Shown piece after piece: positions 1 to 64,000 of a DNA stretch of 64,000 nucleotides (position 1 is its first letter; each line of letters starts with the position of its first letter). The notes beneath the pieces are model-generated. The model had not been told where the DNA came from. It saw nothing but the letters and a program-made list of their open reading frames with translations, and did no database searches. The translations under genes were made by a program, and so were the position numbers. Source of the DNA: Phlebopus portentosus (Eukaryota; Basidiomycota; Agaricomycetes; Boletales; Boletinellaceae); the NCBI GenBank assembly GCA_037892935.1, contig JAYXKI010000008.1, positions 1,426,001 through 1,490,000 on the forward strand. The letters run 5' to 3'.

Positions 1-187
1 TCAAAACCGCAAACAAAAATTCATAACATTCAAAAACGCACAAAAACTATATATATACAAAAGTTCAAATTATTTTTTTTCTTTTTCTTCTTTTTCTTTG
101 TTTTTTTTATTCGTCCCATGAGGGGACACTAGACGAAAAAGCGTCGTTTTGACGCACTCTACCCCCTCTCCTCACGCCTCTTACTCC

Positions 188-2104
188 TTACTCTTCCTCC
201 TCACCCCTTACCACCCTTCCTAGCGCACTGGTCTCGGCCAGCATCTCCTCCGCTAGGTTGCGCAGTTGATCCGCAGCACGGAACAACACGCGCGTGCGCC
301 TCTCCAAGGCCGCCATCCGGAAATGGATGGCACTCTCGTCCGTCCCGGCGACCAACTCCTCGATGTCACTCACCTCAAGGACAGGCGCAACCGGCATCCT
401 CAGCACCTGCGCTGTTGCGCGCTGACGAGCTTCGCGCGTCTCGCGTTCCACCTGCTCGTTCCGCAGGCGACGCGCAGCCCTCCCGTGCGTAGCCAGCTCG
501 CATCGCCGCCTGGCCTTCGTGCGGCAGTAATCACAGGCCTGCCCAGGGAAACCCTCACAGACCCGGCCTGTCCTCGCGCACCTCTCACACCCCTCATCAT
601 GCACGACCCAGCCACCAGCAGACGAATTGCTGCTGCTGCTACTGCTGCTACCGTCCCTGCCATCGCCTTGGCTTCCCTCATCCTCTTCCATTCGTTCTGC
701 ACTCGGAGACTCGCTCGCAGCCGGAGGATTGCTGTTGCTGCTGTTGCTCTCGCTGACAGCACCGTCCGGAAGAAAGAGGGGCGCTTCGTCAAAAGCCCCA
801 AAGTCGTCATCTCCAGCCGGACCCCCAGAAGAGAAACTGTTGGCAGCAGAAGGAATGTTGCTGCTGCTGTTGTTGCAGTTCCCCTCTACCGACTCCTCGT
901 CGCTCGAATAATCGACAATCCGAGGCCGCTTTGTGGGCCTCTCATCTCTCTCGCGATCCGAAGACGGCGACGGAACCCTGACCGCGCTTGCCATCTTCTC
1001 CAGCTCGCTCAAGTACGAAACTCAGTCCGCACGATCTTCCAGCTCGCTGATGACGGACTCCCGCTCCACCTGACTCAAGTCTTGACGACCCAGCAGCGTC
1101 CTGAGGGCAGACTCGGTCAATTCGGATATACCCGACGAAAAGGGGCCCGATCCACCGAGATGCGTGTCGGAACGCAGCGCAACGAGTGCATCTGCGGCTT
1201 TGACCGAGCACGGGCAGCACTTCTCCTCATACGCAGTCCAGCACCGCAGGGCCTCATGGACGTGACTCTTCAGCGGCGCTGAGAGGAGGATTCCCCGGAT
1301 CTCCGCCCAAGCGAGCCACCCAAATTCGGTCCAGACGTCGTCAATCTCCGTGCCGGGAGGACGACGACCGACCCAAAACATCCGCCATAGCTAGAAGTTC
1401 AACAGTTAGCAAGATTAGAAGAAGAAGCGAGAATGAGCACTCACCTGGTCCAGATCGATCTTCATGACCGTATTCTCCAGCTCATCCTTCCTTTCGTCGA
1501 AATGGCCAACCAGTGGCCGTAGCAGATCACGGTGACGACCGATCGCCCCTTCTAGACCGGTCAAACCCGCGCGCCATTGCTGAACGTAGACTTCGGTGTC
1601 CGGCTTCAAACGCTTTTCTCCTCGAGGTACGAAGCCTTGAGCGCATCGAGCTGGTCGCAGTTGATGTTGAGGGTTGCGCAACGATCCGCAAGCGCAACCA
1701 CGCTTTCCGCCTAGAAATGCGCGGCATACGGTGGCCACATCAAATCGATGGGCACCCACTCGGGCCGAAGGTCCTCGAGTCTCTTTCTCGCGGTCTATGA
1801 AATTCAGGAAGTCGGAACGGAACGAAGAGAATAGATGAAGACAGAAAAGAAAGCGCACCTGGATCTCACGCATTTCCTCCGCCCTCTCAACGGACTGCGC
1901 AACGGTCATCCTCACGAACCGTCTCTGATCCACGTCCTCGTGCAAACGCTCGATGACCTGGACCTGGTTTCCGACACCGTAAAGCCACGTGTCGCTGAAC
2001 ACGAAGCCCTCCGCTGAGACAGGAATCTCGTCGAACAGCGGCTGTTGTTGCTGCTGTTGCTGTTGTTGCTGTTGTCGCTGTTGTTGTTGCTGTTGATGGG
2101 ACAT
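188..2104 (-). pseudogene. Antisense accessory gene of element B, Zn(II)2Cys6-like protein (decayed)
   Basis: Reading leftward from an ATG at 2104 there are three exons, about 2104-1859, 1794-1445 and 1390-188, separated by GT-AG introns of 64 and 54 bp. Exon 1 encodes a glutamine-rich stretch. Exon 3 encodes a basic KRPR segment that could be a nuclear localisation signal, serine- and acid-rich linkers, and a cysteine cluster near 560-610 with spacing C-x2-C-x6-C-x7-C-x2-C-x7-C, which fits the fungal Zn(II)2Cys6 binuclear zinc cluster. A charged helical segment follows. The frame is broken by a TAG and a frameshift in exon 2 and by a TGA near 1023, so this copy is probably dead. It runs opposite to the retrotransposon. 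The function is unknown; DNA binding is an inference from the cysteines alone. Confidence 0.6.
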
Positions 2105-2224
2105 GACGGAGAGAAGAGAGGATAGATGAACGGAACGCGTCGCGAACCGCGTTTTACGCATCAAGAATCTAGAGACGCCAAGTCTAACCCTATTGGGAGT
2201 GTGACTGCAGACAGTCACGATTTC

Positions 2225-2238
2225 AAGAAACCGGGAGA
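2225..2238 (+). promoter_or_regulatory. Putative polypurine tract of element B
   Basis: A purine-rich stretch with two interrupting C residues ends at the TG that opens the LTR at 2239. This is where plus-strand priming occurs in LTR retrotransposons. It identifies the LTR at 2239 as a 3' LTR rather than a solo LTR. Confidence 0.5.
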
Positions 2239-3579
2239 TGTAAGAAGCATCGACACGCTAGGTCCGAGATCGTGCACGTGACACGTGTTCCGCGGTGATC
2301 AGCATCGTAACAGCGGAACTCAGTGCGGATCGATTCGATTCGAAGTGGAACGGACTACTGTAGCCTCTCGCACTCGACCGCTGCGTAGGAAGAACCTTCG
2401 GACGCTCGAGCCATCCAGTCGAAAACTTACAAAGGCTGACTTAGCTAGCTCGTCTTACTAAACCCAGGCACGAGAGGTAAATTGAAGGATCCGCAATCGG
2501 CCCCCGACACCTCCCAAGTTTCGACCCGACGTGACGCACTCCGGCTTTTCCCCTTTTGAGTCCCATATGCGTTCATATTTTGTTTTGTTCCTTATGATTC
2601 TTATGCTCATTATTCCGTGTGCGCTCACATGTCGTATTATGCTCTATGGTCATTATCTCGCCACCTTCCAGATATGCTCACCTCGTACCTTGTTCCCGTG
2701 CGTTCCCTTATGATTTTCACTTCCGATTTCCTTTCGTTATGCTCCCTGACGCTCCGATGGCTCAGGTTCGGACAAAGTTATAAATAGGCGAGCAACTTGT
2801 AGTAGGAGCCCAGTTTTAGCCCGGAGAGTTTTAGCAGAAAACAGTTTAGCTCGGGCTTGAACCCACTTCAGCTACAGTCGAGACCAATTTGACTCTTCCT
2901 GTACTCTCCTCGACTCTATCTCCCACAAATACACGATAGTTCTGTCTCATACGCCTCGAGTCTCCTGCTCTGCAGTCGTACCCGAGCCCAGTGTGATCAG
3001 TTCAACCCGTGTTGAAGTCAGAGACCCTCATCTCTCCTCCCTACGCCTCTACGCAAGGTCTCACTTGAGTAATTTGCGTATCGCTTCGTTCCGCGTCGTA
3101 TAGCTCCGTTTCGCTTCGTAACCCACCGAAACTCGTCGTAACTCGTCGTAACCCGTTATATCGTGTCGGATCCTCAAAGGGATCACCTTCGAATCGTCAG
3201 CGCTTAGGGGAAGTCCTTCTCTAAGCTTCGTCCCATCGTCTTCCACCTCCAGGGTTCGAATCCATCGAGGGATTACCTGTGAGGACATCGATTACCTTCG
3301 CATCGCCACCGCCAATCCCCCTTGCTTCGACTTCTCCCGCCTTGCTTCTTCACCTATCTCCTTTAATCCAATCCCCCCCTCGCATACATCCAGCAGCCTT
3401 CAATCCCATTTCTCCTCCATCCCTTCCGGAACCGCTCCAGAACCCAGATCGACGCATCAGCGCTTCTCTAGTTTTCCCCTCCAAGAGTCACCCTTCTCTT
3501 TCCACTCATTTTAATCTTACCGAACAGCCCCCAAGAACTGTGACACTCCTCAGCTATCAGACAGTGCACAGGAGTTTCA
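2239..3579 (+). repeat. Family-B LTR, copy 1 (3' LTR)
   Basis: This LTR runs from TGTAAGAAGC to GGAGTTTCA and is nearly identical to 23433-24771 and 25110-26451. The two other copies have perfect 4-bp target duplications. This one does not (GAGA on the left, ACGG on the right), as expected if only its right edge touches the target. A TATA box lies at 2779-2786. Small ORFs inside it recur in all three copies, but they follow the repeat and are not convincing genes. Confidence 0.85.
2779..2786 (+). promoter_or_regulatory. TATA box of family-B LTR
   Basis: TATAAATA followed by GGCGAGCAAC is conserved in all three B LTRs (also 23973-23980 and 25650-25657). It is the probable core promoter of the element. 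Confidence 0.55.
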
Positions 3580-6500
3580 ACGGACCAATAGCTATCGAGT
3601 CTCACGAACGATGTACACGTTTTCATATCCTTTCACTCTATCTCACGTACGACGTACCTACGTTTGATCGAGCTTTGGAGATCCAGCAGCTTATGAACTG
3701 TGAGTCCTCAACCTTGCCGTCAAGTTGTTGTCTGGATCTTTATGCCTGCAAAAGCTCTGCTGTCTCTAAAGGAGTTCTGTGACGATCAAAGAGGAAAGGC
3801 TGAATCACCTAACAAATTGGAGATGCGTGTATACCGTTGTCTCAGCCTCATCCATGACCAGCACGAACGAAATGACAGACCTCCACCACATATCGCCGGC
3901 GACCTAGCCTTCCAGCTTATATCCCGTTTCCGCAGTGAAGTCCAGGCTGCCACAGTCCGATCACGAAGACTTCGAAGCTCAGAGTCAATGGGGCTGCCAT
4001 GCAAACATTTGCCGAACTAGCAACCACCACTGACAGTCGTCAACATCATCGACACTTGTTTGACGGGCAGCCTCGGGAATATGCAAGTTCCAGTGTTTTC
4101 GTACAGCAACTCAAGAAACTGTATAGGGGCATTTCGAACTTAGGATCGTCTGCGGCTGGGGTAGAACCGAGTCTGATGACCTTTGCTACAAGTGATGTAA
4201 GTCAACTTCGGTTTGTATTTCTTCAGTTCACCAAATGCTTCGTTCAGCTGCTTGATCTCGGTGGCCATTACCCGCGCGTGCTGGCCGTCTGAAATACTGG
4301 CACGGAATATAAGGATCCGTTCAGGGAACGAGCCCATGCTTTGACGGTAGTTCTTTAAGCATTCCAGAATCATACCACGTAAGTTTTCAACTGTCTATGA
4401 ATAGCTGCATCAGGCGCCTGCATAATAGCATAAAAACGAGAGCTCACCTCTTCTTTTACTCCCTGAAGGGAGACACTTGCATGGCACTTTCTGAAGTTCA
4501 CGTCGCACGACACCACGACTGCTGCAATACCAGGCGCGCCCTTGACCGCATTCCCACCCGGCTTAATCACATCGAACCCAACCACCATCGTGTTTGCCAG
4601 CCGTTTCAGAGAAGCAGGCTCCAGCCGATGGTTGACCCCACCGAGCTTTGTGTTAACCTTGAGCGCGAGATTCGGCAGATACTGATCGTGGCCCTCCTTA
4701 TCGAGCATGTTCTTGATGAGGCCAATCACGGACTGGAAGTCCTGGCCGACGTCAAAGTACCGGTGGAGTCCCGCATAGATGTGCTTATTTTCGTTTGACA
4801 TGAGGGCAAGAACCATTTGGGGCCTGCCTGGCAGCGATTCGAACAACCTTGATACTTTGTCCACATCCTCATCGTGGTATGGATCCTCTCGACTCGGACG
4901 GCGGAGCTGCAGGACCTGCATGATGAAGTCCGAGTTGACATTCATTCCACGTGCGTGACATTTTACGATCAGAGCCTTCACCGCCTCGTGCACCTGCACC
5001 TCAAGCGAGCTGTCGGACTCTTCTATATTCCCATCCTTTAAGACCACAACTGCAAGGCGTTTAAGCTCTGCAAGCCTCGCGAACTGAATGCCACGCGCCG
5101 TCCAAGATCCATTGACAATTTGTGCACAGCCCGAAGGATAAATCACCAACGGTGCGGGGAGAACGCGAGCCGCGACAACAGCCATATTTGTCGAGATTTT
5201 GATTCCAAAGCTGGCCATTGGAGGTGTGCCCTCCTCGAAGCCTAGGAGACAGAGACCCTTGATAGTGATTGTCTGTGCGTGACCGGCTGGCGTCTTGTTG
5301 TTTGCAGCACACAGGGCTGCGCTCTCCCCAGACTTCAGCTCACCCGCGAAAAGGGTCCCTGGTACAATCTTGCACAGCTCGGCTGGTACGAAAACGTCCT
5401 TGCCCTCTTTCCCGACATTCACCACGGGCAGGTCATCTGCGTGGCGGAGTGTGATGTGGAACTCTGTGCGATAGTCAGCACGATTCCTATTCGATCCACG
5501 GATGACTTACTTTTCTGGAAATATTCCTCCACTGTGATATTGCCGAATTTTTCACTCTGGATCTTTGTCCGTCTCGCCGTACCGGGTCCAATTGCCTTCA
5601 CGGTGTTGCGCCTATCGTACCCGAGGTAACTTGTAACTACCCTCATATTACCGAAGAATTTCTGAGGTACGGCACCGCGAGATTGCTGCATGAACTCGCG
5701 CAGCGCATCGGCCATGCTTCGCAGGACGTGGAACGCGCTCATGCACGTATTCACGCTGACCATGAGGGACTTGTGAACTGGACGGACGGAAGCGAAGAAG
5801 CCGTTGACGACCTTGATGCTAGGGCGAGTAGGCACGCCCGTATCCGCATTGGGGTCGAAATAGTATGCATCCTTGGTGAGTGCGCGAAAACCAGTGTGAG
5901 TGGCATGCGCTGTAGAGATACCTGCGGATTTGAGCTCAGATCTACTCTATTTGGACGATCTGACATGCCGATCATCAGAACGATCGACCTTGACCATATG
6001 TGGAAGGATCTGCAGTGTGGATCAGTAGGTTGTGCATTTACGGTTCAGCAGCCTTCTGTTCCCCTCCATCCAGCCTCACTCTCTATTGTCTACCCCTTTC
6101 AGGCAACAGGCTGTGATGCAGATGACTTGGTTGGATGTCCATATTTACATTTTATTTGGTTTCTTTTCTTATTTATCTTCCTGAATCATGTTTCGAGCCT
6201 TTGTTGTATGGGTGGCTCACTACTGTATATAAGCCTCCTGTGCCGCTCTAATGAAAAGGGGGAGCCCCAGAACGCCCCAGTTTCGACTCATATCATCTCC
6301 AGTCAAGTTCCCTAGTCTCCCAGCTTCGTCTTAGTCCGTTCCCTCGAGTTCCAGTCCAGTTCCAACAGTTGCACCAGTTGTGCATATACTCCAGCCCAGC
6401 AGATCGTCGATTTTGCTATATCTCCATCAGTTCTCCACCGATCACCTCGGTCCAGCATTCGTTCGATTCGTCTCATTGTTCTTCATCTTCGAGTATTTTC

Positions 6501-7290
6501 ACCCACGAGTTCCGCAGAGTTCCGCTTCATTTAGCCAAGTTCCGATTTTACGATAGTTTTCCGATATCTTGTTCAGTCTGTATCTCCCTCATTTCTTATC
6601 CGTTCATTGTGATTCTTGATCTGTTAGGATCGTGTCGACGAGTACTTTTGATCTCTTATTTTACATCATCGTCTTAGCTAGCTAGTTTTCGACCTCAGAG
6701 TAGGTGGCTCAGCTTACACTTCTGACACGGCACCCTTTTGTATTTTGTTTCCCCCTTCTCTAAGCCATTCCCCTCGACACCAGCATACACTCCTCACATT
6801 TTAGATACTCCCTCTTACATTGTACACATCTGGTTGACCCCCAGAGGTCAAACTCAGACCTTCAGACTGTCAGTTGGCCTTCAGAGCCAGCAGACACGAT
6901 TCAGCGCCATAACGATCAGGTTGAAGGCCAAGACGATAGGTGCAGGATCGTAGTCGGGATTCTCACCACGTAGGTACCTGTTGAAGAAAGAAGTCAGTAT
7001 CACTATTAGATTACGGTCGAAGGGCAAGCCTTACCCAGCGAGGTCCACTGATTTAAGAGGATTAGGTCCGACAAGTGTGACAAAGTACGGGATATCGTGC
7101 GTGCGTGCACCCAGTTCCTCGGATGACGGGGCCAGTGCCGTCACCGTGACCTGAAAGTTTTTCGGCAGCAGCAGCTTTGCGACGAGGCGACCGACGCCAT
7201 CATGCGCGATGCCCTGCACGTTCTGCGATAGTTCCTGAGACTGAGCAAATTCGGCAACAATGTGCCTGCGCAAGTCGACGGCCTCCTAGG
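3580..7290 (-). pseudogene. Argonaute pseudogene, 5' and middle part, carried by G'
   Basis: Read on the minus strand, this has the Argonaute N domain (7273-7031 and 6976 onward), the L1 linker, the PAZ region (5425-4950), MID and the start of PIWI (4600-4140). Intron positions match the copy in G. At the exon junction near 5510 this copy keeps the reading frame (EEYFQK) where the copy in G has an extra G. It is broken by solo LTR C at 5911-6903, and its C-terminal PIWI part is absent because element B was inserted at 3580. The PIWI motif normally reading YRDGVSEGQ reads FRASISDGQ, so the second catalytic aspartate is alanine here too. Argonautes bind small RNAs and guide silencing; this copy cannot make a whole protein. 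Confidence 0.85.
5911..6903 (+). mobile_element. Solo LTR, family C, copy 1
   Basis: This 993-bp unit begins TGTAGAGATA and ends GATTCA. It is flanked by GCGC on both sides (5907-5910 and 6904-6907). Removing it rejoins the Argonaute N-domain exon exactly as in the copy at 38240. A TATA box (TATATAA, 6226-6232) sits in the plus direction. The second copy is at 12836-13828. Confidence 0.92.
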
Positions 7291-8427
7291 TACGGCACTG
7301 CAAGATTACTGCATGAACTCGCGCAGTGCATTGGCCATGCTGTGTGGGACATGGAATGCACTCATGCACGTCTCCAGGCTGGTGCTGAATGGACCTGTAA
7401 GGTAATTGGCTCCTTATGTTGAGCCACTGAATTGTGGATGCGTACGCATCCACATTCTGAACCGTCTCTCACCTTGCAGATTGCAATGGCTTCAGGCCAC
7501 TTCATTACCTTTTCTTTTAATTGTTGTTCTGGCTGTTGGGAGGTCTGTGGTTCTTGGATACCTCTGTCCCTGTCGCAGCGGGCAGCCCAGGTGTAGAGGC
7601 AGTATGTTGAGTGCTGCTGAACCTGTGCACTTAGCCAGGGCGGCACCTATTATACTGTGGCTGTTTGCCAGCCAGCTGGAGGTGTGCTATGCACTGCTGA
7701 ACCTGTGCCACTTAGCTGGGGCGGCGCTAGTGCACTCTGACCTTGTGTTAACCAGTTTGGGCCTTGAAGCCAGTGGAAGTTCCTTTGTCCTGTCAACAGT
7801 GTCTAGTGTTAACACTTTTGACTATTTATTATCTCCGACAAGTAGCATTGGTCTATATTAGTATAGATGTATATGAGTGTACGCCTAGCTCACATAGATT
7901 CTGTAGTAAGCTGTACATATAATTAGTTACATGCTTGTATGGGTCTGTAAGTAGTATACTATCAATATATTTAAATTTAATAAAAATTAAATATGTTCTC
8001 CGATATGCTCGTGGTCTCTAATAAGTGCTATCTATGATAATATATGACTATCTATATCTTTAATATGCTATGGCAATATATCACCTATAAGAACTATCAA
8101 CTATAAGCATCTAGTATCAGCTATAAACTCATACTAATTACTATAAGGCACTATGCACTATGCGCTAGTAGTACTATAAATCTGTATCAATTGCTACAGG
8201 TTGCTATATATTATGCACTATTCATCTCTTTCTAGTACTATGAATAAATATTAACTATAGCATCTATACACTGTTACAGCCCTCTATATAGTAGGGGGGT
8301 CACGATAAATCACTATGGACTACTAACCTACTATAGGCTGCTATATAGCAGCCTATAGTAGTGAGTAGCTATGAGTAGCTATGGGTAGCTATGGGTAGCA
8401 GTGGATAATTTGGACTGTTTTCCTGAT
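7287..8427. other. Terminal non-coding part of transposon G'
   Basis: Between the Argonaute start and the terminus lie a partial duplicate of the Argonaute L1 exon (7287-7380), a 20-bp perfect palindrome (7434-7453), two imperfect direct repeats of about 40 bp (around 7605-7650 and 7685-7730), and about 560 bp of A/T-rich sequence made of CTATA/TATAG variants. Opposite-strand ORFs overlap here and none looks like a gene. Confidence 0.6.
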
Positions 8428-8428
8428 G

Positions 8429-10056
8429 CATTCTGATTTCTATTGCATAGATCGGTTTGCTCAGAGTATCGAAAGGTTTTAGATCAATAGGATGGAGGTC
8501 CAGAAAATCTTCTTTATACGGTGAGATATGCTTTGTAGCACCAGAATCGAGAATAACACAACACTTATTCACAACTGGGGGATCAGGTTCATCTAAAACT
8601 TTCAAAACAATTTGATATACCACACTAATCTCTTTCTTCTTTCTATAACCATCTTCTTCCTCCTCCAACCAATCTTCAAAGCCAGGTGCACATTCAATGT
8701 GCCTGCATAAGTCGATGGCCATGTTTGGTCCTTCATCATGAGCTAAACAAGCCCAATCTTCAGAATCCAAGTCTACAACTACGTTGGCAGAGCTCTTAGG
8801 CATCTCATTTGATTCCTTCTCCTTTGGTAAGTTCTTCGTTTTGTTACAAAGATTCAAAACATTCTGATTTCTTCTGTTCTTGCAAGGCAAGCAACAGAAG
8901 TTCACAATGTGACCAGTCTGATTGCAATTATAGCAAGTTCAAGTATCTCAAGGACAACTTTGAATAGTAAGTGCTTCGTTTTTGACTTTATTGTTCATGT
9001 TCTACTTCTGATCACGATTCGTAATACACTTTTCACATTCTTCAGCTTCCCTTTCAGATTCGTCCAAAATAATATGGATCAAGACATCAGGATCAACAGT
9101 TCGTATGGCCTGAAGAGCACCCGGGGGCAGCTGCAAGCCAAACATTGCAGCAGCATTTCTTGTGGTAAGTTCAGCTGAAGTTATTTGCACTAATGCAAAT
9201 TTGGCTAGGTGTCCAGGCAAACTAGAGATGATAGTAGAGTGGAAATCATCATCTGAGACAGTTACACTAGACTGGGTGAGTGTCTCTCATTTCGAATGAA
9301 GATCTGACAAGAAATTTTTGACATTTGATCCTTTAGGACACTTTGATTTGAGGAATTCGGCCTTTAGGGACGTTTGAGCATACATGGACTTGTCTGTATA
9401 CTCAATAACAATTGCGGTCCATCATTGCGCAACAGTGGGGAATCAATGAACACACATCAAGGTCGAATTGGGAATTCTTTGCAAAAGTAGGTATTGGGAT
9501 AAAGCTTCATTATTGTCCCAATCTTGCTGAGCCTTCTTTTCTTCAATAGTAGGAGGCATCAGCGAAGGTGGAGCAGAAGATGGCAAAGGCATTTGAGCTG
9601 GAGGTACAGTTCCAGTTGCCTGCGGTTGCACCTGAGTAGCTGGAGTGGCTGTTGCTGCTGCTGCTGCCTGGGTTTGTGATCTCATTTCTTGACGAGCTTG
9701 AGGTGCAACTGGGGTTGAGGATGAAGCACCTGGGGGCTGCATTGTGCCAAGTGTGCTTCCAGTCCTCATAGGTGGCCATTGCTGAGGCTCTAGTTGTGTT
9801 CCTGAAGGTGCAGTTGCTGCTGCAAGCCCAGGACAAATAGAAGTGCCATCGAAATAGCCTCAGACGTGTTTGGCATGAACAGCATCTTCGAAACAATATG
9901 AAAAGATGGCCCAATTTTCCCCCAAAGGTTCGAGCTTTGGTACAGTGCTGGTAAGCAAACCGTATGCATACTGATTGGTAGTCATCTTTGAAATATAAAT
10001 TCTTCTTGACTAGACAAAGCGAATCTCAAGTGCAGTGAAAGCCAAGGCTCATAACC
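8429..10056 (-). pseudogene. Ty1/copia gag and protease start, decayed
   Basis: On the minus strand there is a probable start near 9986, a glutamine/proline-rich region, a copia-type gag (UBN2-like) segment at 9500-9000, a CCHC zinc knuckle near 8930-8880 (C-x2-C-x4-H-x4-C), and the aspartic protease start with DSGAT at about 8545. Several frameshifts and stops break it. The reading stops at the end of transposon G' at 8428, so the rest of pol was displaced to the far side of that insertion, outside the window. It is a pseudogene. Confidence 0.75.
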
Positions 10057-11117
10057 TGTAAGCAAGGGAGCAAACAAAGTATTCAAGCACACAGCTATTA
10101 GATTTGAGAACTAAAAGAATACATAGAAATAAACTACATATTTATAGGCTTTCTACATTTCTTCGATGATGCAAACGTGAGGCGCAAATATGAATAAAAT
10201 ACATCACAAGGAGTAACAGAGACAGAGTGGAAACATGAAATGATTAAGCCGAATTGCAGCTGTAAAATGAAGATAATACTTTTTTAGGTCACATGCCAAG
10301 AATATTCCCAGATCAAGACTACTTTGTCGATTTGGATTCCAACAGATATTTCATAAGATACAGTCATTTACCGATTCTTTAAACACTACCATTTCTTTGA
10401 ACATAACATAACATAACATAACATAACATAACATAACAACAGAAGGTAGGAAAAGTATAAACTTGACTAAGGTAAGGTAGGCAAAAGTTAAACTCGACAA
10501 GGTGTGATGCAGCACGTGCCTAACATCACCTTCCTTTCTTAGCCCACATATTGATACATAAATTCCAACAACATGCAACCTCAAAATCATATTTGGTCAC
10601 CATACAATTGTAGGGAATGTAGATAGCTACAGATTGTTGGTTTTATTTCTTGAAAATATAGAATTCTGAGTTCAAAATTTTAGAAAAAAGTTTTTTGTAT
10701 AGAATGCTTTAGAAATCATTTCTCTGCATTTTGGCAAAATTTGTAAAACTTACCCTTCAATTTTGGCCAGGGTCCATATTACTAATAAATCTATATATAT
10801 ATAGACATTACTAATTATTAGTAACTCAGATGAATTACTAAGCAATATTAATTAGCATGACTACTAATGGATCTTGTTACTAATATGACTCAAGCACAGA
10901 TGTCACCATGTTTGGAGGGGTCTTGGGTGCAAGACCTCTTGCTACAATATCTTCTAGGACCTATGTACTCCACACTCCAACATACTCATCCAAAAAGTTT
11001 TTTCTGACCTCGAGATTTGGCCATCAGGGTCCTTCCAAATAGGGAAATGCCAAGTAAAGTTTAGGGTTGTGATAGTGACATCACACCTTGTCAAGTTTAA
11101 CTTTCATCTATCTTAGC
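10057..11117. other. Probable copia LTR and leader remnant with a microsatellite
   Basis: A possible LTR edge (TGTAAGCAAG) starts at 10057, next to a sequence that could be a copia primer binding site in the minus direction. The far LTR edge cannot be placed. Seven CATAA units lie at 10402-10437. No convincing ORF is visible. Confidence 0.35.
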
Positions 11118-11315
11118 AAGTAGCACAACAGAGCAGAACACCTAGTGAAACAGTAGCTAAAAACCTGTTTTCTTCTACAGAATCCATGAGAAGGAAGGAT
11201 AGCCACTTAGATGATGTCACAAAGCTAATCATGCATCTTATGCACCTAGACAATCTTAGTGATAGTGGCTATGCAAAGCTAATCAGATATGCAGCTGACT
11301 TCTTTGTAAAGGGAG
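11118..11315 (+). pseudogene. Fragment of D-family pol, spacer before the integrase
   Basis: About 200 bp closely match 62460-62657 of element D, including the coding run around KLIRYAADFFVK. The fragment is cut on the right by the family-E LTR at 11316. The missing downstream part is not found on the other side of that LTR, so this is not a clean insertion. Confidence 0.8.
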
Positions 11316-12806
11316 TGAAAGGATCCGCTCAAAAACTCACATCAAGATCGACACAATCAGCAGATCAACAGGATCAGCATTCCAAACATGACTAGTAGCA
11401 GTCTAACAGTCACTAGAGCTAAACTACTGTTAACGCAACTAAGGCAATGGTCACGGGCATCAATGGCAATATATGGGCACCTGAGAAGCACGCTACAAGT
11501 ACATAACCCCATAGACTACTTAACACCGCCGACCGGTAGTTACCACCACCGACTTATTACCGCCGACCATCACCTTAACACCGCCGACCAAACTCCTGAT
11601 CCGACCTGATCAAAAGAAGCTAAGAAGCGATCAAACTACTAGAAGCCCGAGAAGTCTAGAACGCAACTACCAAAGCCTAATGCCTAAAGTCTAAAGGCTA
11701 ATCCGATCCCAATGGAGACATCACTGGCATTCCAGCACTGTCAGACTTGTGCCCGAGTGTACATGGTCCTTTATGAGATATACTTCACAGTATGTCATGC
11801 TACAAGTGAAATGCGTGACTGCCAAATTGAAGTCCAACATCACATGCAAGAAGCGTTATATGCCAATCCACCAAATCCTATAATACCCAAGCGACATGAG
11901 GAACTCATTGTTACAACTTGAACCCCTTGAGCTGCAGACCCGATAACTTGAAGGATACTAGGATGGTACAAGCCAGAGCTGCATAACTCATGTCCAGCCT
12001 CTACAGTACAAGCAAACCTTTATTTACCAAGGAATGCAAACCTGGACACCAAGTAACTACAACTGGTACTCCAACGAAGGATATGGCAATACATTCACGA
12101 CATTCAACTTCCAGGCAAAGCATGGCTAGTCACTCGAACACAACTGTATCCCCCAGCAGAACTCATACAGTTCATGGTATGCATTGGACCATACTCTACA
12201 CCAACCCGACATCTCAATACTGATGTGCGAGTTGTGCTTACACCCTTCGGACCACAAGACGAACAGCGAAGAGTCACATATTGAGCTGCCTACATTGCAT
12301 CAAGAGCTACAATCCCACCTGGTGATGGAATTGACGTCATAGTGAAGCACTGACAGTGGAGCTTTCCATACTGGAGCAGCACCTCTATTGTCTCAGTCAG
12401 CAACCCCACAGAATTCTGTTATAGTAGAGATACATTGGAGCAAAGTGGTGCTCAGCGGAGCAGAATGACAAAGAAAGTGATGTAATAGTGGAGAGAAGTG
12501 GAGCAAGGTGGAGCATGGTGGAGTAAAGCAGAGAGAAGATGAGTAAAAAATAGGATGGAAAATGGATTATCTAGAAAGCATAAATAGCATTAGAAGTAGG
12601 CCCTCTTTTCCCCATCTTTTGATCCTCTTAACACAGCGACGGTGTCTTACTACACTATCCATTGTGTGCTTTGTACTACTACGCCTCTTGGAAATCCCAA
12701 TCTGCTCTTATTTGACCTTGTCTCTGAAAGCATCCCTAATCAGGACTGTGACTAGGAAGGTTAGTAAGGGGACCGCGTGGTACAGCTAAACGTGGGTAGA
12801 TAGATG
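11316..12806 (+). repeat. Family-E LTR, copy 1 (left arm of a large inverted repeat)
   Basis: It begins TGAAAGGATC and runs about 1490 bp. Its reverse complement forms 13874-16877 once element H is removed. No target duplication is visible. A 75-codon ORF at 12562-12789 recurs in the other arm (13892-14119), but this is explained by the repeat. Confidence 0.75.
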
Positions 12807-12835
12807 TTAGAGGTGTAGGTCCGGGGTTACACCGG

Positions 12836-13828
12836 TGTAGAGATACCTGTGGATTTGAGCTCAGATCTACTCTATTTGGACGATCTGACATGCCAATCAT
12901 CAGAACAATTGACCTTGACCATATGTGGAAGGATCTGCAGTGTGGATCAGTAGGTTGTGCATTTACGGTTCAGCAGCCTTCTGTTTCCCTCCATCCAGCC
13001 TCACTCTCTATTGTCTACCCCTTTCAGGCAACAGGCTGTGATGCAGATGACTTGGTTGGATGTCCATATTTACATTTTATTTGGTTTCTTTCCTTATTTA
13101 TCTCCCTGAATCATGTTTCGAGCCTTTGTTGTATGGGTGGCTCACTGCTGTATATAAGCCTCCTGTGCCACTCTAATAAAAAGAGAGAGCCCCAGAACGC
13201 CCCAGTTTTGACTCATATCATCTCCAGTCAAGTTCCCTAGTCTCCCAGCTTCGTCTCAGTCCGTTCCCTCGAGTTCCAGTCCAGTTCCAACAGTTGCACC
13301 AGTTGTGCATATACTCCAGCCCAGCAGATCATTGATCTTGCTATATCTCCATCAGTTCTCCACCGATCACCTCGGTCCAGCATTCGTTTGATTCGTCTCA
13401 TCGTTCTTCATCTTTGAGTATTTTCACCCACGAGTTCCGCAGAGTTCCGCTTCATTTAGCCAAGTTCCGATTTTACGATAGTTTTCCGATATCTTGTTCA
13501 GTCTGTATCTCCCTCATTTCTTATCCGTTCATTGTGATTCTTGATCTGTTAGGATCGTGTCGATGAGTACTTTTGATCTCTTATTTTACATCATCGACTT
13601 AGCTAGCTAGTTTTCGACCTCAGAGTAGGTGGCTCAGTTTACACTTCTGACATGGCACCCTTTTGTATTTTGTTTCCCCCTTCTCTAAGTCATTCCCCTC
13701 GACACCAGCATACACTCCTCACATTTTAGACACTCCCTCTTACATTGTACACATCTGGTTGACCCCCAGAGGTCAAACTCAGACCTTCAGACTGTCAGTT
13801 GGCCTTCAGAGCCAGCAGACACATTTCA
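12836..13828 (+). mobile_element. Solo LTR, family C, copy 2
   Basis: This 993-bp unit is nearly identical to 5911-6903, with the same TG...CA ends and a TATA box at 13151-13157. The flanks are CCGG on the left and CCAG on the right, a 4-bp duplication with one transition. It lies in the short spacer between the two facing E LTRs. Confidence 0.88.
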
Positions 13829-14444
13829 CCAGTTTCGATCCTTTTGCCTAAGCAGCAGTATGTTGTGCAGAGGTGATCTATCTACCCATGTTTAGCTGTA
13901 CCACGCAGTCCCCTTACTAACCTTCCTAGTCACAGTCCTGATTAGGGATGCTTTCAGAGACAAGGTCAAATAAGAGCAGATTGGGATTTCCAAGAGGCGT
14001 AGTAGTACAAAGCACACAATGGATAGTGTAGTAAGACACCGTCGCTGTGTTAAGAGGATCAAAAGATGGGGAAAAGAGGGCCTACTTCTAATGCTATTTA
14101 TGCTTTCTAGATAATCCATTTTCCATCCTATTTTTTACTCATCTTCTCTCTGCTTTACTCCACCATGCTCCACCTTGCTCCACTTCTCTCCACTATTACA
14201 TCACTTTCTTTGTCATTCTGCTCCGCTGAGCACCACTTTGCTCCAATGTATCTCTACTATAACAGAATTCTGTGGGGTTGCTGACTGAGACAATAGAGGT
14301 GCTGCTCCAGTATGGAAAGCTCCACTGTCAGTGCTCCACTATGACATCAATTCCATCACCAGGTGGGATTGTAGCTCTTGGTGCAATGTAGGCAGCTCAA
14401 TATGTGACTTTTCGCTGTTCGTCTTGTGGTCCAAAGGGTGTAAG

Positions 14445-15951
14445 TGTTAGAATCAGAGTAAGAAGAGTAATATATATGGCTTACTACTGAAGCAAGTGTC
14501 TCACACTGCTGATTGGTAAGCGATGTCAAAGAATCAGGCAAAGACAAGTATCAGGCTAGTGTTTGTATGAGAGAAAGCTCCAACTCGCTTGAGAGGCGTT
14601 TGGAGAGATAAATTGAACTGCTACTCAGGATGGCTCGTTTGGCCTCCTTTTATACTCTACAGGTGTGGCTATACTAGGCTACTACTATAACTATCTACCT
14701 CAGTCTTTCTACTGACCATGTATACCTTCCAGCGCCTTCTACAAGGTGCTCCACTTGCTTCACCCTTTCCTTGTCAATTCTGTGCATTCCTTGTCAATTC
14801 CGATCGTACTGTATGTTCTAGTTCGTTCTACTAGTTTCCTGCTGTGTACTTCAATGTCTGAGCTCTACTGTTATGATCTAATGACTCTAGCACTCTCTGG
14901 TGCATACTTACTATCCTCAGCTACTCTGCTGGCATCTGTACTGGTTCTGAGCTCCACTGATTTATTTTCTACTGTTCTATGGCCTTCTCTCCTTGGAGTT
15001 AGGACTTATGTTCTTCTTCCAACTCGGATGGCTGACTGATGCTGCTACTTTGCCTGAGCTAGTTGTAAAAGCTTTCCTCTCGTCTACTACTCCTATGGAT
15101 GTGTACGCATCGCTTCCCTTCTTATTGCCTTCCTGATTAGATTAACTTTCCTTATCAGTGATCGTCGATCTCCATGGCTTCCGAGGTTCGGTGCCTGTGG
15201 GGTACTACGTCTTCTTCTGGAAGTCCTGGGGTTTTTCCCACCGGCGTTCTATCATCTACTGGAAAGCTTCTCTTGTGGAGATATGTTATCATTCTTGTGA
15301 ACCCTTCTTCTGGTGGCATTGGAATCTTAATTGGACCAATCACAAACTTGATCTGGTGTTCCATTGATATCTCTGTGACTCGTTCATCCATTACTGATAC
15401 TCCTTCTGTATCAATGAGTCTAATGAATTCTTTAACTCTAGTTATCGTATTTTCTGCTATACGTCTTACTATTTCATTAGCTCCTCTTCTGTATGGTATG
15501 TCAATATTAATATGAATAAATTGACATTCTTCTTTATGTTTCCACTTTGGGAATTTAATCTGTACTCCTGCGTTCATTAGATAGTCTCGTTCATCATGTG
15601 AGAATACTGCTACCATATGTTCAAATGTCACATAGTTCGTATTACGCTGTTGTATGCCTTCTTGAGTAACGTATCCTGGAAATACTCTATGTGTCCCTTG
15701 TATATCGAAGTTCATTGCTAACACCTCTGTCATCAAGAGCGATGAGATTATTGTACAATAAATATCCCATCCTATCTGCTGTGCTTGTTTGCATTTCTTG
15801 CAGTTGTCCTTGACTTCTGGCCATTGACTGGCTTGTCCTTGGTTAACTATTCTCTTTAATGTAGTTTCCAGCATTCTCGCTTGTCGTGTGAACATCTTGA
15901 TTATATGCTGTCACGTGCACGCTATACTGCTGACTAAAGCAATTTCTAACA
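14445..15951 (-). mobile_element. Element H: TG...CA unit of 1507 bp, probable solo LTR with an internal ORF
   Basis: Its ends are TGTTAGAATC and TTTCTAACA. They share an 8-bp inverted terminus (TGTTAGAA) and are flanked by a perfect 5-bp duplication GTAAG (14440-14444 and 15952-15956). Removing it with one GTAAG restores the E LTR. In the minus direction a TATAAAAGG motif (near 14655) lies about 210 bp before the end, as expected for U3-R-U5. A 246-codon ORF lies upstream of that TATA box, in the U3 part. Alternatively it is a small non-autonomous element with an ORF. Confidence 0.7.
15155..15895 (-). CDS. Uncharacterised 246-residue protein inside element H
   Basis: This is an intact ORF from ATG to stop on the minus strand, lying in the U3-like part of H. 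I do not recognise the family. Visible features are a basic N-terminus, a CKKC pair near residue 33, a mixed alpha/beta central region, a proline-rich stretch near residue 185, and an acidic tail (AMEIDDH). There is no signal peptide or membrane segment. Retrotransposon LTRs rarely hold ORFs of this size, so either H is not a simple LTR or its LTR carries a gene. It could also be a captured gag fragment, but I see no zinc knuckle. Confidence 0.5.
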   Translation of the reverse strand: MFTRQARMLETTLKRIVNQGQASQWPEVKDNCKKCKQAQQIGWDIYCTIISSLLMTEVLAMNFDIQGTHRVFPGYVTQEGIQQRNTNYVTFEHMVAVFSHDERDYLMNAGVQIKFPKWKHKEECQFIHINIDIPYRRGANEIVRRIAENTITRVKEFIRLIDTEGVSVMDERVTEISMEHQIKFVIGPIKIPMPPEEGFTRMITYLHKRSFPVDDRTPVGKTPGLPEEDVVPHRHRTSEAMEIDDH

Positions 15952-17001
15952 GTAAGTACAACTCGCACATCAGTATTGAGATGTCGGGTTGGTGTAGAGT
16001 ATGGTCCAATGCATACTATGAACTGTATGAGTTCTGCTGGGGGATACAGTTGTGTTCGAGTGACTAGCCATGCTTTGCCTGGAAGTTTAATGTCGCGAAT
16101 ATATTGCCATATCCTTCGTTGGAGTACCAGTTGTAGTTACTTGGTGTCCAGGTTTGCATTCCTTGGTAAATAAAGGTTTGCTTGTACTGTAGAGGCTGGA
16201 CATGAGTTATGCAGCTCTGGCTTGTACCATCCTAGTATCCTTCAAGTTATCGGGTCTGCAGCTTAAGGGGTTCGAGTTGTAACAATGAGTTCCTCATGTC
16301 GCTTGGGTATTATAGGATTTGGTGGATTGGCATATAACGCTTCTTGCATGTGATGTTGGACTTCAATTTAGCAGTCACGCATTTCACTTGTAGCATGACA
16401 TACTGTGAAGTATATCTCATAAAGGACCATGTACACTCGGGCACAAGTCTGACAGTGCTGGAATGCCAGTGATGTCTCCATTGGGATCGGATTAGCCTTT
16501 AGACTTTAGGCATTAGGCTTTGGTAGTTGCGTTCTAGACTTCTCGGGCTTCTAGTAGTTTGATCGCTTCTTGGCTTCTTTTGATCAGGTCGGATCAGGAG
16601 TTTGGTCGGCGGTGTTAAGGTGACAGTCAGCGGTAATAAGTCAGTGGTGGTAACTACCGGTCAGCAGTGTTAAGTAGTCCACAGGGTTACGTACTTGTGG
16701 CATGCTTCTCAGGTGCCCGTATATTGCCATTGATGCCCGTGACCGTTGCCTTGGTTGCGTTAACAGTAGTTTGGCTCTAGTGACTGTTAGACTGCTACTA
16801 GTCGTGTTTGGAATGCTGATCCTGTTGATCTGCTGATTGTGTCAATCTTGATGCAAGTTTTTGAGTGGATCCTTTCACTACCCCCCTCCTAAGATGAACT
16901 TTTGGAGAAATGTTCATCCTAATCCATGAGAAAGCTCAGATAAAGGAGTCGCCTAGTGATAGTTGATGTTGCTATCAAACCATCATCATCACTACCCAGT
17001 T

Positions 17002-17328
17002 ATGTCCAAAGTCGCCGCTGTCTGCGTTGTTTTCATCGCTCTTGTCGCAATTTTTGGCGTGAATCTTTGGATTCTAGATTGCAGGAGGCGTAATGAGGTG
17101 AGTTCTCTTGCCTCTGCTTGCAGGTTGTAGCTGCTGATAGTCCCATAGGAGAATAATTATGAGATGCAATCGGTTCCTAATGAAGAGACTGCAGAAATTC
17201 GGCAGCGCGTCAACTGCATATTCCCTGACCCTGATGCGCCTTCGAGTTCAGCTGAAGCTGTCGATAAAGTGGGTATTTTGGTGCAGGAAAGTCGTGAGAA
17301 GGGTGTTTGGGAAGTTGTTAATTTTTGA
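17002..17328 (+). CDS. Small spliced single-pass membrane protein, antisense inside element E
   Basis: There are two exons, 17002-17097 (32 codons) and 17149-17328 (59 codons plus TGA), joined in phase 0 across a 51-bp intron with GTGAGT donor and ATAG acceptor. The 91-residue product has a hydrophobic segment at residues 4-25, followed by a basic DCRRR stop-transfer and a soluble acidic tail. This suggests a type II or III membrane anchor. It lies between the E accessory ORF and the E 3' LTR and runs against the element. I do not recognise the family. The ORF is intact while the element's own genes are decayed. The splice prediction rests on sequence only. Confidence 0.5.
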
Positions 17329-17912
17329 AGGGTGGTGGGAAGGGATGTGAATGTGAAATGTGAAATATGTATCATGTAAAAGATTATGACGCAATTGAAA
17401 GTGATAAGAAAGAGAAAGTCATAAAGTCATTACTGAATGAGTTTTCTGTCGCTTTGGAAGTGGCTTGCCTGGTGTATTGACTGGGCAATGGGTGATATTT
17501 AACCAACCCAGTACACAGCAATAGGTTCACCTATGGTTCGCCCACCTCCAAAGGGGTTTTTCAAAAAGTAAAATAGAGTCAGAGTGCCTATTGTCTCCTC
17601 TTCTTCTGCATAGAAGGTAAGAAAAGGGTGCATAATGCACCATGTATCACTGGGATGCACAAGAAGTGCAACAGTTGATAGTTGGTTAAACCAAGTAGGC
17701 TTAAACCGCCCATCAACTTATTCACAACTCAGCATTTCAGTGAATATGGTGAATAAATATTATAGCGAGTTGGGAATAATGGTTGCATAAAGGCATACTT
17801 TGGTCAGATGTGACCATAGATACCATAGAAAGAATAGAATGCATAATTGACCATGTCAGATCGTGATATGGGAAAGGGGTTGCATAAAAGAATAATGAAA
17901 AGCTTGCATAGA
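17329..17912. other. Non-coding 3' region of element E
   Basis: This is A/T-rich sequence between the antisense membrane-protein gene and the accessory ORF. No ORF, repeat or promoter stands out. Confidence 0.4.
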
Positions 17913-19094
17913 TTATAGTTCTTTGCTCTCAGGTATCATTTCCTGTGAGTTCATCGGTGTAGGTGGTGGTTCACTAACCTCGTCTGAATTGTCTGAATCA
18001 GTTTCATCTGATGAACCAAATTCTTCATCCTGCTCTGTGATAGTGAGCATGTTGTCTGGCTGGTAGATCTTGCTTGGATACTGATAGATTGTGATTATCA
18101 TATCCTCTATCATCAGATGTCTCGTCACCTGTAGTCTTTCTCTTGCTTCCTCTTCTTGCTTATTGAGTTTCATAAGGTATTGTGGATCATAGTTGACTAT
18201 CCTTCCTTCAACTAGGTGGTGTGTGATATTGTCAATTGACAGACCATTCGCTTGGCCTGTAGATTGTCTAGCTCAAATGAGCTCCTGGTATGTAGTACCT
18301 TCATACTACTTTGTCATGTTGAGTACCACCATGAACTGCATGGCATGGGAAGCATAAAAGGCTGTCTGATCAGCTAGGTAGTTCATGTACTTCATCATAT
18401 CCATGCTGATAGGATGATAGTGGCTCCATCGCATTATTCGGTTAAGAGTTGCGATTGTCAGGCCTCGTCTGTAGGCACAAATTTGAATTGCTGAATAGTA
18501 CATGCCCATGACATTCTTGTATGTCGGCTTGTAGCTGAAATCAATTTGTCCTTGATGTAAGGCTTGTGTCTCGAGTTTGACTGCATAGGTAAGGAATGCA
18601 TCGTCATTGAGTCGTCGGACTGCTACATCTCGAGGGTTACTGAGTTTAAGCAGTTGTCCTTCTGGTTGCTTCGGTATCATAAGATTGGGTTGTTCTTCGG
18701 CTGGCTGATGGACTGCGTTCCATTTGTCAAATAGGTCATCAAAGTATTTCCCTAGGCATGAGGGTATGATCTCTTCTTCATAGTTCTCTTGGTTGAAGCA
18801 GTTGCATAGCTGTGGCCATTGATAATGTTTGGTAGGTGGCTTTAGTACAAACGTCCAATCAGGTGCATCTTCAGGTGCACTGAATGCTTGGAGTTCATCG
18901 AAGACAGGCATGTCTGAGTAGTAGTTGTCTTTGAGAGATGAGTAGCTGTTAGGATTCAAGTTGATGATCCTTAAGCTTGAGTTTCTTCGTCTTTTATACC
19001 ATCTTGTTGGTATGTCGCCTCTCTCTTGCCTAATTTGTCTTCTTCTGCTATCGCTTTGAGGTGCCACTGTGATGTCATTGCTTGGTAAGGTCAT
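17913..19094 (-). pseudogene. Accessory ORF of chromovirus E, about 392 codons with two nonsense codons
   Basis: The runs 19094-18306 and 18173-17913 are in the same frame, and the joining sequence is open except for one TAG (18306-18308) and one TGA. Both fit C-to-T changes of CAG and CGA. The product starts with a basic region (residues 15-40), has a central domain with paired cysteines near residue 98, and ends in a strongly acidic Ser/Asp/Glu tail. It follows the chromodomain ORF in the same direction. I do not recognise the family; its place between integrase and 3' LTR is that of extra ORFs or env-like genes in other Ty3/gypsy elements. Confidence 0.55.
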
Positions 19095-19183
19095 TGGATA
19101 CCTTACTCATCGTCTCTATTGTAGCTCCATATGCGGCTCCATCAGGTGGAGTGCATGTGATGCAATTATCTCCTAATTTGTGT

Positions 19184-20286
19184 TCATTTGGTGATCCATT
19201 GATTAAGGTTTGGTGGCCTCATCGCCTGAGGGTACCTCTTGTGGAACTCTTCTATCATTTGATAGGAGTTCTTGAGATTATCGAGTGGCTCCCATGTTCG
19301 CTCTTGGTATCCTTTCCATTGAATAAGATACTGTATCTTGTTTTGATGATGTCGTGTGTCATGAATTGTCTCCACTTCGTATTCTGCTTGGCCCTCCACT
19401 TCAATGGGTGGTGGCTCATCCAAAGTCGGTCTTCCAGAGTAGTCCTTTTGCTTATAAGGCCTGAGAAGACTTGCATAGAATACAGGTGTATCAGAAGGGT
19501 TTCAGGTAAGCGTAATCTGAATGACACTTGTCCGACTGCCTTCTCGACTTTATAAGGGCCTGCCCATTTCATTGCAAGTTTCTTTGTCGGTTCCAGTCAA
19601 CTGAGATTCCTCATGTCTAGTAACACTTCATCTCCTGGCTTGTACTCTGGCAGTTTGCCTCGATGCAGGTCTGCATAAAGCTTCATTGCCTTGTTCACTT
19701 GCCTAATCAAATTATAGGCTTCTTGCTGTACTTGTCGAAGCTCCTCTAGGTGATTTATTGCTTCTGGCACATTTGAATCACCGGTCTCTGCAACATCCAG
19801 GTAAGGGTGCCATCCATACAGTGTATAGAATGGTGACTGATGAGTGGTACTGTGCTTTTGGTTGTTGTAGGCAAATTCTGCCATATTGATGTACTCTGCC
19901 CAATCTGTTTGGCAGTAGGACACGTAGCAGCGTAAGTACTGTTTGAGTTCTTGATTAAGTTGCTTGGTTTGACCATCGGTTTGTGGGTGATATGCTGTAC
20001 TAGTTTTCCAATTGACATCGATGAGTCTGCAGAACTCCTTGAGGAATTGCGCAGTGAAGTTGCTACCTTGGTTAGAGATTACTTGTTTAGGGGCCCCATA
20101 GTATTTGAAGATGTGTTGGTGAAACAAGTGTGCCAACTGCTTAGCATTGGGTATCCCCTGGCAAGGAATGAACTTCCCCATTTTAGTGAGCTTGTCCACT
20201 ATAACAAGTATCGAACTGTAGCCTTCATTGCTGACTGGTAAATCAGTAATCAGGTCACAGGTTATGGTTTCCCTTGGTTGATGCGG
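19184..20286 (-). pseudogene. Integrase core and chromodomain of element E
   Basis: The integrase starts near CDLITDLP (first catalytic D, 20250), continues through STAYHPQTDGQ and ends with a chromodomain at about 19390-19230 (aromatic cage residues, WKGY, TWEP). The usual D-R-G motif reads NQG and the usual DGQTERVN motif reads DGQTKQLN, so two of the three DDE residues are replaced. A frameshift separates the GPF/Y segment from the chromodomain. Chromodomains steer integration by binding modified histones. This copy should be catalytically dead, and its N-terminal zinc-binding part and RT are absent. Confidence 0.85.
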
Positions 20287-22126
20287 TGTAGTGCACCGCA
20301 CTAACCTGTACCGGTCCAGCGGCACAGGCCTGTAAGGGCTGTACTCCCCTATGCCATACCCAAGACACCCCACGTACTATTGTCAGCAAACCAGCCTTCG
20401 CCGCCATTACACATAATACAGCCTGGTCAGCGGCCGCCGGACCTTCGGCGGCCTAGGAACAGCACCCATGCCGCCGCCGCTGCCGACCATACGAACCGGC
20501 GGCGACGCCTCCACTCCTATCTTATGATCACCTTGTCCCCCCGTCAACCAAATCCTAGTTCCCCTTCTCCAGCCTCTCTCAAGAATGGTTCCACCGAATC
20601 CAGTGACTCCGGGCTTTGGAAATGCTTGCACGGCAGCCGGACACACTGCAGCGGATGTATATTGTGCCATCGCGGAGGTGTATGCCCGCCGCTGCACCGG
20701 CTGGGTGAACGATAGCCAATCTCAGGTCCATTTTGTTGATTGTTTCATATTCTTATCATCCCATATTGTACGCCGAGCGTGGTAGCGCACCCGGCGGCCG
20801 TCCGTATATTCCCTCTTTTAGTTTTATTCGACCCCTTGGCATTTCAGATCCATATAGAGTGCGCCCTGACCGATCCGAACAGCCCCGACATTCGACACGA
20901 CATACCAGCACTCCGCCGTTCCGATTGAGGTGCCCCTAGGTCTTGGTGGCTTGGCAGCGCATCTCGGTGGCGGCCCCCGCCGTCGCGGCGCACCTGTCAC
21001 GCCTCGCCGCCCGCCGCTTTAAGTGATATTTCTTATCAAGGACTCATAGTATATATAGAGAGCATGTAACTATCCTAAAAAGCAGCAGATATACACTCTA
21101 GAATGCAGTTACCAGAGACCAACTACAAGTAAAGAAGCCTCTTTCAAGAAACCAGTATATACAGGGGACCTGACAGCCAGATCAGGCGAATTCCCGGTCA
21201 CGTGCCCTCGCCGATCCCATCCTGACGGCGTGGCCCCGGACCTCACAGGACAAAAGCCGCTGAGCTCATTCGCCGCTCTGGACATCTCCCTTCTGTGCGG
21301 CTGTCGCTCTTCTAGTAATCCCTCCAGGGATTTCCCACTTATATCTGCATCGCCGACCCTCTCTCTTGATCCTCTGCTGCCGCTCGGCCCTGAGCATTTG
21401 GGATTCCTCATCCACGTCCCGACGCAGCCGTCACTCCTCTAGTAACCAATCCCGCGATCTTCGATTTCTCCCCGCGCCTGAGGCCCCCTTTTGTATTTCC
21501 TCGCCGCCGCTCGGTTCAGATTGTTTGTGATTCTTCCTCAATGCCTCGACGCAGCCGTCACTCTTCTAGGCATCTGTCGTACTTCCTCGACGTCTCGACG
21601 CAGCTGTCACTCTTCTTGTGTTCGCCACTACCGCTGGCGCCGGCGCCCCTTTTTGTCTGAATCCAGTCTCCCGCTTCTCACCGCCTCCGCTGCCTCCACG
21701 TCATTCCACCGCCGACACTACTACCCTTTCAAGTGGTGCCGACCCTCTGTCACCCCAGCCTTCTCTGTGTCGTTCTGACGTCATCCCCCCGACTACCGGG
21801 CGGAATTCCGCTGGTGCGAACCTCCGGCGGCACCGCATCCAGTCCATCGCCGCGACCCCATCGCCGGTTCAGTCAGACTCGGCAATCCCTATTCGGCCAT
21901 CGAAGCTCATATTGCCGTGGCGAGTTATTCAAAGGCGCGGCCGATCTGCCTAACGGCCAGATCCTTGTGCATCTGAGCTGAGTGTCGCTTCTGAAAGCCT
22001 GCAGGTAGTCTGTAGATCTGGTAGGACCTCCCCTTTTTCCTCTCGACACCTTTGACATCGCCTCCCTGTGGTCGAACGCCCCCGCCCCCGCCTTTGTCCC
22101 TATCTAGGAGAGTCTGATAGTCTACA
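20287..22126 (+). repeat. 5' LTR of element A
   Basis: It begins TGTAGTGCAC and ends GATAGTCTACA. It pairs with 52086-53916. A TATA-like sequence lies at 21050-21057. An open frame continuous with gag already starts inside the LTR (ATG at 22068), so a gag start within the LTR is possible. Confidence 0.93.
21050..21057 (+). promoter_or_regulatory. TATA box of element A LTR
   Basis: TATATATA followed by GAGAGCATG is conserved in the 3' LTR at 52849-52856. It is the probable core promoter. Confidence 0.45.
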
Positions 22127-22129
22127 TTT

Positions 22130-22147
22130 TGGAGCCCACCGCGAGGG
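22130..22147 (+). promoter_or_regulatory. Primer binding site of element A
   Basis: TGGAGCCCACCGCGAGGG lies 3 bp after the LTR. It begins with the TGG expected from pairing with a tRNA CCA end. Element D has the related TGGAGCCCACAGCGAGGG 2 bp after its LTR. I cannot assign the tRNA from memory. Confidence 0.7.
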
Positions 22148-23432
22148 AGGTAAAAAGGTGTCGTTCCAACCGATCTTAGGCCCTTCCAAGGGCACGCGAT
22201 ACTCACTAAGGCTGCAAAGAAGGGCGGAAAACAGTCAAACAGCCTCAGCCACAACCGCCGGCCAACCATACCATTATTCCACACTCTTTACAAGAGGCCG
22301 AACAGAAGAACCCCATCCCACCGCACCCAGATCTCCGTCCACGCCAAACCGTCGACGCGCATCCATCGCCGCAGATGACCCACCCACCCGGCGTCCCAGA
22401 AGAGCATCTATCACTCCTTTTACACGCAACCCACTGCCTGGCGAAAGCGCAAGCACCACCGCCGCACGCCCTATATCGCCTATAATTCCCCCTCGCTTCA
22501 TCCACATTCCTAAAGACCTCCGCGAATCCGAAATTTGCCCCAGTACTCACGTTCGTGTCCCCGGCAGCATCGAGGACCTGTCAATATCCCTCCAGGAACC
22601 TCCAGCCACCGGTCCCATCAAAACAGACCTCTTCTCCGACATAGACAACCCCCCAGATATCCACCGCCGCACTGGCCTACAGTTATACTCCGCCGCAGAA
22701 GAACAGGAGGACGACGACCTTTACGTCCCCGACTCCCTCGTACATGGCCACGCAATCACCCCCGACTCTCCACTATCCCCCGTCGAAGAAGAGCGATCGG
22801 CGAGGCTCTCCCCACCCCCCCCTCTTATGCCACCGACCCCAGCTCAGAGGCCGCGGCTCTCCTCAATTGACAACGCCCAACCACCCACCCTCAGTACACC
22901 TCCTAAGATGGCCTTGATACCAACAATGACCAGCACCCATACCGGCATTCCCGCCGCGCCCCCCGCAGCCTCAGGATCGACCCCGCCGCCCCCCCAACAG
23001 CTGTCCCCCGCCGCACCAGCCTATGCTGCACCAGCACCACCCCCCGCGGGCGCCTTTCCCCATCTTCCAGACCTCAGTGACCCAGATACCCATCCATTAA
23101 GTGGTCCCAACCCACCAGTGCCAGGAGCTACAATGCCCTACCTGGGAGATCGCCGCGCGCCGAAGTTCAATGCCTCTGGCGACCCCGCGGAAATCCCCAT
23201 CTTCTTTAACAGAGTCCGGCTATTTGGACAAAGCGCCGGCCTAACAGATGCACAAATGATCACTTGGGCAAGATGCTACGCTGACGCTAAAGATGATTAG
23301 CTATGGTGCAAAAGGCCCGAAATGAGAGGAAACGACTTTATGGCATTCAAAGACGCTATCCTAAAGTACTACCCAAACGCTACGACCCAGTACACACTCG
23401 GCGACCTCCACAACCTTATTAACATAAGCCGC

Positions 23433-24771
23433 TGTAAGAAGCATTGACACGCTAGGTCCGAGATCGCGCACGTGACACGTGTTCTGCAGTGATCAGCATC
23501 GTAACAGCGGAACTCAGTGCGGATCGATTCAATTCAAAGTGGAACGGACTACTGTAGCCTCTCGCACTCGACCGCTGCATAGGAAGAACCTTCAGACGCT
23601 TGAGCCACCCAGTTGAAAACTTACAAAGGCTGACTTAGCTAGCTCGTCTTACTAAACCCAGGCACGAGAGGTAAATTGAAGGATCCGCAATCGGCCCCCA
23701 ACACCTCCCAAGTTTCGACGCGACGCGACGCACTCCGGCTTTTCCCCTTTTGAGTCCCATATGCGTTCATATTTTGTTTTGTTCCTTATGATTCTTATGC
23801 TCATTATTCCGTGTGCGCTCACATTTCGTATTATGCTCTATGGTCATTATCTCGCCACCTTCCAGATATGCTCACCTCGTACCTTGTTCCCGTGCGTTCC
23901 CTTATGATTTTCACTTCCGATTTCCTTTCGTTATGCTCTCTGACGCTCCGATGGCTCAGGTTCGGACAAAGTTATAAATAGGCGAGCAACTTGTAGTAGG
24001 AGCCCAGTTTTTAGCCCGAGAGTTTTAGCAGAAAACAGTTTAGCTCAGGCTTGAACCCACTTTAGCTACAGTCGAGGCCAATTCGACTCTTCCTGTACTC
24101 TCCTCGACTCTATCTCCCAAAAATACACGATAGTTCTGTCTCATACGCCTCGAGTCTCCTGCTCTGCAGTCATACCCGAGCCCAGTGTGATCAGTTCAAC
24201 CCGTGTTGAAGTCAGAGACCCTCATCTCTCCTCCCTACGCCTCTACGCAAGGTCTCACTTGAGTCCCTTGCGTATCGCTTCGTTCCGCGTCGTATCGCTC
24301 CGTTTTGTTTTGTAACCCACCGAAACCCGTCGTAACTTGTCGTAACCTGTTATATCGTGTCGGATCCTCGAAAGGATCACCTTCATATCGTCAGCGCTTA
24401 GGGGAAGTCCTTCTCTAAGCTTTATCTCATCGTCTTCCGCCTCCAGGGTTCGAATCCATCGAGGGATTACCTGTGAGGACATTGATTACCTTCACACCGC
24501 CACCGCCGATCCCCTTACTTCGACTTCTCCCGCCTTGCTTCTTTGCCTATCTCCTTTAATCCAATCCCCCCCTCGCATACATCCAGCAGCCTTCAATCCC
24601 ATTTCTCCTCCATCCCTTCCGGAACTGCTCTGGAACCCAGATCGATGCATCAGTGCTTCTCTAGTTTTCCCCCCAAAGTCACCCTTCTCTTTCCTACTCA
24701 TTTTAATCTTACCGAACAGCCCCCAAGAACTGTGACACTCCTCAGCTATCAGACAGTGCACAGGAGTTTCA
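23433..24771 (+). mobile_element. Solo LTR, family B, copy 2, inside gag A
   Basis: It is 1339 bp with TG...CA ends and flanking CCGC on both sides (23429-23432 and 24772-24775). The reading frame of gag is restored on removal. Solo LTRs form by recombination between the two LTRs of a full element. Confidence 0.93.
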
Positions 24772-25109
24772 CCGCAACCAAATTATGCTGAACACCGCCG
24801 CCCTCGGCGAATACCATAGGAACTTTATCACTGTCTCCTCGTATCTTATCGACGCCGGCATGCTGTCAGAGTTCGAACAGAAGCACATGTTCAGAGAAGG
24901 CCTCCACCCGACGCTAAACAGAGAGCTGGATCTTAATTTGCAGTTTGTCAAGCACGACCACCCTACCGGTGTGCCCTGGGACATCAACACGGTTGTAAGA
25001 GAACTAGAACACATCCTAACCAGCGGCCGCCTCACAACCGCCGACCAACCCCTGATGTATGCGGCGACAGTGGCCATGCCCACCTATACACAAGTTACGA
25101 TGTACACGC

Positions 25110-26451
25110 TGTAAGAAGCATCGACACGCTAGGTCCGGGATCGCGCACGTGACACGTGTTCCGCGGTGATCCGCATCGCAACAGCGGAACTCAGTGCGGA
25201 TCGATTCGATTCGAAGTGGAACGGACTACTGTAGCCTCTCGCACTCGACCGCTGCGTAGGAAGAACCTTCGGACGCTCGAGCCACCCAGTCGAAAACTTA
25301 CAAAGGCTGACTTAGCTAGCTCGTCTTACTAAACCCAGGCACGAGAGGTAAATTGAAGGATCCGCAATCGGCCCCCGACACCTCCCAAGTTTCGACCCGA
25401 CGCGACGCACTCCGGCTTTTCCCCTTTTGAGTCCCATATGCGTTCATATTTTGTTTTGTTCCTTATGATTCTTATGCTCATTATTCCGTGTGCGCTCACA
25501 TTTTGTGTTATGCTCTATGGTCATTATCTCGCCACCTTCCAGATATGCTCACCTCGTACTTTGTTCCCGTGTGTTCCCTTATGATTTTCACTTCCGATTT
25601 CCTTTCGTTATGCTCCCTGACGCTCCGATGGCTCAGGTTCGAACAAAGTTATAAATAGGCGAGCAACTTGTAGTAGGAGCCCAGTTTTAGCCCGGAGAGT
25701 TTTAGCAGAAAACAGTTTAGCTCGGGCTCGAACCCACTTTAGCTACAGTCGAGACCGATTCGACTCTTCCTGTACTCTCCTCGACTCTATCTCCCACAAA
25801 TACACGATAGTTCTGTCTCATACGCCTCGAGTCTCCTGCTCTGCAGTCGTACCCGAGCCCAGTGTGATCAGTTCGACCCGTGTTGAAGTCGGAGACCCTC
25901 ATCTCTCCTCCCTACGCCCCTACGCGAGGTCTCACTTGAGTCCCTTGCGTATCGCTTCGTTCCGCGTCGTATCGCTCCGTTTCGCTTCGTAACCCACCGA
26001 AACCCGTCGTGACTCGTCGTAACCCGTTATATCGTGTCGGATCCTCGAAAGGATCACCTTCGAATCGTCAGCGCTTAGGGGAAGTCCTTCTCTAAGCTTC
26101 GTCTCATCGTCTTCCGCCTTCAGGGTTCGAATCCATCGAGGGATTACCTGTGAGGACATCGATTACCTTCGCACCGCCACCGCCGATCCCCCCTTGCTTC
26201 GACTTCTCCCGCCTTGCTTCTTCGCCTATCTCCTTTAATCCAATCCCCCCCTCGCATACATCCAGCCGCCTTCAATCCCATTTCTCCTCCATCCCTTCCG
26301 GAACTGCTCCGGAACCCAGATCGACGCATCAGCCCTTCTCTAGTTTTCCCCCCAAAGATCACCCTTCTCTTTCCCACTCGTTTTAATCTTACCGAACAGC
26401 CCCCAAGAACTGTGACACTCCTCAGCTATCAGACAGTGCACAGGAGTTTCA
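25110..26451 (+). mobile_element. Solo LTR, family B, copy 3, inside gag A
   Basis: It is 1342 bp with flanking ACGC on both sides (25106-25109 and 26452-26455). It has the same orientation as copy 2 and lies only 338 bp from it. Gag continues in frame when it is removed. Confidence 0.93.
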
Positions 26452-27531
26452 ACGCCGCTGCCGCAACCCGGTGCGCCGGCCTACGGAGTCATCAACCAAC
26501 CCCAGGTCAAGCAAGAAGAACCGTGGGTGTCCCTCCTAATCCAGGAGATGCACGCCCTCTGTGAAGCCACCGAGAAGTCAAACCGCCACGCTCCGCCGCC
26601 AACCGCAGGAGCCCCGCCGCAGCCCCGACAAGCCAGATTTAACGGAAAATGCACCGTATGCGCCAGTGTAATGCACTCTACCCGCGACTGTCCCACCAAG
26701 ATCTCCCTGATCCAGAGGGGAATCATGCTCGCCAACGCCAAAGGGTACTTATACCCCTCCAACGGCCGACTTCCTCAGGGAGAACCGGGGATGTCAGTAC
26801 TGGACAGGATTGATAAGCTCTTCATGGAGAATCCAAACTACGCACCAGTCGGTGTCCAGCTCCCCATTCAGCCCGTATCCAACACGCCGCCAAGGATTAC
26901 TCCACCGAGGCAGGATCCTACATATCAGGGACAACCACTGACTCAACAATCCATGTATCAGTCACACCCTCCATCACAGGAATCTATGTACCAGGGCCTC
27001 AACCGGGCACCGCCTCCCTTAGCCTACAATACCAATCCGCCGAACGGCCTGCCGCCGCGAATTCAGGAATCGAACTACTTCGAGGCTATCACCCCAGAAG
27101 ACCCCCCAGACGACGATGCCTGCGATGGAGTCGTGCTCCTTTTTGAACAAGAAGAATCCACCGAACAACCGCAGAATGCCTTTACCACCGCCGGAAGACG
27201 GCCAGGCCCCAGAGAAGTTTTCGACGGAATCGAAATCCCCACCAAAAAGCCGCCTCGAGACCCCAACCCGAAATGGGGAGATAACAGCAAGAAAGGGAAA
27301 CCACCCGGACAACGCCCGGCCCTGCTGCTGACACCCTCGGCGCCACACAGGGACGACGCGGCGGATTCGAAGCCACAATACCGAACCACCGTACCAGCAT
27401 ACGATGATGCCGCGGTATCAAACATTTTCGACAAGATTCTGGACTCAGAAGTCACTCTGCCGATCCGAAGCCTGCTCGCTGCCTCTCCCGAAATCAGAAA
27501 GAAGTGTAAAGAATTTGTCACGGGGTGCTGA

Positions 27532-28074
27532 GAACTAATTAGGGAAAATCCTGATCACGAGATGGCAATGTACGCCTCAATCCCGAGGCCCACCTCGCCG
27601 GTCAACTTCGGCGACGAAGATCCATCCGTCGCCCCACCGAACATCCCCCTCCACAAAATCGAGGTCTGGCTCGATGATAAATTCGAAGTAAAGGCTTTGC
27701 TCGACTCGGGGTCGACATTTATCGCCGTGCCAAAAGAGGTATGGAAGGACCTCGGCTCCCCGACGATAATGAGCCAAGCAATCACAGTAGAAACCGCCGA
27801 CAGACAAACCTCACACTTGGCAGGACTCATCCCTCGCGTCAGACTCACCATAGGCGCCTTCTCTATTGTTGTCTAAGTCCAGGTCGTCAAAAAGGCCCCC
27901 TTTCAGTTACTATTAGGCCGGCCATTTTTCGTACACACCAGGGCACAGGTCATAGACAAGGCCGACGGTGAACAGACGCTATACCTTACTCATCTCGATA
28001 CGAATGAAACCATGTCGATCCCGACGATTCAGCGCGGCACTGGGACAGAAAAACAGCGCCCCCCTAGACAATGA
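27532..28074 (+). pseudogene. Aspartic protease of element A
   Basis: It follows gag in the same frame. The active site is DSGS (near 27706), and the flap-to-C-terminal part includes LLGRPFF (near 27910), as in Ty3/gypsy proteases. A TAA at 27874 and the TGA after gag are the only breaks, both explicable as CAA-to-TAA and CGA-to-TGA. The frame ends with TGA at 28072-28074, which overlaps the pol ATG by the sequence ATGA. Confidence 0.85.
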
Positions 28075-31000
28075 CGTCCCAGCAGCGTCCGCTGGAACAT
28101 ATGCGGCGTATACCCCCAACCATACCTGACGCATATGTGCTCCATCACGGCCCGGCGACTGTAAATATTGCCTTCAATCCCCGCACCATAGATATCTCCA
28201 CCTCATTTTCTGATCGATCTGCCGAAAAGGGTTTCACAGCCCAGAACAAAGCCCAAAAACATCCAGCCTTCTTCATTAACTCTATTTTCGATGATGAATC
28301 ACTCCCCGTACGCAACCGAATACCCCGCTCCAACAGCACTCTTAATACCAAGGCCGCTCAACTGGCCGGGCACGCCTACAAGTACAAAAAGGTTGCCCAA
28401 CGAACCAAACCTATATCGGCAACCCTTCCAGAGGACTACTGCATCATACGCAAATCACACCCGCAGCCGCTCACAGATCTACCGAAGCTCCCTATCGATC
28501 TGCCGGAGTTCATTCCAGGACGCCGCTTTACACAAGAACGCTTCAACACCCTAGACATCGACCCAACAGGCTTCCTCAGTGAGGAAGAAAAGAACCTCGC
28601 CTACTGGACCCTTCTACAACATGAAGACGGCCTAGCTTGGGACGAAACAGAAAAGGGCTCCCTCGACTATCAATACTTCGCGCCAGTTCTAATTCCTACT
28701 GTCGACCATACGCCGTGGGTAATGAAAAACATCCCTATTCCGCCGGGGATCTTCAACGAAGTGGTTCGCATAATCAAAGACAAAATTAACTCCGGCGTCT
28801 ACGAGCCGTCCAATTCCTCTTACCGCTCCCGATGGTTCTGCGTCGTTAAAAAGGATGGAAAATCCCTTCAGCTTGTACACGATCTCCAGCCACTCAACAA
28901 AGTCTCCATACGTGACCCCTCCGTCCCTTACCCCACAGAACACATCACCGAGACCTTCAGCGGCCATGCCTGCTACACCACACTCGATCTATTCGTCGCC
29001 TTCGACCAGAGAAAGCTCGACGTACGATCCCGCGACCTCACAACATTCCAAACACCTCTCGGTGCATTTCACCTCACCTCGATTCCTATGGGATACACCA
29101 ACTCGCAACAAATTATGCACGCCGACGTCACCTTCGTACTCAAAGATGAGATACCCCATGTCTGTATCCCATACATCGACGATATTCCTGTAAAAGGCCC
29201 TAAATCCCGATACGAGCTCGCCGCCGGAAAATACGAAAGCATTCCGGGGAACCCGAACATCCGCCGCTTCATCTGGGAACACCTCAACGACGTCAACCGC
29301 GTCCTCCAACGCCTTAAAGTAGTTGGCGCCACTGTCTCAGGTAAGAAACTCATCATCGCCGCACCAGAAGCAGTCATTGTAGGACACACCTGTAATTACG
29401 CCGGCCGAGTCCCAGACGCATCCAGGGTCAAGGCGATAATGGATTGGCCGCCGCCGTGGGATGTCCACGATGTTCGGGCATTCTTAGGTACGGCCGGCGT
29501 CCTTAGACACTTCGTAAAGAACTACGCCAGACTATCCGCCGGTCTCAACAAACTACTCTGCAAAGACCAGCCCTTCCTATTCGATGAAGACGCCCGCCGA
29601 TCTATGGATCTACTAAAACACGCCGTAGCATCCTCCGGCGCCATTTGTTCTATTGACTACGAGTCAGGACAACCTGTTCATTTCTGTGTAGACTCCTCCA
29701 TTCATGGCTACGGCGCCATCCTGTTACGGCTCGGCGAAAACGGCGAAAGGGTCCCATCTCGTTTCATGTCCGGAACCTGGAACAACAGAGAACGAAACTA
29801 CTCCCAGGCGAAGCTAGAACTCTTCAGCCTCTTCAGAGCTCTATATGAGGCGCGCATATACCTCGTCGGCATCGATCACTTTTTCGTCGAAGTCGACGCC
29901 AGCTATATTAAAGGCATGATTAACAACCCAGACCTCCAACCCAATGCAACTATCAATAGATGGATCGCCGGCATCTTACTTTTCAATTTCACGATCATTC
30001 ATATGCCGGCGCCCAAACACCTCAGCCCAGATGGCCTATCACGCCGCGGCGCCGCACAAACCGATCCACCGCGAGACGAAGGCTTCAAAGAATGGATCAA
30101 CCATCAATACTCCTTCCTAAACCAAGACATTTCCGACACGGGCTATACCCCAAACAGCGAACCCATACAACTCCCCGATCACAAAACCTCCCAAAAAGGA
30201 TTCAAAGACCTCGATTGTATCAAGAAATTTCTCGCCGCTGAAACTCCTGTGGACATTCTGATGCCGGACAGGGAGTGTATAGTTCGAGGGGCTGCCCTAG
30301 AATACCTTCAAGCGGTCAGCAGAGAATTACACCCGAGCTAAGGGCACAAAGGAGTGGAGGAAAATAGGGATAGACAATGGAAGGGCTTGGTGAGAACCGG
30401 GGATATGAGGGAAGCGCTCGAGGAAGAATTCCGAGGGTGAACTTCTTCCGAGATCGACAGTGGCGGTGCAAAGGCTAAATCGACTCTCCGGCTCAGCTGC
30501 GAGCTCTGGACTAAAGCCGACTGACCCAAGGCACAAGAACTAAACTAACTAAGCTACGCTAGTCGAACCACCAACCCGAACGTGACTAATCGACTGTGCT
30601 AACACACTGGCAAGCGACTGCAGCCGATCTCACTCGTAGTCTAAAGTGTCGGAACGCGGCGTAACGATTCGAAACGCGATTCAATGGACAAAGGACAATT
30701 GCTGAGTGTGTCGAAATGTGATGCGAGGGATGGAGGTGCGAAACGATGACGGAAGGGGACTGAGAGAATCGAAGGATATGTGTGGGACGATTAAACCGAC
30801 TGTTTCCAATCGAAACGATGCGGAATAGCACCGGGCTGGTCTTGAGGAAGCGGAGAGTGGAAAGTCAAGAGGAAAGGGGTGATATGGTGTCCTTTCCCGA
30901 CGACAATGGAGAGGAGAAGGTGTTGTGAGACCAAATGCAAGTGGTACGCAGAGTAACTGGGTTACGAGCGAAACCGGGCGAAACGGATCGAAACACGTGA

Positions 31001-33188
31001 GGGGGTCTTGTTTCGGGTGAGAGAAGATAGAGAAGCCTTTATACGATGACGGCGAACTATACGAACGCACGAACGGCTCTACTGCGAAGAGAGATCACCG
31101 ATCGACTGTACAGAACACGAAATGTCATATATTAGACTATAGAGACGAGAGAGTCCACTACGAACAAGTAGACTAGAGGTCGAGAGGCTTTGAGACGATG
31201 TGAGAACTGCAAGCTAAGCTCCCACTCAGCTCCGACTCAGCTGTCCCTCTACTACGAGAGTTGTGCTATATTTATACTAAACATCCAAGACTGAGCCTCC
31301 CCGCGGTCAGAGAACCTACGTCATAAAGAAAAGGGAATGCATATCGCTATCTACAAAGGAGAGGAGCGCATAGGAATGGTTTAAGGGACATATAGGTCAA
31401 AAGAAACAATACTAAGCATGTCTGGAATGAGAGCATAATGGATTAAAGGGGACGCATATAGAAAGGTCAGAATATGTGCGGAACCTTCGGAACCGGGTCT
31501 CTTTGAGCGGAACGAAGCGGAACTCAGGGAAACGACTCGGAAGGGCTCTGGCTAGCCTGACAAAGTAAGTCTGCGATGTTTAATAAAGGAGAGGGACTGA
31601 GGACGAGGTTGCAGGGTCAAATCTCTTTGTCTGGAATGCGGATCCGAGGTCCGGAGACTTGTGATCGACGCGTGCAAACTCGATGCCGTGATTCTCCCAT
31701 CTTGATGGCCGATCAAAGAACGGTGCACGTGCCATCTGGACTATGGCGTTCTTGCTAAGTCTACTCGTTCGAGCGAACCCAGTCGAAACCGAGCGAAACC
31801 AGTCGGAACACCGCGGAACTGGTCGTAATGACTCCGTACGTTCCCAAGCTTCAGACTTACTCTTCACCGCCCCATCCCGCCCCGCCGATCTTTCAGACGC
31901 CCAATTCAAACAGTTCGTATGCCGAGCCACTCATTTCTTCCTACAGCACGGCGAACTCTACAGAAAGAACGACAAAGGTCACGCCACACTCGCAATTCTG
32001 CCAGAACACCGAATTTCCATTATCAGAACTGCCCACGACGAACTCGGCCACAAAGGCTTCTTCTCTGTCAGAACAACGATCCAAGACCGATTCTGGTGGC
32101 CAGGAATGCATCAGGACATCAAATGGTATATCAAAACCTGCCACCAATGCCAAACGAGGCAGTTTACGAAAATATATACCACGCTGCAAAGCCCGACGCC
32201 CGCGCCGCTATTCTCCAGGGTGCATATAGACGTGATGTTAATGCCGCCCTCCGGCGGATTCAAGTATATCATTCAGGCCCGAGACTCGCTCACCGGATAC
32301 CCCGAATTCCGAATGCTGCACAAAGATAACACCGCCTCGATAGCACGCTTCGTTTTTGAAGATATTTTGTCAAGATGGGGACGAGTCGAGGAGATCGTAA
32401 CCGACAACGGCGCCTCATTCTCCAAGGACTTACCCCGCCTTCTCGCCAAATACAATGTCCAGCACATCCGAATCTCGCCGTACAACTCAAGAGCCAATGG
32501 AATCATTGAGCGGCGATACCGGGACCTTAGAGAAACCCTAATGAAGCTCGCCGACGCAAGCCCAGACAAGTGGTCCCAGCATATATACCATGCCATTTGG
32601 GCCGAACGAATCACGATCCAACGCCGCACAGGCTATAGCCCATACTTTATGGCCCACGGCGTTGAACCAGTACTCCCCTTCGACCTCGCCGAACAGACGT
32701 ACATCTTGCCGGCGGTCACCTCCAAGATGTCCGACGCACAACTCATCGCGGCGAGAGCAAGGGCACTCCAGAAATGACCCGAGGACCTCCAACGAGTCAA
32801 GGAATCTGTCATCCAGGGACGCTTCAAATCCATACAGGACTTCGAGAAAACCCACGCCGCAACAATTAAGGATTACAATTTCGCCCCTGGCTCACTTGTG
32901 CTGGTCAGGAACTCCCAGATAGAAAACAAGCTGAACAGGAAGACAAAGCCGAAATACCTAGGGCCCATGATTGTCGTGTGGTGAACCAAAGGAGGATCCT
33001 ACGTTCTCGCCGAAGCAAACGGCGCCATTTCAGCACTTCGTTACGCAGCATTCAGAGTTATCCCTTACCACGCACGCACTCGAATCATCGACTCAGTCGA
33101 AGACCTCACTCAGAAATCCACGCCGGAACTCGACAACCTAGCACAAGAGACCGTGGCGGATGACCTAGACGCCGAATCCAACTTATGA
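28071..33188 (+). pseudogene. pol of element A: reverse transcriptase, RNase H, integrase
   Basis: The first part (28071-30238) has RT with the YIDD catalytic box (near 29170), a tether, and RNase H with DSS (near 29690) and DASYIKG motifs. The second part (31867-33188) has the integrase HHCC finger (HDELGHKG ... CHQCQ), the core with HIDVM, TDNG and the later glutamate (IIERR), and a GPF/Y-like end (KPKYLGP). The solo LTR of family D splits the tether after RNase H; removal with one CCGC restores the frame. TGA at 32775 and another at about 32983 break the integrase end. Pol is in the -1 frame relative to gag-protease. No chromodomain is seen. Confidence 0.9.
30239..31866 (-). mobile_element. 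Solo LTR, family D, inside pol A
   Basis: This 1628-bp unit is the reverse complement of 56326-57967. It is flanked by CCGC on both sides (30235-30238 and 31867-31870). Its TATA box lies on the minus strand (31269-31276). Excision rejoins pol in frame. Confidence 0.92.
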
Positions 33189-33627
33189 AGATCCGCCGAA
33201 GCCTCATAATCACCCTCTCCCTTATATACACATTCCCTAAGTCACCCATTCGGACCCGCCACTATCTTCACACTCTCCAATCATCACCCAAACGACTGCG
33301 GCGAGACGCTGAGTCACCCCCTTCCACATTTTCACCTTACTCAAGTCATTCTTTCAGCCCCGGCGCTATTTTTAGGGCGCCTATCCTCCCTATTTCACTC
33401 CAGCCCATCTCAATCTTACATTCCCTGATCTCACAAAGAACCATCCTCACAAGAAAAACATTCGGCTTGTTATTACAAGCCACTATAGTACACAAGAAAA
33501 AGAAAAATACAAATATTTTTGTACTTTCATATTTTTCCTATTTTTTATTTTATTTTTTCGGCCCAAGGGCGCTTCATGGTCGCCGAAGACCGCGAGCCGA
33601 CGCCGTTTGCGTCGTTTGGCTCGCCGC
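33189..33627. other. Gap between pol A and the convergent antisense gene
   Basis: This is C-rich sequence followed by an A/T-rich block (33480-33560). No gene is seen. It probably holds the 3' end signals of the convergent antisense gene. Confidence 0.35.
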
Positions 33628-34402
33628 CTATCCACGGTGTTCACCCTGGGCCTTTTCCTCCACCTCCCCACCCACACTCTCTCCCGCCAACGTCGACTCC
33701 ATCCCCTCCAGCTGCCGGTGGAGAGTGAGGACCTCCTGCTGCACCAGGAAGGTCACGTCCGACTCCAAGATATCGCACCGGTGGTGTGATACCCGGCACG
33801 CCTGGCACAGGAGCGCCGGCGGGCGCCTCGTGCACATCTCCCCACGCCCGATGCACTGCTCGCACCCCGGCGACACGAACTCAAGGAGGCGGCAGCTCTG
33901 ACCCCTGGGGAGCCGCCCGACCCTCTCGAACTCCCAACCCCCCTCCTCCCTCTGAATATTATAGTCAGAGAGTGTCAAGAACAAAATTCAAGACAGCACT
34001 CACCGCCCCGTCCCTTCTTCCTGTCGCCTCCTCTTTCGCCTTTCCTCCACCCGAGGCCGCTGCTCCCGGCGCTCTTGCTCGTTTCGCCGGCGGCTCGACC
34101 ACCGGCTCACGTACGTGCTTTGGAAGGGGAGGCACCTAGAAACGAAACATGTCAGTGAAGAATAAGATCCAGGACATAAAACACACATCGACATATACCT
34201 CCTTTCCACTCGACCTTTTCGCTCGCGTTGACCCCTCATCAGACTCAACCTCAAGAGTGATGGTCTTTCCTGTGACCGTCCCCGAGCGTCCCCCTCGCAT
34301 CACTCGACCACTCTCCCCCTTGAGCGTCTCGCTGGACGAACCCGCCATCTCAAGACCAGGGATCGATGACCCAGGAAGAGTAATCGTCTTTCCTGTCGCC
34401 GG

Positions 34403-34860
34403 TGTTAGGCGGACGGCTCAAGGACTGAGTCGAGGCAGGCCAACACAACAACAAACAAGCGTGAATGAGATAATCCCAAACACGTTGCTCAGGTCCAGAC
34501 AGCTAAGACGAGGCTTAAGTCCAGACCGTCGAACGCTATGTCAAAGTGAAGGTAAGTAGAATTCAATAAACTATTAATACAAGAGTAGATACCTATATCA
34601 AAGTGAAGGTAAGTAGAATAGAAAGACAAGGAACGAAAGAGTCAAACTATCTACTTATATAGACTTTGAGCGCGGGAAAGGTCTACTCTAATAGGAAGTC
34701 ACATGATAAGGAATGGGATGATTAGTGAGCGTGATAGAACATTGTGGAATGTTCCGGCAAAAGGATGAGTAAGCACATAAGAAAAATAAAAGAAAAGAAA
34801 AAGAATATTAAAATAAATGATGACGTCAGAAAAGAAAAGGAAAATGTTCGAGTCCTTACA
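34403..34860 (-). repeat. 3' LTR of element F
   Basis: It begins TGTTAGGCGG on the plus strand and ends CCTTACA. A TATATAAG box lies on the minus strand (34661-34654). It is preceded on the element strand by a run of purines at 34861-34873. Confidence 0.93.
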
Positions 34861-36719
34861 TCACCCCCCCTTCAAGGTTGGGTGTCCCGACCAACCACAT
34901 AAGCCTTCTGAGGACGTGAACTTGTACAGCGCTCGCAGGCTTTGTCGAGGTATCATTAACTTCCTTGGAGCTCCAGGATGTTTGCGGTAGAATTCTTGAA
35001 TTGACTCCTGCACATTATCCTTGACGTTGGATTCTGGCTGCCAAGTCGCTTCCTCATATCCAACCCACTTGACCAAGAATTGGAGCTTGCCTCGATGCAG
35101 ACGCGAGTCGAGTATTTCTTCAACCTCGTACTCTTCCTGCTCATCAATGATCACTGGCGGTGGTGGAGGTGGTTTCTTCTGCGATTCAAAGGACGGTTGG
35201 ATGGCTGGTTTGAGCAAGATCTCATTGAAAACTGGATGGACCTTCTTCCAGGTCTTCGGTAGTTTGAGTCTGTATGCGCTTGCGCCAACCTTTTCCACTA
35301 CCTCGAAGGGACCGAACCATTTATCATCCATCTTCTTCATCGGTCGGATCGTCTTGATATTTCGTCCATCTAAGAAGACTTTCTGCCCTGCTTCATAGGT
35401 AACGGACTTCCCAGCATGGCGGTCATAGAAATGCTTCATGTCTTTGTTTGCTTGGGTTAGGTTACCTTGAGCGAGTTCGTGCACCTCCTTGACATGCTTG
35501 GCAAATTCTTCTGCTGACAGGTTCGATGATGCCGTTCCAACCCCTGTGAAGTCTAAGGGGTGCATTCCCGTATTGACGAAGAAGGGAGATAGCTTCGTCG
35601 CTGAATGTTCACGGTTGTTGTATGCGAATTCTGCGAGAGCCAGCCAGTCCACCCAGTCCGACTGCCGATGGTTGACGTATAGCCGCAGGTATTGTTCTAG
35701 CTCCTGATTAACCCGCTCTGTCTGTCCGTCAGTTTGTGGGTGATACGCTGTCGATGGGTTGCCTTCAATGTGGAGGAGCTTGTACAACTCCTTCATCATC
35801 TTTGCATCGAATTGCACCCCTCGGTCATGAATGATCTTCCGTGGTAGTCCGTGTAATCGGAAGACGTGGTCTCTGTAGATCCTAGCCATGCCTTCCGCCT
35901 TTAACTTTGTCGTTGTTGGAATCGCATGGATTTGTTTGCTAAAGCGATCGACCACTACACAAATCGCATTGAACCCATTCGATTCTGGCAACTCTCCGAT
36001 TAGGTCGACTGTGACAATCTGCCATGGCGCCTCCGGCACCTCGTTAGGGTGCAAAACCTTTGTTCTCGTTGTCCTTAGAGCCTTCGTCCGCTGACAACGA
36101 TCACACCCCCGCACATACACCTGCACATCTGCACTCATCCTTGGCCACCAGTACCTGCGTGCTATCAGCTGGATCGTCTTTGTTGCTCCTGGATGTCCTG
36201 CCAGGGTCGAGTCGTGGTGTTCCTTCATGACGTCCTCTCTGATGCTCGCTGGTACATATAGTCGGCGGCCCTTTCTCCACATGTCCCCTCGCTTCTCGAC
36301 GTCCTTTGGTCTCACTCCCTCGTCCTCTTGTCTCTGCGCTTCCACGACGTTTTCAATGAGTACTTCTCTTGACGTCTGAACCATTCCTCTAACCAGCCAT
36401 TCCTTCTTGATGAAAGTCACGTTCTCATTATCGCGCTCACCCTTGTCATAATCCACCCGGCGTAACAACAGATCAGCTTTTCCCAACGTCTTTCCGGGTT
36501 TATGGACTAGCGTGAAATCGAACTCAGCTAAATCGAGTCGCCAACGAGCTTGTCGACGATTTAACTTCTGCGGCGATCGGAAGTACGTTAGATTTGCATG
36601 GTCTGTCCATACCTCAAAAGGTTGGTTAGCTCCCTGGAGATATTGTCGCCATTCCTTTAGGGCTTGAACAATGGCAAGCATTTCCTTGTCGTAAATCTCA
36701 TAGTTTCGCTCTGCCTCTA
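34861..36719 (-). pseudogene. C-terminal pol of element F: RNase H end, integrase, chromodomain
   Basis: Starting right after transposon G, this encodes the RNase H end (ERNYEIYDKEMLAIV), the integrase finger (HHDSTLAGHPG ... CDRCQ), the core with all three acidic residues (TVDLIGE, HDRGVQF, DGQTERVNQE), a GPF/Y segment (KWFGPFEVVEKVG) and a chromodomain near 35120-34990 (EEYEVEEILDSR, WVGYEEATWQP). The stop is TGA at 34863-34861. The catalytic residues are intact, so F was probably active before G split it. The upstream half is at 44529-46431. Confidence 0.93.
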
Positions 36720-36737
36720 CATCAGGAAAACAGTCCA
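36720..36737 (+). repeat. Left terminal inverted repeat of G
   Basis: CATCAGGAAAACAGTCCA. It matches the inverse of 44511-44528 with one A/T mismatch and is identical to the terminus of G' at 8411-8428. Confidence 0.88.
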
Positions 36738-37775
36738 AATTATCCACTGCTACCCATAGCTACCCATAGCTACTCATAGCTACTCACTACTATAGGCTGC
36801 TATATAGCAGCCTATAGTAGGTTAGTAGTCCATAGTGATTTATCGTGACCCCCCTACTATATAGAGGGCTGTAACAGTGTATAGATGCTATAGTTAATAT
36901 TTATTCATAGTACTAGAAAGAGATGAATAGTGCATAATATATAGCAACCCGTAGCAATTGATACAGATTTATAGTACTACTAGCGCATAGTGCATAGTGC
37001 CTTATAGTAATTAGTATGAGTTTATAGCTGATACTAGATGCTTATAGTTGATAGTTCTTATAGGTGATATATTGCCATAGCATATTAAAGATATAGATAG
37101 TCATATATTATCATAGATAGCCCTTATTAGAGACCACGAGCATATCGGAGAACATATTTAATTTTTATTAAATTTAAATATATTGATAGTATACTACTTA
37201 CAGACCCATACAAGCATGTAACTAATTACATGTACAGCTTACTACAGAATCTATGTGAGCTAGGCGTACACTCATATACATCTATACTAATATAGACCAA
37301 TGCTACTTGTCGGAGATAATAAATAGTCAAAAGTGTTAACACTAGACACTGTTGACAGGACAAAGGAACTTCCACTGGCTTCAAGGCCCAAACTGGTTAA
37401 CACAAGGTCAGAGTGCACTAGCGCCGCCCCAGCTAAGTGGCACAGGTTCAGCAGCGCATAGCACACCTCCAGCTGGCTGGCAAACAGCCACAGTATAATA
37501 GGTGCCGCCCTGGCTAAGTGCACAGGTTCAGCAGCACTCAACATACTGCCTCTACACCTGGGCTGCCCGCTGCGACAGGGACAGAGGTATCCAAGAACCA
37601 CAGACCTCCCAACAGCCAGAACAACAATTAAAAGAAAAGGTAATGAAGTGGCCTGAAGCCATTGCAATCTGCAAGGTGAGAGACGGTTCAGAATGTGGAT
37701 GCGTACGCATCCACAATTCGGTGGCTCAACATAAGGAGCCAATTACCTTACAGGTCCATTCAGCACCAGCCTGGA
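36738..37775. other. A/T-rich subterminal region of G
   Basis: It holds TATAG/CTATA variants to about 37290, then short direct repeats and a 20-bp perfect palindrome (37695-37714). It mirrors 7380-8410. The overlapping opposite-strand ORFs of 151 and 94 codons are not convincing genes. Confidence 0.5.
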
Positions 37776-37861
37776 GACGTGCATGAGTGCATTCCATGTC
37801 CCACACAGCATGGCCAATGCACTGCGCGAGTTCATGCAGTAATCTTGCAGTGCCGTACCTA
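37776..37861 (+). pseudogene. Duplicated fragment of the Argonaute L1 exon
   Basis: These 86 bp match 38399-38484 with several substitutions, including the ALREFMQ run, followed by an in-frame TAA. It sits immediately before the Argonaute N domain in both G and G'. It marks an internal duplication made before the two copies separated. Confidence 0.8.
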
Positions 37862-40800
37862 GGAGGCCGTCGACTTGCGCAGGCACATTGTTGCCAAATT
37901 TGCTCAGTCTCAGGAACTATCGCAGAACGTGCAGGGCATCGTGCATGATGGCGTCGGTCGCCTCGTCGCAAAGCTGCCGCTGCCGAAAAACTTTCAGGTC
38001 ACGGTGATGGCACCGGCCCCGTCGTCCAAGGAACTGGGCGCACGCACGCACGATATCCCGTACTTTGTCACACTTGTCGGACCTAATCCTCTTAAATCAG
38101 CGGACCTCGCTGGGTAAGGCTTGCCCTTCGACCGTAATCTAATAGTGATACTGACTTCTTTCTTCAACAGGTACCTACGTGGTGAGAATCCCGACTACGA
38201 TCCTGCACCTATCGTCTCGGCCTTCAACCTGATCGTTATGGCGCATGCCGCTCACACTGGTTTTCGCGCACTCACCAAGGATGCATACTATTTCGACCCC
38301 AATGCGGATACGGGCGTGCCTACTCGCCCTAGCATCAAGGTCGTCAACGGCTTCTTCGCTTCCGTCCGTCCAGTTCACAAGTCCCTCATGGTCAGCGTGA
38401 ATACATGCATGAGCACGTTCCACGTCCCGCGAAGCATGGCCGATGCGCTGCGCGAGTTCATGCAGCAATCTCGCGGTGCCGTACCTCAGAAATTCTTCGG
38501 TAATATGAGGGTAGTTACAAGTTACCTCGGGTACGATAGGCGCAACACCGTGAAGGCAATTGGACCCGGTACGGCGAGACGGACAAAGATCCAGAGTGAA
38601 AAATTCGGCAATATCACAGTGGAGGGAATATTTCCAGAAAAGTAAGTCATCCGTGGATCGAATAGGAATCGTGCTGACTATCGCACAGAGTTCCACATCA
38701 CACTCCGCCACGCAGATGACCTGCCCGTGGTGAATGTCGGGAAAGAGGGCAAGGACGTTTTCGTACCAGCCGAGCTGTGCAAGATTGTACCAGGGACCCT
38801 TTTCGCGGGTGAGCTGAAGTCTGGGGAGAGCGCAGCCCTGTGTGCTGCAAACAACAAGATGCCAGCCGGTCACGCACAGACAATCACTATCAAGGGTCTC
38901 CGTCTCCTAGGCTTCGAGGAGGGCACACCTCCGATGGTCAGCTTCGGAATCAAAATCTCGACAAATATGGCTGTTGTCGCGGCTCGCGTTCTCCCCGCAC
39001 CGTTGGTGATTTATCCTTCGGGCCATGCACAAATTGTCAATGGATCTTGGACGGCGCGTGGCATTCAGTTCGCGAGGCTTGCAGAGCTTAAACGCCTTGC
39101 AGTTGTGGTCTTAAAGGATGGGAATATAGAAGAGTCCGACAGCTCACTCGAGGTGCAGGTGCGCGAGGCGGTGAAGGCTCTGATCAGAAAATGTCACGCA
39201 CGTGGAATGAACGTCAACTCGGACTTCATCATGCAGGTCCTGCAGCTCCGCCGTCCGAGTCGAGAGGATCCATACCACGATGAGGATGTGGACAAAGTAT
39301 CAAGGTTGTTCGAATCGCTGCCAGGCAGGCCCCAAATGGTTCTTGCCCTCATGTCAAACGAAAATAAGCACATCTATGCGGGACTCCACCGGTACTTTGA
39401 CGTCGGCCAGGACTTCCAGTCCGTGATTGGCCTCATCGAGAACATGCTCGACAAGGAGGGCCACGATCAGTATCTGCCGAATCTCGCGCTCAAGGTTAAC
39501 ACAAAGCTCGGTGGGGTCAACCATCGGCTGGAGCCTGCTTCTCTGAAACGGCTGGCAAACACGATGGTGGTCGGGTTCGATGTGATTAAGCCGGGTGGGA
39601 ATGTGGTCAAGGGCGCGCCTGGTATTGCAGCAGTCGTGGTGTCGTGCGACGTGAACTTCACCCCAGTGCCATGCAAGTGTCTCCCTTCAGGGAGTAAAAG
39701 AAGAGGTGAGCTCTCGTTTTTATGCTATTATGCAGGCGCCTGATGCAGCTATTCATAGACAGTTGAAAACTTACGTGGTATGATTCTGGAATGCTTAAAG
39801 AACTACCGTCAAAGCATGGGCTCGTTCCCTGAACGGATCCTTATATTCCGTGCCAGTATTTCAGACGGCCAGCACGCGCGGGTAATGGCCACCGAGATCA
39901 AGCAGCTGAACGAAGCATTTGGTGAACTGAAGAAATACAAACCGAAGTTGACTTACATCACTTGTAGCAAAGGTCATCAGACTCGGTTCTACCCCAGCCG
40001 CAGACGATCCTAAGTTCGAAATGCCCCTATACAGTTTCTTGAGTTGCTGTACGAAAACACTGGAACTTGCATATTCCCGAGGCTGCCCGTCAAACAAGTG
40101 TCGATGATGTTGACGACCGTCAGTGGTGGTCGCTAGTTCGGCAAACGTTTGCATGGCAGCCCCATTGACTCTGAGCTTCGAAGTCTTCGTGATCGGACTG
40201 TGGCAGCCTGGACTTCACTGCGGAAACGGGATATAAGCTGGAAGGCTAGGTCGCTGGCGATATGTGGTGGAGGTCTGTCATTTCGTTCGTGCTGGTCATG
40301 GATGAGGCTGAGACAACGGTATACACACATCTCCAATTCGTTAGGTGATTCAGCCTTTCCTCTTTGATTGTCACAGAACTCCTTTAGAGACAGCAGAGCT
40401 TTTGCAGGCGTAAAGATCCAGACAACAACTTGACGGCAAGGTTGAGGACTCACAGTTCATAAGCTGCTGGATCTCCAAAGCTCGATCAAACGTAGGTACG
40501 TCATACATGAGATAGAGTGAAAGGATATGAAAACGTGTACATCGTTCGTGAGACTCGATAGCTATTGGTCCGTTGTCTTGCTGAATCGTGAAACCGTTGC
40601 GTACAGCTCGAGAGCAATCTCTGGCAAATGCCCGAGTCTCCGTGAAGTCACTGAAGTTCATCAGACGCATCCTGCACATCACGACGACTGACAAGACCTC
40701 GTGCTCTATGGTGGGAACGAGCATAGACCAGGGCATGATGAGCATTTACGACTACAAGTTCTCTTTGCAGGCTCATGCAGGCATGCAAGGTATCGCTCGT

Positions 40801-40977
40801 GCAGTTCACTACACCGTCCTCCATAATGACAAGAAGTTATCTCCCAACACCCTACAGCAAGGCATCAATGAAATCTCATACCTGTGGTCAGCATCAACGA
40901 AGGGTGTGAGCCTGAAACTGCCAGCCTACTGGCAAGTCAAGCATGTGCAAGGTGATGTCGCTGGTCGAGGGCAGTAA
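37862..40977 (+). pseudogene. Argonaute gene carried by transposon G (5'-truncated, PIWI active site altered)
   Basis: Domains in order: N domain (37870-38380, intron near 38116-38170), L1 linker, PAZ region starting FHITLRHADDLPVVNVG (38690 on), L2/MID (39100-39500), PIWI (39540-40977). Short introns with GT-AG ends are at 38642-38690 and 39707-39759. An extra G at about 38624 shifts the frame, a small indel near 39660 shifts it again, and about 600 bp after HQTRFYPS do not fit Argonaute. In PIWI the first aspartate remains (GFDVIKPGG), the second is alanine (FRASISDGQ for YRDGVSEGQ), and the final His/Asp position reads PAYWQVK. Slicing is therefore unlikely even for an intact version. The family loads small RNAs for gene silencing. 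Confidence 0.88.
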
Positions 40978-41637
40978 GGAGGTGAGGATGGGGAAGGAGG
41001 GATGTGACTTGTGTGAGTTGCGAGTTGCAAAGTCAACTTTGTCACGTGCAACAAAAGGGTAAGACCGAAAAAAAAAGACAAGATTGATGCTCCCCATGTT
41101 CACAAGTCCTAATGATAACAAACAAATCTTGATAAAATTGAACCTAAATTTATATCATTATAGCACTTTCTAAAGCTGCCTGATGTAAACAAAGCAAGCT
41201 CAGAAGGTCAGCATAACCAGAAAGTACTGTACTATATTTAAGGTGTTATTTAACTCTATCATGTGATTGTGGGAAAGTCTTCAAAAACTCGGATGCGTAC
41301 GCATCTGTTGCTCTTACTCTTAGGAGGTGTGTATTTGGGTAGGTCATGTAACCCATGACTACACTAGCTTTGTACATCATCTACACGAGATCTGTATTAA
41401 ATTGCAAATGTATAACCAGCACTGGTTTAGCACGGACCGTCTAGATGAAATAGGTTGTACATACATATAGATATGCATATATGACCTACATCTCTATGTG
41501 TAGGCCTGCATATATTTACTCTCTGCTTTGTTAACAGGCTCTGCTGCCTCAACAGTTAGAAATTTTGTTTTCCGCTTTCAGACCAATTTATAATTATATT
41601 TGATTAGAAATTATCAAAATACATGCAAGCTTAGCAG
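40978..41637. other. Non-coding spacer in transposon G
   Basis: It is A/T-rich and contains a 15-bp version of the palindromic motif (41291-41305). No gene is seen. Confidence 0.5.
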
Positions 41638-43430
41638 ATGGTGGCACCGTACACAACAGTCTCATCTGGGTTGATAGACTTGCATGGCTCCTTGCTGTTG
41701 AAGAAGTCAGGCATGAACTTGACAATTCAGGGTATACAGGTGGAACCATTGACGAGGATGATCTTGTGTACATTGGAATTGTCTATCTTGGAGTCCCGGA
41801 TAATCTTCTCAACAGGCTCAAGCGTGGAATGGAAGAGATCCTGGCACAGCTCCTTGAATCATTGTCGGCATACGTCAAGAAGATCTCTGACTTCTTCATT
41901 GGGACAGTCATATTATGCTTGATAAATACAGTCATGACACTGCCAGTGGTCTCGATACTGAGTGACAGAGGAGTGACATTGAGCAAGAAGGGGTCTTGGG
42001 TCTTCTCTGAGGTGTCGCCCTTGAGGATAGCAGCCAACAATCTTGTTTGCTTAGAGCAAAATGATCTGCCTGGGGACCCACACTATTTGACTGAGTTTGG
42101 CCCCAGTCTCCTTGCTCTGGGGAATGCCACACAGAGATCAGAGACAATAACACAAAGTGAAAGCGATACAACATACTGCATGTTTATTCATCACTATAGA
42201 AGCCGGCATTGTACAGAGGAGTAACAGAAAGATTGAGACGAAAGCCTGCATAAAATTGATCAGAGTTCAGACATGAATATATAGGTTGGGTATGCACTCA
42301 AATAGGGCACTAGTCAGACCTGGAGACACACCATAGACATCTTGTGCAATGATAGCTGTCAGTTGAAGATGATATAACCATATTGATACTGAAGAAAGAC
42401 GTCCATATGCTTATTGTACCAAAGATCTATATGCTTTTCGGTATCTTGAATCACATATTGCACTTGAGGGTATTCTCTTGATCCATTCTGCACGAGCTCT
42501 TATAAGTACGCGATATTGTACGGAGTCACTGTCAAACAATTTTAAATTACACATCAACCAAGATGCTCTTCCTACTAACCTCTTTCTTGGTACGTAAGAG
42601 GCATGATGATGCTCTTCAGTGCAGCAACTTCATCCAGTTCCAGATTTGGGTCTCCGGTGATGACAGTATGTGCCAAAAAATCAATACATTTCTCTATCAA
42701 GTTACTATGTAGACATCCGCGACAGCCTCATCTGAGTTGCCAGACCTGCATGGCGCCTTGCTGTTGAAGGAGTCAGAAAAGAGCTTGACAATATAGAGGA
42801 TATGGGTAGAACCTCCGACAAGGACCATCTCGTGTACATTGGACTTATCAACCTTGGAGTCCCAGAGAACCTTCTCAACAGGCTCAAGCATAGACTGGAA
42901 GAGATCTTGGCATAACTCCTCGAATTGTGCATGGGTGATTGAGATATAAAAGTTGATACCCTCATAGAGTGAATCAATTCCAATGGTCATCTGTGCTGCT
43001 GATGACAGTGTATGCTTTGCATGCTTGCAAGCAGTACGGAGTCAGTAAAGAGCACAAGGGTTCAATGAAAGATCTAAGAAAATCAGTGTCAATACCATGA
43101 TCATACGCTATCGGAATGACTTAAATTACATACCCTTCTTGTTCTTGCACTTGAACTCCTGAATAAAGTGGTTTACAAGGTGATTGTCAAAGTTCTCATC
43201 ACCCAAGTGACTATTGCTGACAGTCGCCTTGACTTTGAAGATACCCTCCTCAATGGTCAAGAGTGATATATTAAAGGTACCTCCACCAAGGTCAAAAATG
43301 AGGACATTGCACTTGCCTTAGAGCTTCTTGTCAAGACCATATATGATAGCAGCCACTGTGGGTTCATTGATGAGTTGGAAGAAGTTGAGGCTAGAGATAA
43401 CACTGGTGTCGCCTGACATTGCGAGTTGTT
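41638..43430 (-). pseudogene. Hsp70 fragments carried by transposon G, rearranged
   Basis: Reading leftward from 43430: the ATPase-domain segment NEPTVAAI...YGLDKKL and [10 protein letters not shown], then, after an intron-like gap, [43 protein letters not shown] (43010-42700). A second block at 42060-41860 encodes GDTSEKTQD ... [10 protein letters not shown] ... KKSEIF.TYADN, which in Hsp70 comes after the VGGST region. It is followed at 41860-41640 by another decayed copy of the LCQDLF...VNGST region. Order and repetition differ from a normal gene, with frameshifts throughout. It is a captured, shuffled fragment of a cytosolic Hsp70 gene and cannot encode a chaperone. Confidence 0.85.
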
Positions 43431-44510
43431 AAAGTAAGCAGGAATAGTGATGACAGCCTCAGTGACAGTGCTGTAAAACAGTCATGAATGAGGAGGATAA
43501 AGCAGGGATGGAGATGATTTGTAGGTGCTGAGGGTGAAAAGAGTGGCATGACAGTGGTGGCAAGAGACAAAGAGGACAACATGTCAAAATGAATCTAAGC
43601 CCGTCAAATACTGGCACTGGCCCATGTAGATCTATGTAGATTTACATAGTTCTATTATGCAAATCTAGTCCAGTTCTTGTATATCAACTCTCAAAACCTA
43701 ATCAAACACCATGTCAGCTAGACAAAACTATACAGACATTTATGTTAGGTGATCTACACAGAAATGCATATATTTGTGTACCTAACGTACCTTATTCTAC
43801 ACAAATTTTCTGTATGATGTAAGACAGATTTTTGTGTAGATTTCCTTATCTTGGGTACATTCAGCTACACAGGCATGTGTTAAGGATCTCCAATATGCAG
43901 TGATTGATTGCTATTCATAACTATGTACTAATATTGATATAGAATATCATCTATATGCATTTATATATTACTATATATTACTAGTCATATATTGACTATG
44001 TATTACTAATCTCTATCCAGTAATATAGACAGTTTACCACTATAAACAACTATATACTTCTTTAAACTATGGACTATAACTATTTATTAGGATCTATACA
44101 GAGATATCAGACAATATACTACTATTGATTACTATTTATATCTATGTAGTATATGTTACTATAGGATATCATCTATATGCATCTATATATTACTATATTA
44201 CTATATATAACTAATCATATATTGACTATATATTACTAACCTCTATTGCTATCTAAATACTGTTATGAATTGCTCACCACTATAAACAGCTATATACTTC
44301 TTTGAACTATTACCTATAACTGTCTACCAGGCCCTATACAGAGGTATCAAACTATGTGATACTATTAATTGCTATTCATATCTATATACTATGCATTACT
44401 ATAGAATACTATCTATATGTATCTATATATTACTATATATTACTATAGTATACTATGCACTACTATGAACTACTATGGTATTATAACTCACTATCCATTA
44501 ATAACTCAAA
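43431..44510. other. Right A/T-rich subterminal region of G
   Basis: From about 43900 it is built of imperfect tandem repeats of roughly 220-250 bp containing ATCTATATGCAT and ACTATATATTACT (for example about 43945 and 44168, then 44410). No gene is seen. Confidence 0.55.
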
Positions 44511-44528
44511 TGGACTGATTTCCTGATG
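44511..44528 (-). repeat. Right terminal inverted repeat of G
   Basis: The reverse complement is CATCAGGAAATCAGTCCA, one mismatch from the left terminus. It is followed by TA and the rest of pol F. Confidence 0.88.
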
Positions 44529-46431
44529 TAGGAATGTTGACGACCGATAAGCGATCACCTTCCATTTACCATCTTGTTTCTGGAGAAGGACTCCACCAGT
44601 CGCAAAGTCCGACGCATCTGCTTCTACACGGAAAGGGTCCTCGTTGTTGGGTATCGCTAACACGGGAGGACTACTCAAACGACGCTTCAATTCTTCAAAC
44701 GCTGCCTGTTCATCTTCGCCCCACTTCCATTCCACCTTACCCGTCAGTGTAGTCAAGGGTTTGACGACTGAACTGTAATCCTTAACGAAACGTCGCAACC
44801 AATTCCCTAGTCCCAGGAATTGTTGCAGTTCGTGGACGTTCCTTGGAACTGGCCAGTCCTGTACTGCCGCTGTCTTCTTGGGATCCATTCGAACTTCGCC
44901 ATTGCCAATAATGTGCCCGAGGTACTTGACTGTATCAACTTCGAACTCGCACTTCTGCGGCTTTAGGAAAAGTCCATTTTGGCGAAGGATCTCAAAGACT
45001 CGTTTGGTGCATCTGCAATGTTCTTCTAGATTATTCGAGAAGATGAGAATGTCATCGAGGTAAATGATGACGATACCCTCATGAATTAGCTCCCGAAAGA
45101 TGTCATTCATAAAGCCTTGGAACGTCGCTGGCGCATTACACAAGCCGAAGAACATGACTGTGGGTTCGAATAAGCCTAGATTTGTCCGGAACGCTGCCTT
45201 CCACTCGTCTCCCTCGCGAATCCGGATGTTGTAGTATCCCCAACGAACATCGAGCTTCGTGATGTACCTTGCATCCTTAACCTTGTCGATGAGCTCATTT
45301 ATCAGTGGCAATGGGTATTTGTTCTTGACCGTTCCTTCATTGAGCTTTCGATAGTCTTGGATTGCTCGTAAGCTCCCATCCTCTTTCTTGATAAAGAAGA
45401 ATGGTGACGCCATTGGAGACTTCGACTGTCGGATACGTCCTGACGCTAGGTTTTCCTCAATGAACTCTCTCATCGCTTCTTGTTCTTTTGGCGATAATGG
45501 GTAAACCTTGCAGTCACTGGGTTTGAAATCCGGTTTCAGGTCAATAGCGTGGTCCCACGTTCGGTGGTTTGGTAAGCGTTCGAACGATTCCTCACTAAAG
45601 ACGTTGGCGTATTCCTCCAGGTAAGGTGGCCATTTTGCTGCTTCCTTCATCCGCACATTCCTCACAAACTCTTCATCTATCTCTTCGCTCGACAGTGGCG
45701 ACTCACATTCATCAGGGCAACGGGTGAACTTAACTGTTCCTAACCTCCAATCAATTTCAGGATTATGCTTCATCAACCAGTCATGTCCAAGGAAGATGTT
45801 GCTTGATGCTAAGGATGTCACGGCCAGTCGAATCTCTTCCTCGTGTTTCCCAAAGAACATTTGTACGACTACGTATTCCTTGATCAATCCAGCCTCGTTG
45901 CTTGTTCCGTCAGCATTGAAGACTGGTCTAGGCCGAATGTACCTTTGGGTGGGGAAACCATACCGTTTGACAAAACCTTCGTCGATGCATGAGCCCGTGC
46001 ACCCTGAGTCGATCAGTGCATGAGCATCAATGAAGTTTTCCTCTTCGAGTAGGGGGTTCGACAAGTCTACTTCGTCATCACCTGCTACCTTTGGGTGTAC
46101 GATGCTAACGAAGGCGTCTAACTCCTTTCCTCCCGCCCGTCGCACGAACTGATCTGCGTCCACAATGCCCTCGCGCCATACCTCAGCCGCGCGTCTGCCT
46201 ACTACATCCCACACTGCTTCAGTGACGTTCGCCTGAGCAACAACGTTCTCGCGGTAAGGTGCTTCCGCCACAACCTCATTTTTTATAGCGGTTTGATTCT
46301 GCTCTTCCTCTCTCAATTCGCCTGCTTGCGCATCTGTTCTTCTGACAAATAAACCTTCATAGACTTCGAAGTCATCGTTGTCATCTTCAGATTCATCTGG
46401 CAGTACGTCGGTAAGGATCTTTCAAAGGATG
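44529..46431 (-). pseudogene. N-terminal pol of element F: protease, reverse transcriptase, RNase H start
   Basis: It has an aspartic protease with DSGCTGS (near 46010), and an RT with the FFIKKEDGSLR, LDVRWGYYNI and YLDDILIFS (near 45070) motifs. The RNase H start VEADASDFATGG (near 44620) runs to YRSSTFL, where transposon G is inserted; the other half resumes at 36717. Upstream the frame is open back into the gag end except for a TGA at 46434-46432, consistent with CGA. Relative to gag, this frame is -1 and overlaps the gag stop, suggesting a -1 frameshift for Gag-Pol synthesis. Confidence 0.93.
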
Positions 46432-46537
46432 AAACCGTCACTGATATTCGCATCTTGATATTGTACAACAGGACGATTATATTTTAACGAGTCCAACGAA
46501 AAGAGACCTTTAGGAGACCGACCAGTCGTTCCGACGT

Positions 46538-47983
46538 CTACGCCTGGTCTTCTAGAAAACCCTCACCATCCACTAACTCTTCCAGCTCAGTGGGCACTGC
46601 TCGGACCTCGACCTCTTCGAAGGAGGATTCCTTCGCTTGACCGAGTTCTTCGAGGAGCGCTTCTCTGTCTTCTGGAACAAAGGCTGCAATGATGGCACGT
46701 ATCGCTTCCCGGCCTCGCGGGCATTCCCTGATGTAGTGGCCCACCTGACCACACTTGTAACAAGCACGTGTACGACGCGCCTGGTTCATCATCACGTCCA
46801 TTGGCTGTCCTAAGCCTCCATACGTCACTTCTGTTGCGTCACAACGATCTTGGGCAGGGGGCACAAAGGGACAAGCCGCTTGTTGAGGCGGCACCGGTCG
46901 TCGCAGTGGTGGTACTGGAGCCGGCTTCGTCATAGTCGAGTTTGTCGCCTTCTGCCGATGTTCGGCCATCAGATCCCTGATTTGGCGTTCGACCCTGTCG
47001 ACTTTGACGGCAGCCTTCTTGAACTCTTCGTACGACGTCGGTTCATTAGGCAATCTCATAACGCCTTCGACAACCTTGGGGTTTAGTGCCCTCTTCAGGC
47101 GACTCATCAACCATTCGTCATGCGCTTCCGTCGCTAGACCAGCGTCCACTCGACAGATGTCGAACTTGTTGAAGAACTCATCGGCATTGAGGTCTCCTTG
47201 GTACATCGCGTCAAGTCGTTCGAAAGCTTTCTGAGACCTGGCGGGGTCGTCGAACGAAGTGTCCAGCTTCTTTAAGAAGGCGTCCCAGGCGTCCGTGAAC
47301 GTCAAGTTGCCATCTGCATCGACTGCTCCACTGGTGTAACTCTCCGCCCAGTGAGCCGCAGCACCACTCTTCATGTACAACAGGGCGAACATAATCTTAC
47401 TCTTGTTCGTCCTGAACTCTGACTCAGATGCGTAGATGTAGAGGCGCAGTTCTCGCTTGAAGTCCACATAATCATGTTCGCCATCAAAGTCTCTTGGTTT
47501 GGCGACGTGGACCTTCTTCGACACCTTTGATCCTTGGTTCGCACCTTCGCCTGCTGCTTGGAGCGCTAGTGCGACCGCCGTTGCGAGATCAGTCATCGCT
47601 TCCTTTGACAATGACATCTCGTGTTCTTCTTCTTCTTCTTCGTCTTCTTCACTCGGTATGAGCGGCGCTGGTTCTCGGAACTTTCCAAATGCCGGAGAAG
47701 GCTCGACAGTGGGGGCCAACGCTTGAGTGGTCGAACCCGATGGTTCTGGTAAGGGGGCCGTTGGTTGCGTCGGAGTAGGAGGTGAGGGCTCGTCTACGTC
47801 GCCTTCTTGTTTCACTCTCCAGTGGATGGACCTTCCTTCCCTCTGGGAGTACCACCTCTTGGCAGTCTCGTCCCACCAGGCGCCGAAGACTTGGTTTCCT
47901 GCTTTGACGATATAATGTCCTCGCGAGGCGCTCCACCTAGAGTTCGCAGGGAGGGCCGCTCGTTGCTCGTCAGTTAGCTCCAC
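46538..47983 (-). CDS. gag of element F (intact, 481 residues)
   Basis: This is an ATG-to-stop ORF. It has a Trp-rich N-terminal segment, a Pro-rich linker, an acidic stretch, a Ty3-type capsid domain at residues about 165-330 (HDYVDFKRELRLYI ... AAAHWAESY ... FDDPARSQKAF), and a CCHC zinc knuckle CYKCGQVGHYIREC (near 46770-46730), then an acidic tail. It packages element RNA. The leader at 47984-48399 separates it from the 5' LTR. Together with the 1 percent LTR divergence, the intact frame argues for recent activity. Confidence 0.93.
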   Translation of the reverse strand: MELTDEQRAALPANSRWSASRGHYIVKAGNQVFGAWWDETAKRWYSQREGRSIHWRVKQEGDVDEPSPPTPTQPTAPLPEPSGSTTQALAPTVEPSPAFGKFREPAPLIPSEEDEEEEEEHEMSLSKEAMTDLATAVALALQAAGEGANQGSKVSKKVHVAKPRDFDGEHDYVDFKRELRLYIYASESEFRTNKSKIMFALLYMKSGAAAHWAESYTSGAVDADGNLTFTDAWDAFLKKLDTSFDDPARSQKAFERLDAMYQGDLNADEFFNKFDICRVDAGLATEAHDEWLMSRLKRALNPKVVEGVMRLPNEPTSYEEFKKAAVKVDRVERQIRDLMAEHRQKATNSTMTKPAPVPPLRRPVPPQQAACPFVPPAQDRCDATEVTYGGLGQPMDVMMNQARRTRACYKCGQVGHYIRECPRGREAIRAIIAAFVPEDREALLEELGQAKESSFEEVEVRAVPTELEELVDGEGFLEDQA

Positions 47984-48399
47984 CTTGATAGGCTGGGGGT
48001 GGAACGGGGATCGGGATGCTGTTCGGGCGGGACCGACTTCGGATAACCGGCTTGTCTTTGAAGTTGATGACTAAACGAAAGGCTCCGAGGTAGATAATGA
48101 AGGAGATACTTGTCGACAACTGAACTCTATGCGTTACCCACGAGAAGGTTTGATGGGAGTTCCAGAGAAGGGTGATTCGGAGTGCCACGGTGATGTGATT
48201 GGTTGATACTTCGGGTACTATCGGGTCATGTTGGAGTCAATCGGACTTCGACGGGCAAGATAGGGGTTTGTTGTCTGCACGGTAGGAACCGGGTTTCGTT
48301 CGATGTCGTTCTTCGAAGATATACTTCAGGGGACACGTCACAGGCGAGCGCTCGACAACAACGGAATCGGGCGTGAGCCAGAGGTAGGTCTTTCTATTA

Positions 48400-48857
48400 T
48401 GTTAGGCGGACGGCTCAAGGACTGAGTCGAGGCAGGCTAACACAACAACAAACAAGCGTGAATGAGATAATCCCAAACACGTTGCTCAGGTCCAGACAGC
48501 TAAGACGAGGCTTAAGTCCAGACCGTCGAACGCTATGTCAAAGTGAAGGTAAGTAGAATTCAATAAACTATTAATACAAGAGTAGATACCTATGTCAAAG
48601 TGAAGGTAAGTAGAATAGAAAGACAAGGAACGAAAGAGTCAAACTATCTACTTATATAGACTTTGAGCACGGGAAAGGTCTACTCTAATAGGAAGTCACA
48701 TGATAAGGAATGGGATGATTAGTGAGCGTGATAGAACATTGTGGAATGTTCCAGCAAAAGGATGAGTAAGCGCATAAGAAAAATAAAAGAAAAGAAAAAG
48801 AATATTAAAATAAATGATGACGTCAGAAAAGAAAAGGAAAATGTTCGAGTCCTTACA
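48400..48857 (-). repeat. 5' LTR of element F
   Basis: This 458-bp LTR is nearly identical to 34403-34860. Five substitutions were counted, all transitions. It is followed on the plus side by the target duplication GCCGG and the rest of the antisense gene of element A. Confidence 0.93.
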
Positions 48858-50317
48858 GCCGGCCTGGCCGCGGGACACGCCTGCACCTTCGCTTTGGTGC
48901 TTGTTTTAGGCGCCACGACCTAAGAAGATATTTTCAGAGACAGTAAAAAACAAAATTCAAGACAACGACTTACCAGGTTCCCTGCCTCATCGCGCCCTGA
49001 GGACCTACAGAAGGCCTCGACGACCTCCGGGCCCCCAACTCGCAGGGTGGCGAGCGTCTTGAGGAAGGAGGCTTTTGCCTCCTCGGCCACCTTCGCCGCG
49101 CTCCACTTTGCCTCCTCACGAGCCTCCTCCTCCCGGCGCTTGGCCAGCCTCTCCGCGACGCGTCGGAGGCGATTCACCTCTGACTGGGTGGCCTTGTCCA
49201 ATGCCTCGGCGGCGTCCTTAGCCTTCCTGGCAGCCATCCGCACCACCGTCGCCCGGTTCACCAACCACCTCCCCGCGCAATAATATTCGGGCTTTTCAGC
49301 CCTCGCGTCGTCGGATAGCGTGGGGAAGCGCTCCCCAAGCCCCTTCTGAAAAAGTAAACCAGATCGTCAGCTCACACGGTTATTATCAAGGGAATGCAAA
49401 TTTACCAAGAGCCCATCGAGCTCATCAGCAGCGGGCCCCTCATCGTTTCAGGCCCGCTCAATCCACCCCCTCACCACCGTAATAGCCGCCCATACGGCCG
49501 CGTCCAGTCCTTCCCCCCCCTCCCCCCCCTCCCCACCCTCCTCCTCCGTCTCCCCCTGCGACTCCGGCGGGACCTCTTGCCCGCTGGGGGCCTGCGACAT
49601 CCCGCCCACGGCAGGAGCCCCCGTCGCCGCCCCGGCGTCCACCTCCATCTGGTCGGAGGGAGCCTCCGACCCCTCCCTGCTGTTGTTGCTGCTGCTGCTG
49701 ACACTGAGAATCGTCGGCGCCATGGTGGAAAGAGAAAAAGAGAAACGGGGAACTCAGACACGAGTCCCCATCGTCTATATCCTCGCCACACCCAATTCAA
49801 ACTCCGATTTCAGCCCTCCATACACGCGACCTCCCCGCCCCCTTTTTACCAATCAATTACCAAATCCTCCCCACTGCTCTGCCGCAATCTCCACTCAAAT
49901 TCCACAAACCCCTCGGCGACTCTCCCCCCTCCAAAACTCGCCGGAACAATCCGCCGAACCCCACCACAACACAGCCCCAACCTTCCAGACCCCTGCCAAG
50001 CCGGCCGATACAACATTCTACGCCAATCCCCCCCACCGATCATCAAATATCGCCGCACACCCTACCCTAGCCGTACCTACACCCATTAACGAATCCTCAA
50101 CCTATATGCTACGACCTACACCACCCTAGTTAACTACCAGGCGTCCCCGACTGGTTCTCGGACCGCCAAAAGCCCACCGAATTGTATTTCCGATGTACCA
50201 CTACCCCTGACTACAGGCCATTGTATCCATATCTGGTACCAGATCAAGATCATGATATGACGACACCTTCCATGATTAACCATTTAAACTTTACTTCCGA
50301 ACTCCCTTCTAAATCGA

Positions 50318-50830
50318 AGCTCGTCCCTCTGATGCCCCGCCTATATGAAACTCCTTCGCCCAGGCCCCCTTCTATTCAAAGATCACTTCGCCCCACGCCG
50401 CTACAGGCCACCATACCCGAACTACCGGCGAACCAGCCTCGCCGCGAGCCTCCCATCCCACTTACTCGTCCCGCTGACGACCCGCCTATACGAAATCCCT
50501 TCGCCCAGGCCCCCTTCTATTCGAAGATCGCTTCGCCCCACACCGCTACAGGTCACCATACCCGAACTACCGGCGAACCAGCCTCGCCGCGAGCCTCCCA
50601 TCCCACTTACTCGTCCTGCCGACGACCCGCCTATACGAAATCCCTTCGCCCAGGCCCCCTTCTAATCAAAAGATCGCTTCGCCCCACGCCGCTACAGGCC
50701 ACCATACCCGAACTACCGGCGAACCAGCCTCGCTGCTAGACACCCAACCCAATTACTCGTCACGCCGACAATCCGCCTACACAAAACACCTTCGCCTAGG
50801 CCCCCCCCTTCCATTAGAACACTACTTCGG
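50318..50830. repeat. Tandem repeat, period about 145 bp, roughly 3.4 copies
   Basis: The unit containing CTTCGCCCCACGCCGCTACA starts at 50386, 50531 and 50677. A decayed fourth partial copy covers the CCGCCTACACAAAA segment near 50776. Copies differ at a few positions. It lies upstream of the sense accessory gene and could act as a promoter array. Confidence 0.85.
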
Positions 50831-50928
50831 CCTTCGCCTATATTGGCCTCTACACTATTATACTGGCAACATCACCTCGCCAAAAGCCGTCATACTTTCC
50901 GGCCAACCCTGAAAACACTCGCCGAAAA

Positions 50929-50936
50929 TATATAAA
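50929..50936 (+). promoter_or_regulatory. TATA box for the sense accessory gene of element A
   Basis: TATATAAA lies about 78 bp upstream of the ATG at 51014. It supports transcription of this gene independently of the LTR. Confidence 0.5.
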
Positions 50937-51013
50937 GCGGCCGGCGACCTACTCGCCGCCCCCAAAAAACATCTACCCTACAGATTACGAATACCATCGG
51001 CGCCCCTTACAAC

Positions 51014-51961
51014 ATGCCCCAGCTGATTCCCAGCCTCGCCGAAGCATTCCCATTCGCACCGGCGACACCACTACTCCAAGTCCCGCACCCAGTCCAATTC
51101 CCCCGCCATGCCCAACACCTCTTAGATTTCAACTTCGCCCAATTAATCACACTTCCCGGACACCCCATGCTCCTTTACCCATGGCACCCTGATTACACAG
51201 CTATACCAAATATTCTTATCGCCGCCCTTTGCAGTTTTCATCACCCCTGCCCCGACATGGCGACTCTAATCTTCCTGCTGTACATTTGGGCCTCGCCGGA
51301 CGCCCAGCAACTCCTCTGTCAAGACCCACGCCTCTCCGGCGGAAACTGGGGATCATTTTGCGACCTCCTCGCCGATGCGTTTCCTGCAGCGATGCCATTC
51401 CCCGCCAGACACGTCCCCACGATGTTTCAGATCATCCCCGAACTCTTCACCAGACACCATCTGACACCTGCCAACAAAGCGACACTCGTTTACCGCATCC
51501 GAGAAACGCTCCGCATCGGCAGCGCCCTCACTACTATCCCCATAATTCTCAGCGTGCCTCTCGGCAATGGCGTACTACCCAATGCCCCCCTCGCCATCCT
51601 CAGAGAAGGGCCTATTGCACTCGAAAACACCGTCATTTACTCCGACGCCACCTCAGAACTATCCCACAATGCCATCATCCAAGTCTTACGCCTCTTCGAC
51701 GAGCGCGGCGACGATGATATACGCGACTGCGCCGCCAACGTCATCGCCATTATACTCCAAGCACAACAGTATTCGCTCTCAGCAATCGCAGCCGCCCAGG
51801 ACATCGAAGAGCACCTCGCCGAGCTTCGGGAATCCATTGAACATCACTCATACCTCAACAACGTACCTCAACAAGATGCGGCGGACAGAGCCAACCCTCC
51901 ATTGCACACCGCCGCACCAATTCACGATCCGCCGATGATTGATCTCACAACCGAAGACTAA
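51014..51961 (+). CDS. Sense accessory protein of element A (315 residues, unknown family)
   Basis: This is an intact ORF between the divergent intergenic region and the 3' LTR. It looks mostly alpha-helical, with a hydrophobic region (residues 60-100), a leucine/isoleucine-rich centre and an acidic helix at residues 250-285. The C-terminus ends IDLTTED, the usual shape of a SUMO-interacting motif (hydrophobic core with acidic flank). There is no signal peptide, zinc finger or enzyme motif that I recognise. It is intact although gag and pol of the same element carry stops, which hints at later selection or simply fewer CpG-type targets. The function is unknown. Confidence 0.6.
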   Translation: MPQLIPSLAEAFPFAPATPLLQVPHPVQFPRHAQHLLDFNFAQLITLPGHPMLLYPWHPDYTAIPNILIAALCSFHHPCPDMATLIFLLYIWASPDAQQLLCQDPRLSGGNWGSFCDLLADAFPAAMPFPARHVPTMFQIIPELFTRHHLTPANKATLVYRIRETLRIGSALTTIPIILSVPLGNGVLPNAPLAILREGPIALENTVIYSDATSELSHNAIIQVLRLFDERGDDDIRDCAANVIAIILQAQQYSLSAIAAAQDIEEHLAELRESIEHHSYLNNVPQQDAADRANPPLHTAAPIHDPPMIDLTTED

Positions 51962-52076
51962 TCCAGGAGCAAGTCACAGACATACCACCCAGTTACATCA
52001 CAACCCCTGCTCAATTTCGCCTAAAAACCTCCCCTACACTACCCAGCATTTTTTTTAATCATTTTTTTACTTCGCC

Positions 52077-52085
52077 AGAAGGAGA
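52077..52085 (+). promoter_or_regulatory. Polypurine tract of element A
   Basis: AGAAGGAGA lies immediately before the TG of the 3' LTR, where plus-strand DNA synthesis starts. Confidence 0.6.
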
Positions 52086-53916
52086 TGTAGTGCGCCGCAC
52101 TAACCTGTACCGGTCCAGCGGCACAGGCCTGTAAGGGCTGTACTCCCCTATGCCATACCCAAGACACCCCGTGTACTATTGTCAGCAAACCAGCCTTCGC
52201 CGCCATTACACATAATACAGCCTGGTCAGCGGCCACCGGACCTTCGGCGGCCTAGGAACAGCACCCGCGCCGCCGCTGCCGCCGACCATACGAACCGGCG
52301 GCGACGCCTCCACTCCTATCTTATGATCACCTTGTCCCCCCGTCGACCAAATCCTAGTTCCCCTTCTCCAGCCTCTCTCAAGAACGGTTCCGCCGAATCC
52401 GGTGACTCTGGGCTTCGGAAATGCTCGCACGGCGGCCGGACACGCTGCGGCGGATGTATATTGCACCATCGCGGAGGTGTATGCCCGCCGCCGCACCGGC
52501 TGGGTGAACGATAGCCAATCTCAGGTCCATTTCGTTGATTGTTTCATATTCTTATCATCCCATATTGTACGCCGAGCATGGTAGCACACCCGGCGGCCGT
52601 CCATATATTCCCCCTTTTAGTTTTATTCGACCCCTTGGCATTTCAGATCCATATAGAGTGCGCCCTGACCAATCCGAACAGCCCCGACGTTCAACACGAC
52701 GTACCAACACTCCGCCATTCCGATTGGGGCGCCCCTAGGTCTTGGTGACTTGGCGGTGCATCTCAGCAGTGGCCCCCGCCATCACGGCATGCCTGTCACG
52801 CCTCGCTGCCCGCCGCTTTAAGTGATATTTCTTATCAAGGACTCATAGTATATATAGAGAGCATGTAACTATCCTAAAAAGCAGCAGATATACACTCTAG
52901 AATGCAGTTACCAGAGACCAACTACAAGTAAAGAAGCCTCTTTCAAGAAACCAGTATATACAGGGGACCTGACAGCCAGATCAGGCGAATTCCCGGTCAC
53001 GTGCCCTCACCGATCCCGTCCTGACGGCGTGGCCCCGGACCTCACAGGACAAAAGCCGCTGAGCTCATTCGCCGCTCTGGACATCTCCCTTCTGTGCGGC
53101 TGTCGCTCTTCTAGTAATCCCTCCAGGGATTTCCCACTTATATCTGCATCGCCGACCCTCTCTCTCGATCCTCCACCGCCGCTCGGCCCTGAGCATTTGG
53201 GATTCCTCATCTACGTCCCGATGCAGCCGTCACTCCTCTAGTAACCAATCCCGCGATCTTTGATTTCTCCCCGCGCCTGAGGCCCCCTTTTGTATTTCCT
53301 CACCGCCGCTTGGTTCAGATCGTGTGTGATTCTTCCTCAATGCCTCGATGCAGCCGTCACTCTTCTAGGCATCTGTCGTACTTCCTCGACGTCTCGACGC
53401 AGCTGTCACTCTTCTTGTGTTCGCCGCTACCGCCAGCGCTGGCGCCCCTTTTTGTCTGAATCCAGTCTCCTGCTTCTCGCCGCCTCCGCGTCGTTCCACC
53501 GCTGACACTACTACCCTTTCAAGTGGTGCCAACCCTCTGTCACCCCGGCCTTCTCTGTGTTGTTCTGACGTCATCCCCCCGACTACCGGGCGGAATCCCG
53601 CTGGTGCAAACCTCCGGCGGCGCCGCATCCAGTCCGTCGCTGCGACCCCATCGCCGGTTCAGTTGGACTCGGCAATCTCTATTCAGCCGTCGAAGCCCGT
53701 ATCGCCGCGGCGAGTTATTCGAAGGCGCGGCCGATCTGCCTAATGGCCAGATCCTTGTGCATCTGAGCTGAGTGTCGCTTCTGAAAGCCTGCAGGTAGTC
53801 TGTAGATCTGGTAGGACCTCCCCTTTTTCCTCTCGACACCTTTGACATCGCCTCCCTGTGGTCGAATGCCCCCACCGCCACCTTTGTCCCTATCTAGGAG
53901 AGTCTGATAGTCTACA
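52086..53916 (+). repeat. 3' LTR of element A
   Basis: It matches 20287-22126 with several percent divergence, mostly transitions at CpG. It ends TCTACA followed by the target duplication GCGG. Confidence 0.93.
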
Positions 53917-56325
53917 GCGGTACAACGGGCGAGCGAGTTTCGAATAATCCCTGATGAAAATCTGAAGGACTCCTACCATTCCCAGAAATCCTCTGACTTC
54001 CGTCAGCGTTCTACATGGCGGCCAATCTCGTATCTTCTGTACTTTCGAATTGTCTGGCTCGCGTCCCTGGTACGTCAACTTATGTCCAACGAATACGGCT
54101 GACTCCACACACAGAACCAACTTCTTCCCTGAAAACATTCCACCTACCACCTTCATTCGCTGCAAAATCCTGTTCACATCGCATATATGCTCATACACGA
54201 AACGACGAATCTTGGAGTTTCCTGGTATGGTCTCGTACAAACCGTCTGGTAACTCATATCACGATTTCGGACCTAAACCGGGTGCATCATCTGCGAAAGA
54301 GTTCGTAACGTGCGGAATCTTGTCTTGAAGGATAAAGGCCATGTCGTTATGCATAATCTGCAAGGAATTGGTGTATCCCATTGGTAAAACTGTCATTCAA
54401 AATGTTCCCAAGGGTGTCTGGAACGTAGTAAGATCTTATGAGTGTTCGTCAAGCTTCCTTTGGTCAAATGCAACAAATAAATCCAACTCCGTGTAACAAG
54501 CTCATCCTCCACTGCTCTCCGTGATTGTTTCGACATTCGGTGGTACTGCCGAGTCCTTAACTGTAACCGCATTAAGATCCTGTAAGTTGATAATGGATCG
54601 TAATGTTTCCTTGTCTTTCTTTACTAAGCAAAACCATCTAGATCGATACAACAAATTTGACAGTTTAATAACCCCGTTGCAAATCTTCTCTCGAATAAGT
54701 TCAAGGGCCTTATCATGAATTCCCAGGGGAATCGGAATACTCTTGTGCTGCCACGGTATATGTAGTATCGTGGGAATGCATATCAGGTCGAAATACGTCG
54801 GATCGAGTGTTCTGCATTCAGATTTGGTCCATGCTAATGCTTCTTCCTGCAACATAATCAGATTCTTCACTAATAACCTCTCCACCAGCCACAGAAAGGT
54901 ATTCTTGTCAATCTTCAGTGCTTCCATCCTTTTGGTGGTTACACGACCCATGGGTTCAAATGGCTTTGGTACAACTGGCATCTTGGGCATCCCTCTCAAT
55001 GGATCCGGATGCTGCCTTCATATGATCCTGTATTCTTCTGGAAGGACTCCCGGGATTGGCCTGACTTTCTGTGCTACTTGTTTGTAAGCCATTACTGCTG
55101 CGTCTTCTTCTTCTGGGGTTTCTAAAACACATGAATGATATGACTGTTCTTCTTTGTCAGTAGTATAGCAACTCTTGTTTAATAAATAAGGCAATTGTTG
55201 GTTGAAAAGAGATGGGATCATGTGTGAAATAAATTTGAAATCATAAGAAAATACCTGAACTGGCAATTGGTCACTACTATTTTCGTCTCGCCAATTTCTC
55301 TCAATCAGTTCCTTGACGCTTGCAGAAAACCCTTTGGAAGTGGTCCCTGCGCGATCTTCGAATCCTGGTGGCCACTTTGCTTTGCTTTCTGCGATTGTTC
55401 AGGTCCGTTAAGGTGATATGTTGGTCACCTGACATGTAATCCTTTGTTTCACACTCCGTAATAGCAAAAAACGGTCTCCCCAGCAAAGCCTGGAAGGGAG
55501 CGTTCGGAATGACTTGCACTTGGAGTGAAACGTCAATCCTGGCTATCGTGAACTTTGCGTTAGAGATCATGCCAATGGTAGATGATCTAGCTGCATCTGC
55601 TGTCTTGAGGATCATCCCTTTGTCAGGGGATAGGGGTATCTGAAGCTTCTCCCATACGTCTTCGTGGAGCAGACACACTACGGCTCCCTGGTCAAGCACA
55701 CATTTGACTTCCAGAGTGTCTTCAATCAATGTGCTAATGGTCCTGAGAGGCATGGATGCCTCTGCAGCAACGCCTTGTCCACTGAGCACCAGTATTTCAT
55801 CTGTCGAAAGTGTTTTGCCTATTTCACTTTGTTCTGATGCAAAATGCCCAACTTGCAATGTAAGTGAATCATCCACGACCTCACCATATTTGACTTCAGC
55901 CGTGTTGTATCTCTTTGCCATCATCAACTCCTTTATCTGTTTCCTAATGTCCAGGGTGATTGAGAGGAGTTCACGTTGACTGATGGTGATAGGGGTATCG
56001 AGGGTATGAGTCAGAACATTGGAGACTACACTTGAGTCTTCTATTGGTACGACGTATTTATACTGGGGTTGTGATTTCTTGGTAATGTCATCCTGCTGCA
56101 GTGACTGAAGTGACCTTGTCGAGGGCCACACGCTACTCGGTGGCGTGGGCTGCGGTTTCGCCTGTGCCTTCTTATGAGGCTGAACTCTAGGGATCTCTAC
56201 GCCATTGGACTTCATTTGTTGTCCACCAGCTGCCTTCTTCTTCACCTCATTGATCAAAATCTTCAAACGTTCGATATCGTAGTTTTCCTGCTCGTCCTGA
56301 TCTACTTCATCATGACTATATGCGT
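53917..56325 (-). pseudogene. D' : reversed D-family pol and protease fragment
   Basis: On the minus strand it runs from the gag-protease region (56266 on; protease near 55700 with DQGAVVCLL in place of the usual D-S/T-G) through RT (54999-54500) to the RT connection region (54240-53920, ending at ARPLYR). It aligns with 59470-61870 of element D. A D element is inserted at 56325/56326 and element A at 53920. Stops and small deletions, including loss of the RT catalytic region around 54300-54480, make it non-functional. Confidence 0.85.
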
Positions 56326-57967
56326 TGAAGAGTAAGTCTGAAGCTTGGGAACGTACGGAGTCATTACGACCAGTTCCGCGGTGTTCCGACTGGTTTTGCT
56401 CAGTTTCGACTGGTTTTGCTCAAACAAGTAGACTTAGCAAGAACGCCATAGTCCAGATGGCACGTGCACCGTTCTTTGACTGGCCATCAAGATGGGAGAA
56501 TCATGGCATTGAGTTTGCATGCATCGATCACAAGTCTCTGGACCTCGGATCTGCATTCCAGACAAAGAGATTTGACCCTGCAATCTCGTCCTCAGTCCCT
56601 CTCCTTTGTTAAAAATTGCAGACTTACTTTGTCAGGCTAGCCAGAGCCCTTCTGAGTCGTTTCCCCGAGTTCCGCTTCGTTCCACTCAAAGAGACCCGGT
56701 TCCGAAGGTTTCGCACATATTCTGACCTTTCTATATGCATCCCCTTTAATCCATTATGCTCTCGTTCCAGACATGCTTAGTATTGTTTCTTTTGACCTAT
56801 GTGTCCCTTAAACCATTCATATGTGCTCCTCTCCTTTGTAGATAGCGATATGTGTTCCCTTTTCTTTATGACGTAGGTTCTCTGACCGCTGGGAGGCTCA
56901 GTCTTGGACGTTTAGTATAAATATAGCACGACTCTCGTAGTAGAGGGACAGCTTAGTCGGAGCTTAGTCGGAGCTTAGTTGGAGCTTAGCTAGGCAGTTC
57001 TCACATCATCTCAAAAGTCCCTCAACCTCTAGTCTACTTGTTCATAGTGGACTCTCTCATCTCTATAGTCTAATATATGACATTTCGTGTTCTGTACAGT
57101 CGATCAGTGATCTCTCTTCGCAGCAGAGCCATTCGTACGTTTGTATAGTTCACAGTGATCGTGTAAAGGCTTCTCTTACTTCTCACACCTGAATCAAAAC
57201 TTCCTTACGTGTTTCAAACTGTTTCGCCCAGTTTCACTTGTAACCCAGTTACTCTGTGTGCCACTTGCATTTGGTCTTGCAACACCTTCTCCTCTCCAGT
57301 GTCGTCGGGAAAGGACACCATATCGCCCCTTTCCTCCTGACATTCCTCTCTCCGCTTCCTCAAGTCCAGCCTGGTGCTATTCCACATCGTTTCGATCAGA
57401 TACGGTCAGTTCTATTGTCCCACGCATATCCTTTGATTCTCTCAGTCCCCCTCCATCATTGTTTTGCACCTCCATCCCTCGCATCACATTTCGACACACT
57501 CAGCAATTGTCCTTCGTCCATCGTATCGCGTTTCGAACTATTATGCCGTGTTTCGACACTTTAGACTACAAGTGAGATCGACTGCAGTTGCTTACCAGTG
57601 TGTTAGCACAGTCAATTAGTTACATTCGAGTTGGTGGTTCGACTAGCGTAGCTCAGTTAGTTTAGTTCTTGTGCCTTGGGTTAGTTGGCTTTAGTCCAGA
57701 GCTCGCAGTTGAGCCGGAGAGTCGATTTAGCCTTTGCACTGCCACTGTCGATCTTGGAAGAAGTTCACCCTTGGAATTCTTCCTTGAGCGCTTCCCTCAC
57801 ATCCCTCAGTACCTACCAAGCACCTCCATTGTATATCCCTATTTCCCTCCATTCCTTCATGCCCTTAGCTTGGGTGTAATTCTCTGCTGACCGTTTGAAG
57901 GTATTCTAGGGCAGCCTCTTAAACTATACACTCCCTGTCCGGCATCAGAACGTCCACAGGAGTTTCA
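56326..57967 (+). repeat. 5' LTR of element D
   Basis: It begins TGAAGAGTAAG and ends GGAGTTTCA. It is the reverse complement of the solo LTR at 30239-31866. A TATA box TATAAATA lies at 56916-56923. Its last bases resemble the end of the B LTR (GGAGTTTCA), suggesting related families. Confidence 0.9.
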
Positions 57968-57969
57968 AG

Positions 57970-57987
57970 TGGAGCCCACAGCGAGGG
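57970..57987 (+). promoter_or_regulatory. Primer binding site of element D
   Basis: TGGAGCCCACAGCGAGGG, 2 bp after the LTR. It differs by one base from that of element A, so both families probably use the same tRNA primer. Confidence 0.7.
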
Positions 57988-58140
57988 GGATTTCACTGTC
58001 CAACCATTACGAATACCCCGCCAAATTCGTCTAGCAGACAAGTTACACGTAGCCAATCCGCTCGAGTCCCTGTAGAGCATCAGGTTTTGCTGCCGACTTG
58101 AAGGCTGAGGATTGTCAATCACAACTTACGTTCCACTACA

Positions 58141-60480
58141 GAAAATGCGGAACACAGCAAAACACCCTTACGACAATCTGTTAGTGCCATTCCTTCCAAC
58201 ACCGATTCCCTAGATCATTCCCCATCTACCATTGCTGATTCAGAACTTCCCAACCTCTCATCCATGCCAGTTTCCACCCCAGGATTACCAAGCAGACCAG
58301 CCAGCCCGCCTACCAATTACCAACTACCTACCGGAACTCAACAGATTTTAGCCAGCAACACAGCGGTAATAGCTCGTCTGTCTGCTAATGCTAACGTATT
58401 ACAACAACTTACAAATCGACAAACCGCAATGGTGTACCAACCGCCCTCACATGGGGACAAACATGCCCCAACGTTTGATGGCTCAGAACCAAAGGAACTC
58501 CCTAGGTTCTTTAAAGATGTTGCAGAGATCGCTAGACAGGCTGCGTGGAACAATAGAGATCACATCTGAAAGTTCTTGTACTATGCAAAGACCGACGTCG
58601 TGGAACTTTGGAAGACTACCGATGAGATTAACAACCCAAACCCTGATGTGAAGACGGTGAAGAGAGAGATTATAGCTCTATACCCGAGTCTCACGACAGG
58701 GAAATGCTACTCCAAGGGAGAACTGGAGCATTTGGTCGTAGAATGGGCAAAGAAAGGGATCAAGAACCGAGAAGACCTAGGCAAATATCATCGAGAATTT
58801 GTCAGGCACTCTAAGTATCTTATAATGAATGGAAAGATCTTGGAGTCCCAAGCTGACAAGATGTTCCTGATGGGAATTACAGGAGACCTTAGAGAGGCAC
58901 TCATTCATCGTATTGAGATCAAGCTACCAGACCACGATTTGTCTATGCCCTACAAGATTAAGGATGTGCTCGAACATTCAAATTTCATGCTGGGAGGAAA
59001 GATTGTGGGCAGTTTCGGCAGTAACTTTCCACCCCCAGCTACTGGAGAAGTTTTGACAAGTATCGTGAAGAAGGAAGAAGTGGATTTGGCCAAGGTAATG
59101 GATATGTTGAAGAGTTTCCAGGTTACACTCGATGCCCTGAGCAAAGGGAATGTTCTGCATCGACCAGGGGTGGAACACAGCAAAAACCCGCGAAATCCAG
59201 TTTGCAACTTCTGCGGTGAAGCAGGACACTATATTTGATCATGTATGAAGGTTCTCAAGTACATCCAAGCTGGAAAGTGCATTAGGAGCCCGGATGGAAG
59301 GATTGTGTTGCCGAACGGCGGTCTCATTACAAGGTCGCTACCGGGGAACAATCTCAAAGAATGAATTGATAGCTTTCATGCTAAAGCCCCAGCAACACAC
59401 ACAGTAGGGATGGTTGAGTCGGTCACACCCACATATAGCCCTCAAGCTGGTCCAGCGTACGCATATAGTCACGATGAAGTAGATCAGAATGAGCAGAAAA
59501 ACTACGACATCGAACATTTGGAGATTTTGATTAACAAGGCAAAGAAGAAGACAGCTGGTGGACGAAGAACGAAGCCCGATGGCGTAGAGATCCCTAGAGT
59601 TCAGCCTTATAAGGAGGCATAGGCAGAACTGCAGCCCGCGCCACCAAGTGGCACTCGGCCCTTGACAAGGTCACTCCAGTCACCGCAGCAGGACAACATT
59701 ACCAAGAAATCACAACCCCAGTATAAATACATCGTACCAATAGAAGACTCAAGCGCAGTCTCCAATGTTCTGACTCGTACCCTCGATACCTCTATCACCA
59801 TCAGTCAATGTGAACTCCTCTCGATCGCCCCAGATGTTAGGAAACAGATAAAGGAGTTGACGATGGCAAAGAGATACAATGCGGCTGAAGTCAAATATGG
59901 TGAGGTCGTGGATGATTCACTTACGTTGCAAGTTGGGCATTTTGCATCAGAACAAAGTGAAATGGGTGAAACACTTTCGACAGAAGAAATACTGGTGCTC
60001 AGTGGACAAGGCGTTGCCACAGAGGCATCCATGCCTCTCAGGACCGTTAGCACATTGATTGAAGACACTCTGGAAGTCGAATGCGTGCTTGACCAGGGAG
60101 CCATAGTGTGTCTGCTCCACGAAGACGTATGGGAGAAGCTTCAGATACCCCTATCCCCTGACAAAGGGATGATCCTCAAGACAGCAGATGCAGCTAGATC
60201 ATCTACCATTGGCATGATCTCTAACGCAAAGTTCACGATAGCCAGGATTGATGTTTCACTCCAAGTGCAAGTTGTTCCGAATGCTCTCTTCCAGGCTTGG
60301 CTAGGGAGACCATTTTTCGCTATTATGGAGTGCGAAACAAAGAATTACACATCAGGTGACCAACATATCACCTTAACGGACCCGAACGATTGCAGAAAGC
60401 AAAGCAAAGTGGCCACCAGGATTCGAATGATCGTGCGAGGACCACTTCCAAAGGGTTTTCCACAAGCGTCGAGGAACTGA
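58141..60480 (+). pseudogene. gag and protease of element D
   Basis: One frame carries a Ty3-type capsid (HAPTFDGSEPKELPRFFKDV near 58455; LYPSLTTGKCYSKGELEHLV near 58680), a CCHC knuckle CNFCGEAGHYI.SC (59203-59250) and a protease domain whose active site reads DQGA (near 60090), not D-S/T-G. It ends with LGRPFFA. In-frame stops at 58567, 59236, 59362 and 59620 are each one C-to-T change from CGA or CAG. The changed active site suggests it had lost protease activity, or that the family differs; D' shows the same DQGA. Confidence 0.82.
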
Positions 60481-63400
60481 TTGAGAGAAATCGGCGAGAC
60501 AAGAATGGTAGTAACCAATTGCCGGTTCAGGTATTTTCTTATGATTTCAAATTTATTTCACACATGATCCCATCTCTTTTCAACCAACGATTGCCTTATT
60601 TATTAGACAAAAATTGCTATACTACTGACAAAAAAGAATGGTCATATCATTTATGTGTTTTAGAAACCCCAGAAGAAGAAGACGTGGCAGTAATGGCTTA
60701 CAAACAAGTAGCGCAGAAAGTCAGGCCAATCCCGGGAGTCCTTCCAGAAGAGTACAGGATCATACGAAGGCAGCATCCGGATCCATTGAGAGGGATGCCC
60801 GAGATGCCAGTTGTACCAAAGCCGTTCGAACCCACAGGTCGTGTAACTGCCGAAAGGATGGAAGCACTGAAGATTGACAAGAATACCTTTCTGTGGCTGG
60901 CGGAGAGGTTATTAGTGAAGAATCTGATTGTGTTGCAGGAAGAAGCATTAGCATGGATCAAATCCAAACACGGAACACTCGATCTGATGTATTTTGACCC
61001 GATATGCATTCTCACAATACCACATATACCATGGCAGCACAAGAGCATTCCAATTCCCCTGGGAATTCATGACAAGGCCCTCAAACTTGTTCAAGAGAAG
61101 ATTTGCAATGGGGTTATTGAACCGTCAAATTCGTCATATTGGTCTAGATGGTTTTGCTTGGTAAAGAAAGACAAGAAAATGTTACGATCCATTATCGACT
61201 TGCAGGATCTTAATGCGGTTGCAGTTAAGGACTCAGCAGTACCACCAAACGTCAAAATGATCATGGAGAGCAGTGGAGGATGAGCTTGTTACACGGAGTT
61301 GGATTTATTTGTTGCATTTGACCAAAGGAAGCTGGATGAACACTCTCGAGATCTTACTACGTTCCAGACACCCTTGGGAACATTTCGAATGACAGTTTTA
61401 CCAATGGGATACACTAATTCCTTGCAGATTATGCATAACGACATAGCCTTTATCCTTCAGGACGAGATTTTGCACATTACGAACTCTTTCGCAGATGATG
61501 CACCCGGTTTAGGTCTGAAATCATGATATGAGTTACCAGATGGTTCGTATGAGACCATACCAGGAAACTCCAAGATTTGTCGTTTCGTGTATGAGCATAT
61601 ATGCGATGTGAACAGGATTTTGCAGTGAATGAAGGCGGTAGGTGGAATGTTTTCAGGGAAGAAGTTGGTTCCGTGTGTGGAGTCAGCGGTATTCATTGGA
61701 CACAAGTTGATGTACTAGGGACGTGAGCCAGATGATTCAAAAGTGCAGAAGATATGAGATTGGCCACCATGTAGAATGCTGACAGAAGTCAGAGGATTTC
61801 TGGGAACGGTAGGAGTCCTTCGGATTTTCATCAGGGATTATTTGAAACTCGCTCACCCATTGTACCGCATGACAAGGAAAAACCAGATTTTTGCATGGAC
61901 AGACGAAGAACAGAACACAATGGATGAACTAAAGCAAGCCATTATTCTTTGCCCGGCACTGTGCGCAATCGACTACGCATCAGACAATGAAGTAATATTG
62001 GCAGTAGACTCGTCTATCATTGGAGTTGGTTGATATTTAGGACAAGAGCACTCGGATGAAAGGTGAAGGATCAATCATTTTGGTTCTATTAACTGGAATC
62101 AGACCCAGGCATCGTATTTGCAGCCAAAAATCGAGTTATATAGTTTATTTCGAGCATTGCACGCAATGCAACTGTATCTCATCAGAGTCCAGAATCTAGT
62201 AGTCAAAATGGACACAGAATACATCAAGGGGATGATCAACAATCCCAACCTGCAGCCCAATGCGACCATTAACAGATGAATCACAGGTATCCTTCTCTTC
62301 AGTTTTAAGCTTAGACACATCCCAGCAGCCGATTTTTGATGTACCGATGGATTATCCAGATGAAGAGCAGCTGAAGAAGACCCCCCTCCAGATGAAACAT
62401 ACGAAGACTGGGTAGATGAAACGTACGGTTTTGCGATAGAAGAGCCAGTTTCGACATACCAAGTAGTGCAACAGAGCAGAACACCTAGTGAAACAGCGAC
62501 TGAGAACCTATTTTCTTCTACGGAATCCACAAGAAGGAAGGATAGCTGCTTAGATGATGTCACAAAGCTAATCACGCATCTCACACACCCAGACAATCTT
62601 AGCGATAGTGGCTATGCGAAGCTAATCAGGTATGCAGCTGACTTCTTTGTGAAGGGAGGCCGTCTGTGGAGAAAGGTGCGGAATGGCTGGCACCAAGTCG
62701 TAATAGAAGCAAAATGCAGATGGGACCTAGTTAAGCAAGCTCACAATGATCTAGAACACAAAGGAATTTTCTGCACTCAAATGCGACTGCTGGAGAGATT
62801 TTGGTGGCCGTTGTTAGGACAGGACATGAAGTATTTTGTGCGCACCTGCCATGAGTGCCAGATACACCAGATGAAGAATATTCTTATCCCGCCAAATGTA
62901 CCAGAGGTAGCCCCTCTGTTTCAATGCATCCATATTGACTCGAAGGTCATGCCGAAATCGAGTGGATTCTGGTATATCGTGCATGCGCGTTGTTCGCTAA
63001 CCGTGTATCTCAAATTTAGACTTCTTCGTGAAGAAACTGGTAAGACCGTAGGCCAGTCCATCTTCCAGAACCTCTTGTGTCGGTATGGAGCATGCCCCGA
63101 ACTTGTTACAGATAATGGCACACCATTCGTTGCCACGCTAGACTACTTGAAGATGCGGTATCACATCAACCACATTCAGATTTCATCATACAACTCACAC
63201 GCAAATAGATTAGTCGAACACAGACATTTTGACGTATAAGAAGCCTTGATTAAAGCTGCAGACGGTAATGACAAGCATTGGAGTGATCACGCTGACTCGG
63301 TATTTTGGGCTGAAAGAATCACGATCAACAGAGCAACTGGAATGTCCCCGTATTACATGGCCCATGGAGTTGAAGCGGTTTTGCCCTTCGACCTCGCAGA

Positions 63401-63890
63401 AGCAACATACCTAGCACTGCCACTCAATTTGCCAGTTACGACATCGGAACTCATCGTAATACATGCGAAACAACTCCAGAAATGTCCAGAAGAGTTGGAT
63501 CACGTTGCGAAACTTGTCATGAATGCAAGGCATGCATACGCAAAGCAGTTCACCAAGGTGGAGAAGCATAGAATCAAGGACTATGACTTTCAGCCAGGAA
63601 GCCTCATACTCCTGCGAAACACACATATCAAGATGGAACTCAATCATAAAATGACACCCTGCTATTTAGGCCCCTACATGGTAGTTCGACACACCCAAGG
63701 CGGATCGTATATTGTCACTGAACTTGATGAAGCAGTTTTGAAACTCCGAGTAGCAGCATTTCGCCTGGTTCTATACTTCCCGCATTTGCATTTGACCATC
63801 CTGGTGACCAAGCTCATTGGATTGGACAAAGATGATGACATACCCAAAATAGAAGATTCGCCAGAGAAATTCCCTGACGATGAGTCCTAA
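60390..63890 (+). pseudogene. pol of element D: RT, RNase H, integrase
   Basis: It is in the -1 frame relative to gag-protease, overlapping it by about 90 bp. RT has SRWFCLVKKD, but the catalytic box reads FADD (near 61490) instead of Y-x-DD. RNase H has LAVDSS and KGMINN motifs. Integrase has the finger (HNDLEHKG ... CHECQ), the core HIDSK, VTDNG and VEHRH, and a GPF/Y-like end (KMTPCYLGPYMVV). At least ten in-frame stops occur between 61280 and 63240. Similarity to pol A is clear throughout, so A and D are sister families. No chromodomain is present. Confidence 0.88.
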
Positions 63891-64000
63891 AATTCTGATT
63901 AAATCATTTATTTCCCTTCATATATGCTCCTTATTTATTTCCGATTCTCTCTCTCTGCCTCTGATCAATTCTAATCTTCCAATTCTCCTTCTATAGTTTC

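Follow-up and report, generated by a model that had tools for sequence, protein, structure and literature searches.

A spliced-type antisense gene with a Zn2Cys6-like cysteine cluster in a Ty3 retrotransposon of Phlebopus portentosus

Reverse transcription normally erases introns from retroelement genes. The window analysed here, a stretch of 64,000 nucleotides of the Phlebopus portentosus genome, contains a five-exon gene on the minus strand of an LTR retrotransposon, and raises the questions of whether such a gene belongs to the element, how its introns could be kept there, and what its product might do. Comparison of the window with the other copies in the genome showed that the gene is real and element-borne, and is antisense to its host element, designated A.

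The gene and its host element

The features of the locus, by position in the window, are as follows.

20287-22126, plus strand: 5' LTR of A (TGTAG...CTACA), found by self-BLAST, 94.5% identical to the 3' LTR, with the flanking 4-bp repeat GCGG at 20283-20286
28068-33188, plus strand: pol of A, with RT/RNase H at 28068-30341, integrase at 31692-32777 and on, and the last stop at 33186-33188
49723-49406, minus strand: exon 1, encoding an acidic N-terminus; ATG in the context CCACCATGG; one in-frame TGA in the window copy
49405-49346, minus strand: intron 1, 60 bp, GT-AG, phase 0
49345-48974, minus strand: exon 2, charged, Ala/Glu/Arg-rich
48973-48920, minus strand: intron 2, 54 bp, GT-AG, phase 0
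48919-48858, minus strand: 5' part of exon 3, the upstream piece of the exon cut by element F
34403-48857, minus strand: F, a Ty3 element with a chromodomain, nested within exon 3 and dividing it; LTRs 98.9% identical
34402-34199, minus strand: 3' part of exon 3, in which 34398-34402 is one copy of the F target repeat and the exon is joined via 34397
34241-34273, minus strand: ubiquitin-like stretch of 33 bp (TGKTITLEVES) inside exon 3
34198-34136, minus strand: intron 3, 63 bp, GT-AG, phase 0
34135-34004, minus strand: exon 4, with a basic, NLS-like patch
34003-33952, minus strand: intron 4, 52 bp, GT-AG, phase 0
33951-33628, minus strand: exon 5, with the zinc cluster, C-terminal helix and stop codon
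33864-33775, minus strand: six-cysteine cluster CX2CX6CX8CX2CX6C within exon 5
49724-51013: 1290 bp separating the start of the antisense gene from that of ORF3, the two being divergent
50320-50805: 145-bp tandem repeats, 3.3 units, whose number appears to vary among copies of A
51014-51961, plus strand: ORF3, sense, 315 aa, an intron-less frame
52086-53916, plus strand: 3' LTR of A, with GCGG at 53917-53920 and a purine-rich tract immediately before the LTR

With TG..CA ends on its LTRs, each about 1.84 kb long, and RT-RNase H ahead of integrase, element A is an LTR retrotransposon of the gypsy/Ty3 type. RT_RNaseH, Integrase_H2C2 and rve scored above their cut-offs, and RVT_1, at 28.8 bits, just under its cut-off of 29.6. 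In the window copy, stops break up pol, as does a solo LTR (about 30236-31872) from a related family, A'. Scans of two pieces of A pol, reaching to 32777, revealed no chromodomain, unlike in F. ORF3 had no Pfam match and is under purifying selection.

The four short introns, the single TGA of the joined frame, the basic patch (..KRVREP..PPAKRARAPG..) and the six cysteines, all described in an earlier note on this DNA, were confirmed, as was the interruption of the gene by F, which is flanked by the 5-bp target repeat GCCGG at 34398-34402 and 48858-48862. Of the 32 other places fetched, we counted 28 at which the two halves of the gene adjoin and have little more than the target repeat in common. 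The window copy is thus broken twice, by the nonsense codon in exon 1 and by F, and intact copies are present elsewhere in the genome. The start has a Kozak-like context (CCACCATGG) and a CT-rich leader; TATA-like boxes stand in the 1290-bp region at 49780 (ATATAGA, minus strand) and 50929 (TATATA, plus strand). AATAAA-like sites follow the stop, which lies about 440 bp beyond the pol stop. A scan for bacterial promoters and terminators was discarded as not meaningful for a fungus.

The gene was found at 33 genomic places, the window copy included. In 28 of these it lies 2,092-2,105 bp from the RT of A, on the opposite strand, and in 27 RT and ORF3 are both found no more than 6 kb away in the opposite orientation; this near-constant distance and the opposite strand indicate that the gene belongs to element A. 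Conversely, it was present within 20 kb and on the expected side at 33 of 36 near-identical RT matches compared, drawn from an RT list in which 40 of 83 candidates were scored and after five of 41 RT rows (those at 68-70%) had been left out. Most copies of the A family therefore carry it, antisense to gag-pol in the interval from pol to the 3' LTR.

Since the genomic RNA that is reverse-transcribed would be the complement of the strand that is spliced, introns on the antisense strand would survive retrotransposition, as the earlier note had argued. As this argument predicts, the sense frames inspected are long and intron-less: ORF3, two pieces of A pol and, in A', the pol frame of 866 codons in L097-L099. 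No intron-less copy of the antisense gene was found: 27 of 27 full-length rows retain the four intron intervals, and 26 of the 27 keep all four as GT-AG introns.

Conservation across species and in a sister family

A predicted Sanghuangporus weigelae protein of 475 aa (P0003; record ACEPAI_7296) is 47% identical to the antisense product end to end, keeps the six cysteines, and has no intron-sized insert in the alignment at any of the four junctions. In the P. portentosus genome, our reading of the match list is that every match of P0003 coincides with an A gene place or adjoins one, and therefore no host parent is seen in this genome. Searches with the zinc region of the S. weigelae protein and with a two-row alignment, by a method that needs shared 5-residue words, added no relatives outside Sanghuangporus. 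The zinc-region search missed even the S. sanghuang relatives, so absence elsewhere is not implied.

What is new is that a sister family shares, at the same place, an antisense gene predicted to be spliced and bearing the same kind of cluster. The RT of this Ty3-type family, A', is 52-57% identical to that of A. After its cluster, CX2CX6CX7CX2CX6C, come a stretch rich in lysine and arginine and helices that are predicted to be long; the cluster-bearing frame was present in four of the five loci read, and in L097-L099 its stop lies about 450 bp past the pol stop, much as in A (about 440 bp). The first visible donor for the end of A' exon 2, GTACTT, was rejected because it breaks the frame, which other donors keep.

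Among the copies of A within this genome, omega was 0.80 over all sites (p=0.038) and 0.70 at non-CpG sites (p=0.096), and hence not clearly below neutrality. The A' gene is under purifying selection at non-CpG sites, with omega of 0.54 (p=3e-4), or 0.29 when only shared non-CpG sites are taken (p=2e-4), and 0.78 over all sites (p=0.008). The earlier note had held that a dN/dS near 1 would speak against the gene; this objection half applies to A and does not apply to A' at non-CpG sites. Frame-shifted controls gave omega of 1.10-1.33 at singleton sites and at sites shared by two or more copies, as expected, and 0.81 and 2.88 at sites shared by four or more, where each value comes from 12 sites. 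The lower variability of introns than of exons was rejected as a selection signal, the difference coming largely from CpG content.

The cysteine cluster compared with Zn2Cys6 domains

The spacing CX2CX6CX5-12CX2CX6-8C is matched by the A protein, P0003 and the A' protein, and occurred in 0 of 200,000 shuffles of each (A being taken from an uninterrupted copy). None of the six cysteines was changed in any of 26 A copies, which is weak evidence by itself, as 79 of the 108 exon-5 codons were likewise unchanged; across 10 A and A' rows the invariant residues of the cluster were the six cysteines, one glycine and one proline.

The earlier note proposed a search of the spliced protein with HMMs for Zn_clus. 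Scores against PF00172 were 7.8, 12.6 and 16 bits, under the curated cut-off of 21, and neither P0003 nor P0024 gave a match. For Zn_clus, 27 places in the genome were listed at E <= 0.001, each scoring above the cut-off; compared by eye, they coincide with neither the 33 gene places of A nor the 40 listed for A'. The product resembles Gal4-type factors (PF00172) in its CX2CX6CX8CX2CX6C spacing, its basic patch and the following helix. It differs from them in that the cluster sits near the C-terminus and the part that matches the profile, the second CX2CX6C half, falls on its positions 3-14 (of 39), as though the two halves had changed places.

The AlphaFold model of A exon 5 was of low confidence; that of A' placed a short helix after each CXXC, at 14-19 and 32-37, with pLDDT of about 55-70 there. 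A Foldseek search of A' against 350,542 PDB chains returned three matches at E <= 10, all non-significant (best E 2.5, Pho7). These were two Pho7-DNA complexes and one CBF3 chain, which we take to be Zn2Cys6 proteins. VIA-align gave no match, and a sequence search of solved structures gave weak, unrelated chains only (LAG1 homologues, antibody chains and malic enzyme; E 0.07 and up).

A possible role for the antisense product

We consider it fairly probable that the element-borne antisense gene encodes a trans-acting nuclear DNA-binding regulator of element A. The gene would probably be read from an internal promoter, diverging from ORF3 around the 145-bp tandem repeats. Its predicted product combines an acidic N-terminus, a charged middle, the NLS-like patch, the Zn2Cys6-like cluster and, at the C-terminus, a helix suited to dimerisation; from this list of parts, entry into the nucleus and binding to DNA, presumably with zinc held by the cluster, appear most likely. 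The protein may then act in trans on the promoters of the element, in the LTR and/or the repeat-bearing region, and regulate its expression. CGG/CCG half-sites in the 145-bp repeats formed no convincing palindrome (a simple count of three CCG-6-CGG and two CGG-13-CCG).

Extra antisense genes are known from other retroelements. HBZ of HTLV-1 differs from the product of A in being a bZIP protein; its gene is spliced, regulatory and transcribed from the 3' LTR. It too is an antisense gene of a retroelement with a nuclear protein (PMC11963269); the likeness to A lies in antisense origin and nuclear product, and no sequence relation is claimed. Plant Ty3 elements carry antisense aORF-3R genes, as in Grande (gene23), RIRE2, Retand (with a TRP28 domain) and PvRetro13. 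According to PMC7264820 and PMC11963269, most copies keep the gene where A has it, after pol and before the 3' LTR, on the opposite strand. The proteins are suggested to be nuclear or to bind DNA, and Retand has tandem repeats in the region corresponding to the 145-bp repeats of A. For the plant proteins, however, TRP28 or SMC domains are named there, and the words "zinc" and "intron" are absent from both main texts; A differs in its basidiomycete host, its four introns and its six-cysteine cluster. The earlier note named only plant gypsy elements as having additional antisense ORFs, but among fungi there is a precedent in the LTR element Boty of Botrytis cinerea, whose extra antisense gene is brtn (Zhao 2011; PMC7264820 and PMC8365987). 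In a literature where subscription journals were thinly covered, none of the papers listed deals, by title and abstract opening, with a zinc-cluster antisense gene in a fungal retroelement.

Three other explanations were weighed. The product could be a nuclear protein that does not regulate transcription, and instead aids nuclear entry of the element complex or the choice of insertion site, with the cluster and the patch as a chromatin tether. The NLS-like patch and the C-terminal helix are consistent with this, as are the missing chromodomain in the A pol pieces scanned, unlike F, and a plant review (PMC7264820) in which such proteins are linked to the passage of the pre-integration complex into the nucleus. 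Nevertheless, we regard it as unlikely, because a separate antisense gene would be an odd source of a factor that gag-pol requires in cis and because the cysteines are spaced as in DNA-binding regulators. It is more doubtful still that the functional product is the antisense RNA, as a source of double-stranded or small RNAs restraining the element or as a lncRNA, with the frame a relic. Convergent pol and antisense transcripts could overlap in this layout, constraint on the A frame is weak, and antisense transposon-derived lncRNAs are reported in Blumeria (PMC10648671), but the 475-aa S. weigelae protein with its six cysteines and the purifying selection on A' argue for constraint at the protein level. 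The least probable explanation, a captured host zinc-cluster gene that is now a neutral passenger in A, would fit the omega of 0.7-0.8, the 21 of 27 full-length copies that are not fully open (six are open from ATG to stop) and the ubiquitin-like piece of exon 3, which suggests that host sequence can enter the antisense gene, but is opposed by the 47% identity between species over the whole length, the comparable gene in the corresponding position of A' and the lack of a visible host parent in this genome. The polyubiquitin matches extend over 7-16% of the protein; we read them as arising from this short piece of exon 3 and not from a ubiquitin domain.

Returning to a regulator encoded by the element, the similar antisense gene that A' has in the matching position means that these elements may encode their own regulator. 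More tentatively, a basidiomycete Ty3 lineage may encode a spliced antisense Zn2Cys6-like factor, kept over RT divergence to about 52-57% identity, which would regulate the element promoters in trans as a fungal counterpart of retroviral antisense regulators such as HBZ, with the antisense strand serving as a refuge for introns. A five-exon gene in an abundant element, together with a second antisense gene of this kind in A', opens the refuge idea to testing by sequence and RNA-seq. Should the protein bind DNA, the elements would carry a transcription factor that could act also on host promoters and on related elements.

Structure, linkage and copies of the antisense gene

The earlier note had described a minus-strand gene of five exons within A, a gypsy/Ty3-type LTR retrotransposon, and our analysis recovered the same exons and four introns (60, 54, 63, and 52 bp), every one GT-AG and phase 0. 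The single in-frame stop claimed for this copy was found in exon 1, and the insertion of the element F into exon 3 also stood. The A gene in the window is a broken copy on account of this stop and of F, and therefore the case for the gene rests on the other copies.

Features of A in the window
20287-22126 and 52086-53916: LTRs of A, 94.5% identical, TGTAG...CTACA ends, GCGG flanks
49723-49406, minus: exon 1, one in-frame stop
49345-48974, minus: exon 2
48919-48858 and 34397-34199, minus: exon 3, interrupted by F
34403-48857: F, chromodomain Ty3 element, LTRs 98.9% identical, target repeat GCCGG
34135-34004, minus: exon 4
33951-33628, minus: exon 5
50320-50805: tandem repeats of 145 bp, flanked by the divergently oriented A gene and ORF3
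51014-51961, plus: ORF3, intron-less sense frame between antisense gene and 3' LTR, TATATA at 50929

The searched genome (38.4 Mb in 23 contigs, window included) carries the A gene at 33 places by DNA search (all 33 candidates scored) and likewise at 33 by protein search with exon 5. Sequence was retrieved for the 32 places other than the window, and in 28 of these the gene halves split by F in the window are contiguous. In the alignment of 27 copies, from which L034, L036, L037, L039, and L040 were omitted as truncated or disrupted, all four introns are GT...AG in 26 copies; the exception, L038, has two altered donors and is the most diverged (89% identity). Four of the 27 copies have an intron 2 of another length, and no intron-less copy was seen in the alignment. 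The frame from ATG to the expected stop is open in 6/27, while the length is not a multiple of three for exon 1 in 12/27 and for exon 5 in 7/27.

The pol gene of A lies on the plus strand, opposite to the A gene. In 28 of the 33 gene places, the reverse transcriptase (RT) match is on the opposite strand and lies past the gene match by 2,092-2,105 bp; within 6 kb and in opposite orientation, RT is present at 30/33, ORF3 at 29/33, and both at 27/33. When 36 of 41 RT rows (omitting five at 68-70% identity) and 35 of 36 ORF3 rows (omitting one 63-bp match) were compared, the A gene was missing from the expected side within 20 kb at 3 places each. The gene-to-ORF3 distance is shifted by about one 145-bp unit in some copies.

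The pol gene of A in the window is disrupted at 30236-31872 by a reverse-oriented solo LTR of the sister Ty3-type family A' (96.6% identical to the A' locus L097), to which 56322-57967 is related. The arms of a large inverted repeat (53917-56325 vs 59459-61868, 91.7%) adjoin A on the right. Two long inverted matches (98-99%) join 3578-8428 to 36720-40575, the latter nested within F, which suggests a shared recent insertion.

The predicted product and its relatives

An uninterrupted copy would encode 476 residues. The N-terminus is acidic and the middle charged; next come a net-positive stretch with KR..KRAR, a six-cysteine cluster (residues 399-428), and a helix at the C-terminus. Against the Pfam Zn_clus cut-off of 21 bits, the full-length protein scores 7.8, exon 5 scores 12.6, and the 36-residue cluster scores 16; the best-aligned piece places the cluster's second half on the model's first part. 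The predicted cluster thus has Zn2Cys6 spacing and, by score, falls outside Zn_clus. The 27 listed Zn_clus places of the genome are all elsewhere than the A gene places.

The closest named proteins are from Sanghuangporus (order Hymenochaetales). A predicted S. weigelae protein of 475 aa shows 47% identity in an alignment that spans both sequences from end to end, and it retains all six cysteines, with no intron-sized insert at any A gene junction. Gene models of S. vaninii and S. sanghuang match partially; in the S. vaninii model, and in one of the two from S. sanghuang, the ends take a different course and the cluster is missing.

Exon 3 also encodes 11 residues identical to ubiquitin (TGKTITLEVES, 34241-34273, minus), with a second, partial copy (TGKTITL) upstream. 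These 33 nt share one common sequence in 22 of 26 copies and differ at 2/33 positions from a host polyubiquitin repeat (L089), and counterparts occur in S. weigelae (TLTGKTITL) and S. vaninii (VKTLTGK). The piece looks like an old captured fragment, whose antisense would be carried by A genomic RNA.

Selection on the antisense genes

Among A copies, exons vary at 194/340 CpG positions versus 73/1,091 others, and introns at 7/14 versus 6/215; variation mostly at CpG is a mark of post-insertion decay. Omega was calculated from replacement (N) and silent (S) changes against a context-matched neutral expectation, as counts over alignment columns rather than a codon model on a tree, using 26 A gene copies (27 minus L038), RT from 28/41 places and ORF3 from 20/36 (each plus the window), and 16 of the 40 listed copies of the similar antisense gene of A'.

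Omega by sequence: all sites; non-CpG sites; shared non-CpG sites
A gene: 0.80 (p=0.038); 0.70 (41 N, 27 S; p=0.096); 1.18 (12 N, 4 S)
RT: 0.56; 0.22 (p=1e-9); 0.12
ORF3: 0.68; 0.44 (p=0.0035); 0.32
A' gene: 0.78 (p=0.008); 0.54 (p=3e-4); 0.29

The dN/dS comparison between copies, which the earlier note had proposed, thus gave a divided answer: in the latest burst, constraint on the A gene is little or not detectable, whereas the A' gene is under constraint, and its cluster-bearing frame lacks an internal stop in 9/16 copies. ORF3, which has no Pfam match, is under purifying selection (non-CpG value). Weak constraint on the A gene would be expected if a trans-acting product can be supplied by other copies, or if the gene is losing its use. 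The frame kept open between species argues for longer-term constraint, as far as the predicted proteins indicate.

Intron retention and known relatives

The A gene would be transcribed and spliced from its own strand, and the genomic RNA of A would hold only its complement; by strand logic, the introns would then not be seen there by the spliceosome. The A gene and ORF3 have divergent starts around the tandem repeats, with promoter-like and AATAAA-like motifs; together with the NLS-like patch and the cluster with its following helix, this points to a nuclear DNA-binding regulator, which may bind zinc and DNA.

The earlier note held that a fungal zinc-cluster version would be new. Among the papers listed in the literature search, none described one by title or start of abstract. 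Additional antisense genes between pol and the 3' LTR are known from plant Ty3 elements (PMC7264820, sections 5 and 7), and a fungal precedent is brtn of Boty (PMC7264820, section 5). Passages of PMC5408684 on extra ORFs in rotifer LTR elements mention no antisense gene. Since antisense relatives including brtn are known and the zinc-cluster version is unreported in that search, the A gene is new as a variant of a kind already known.
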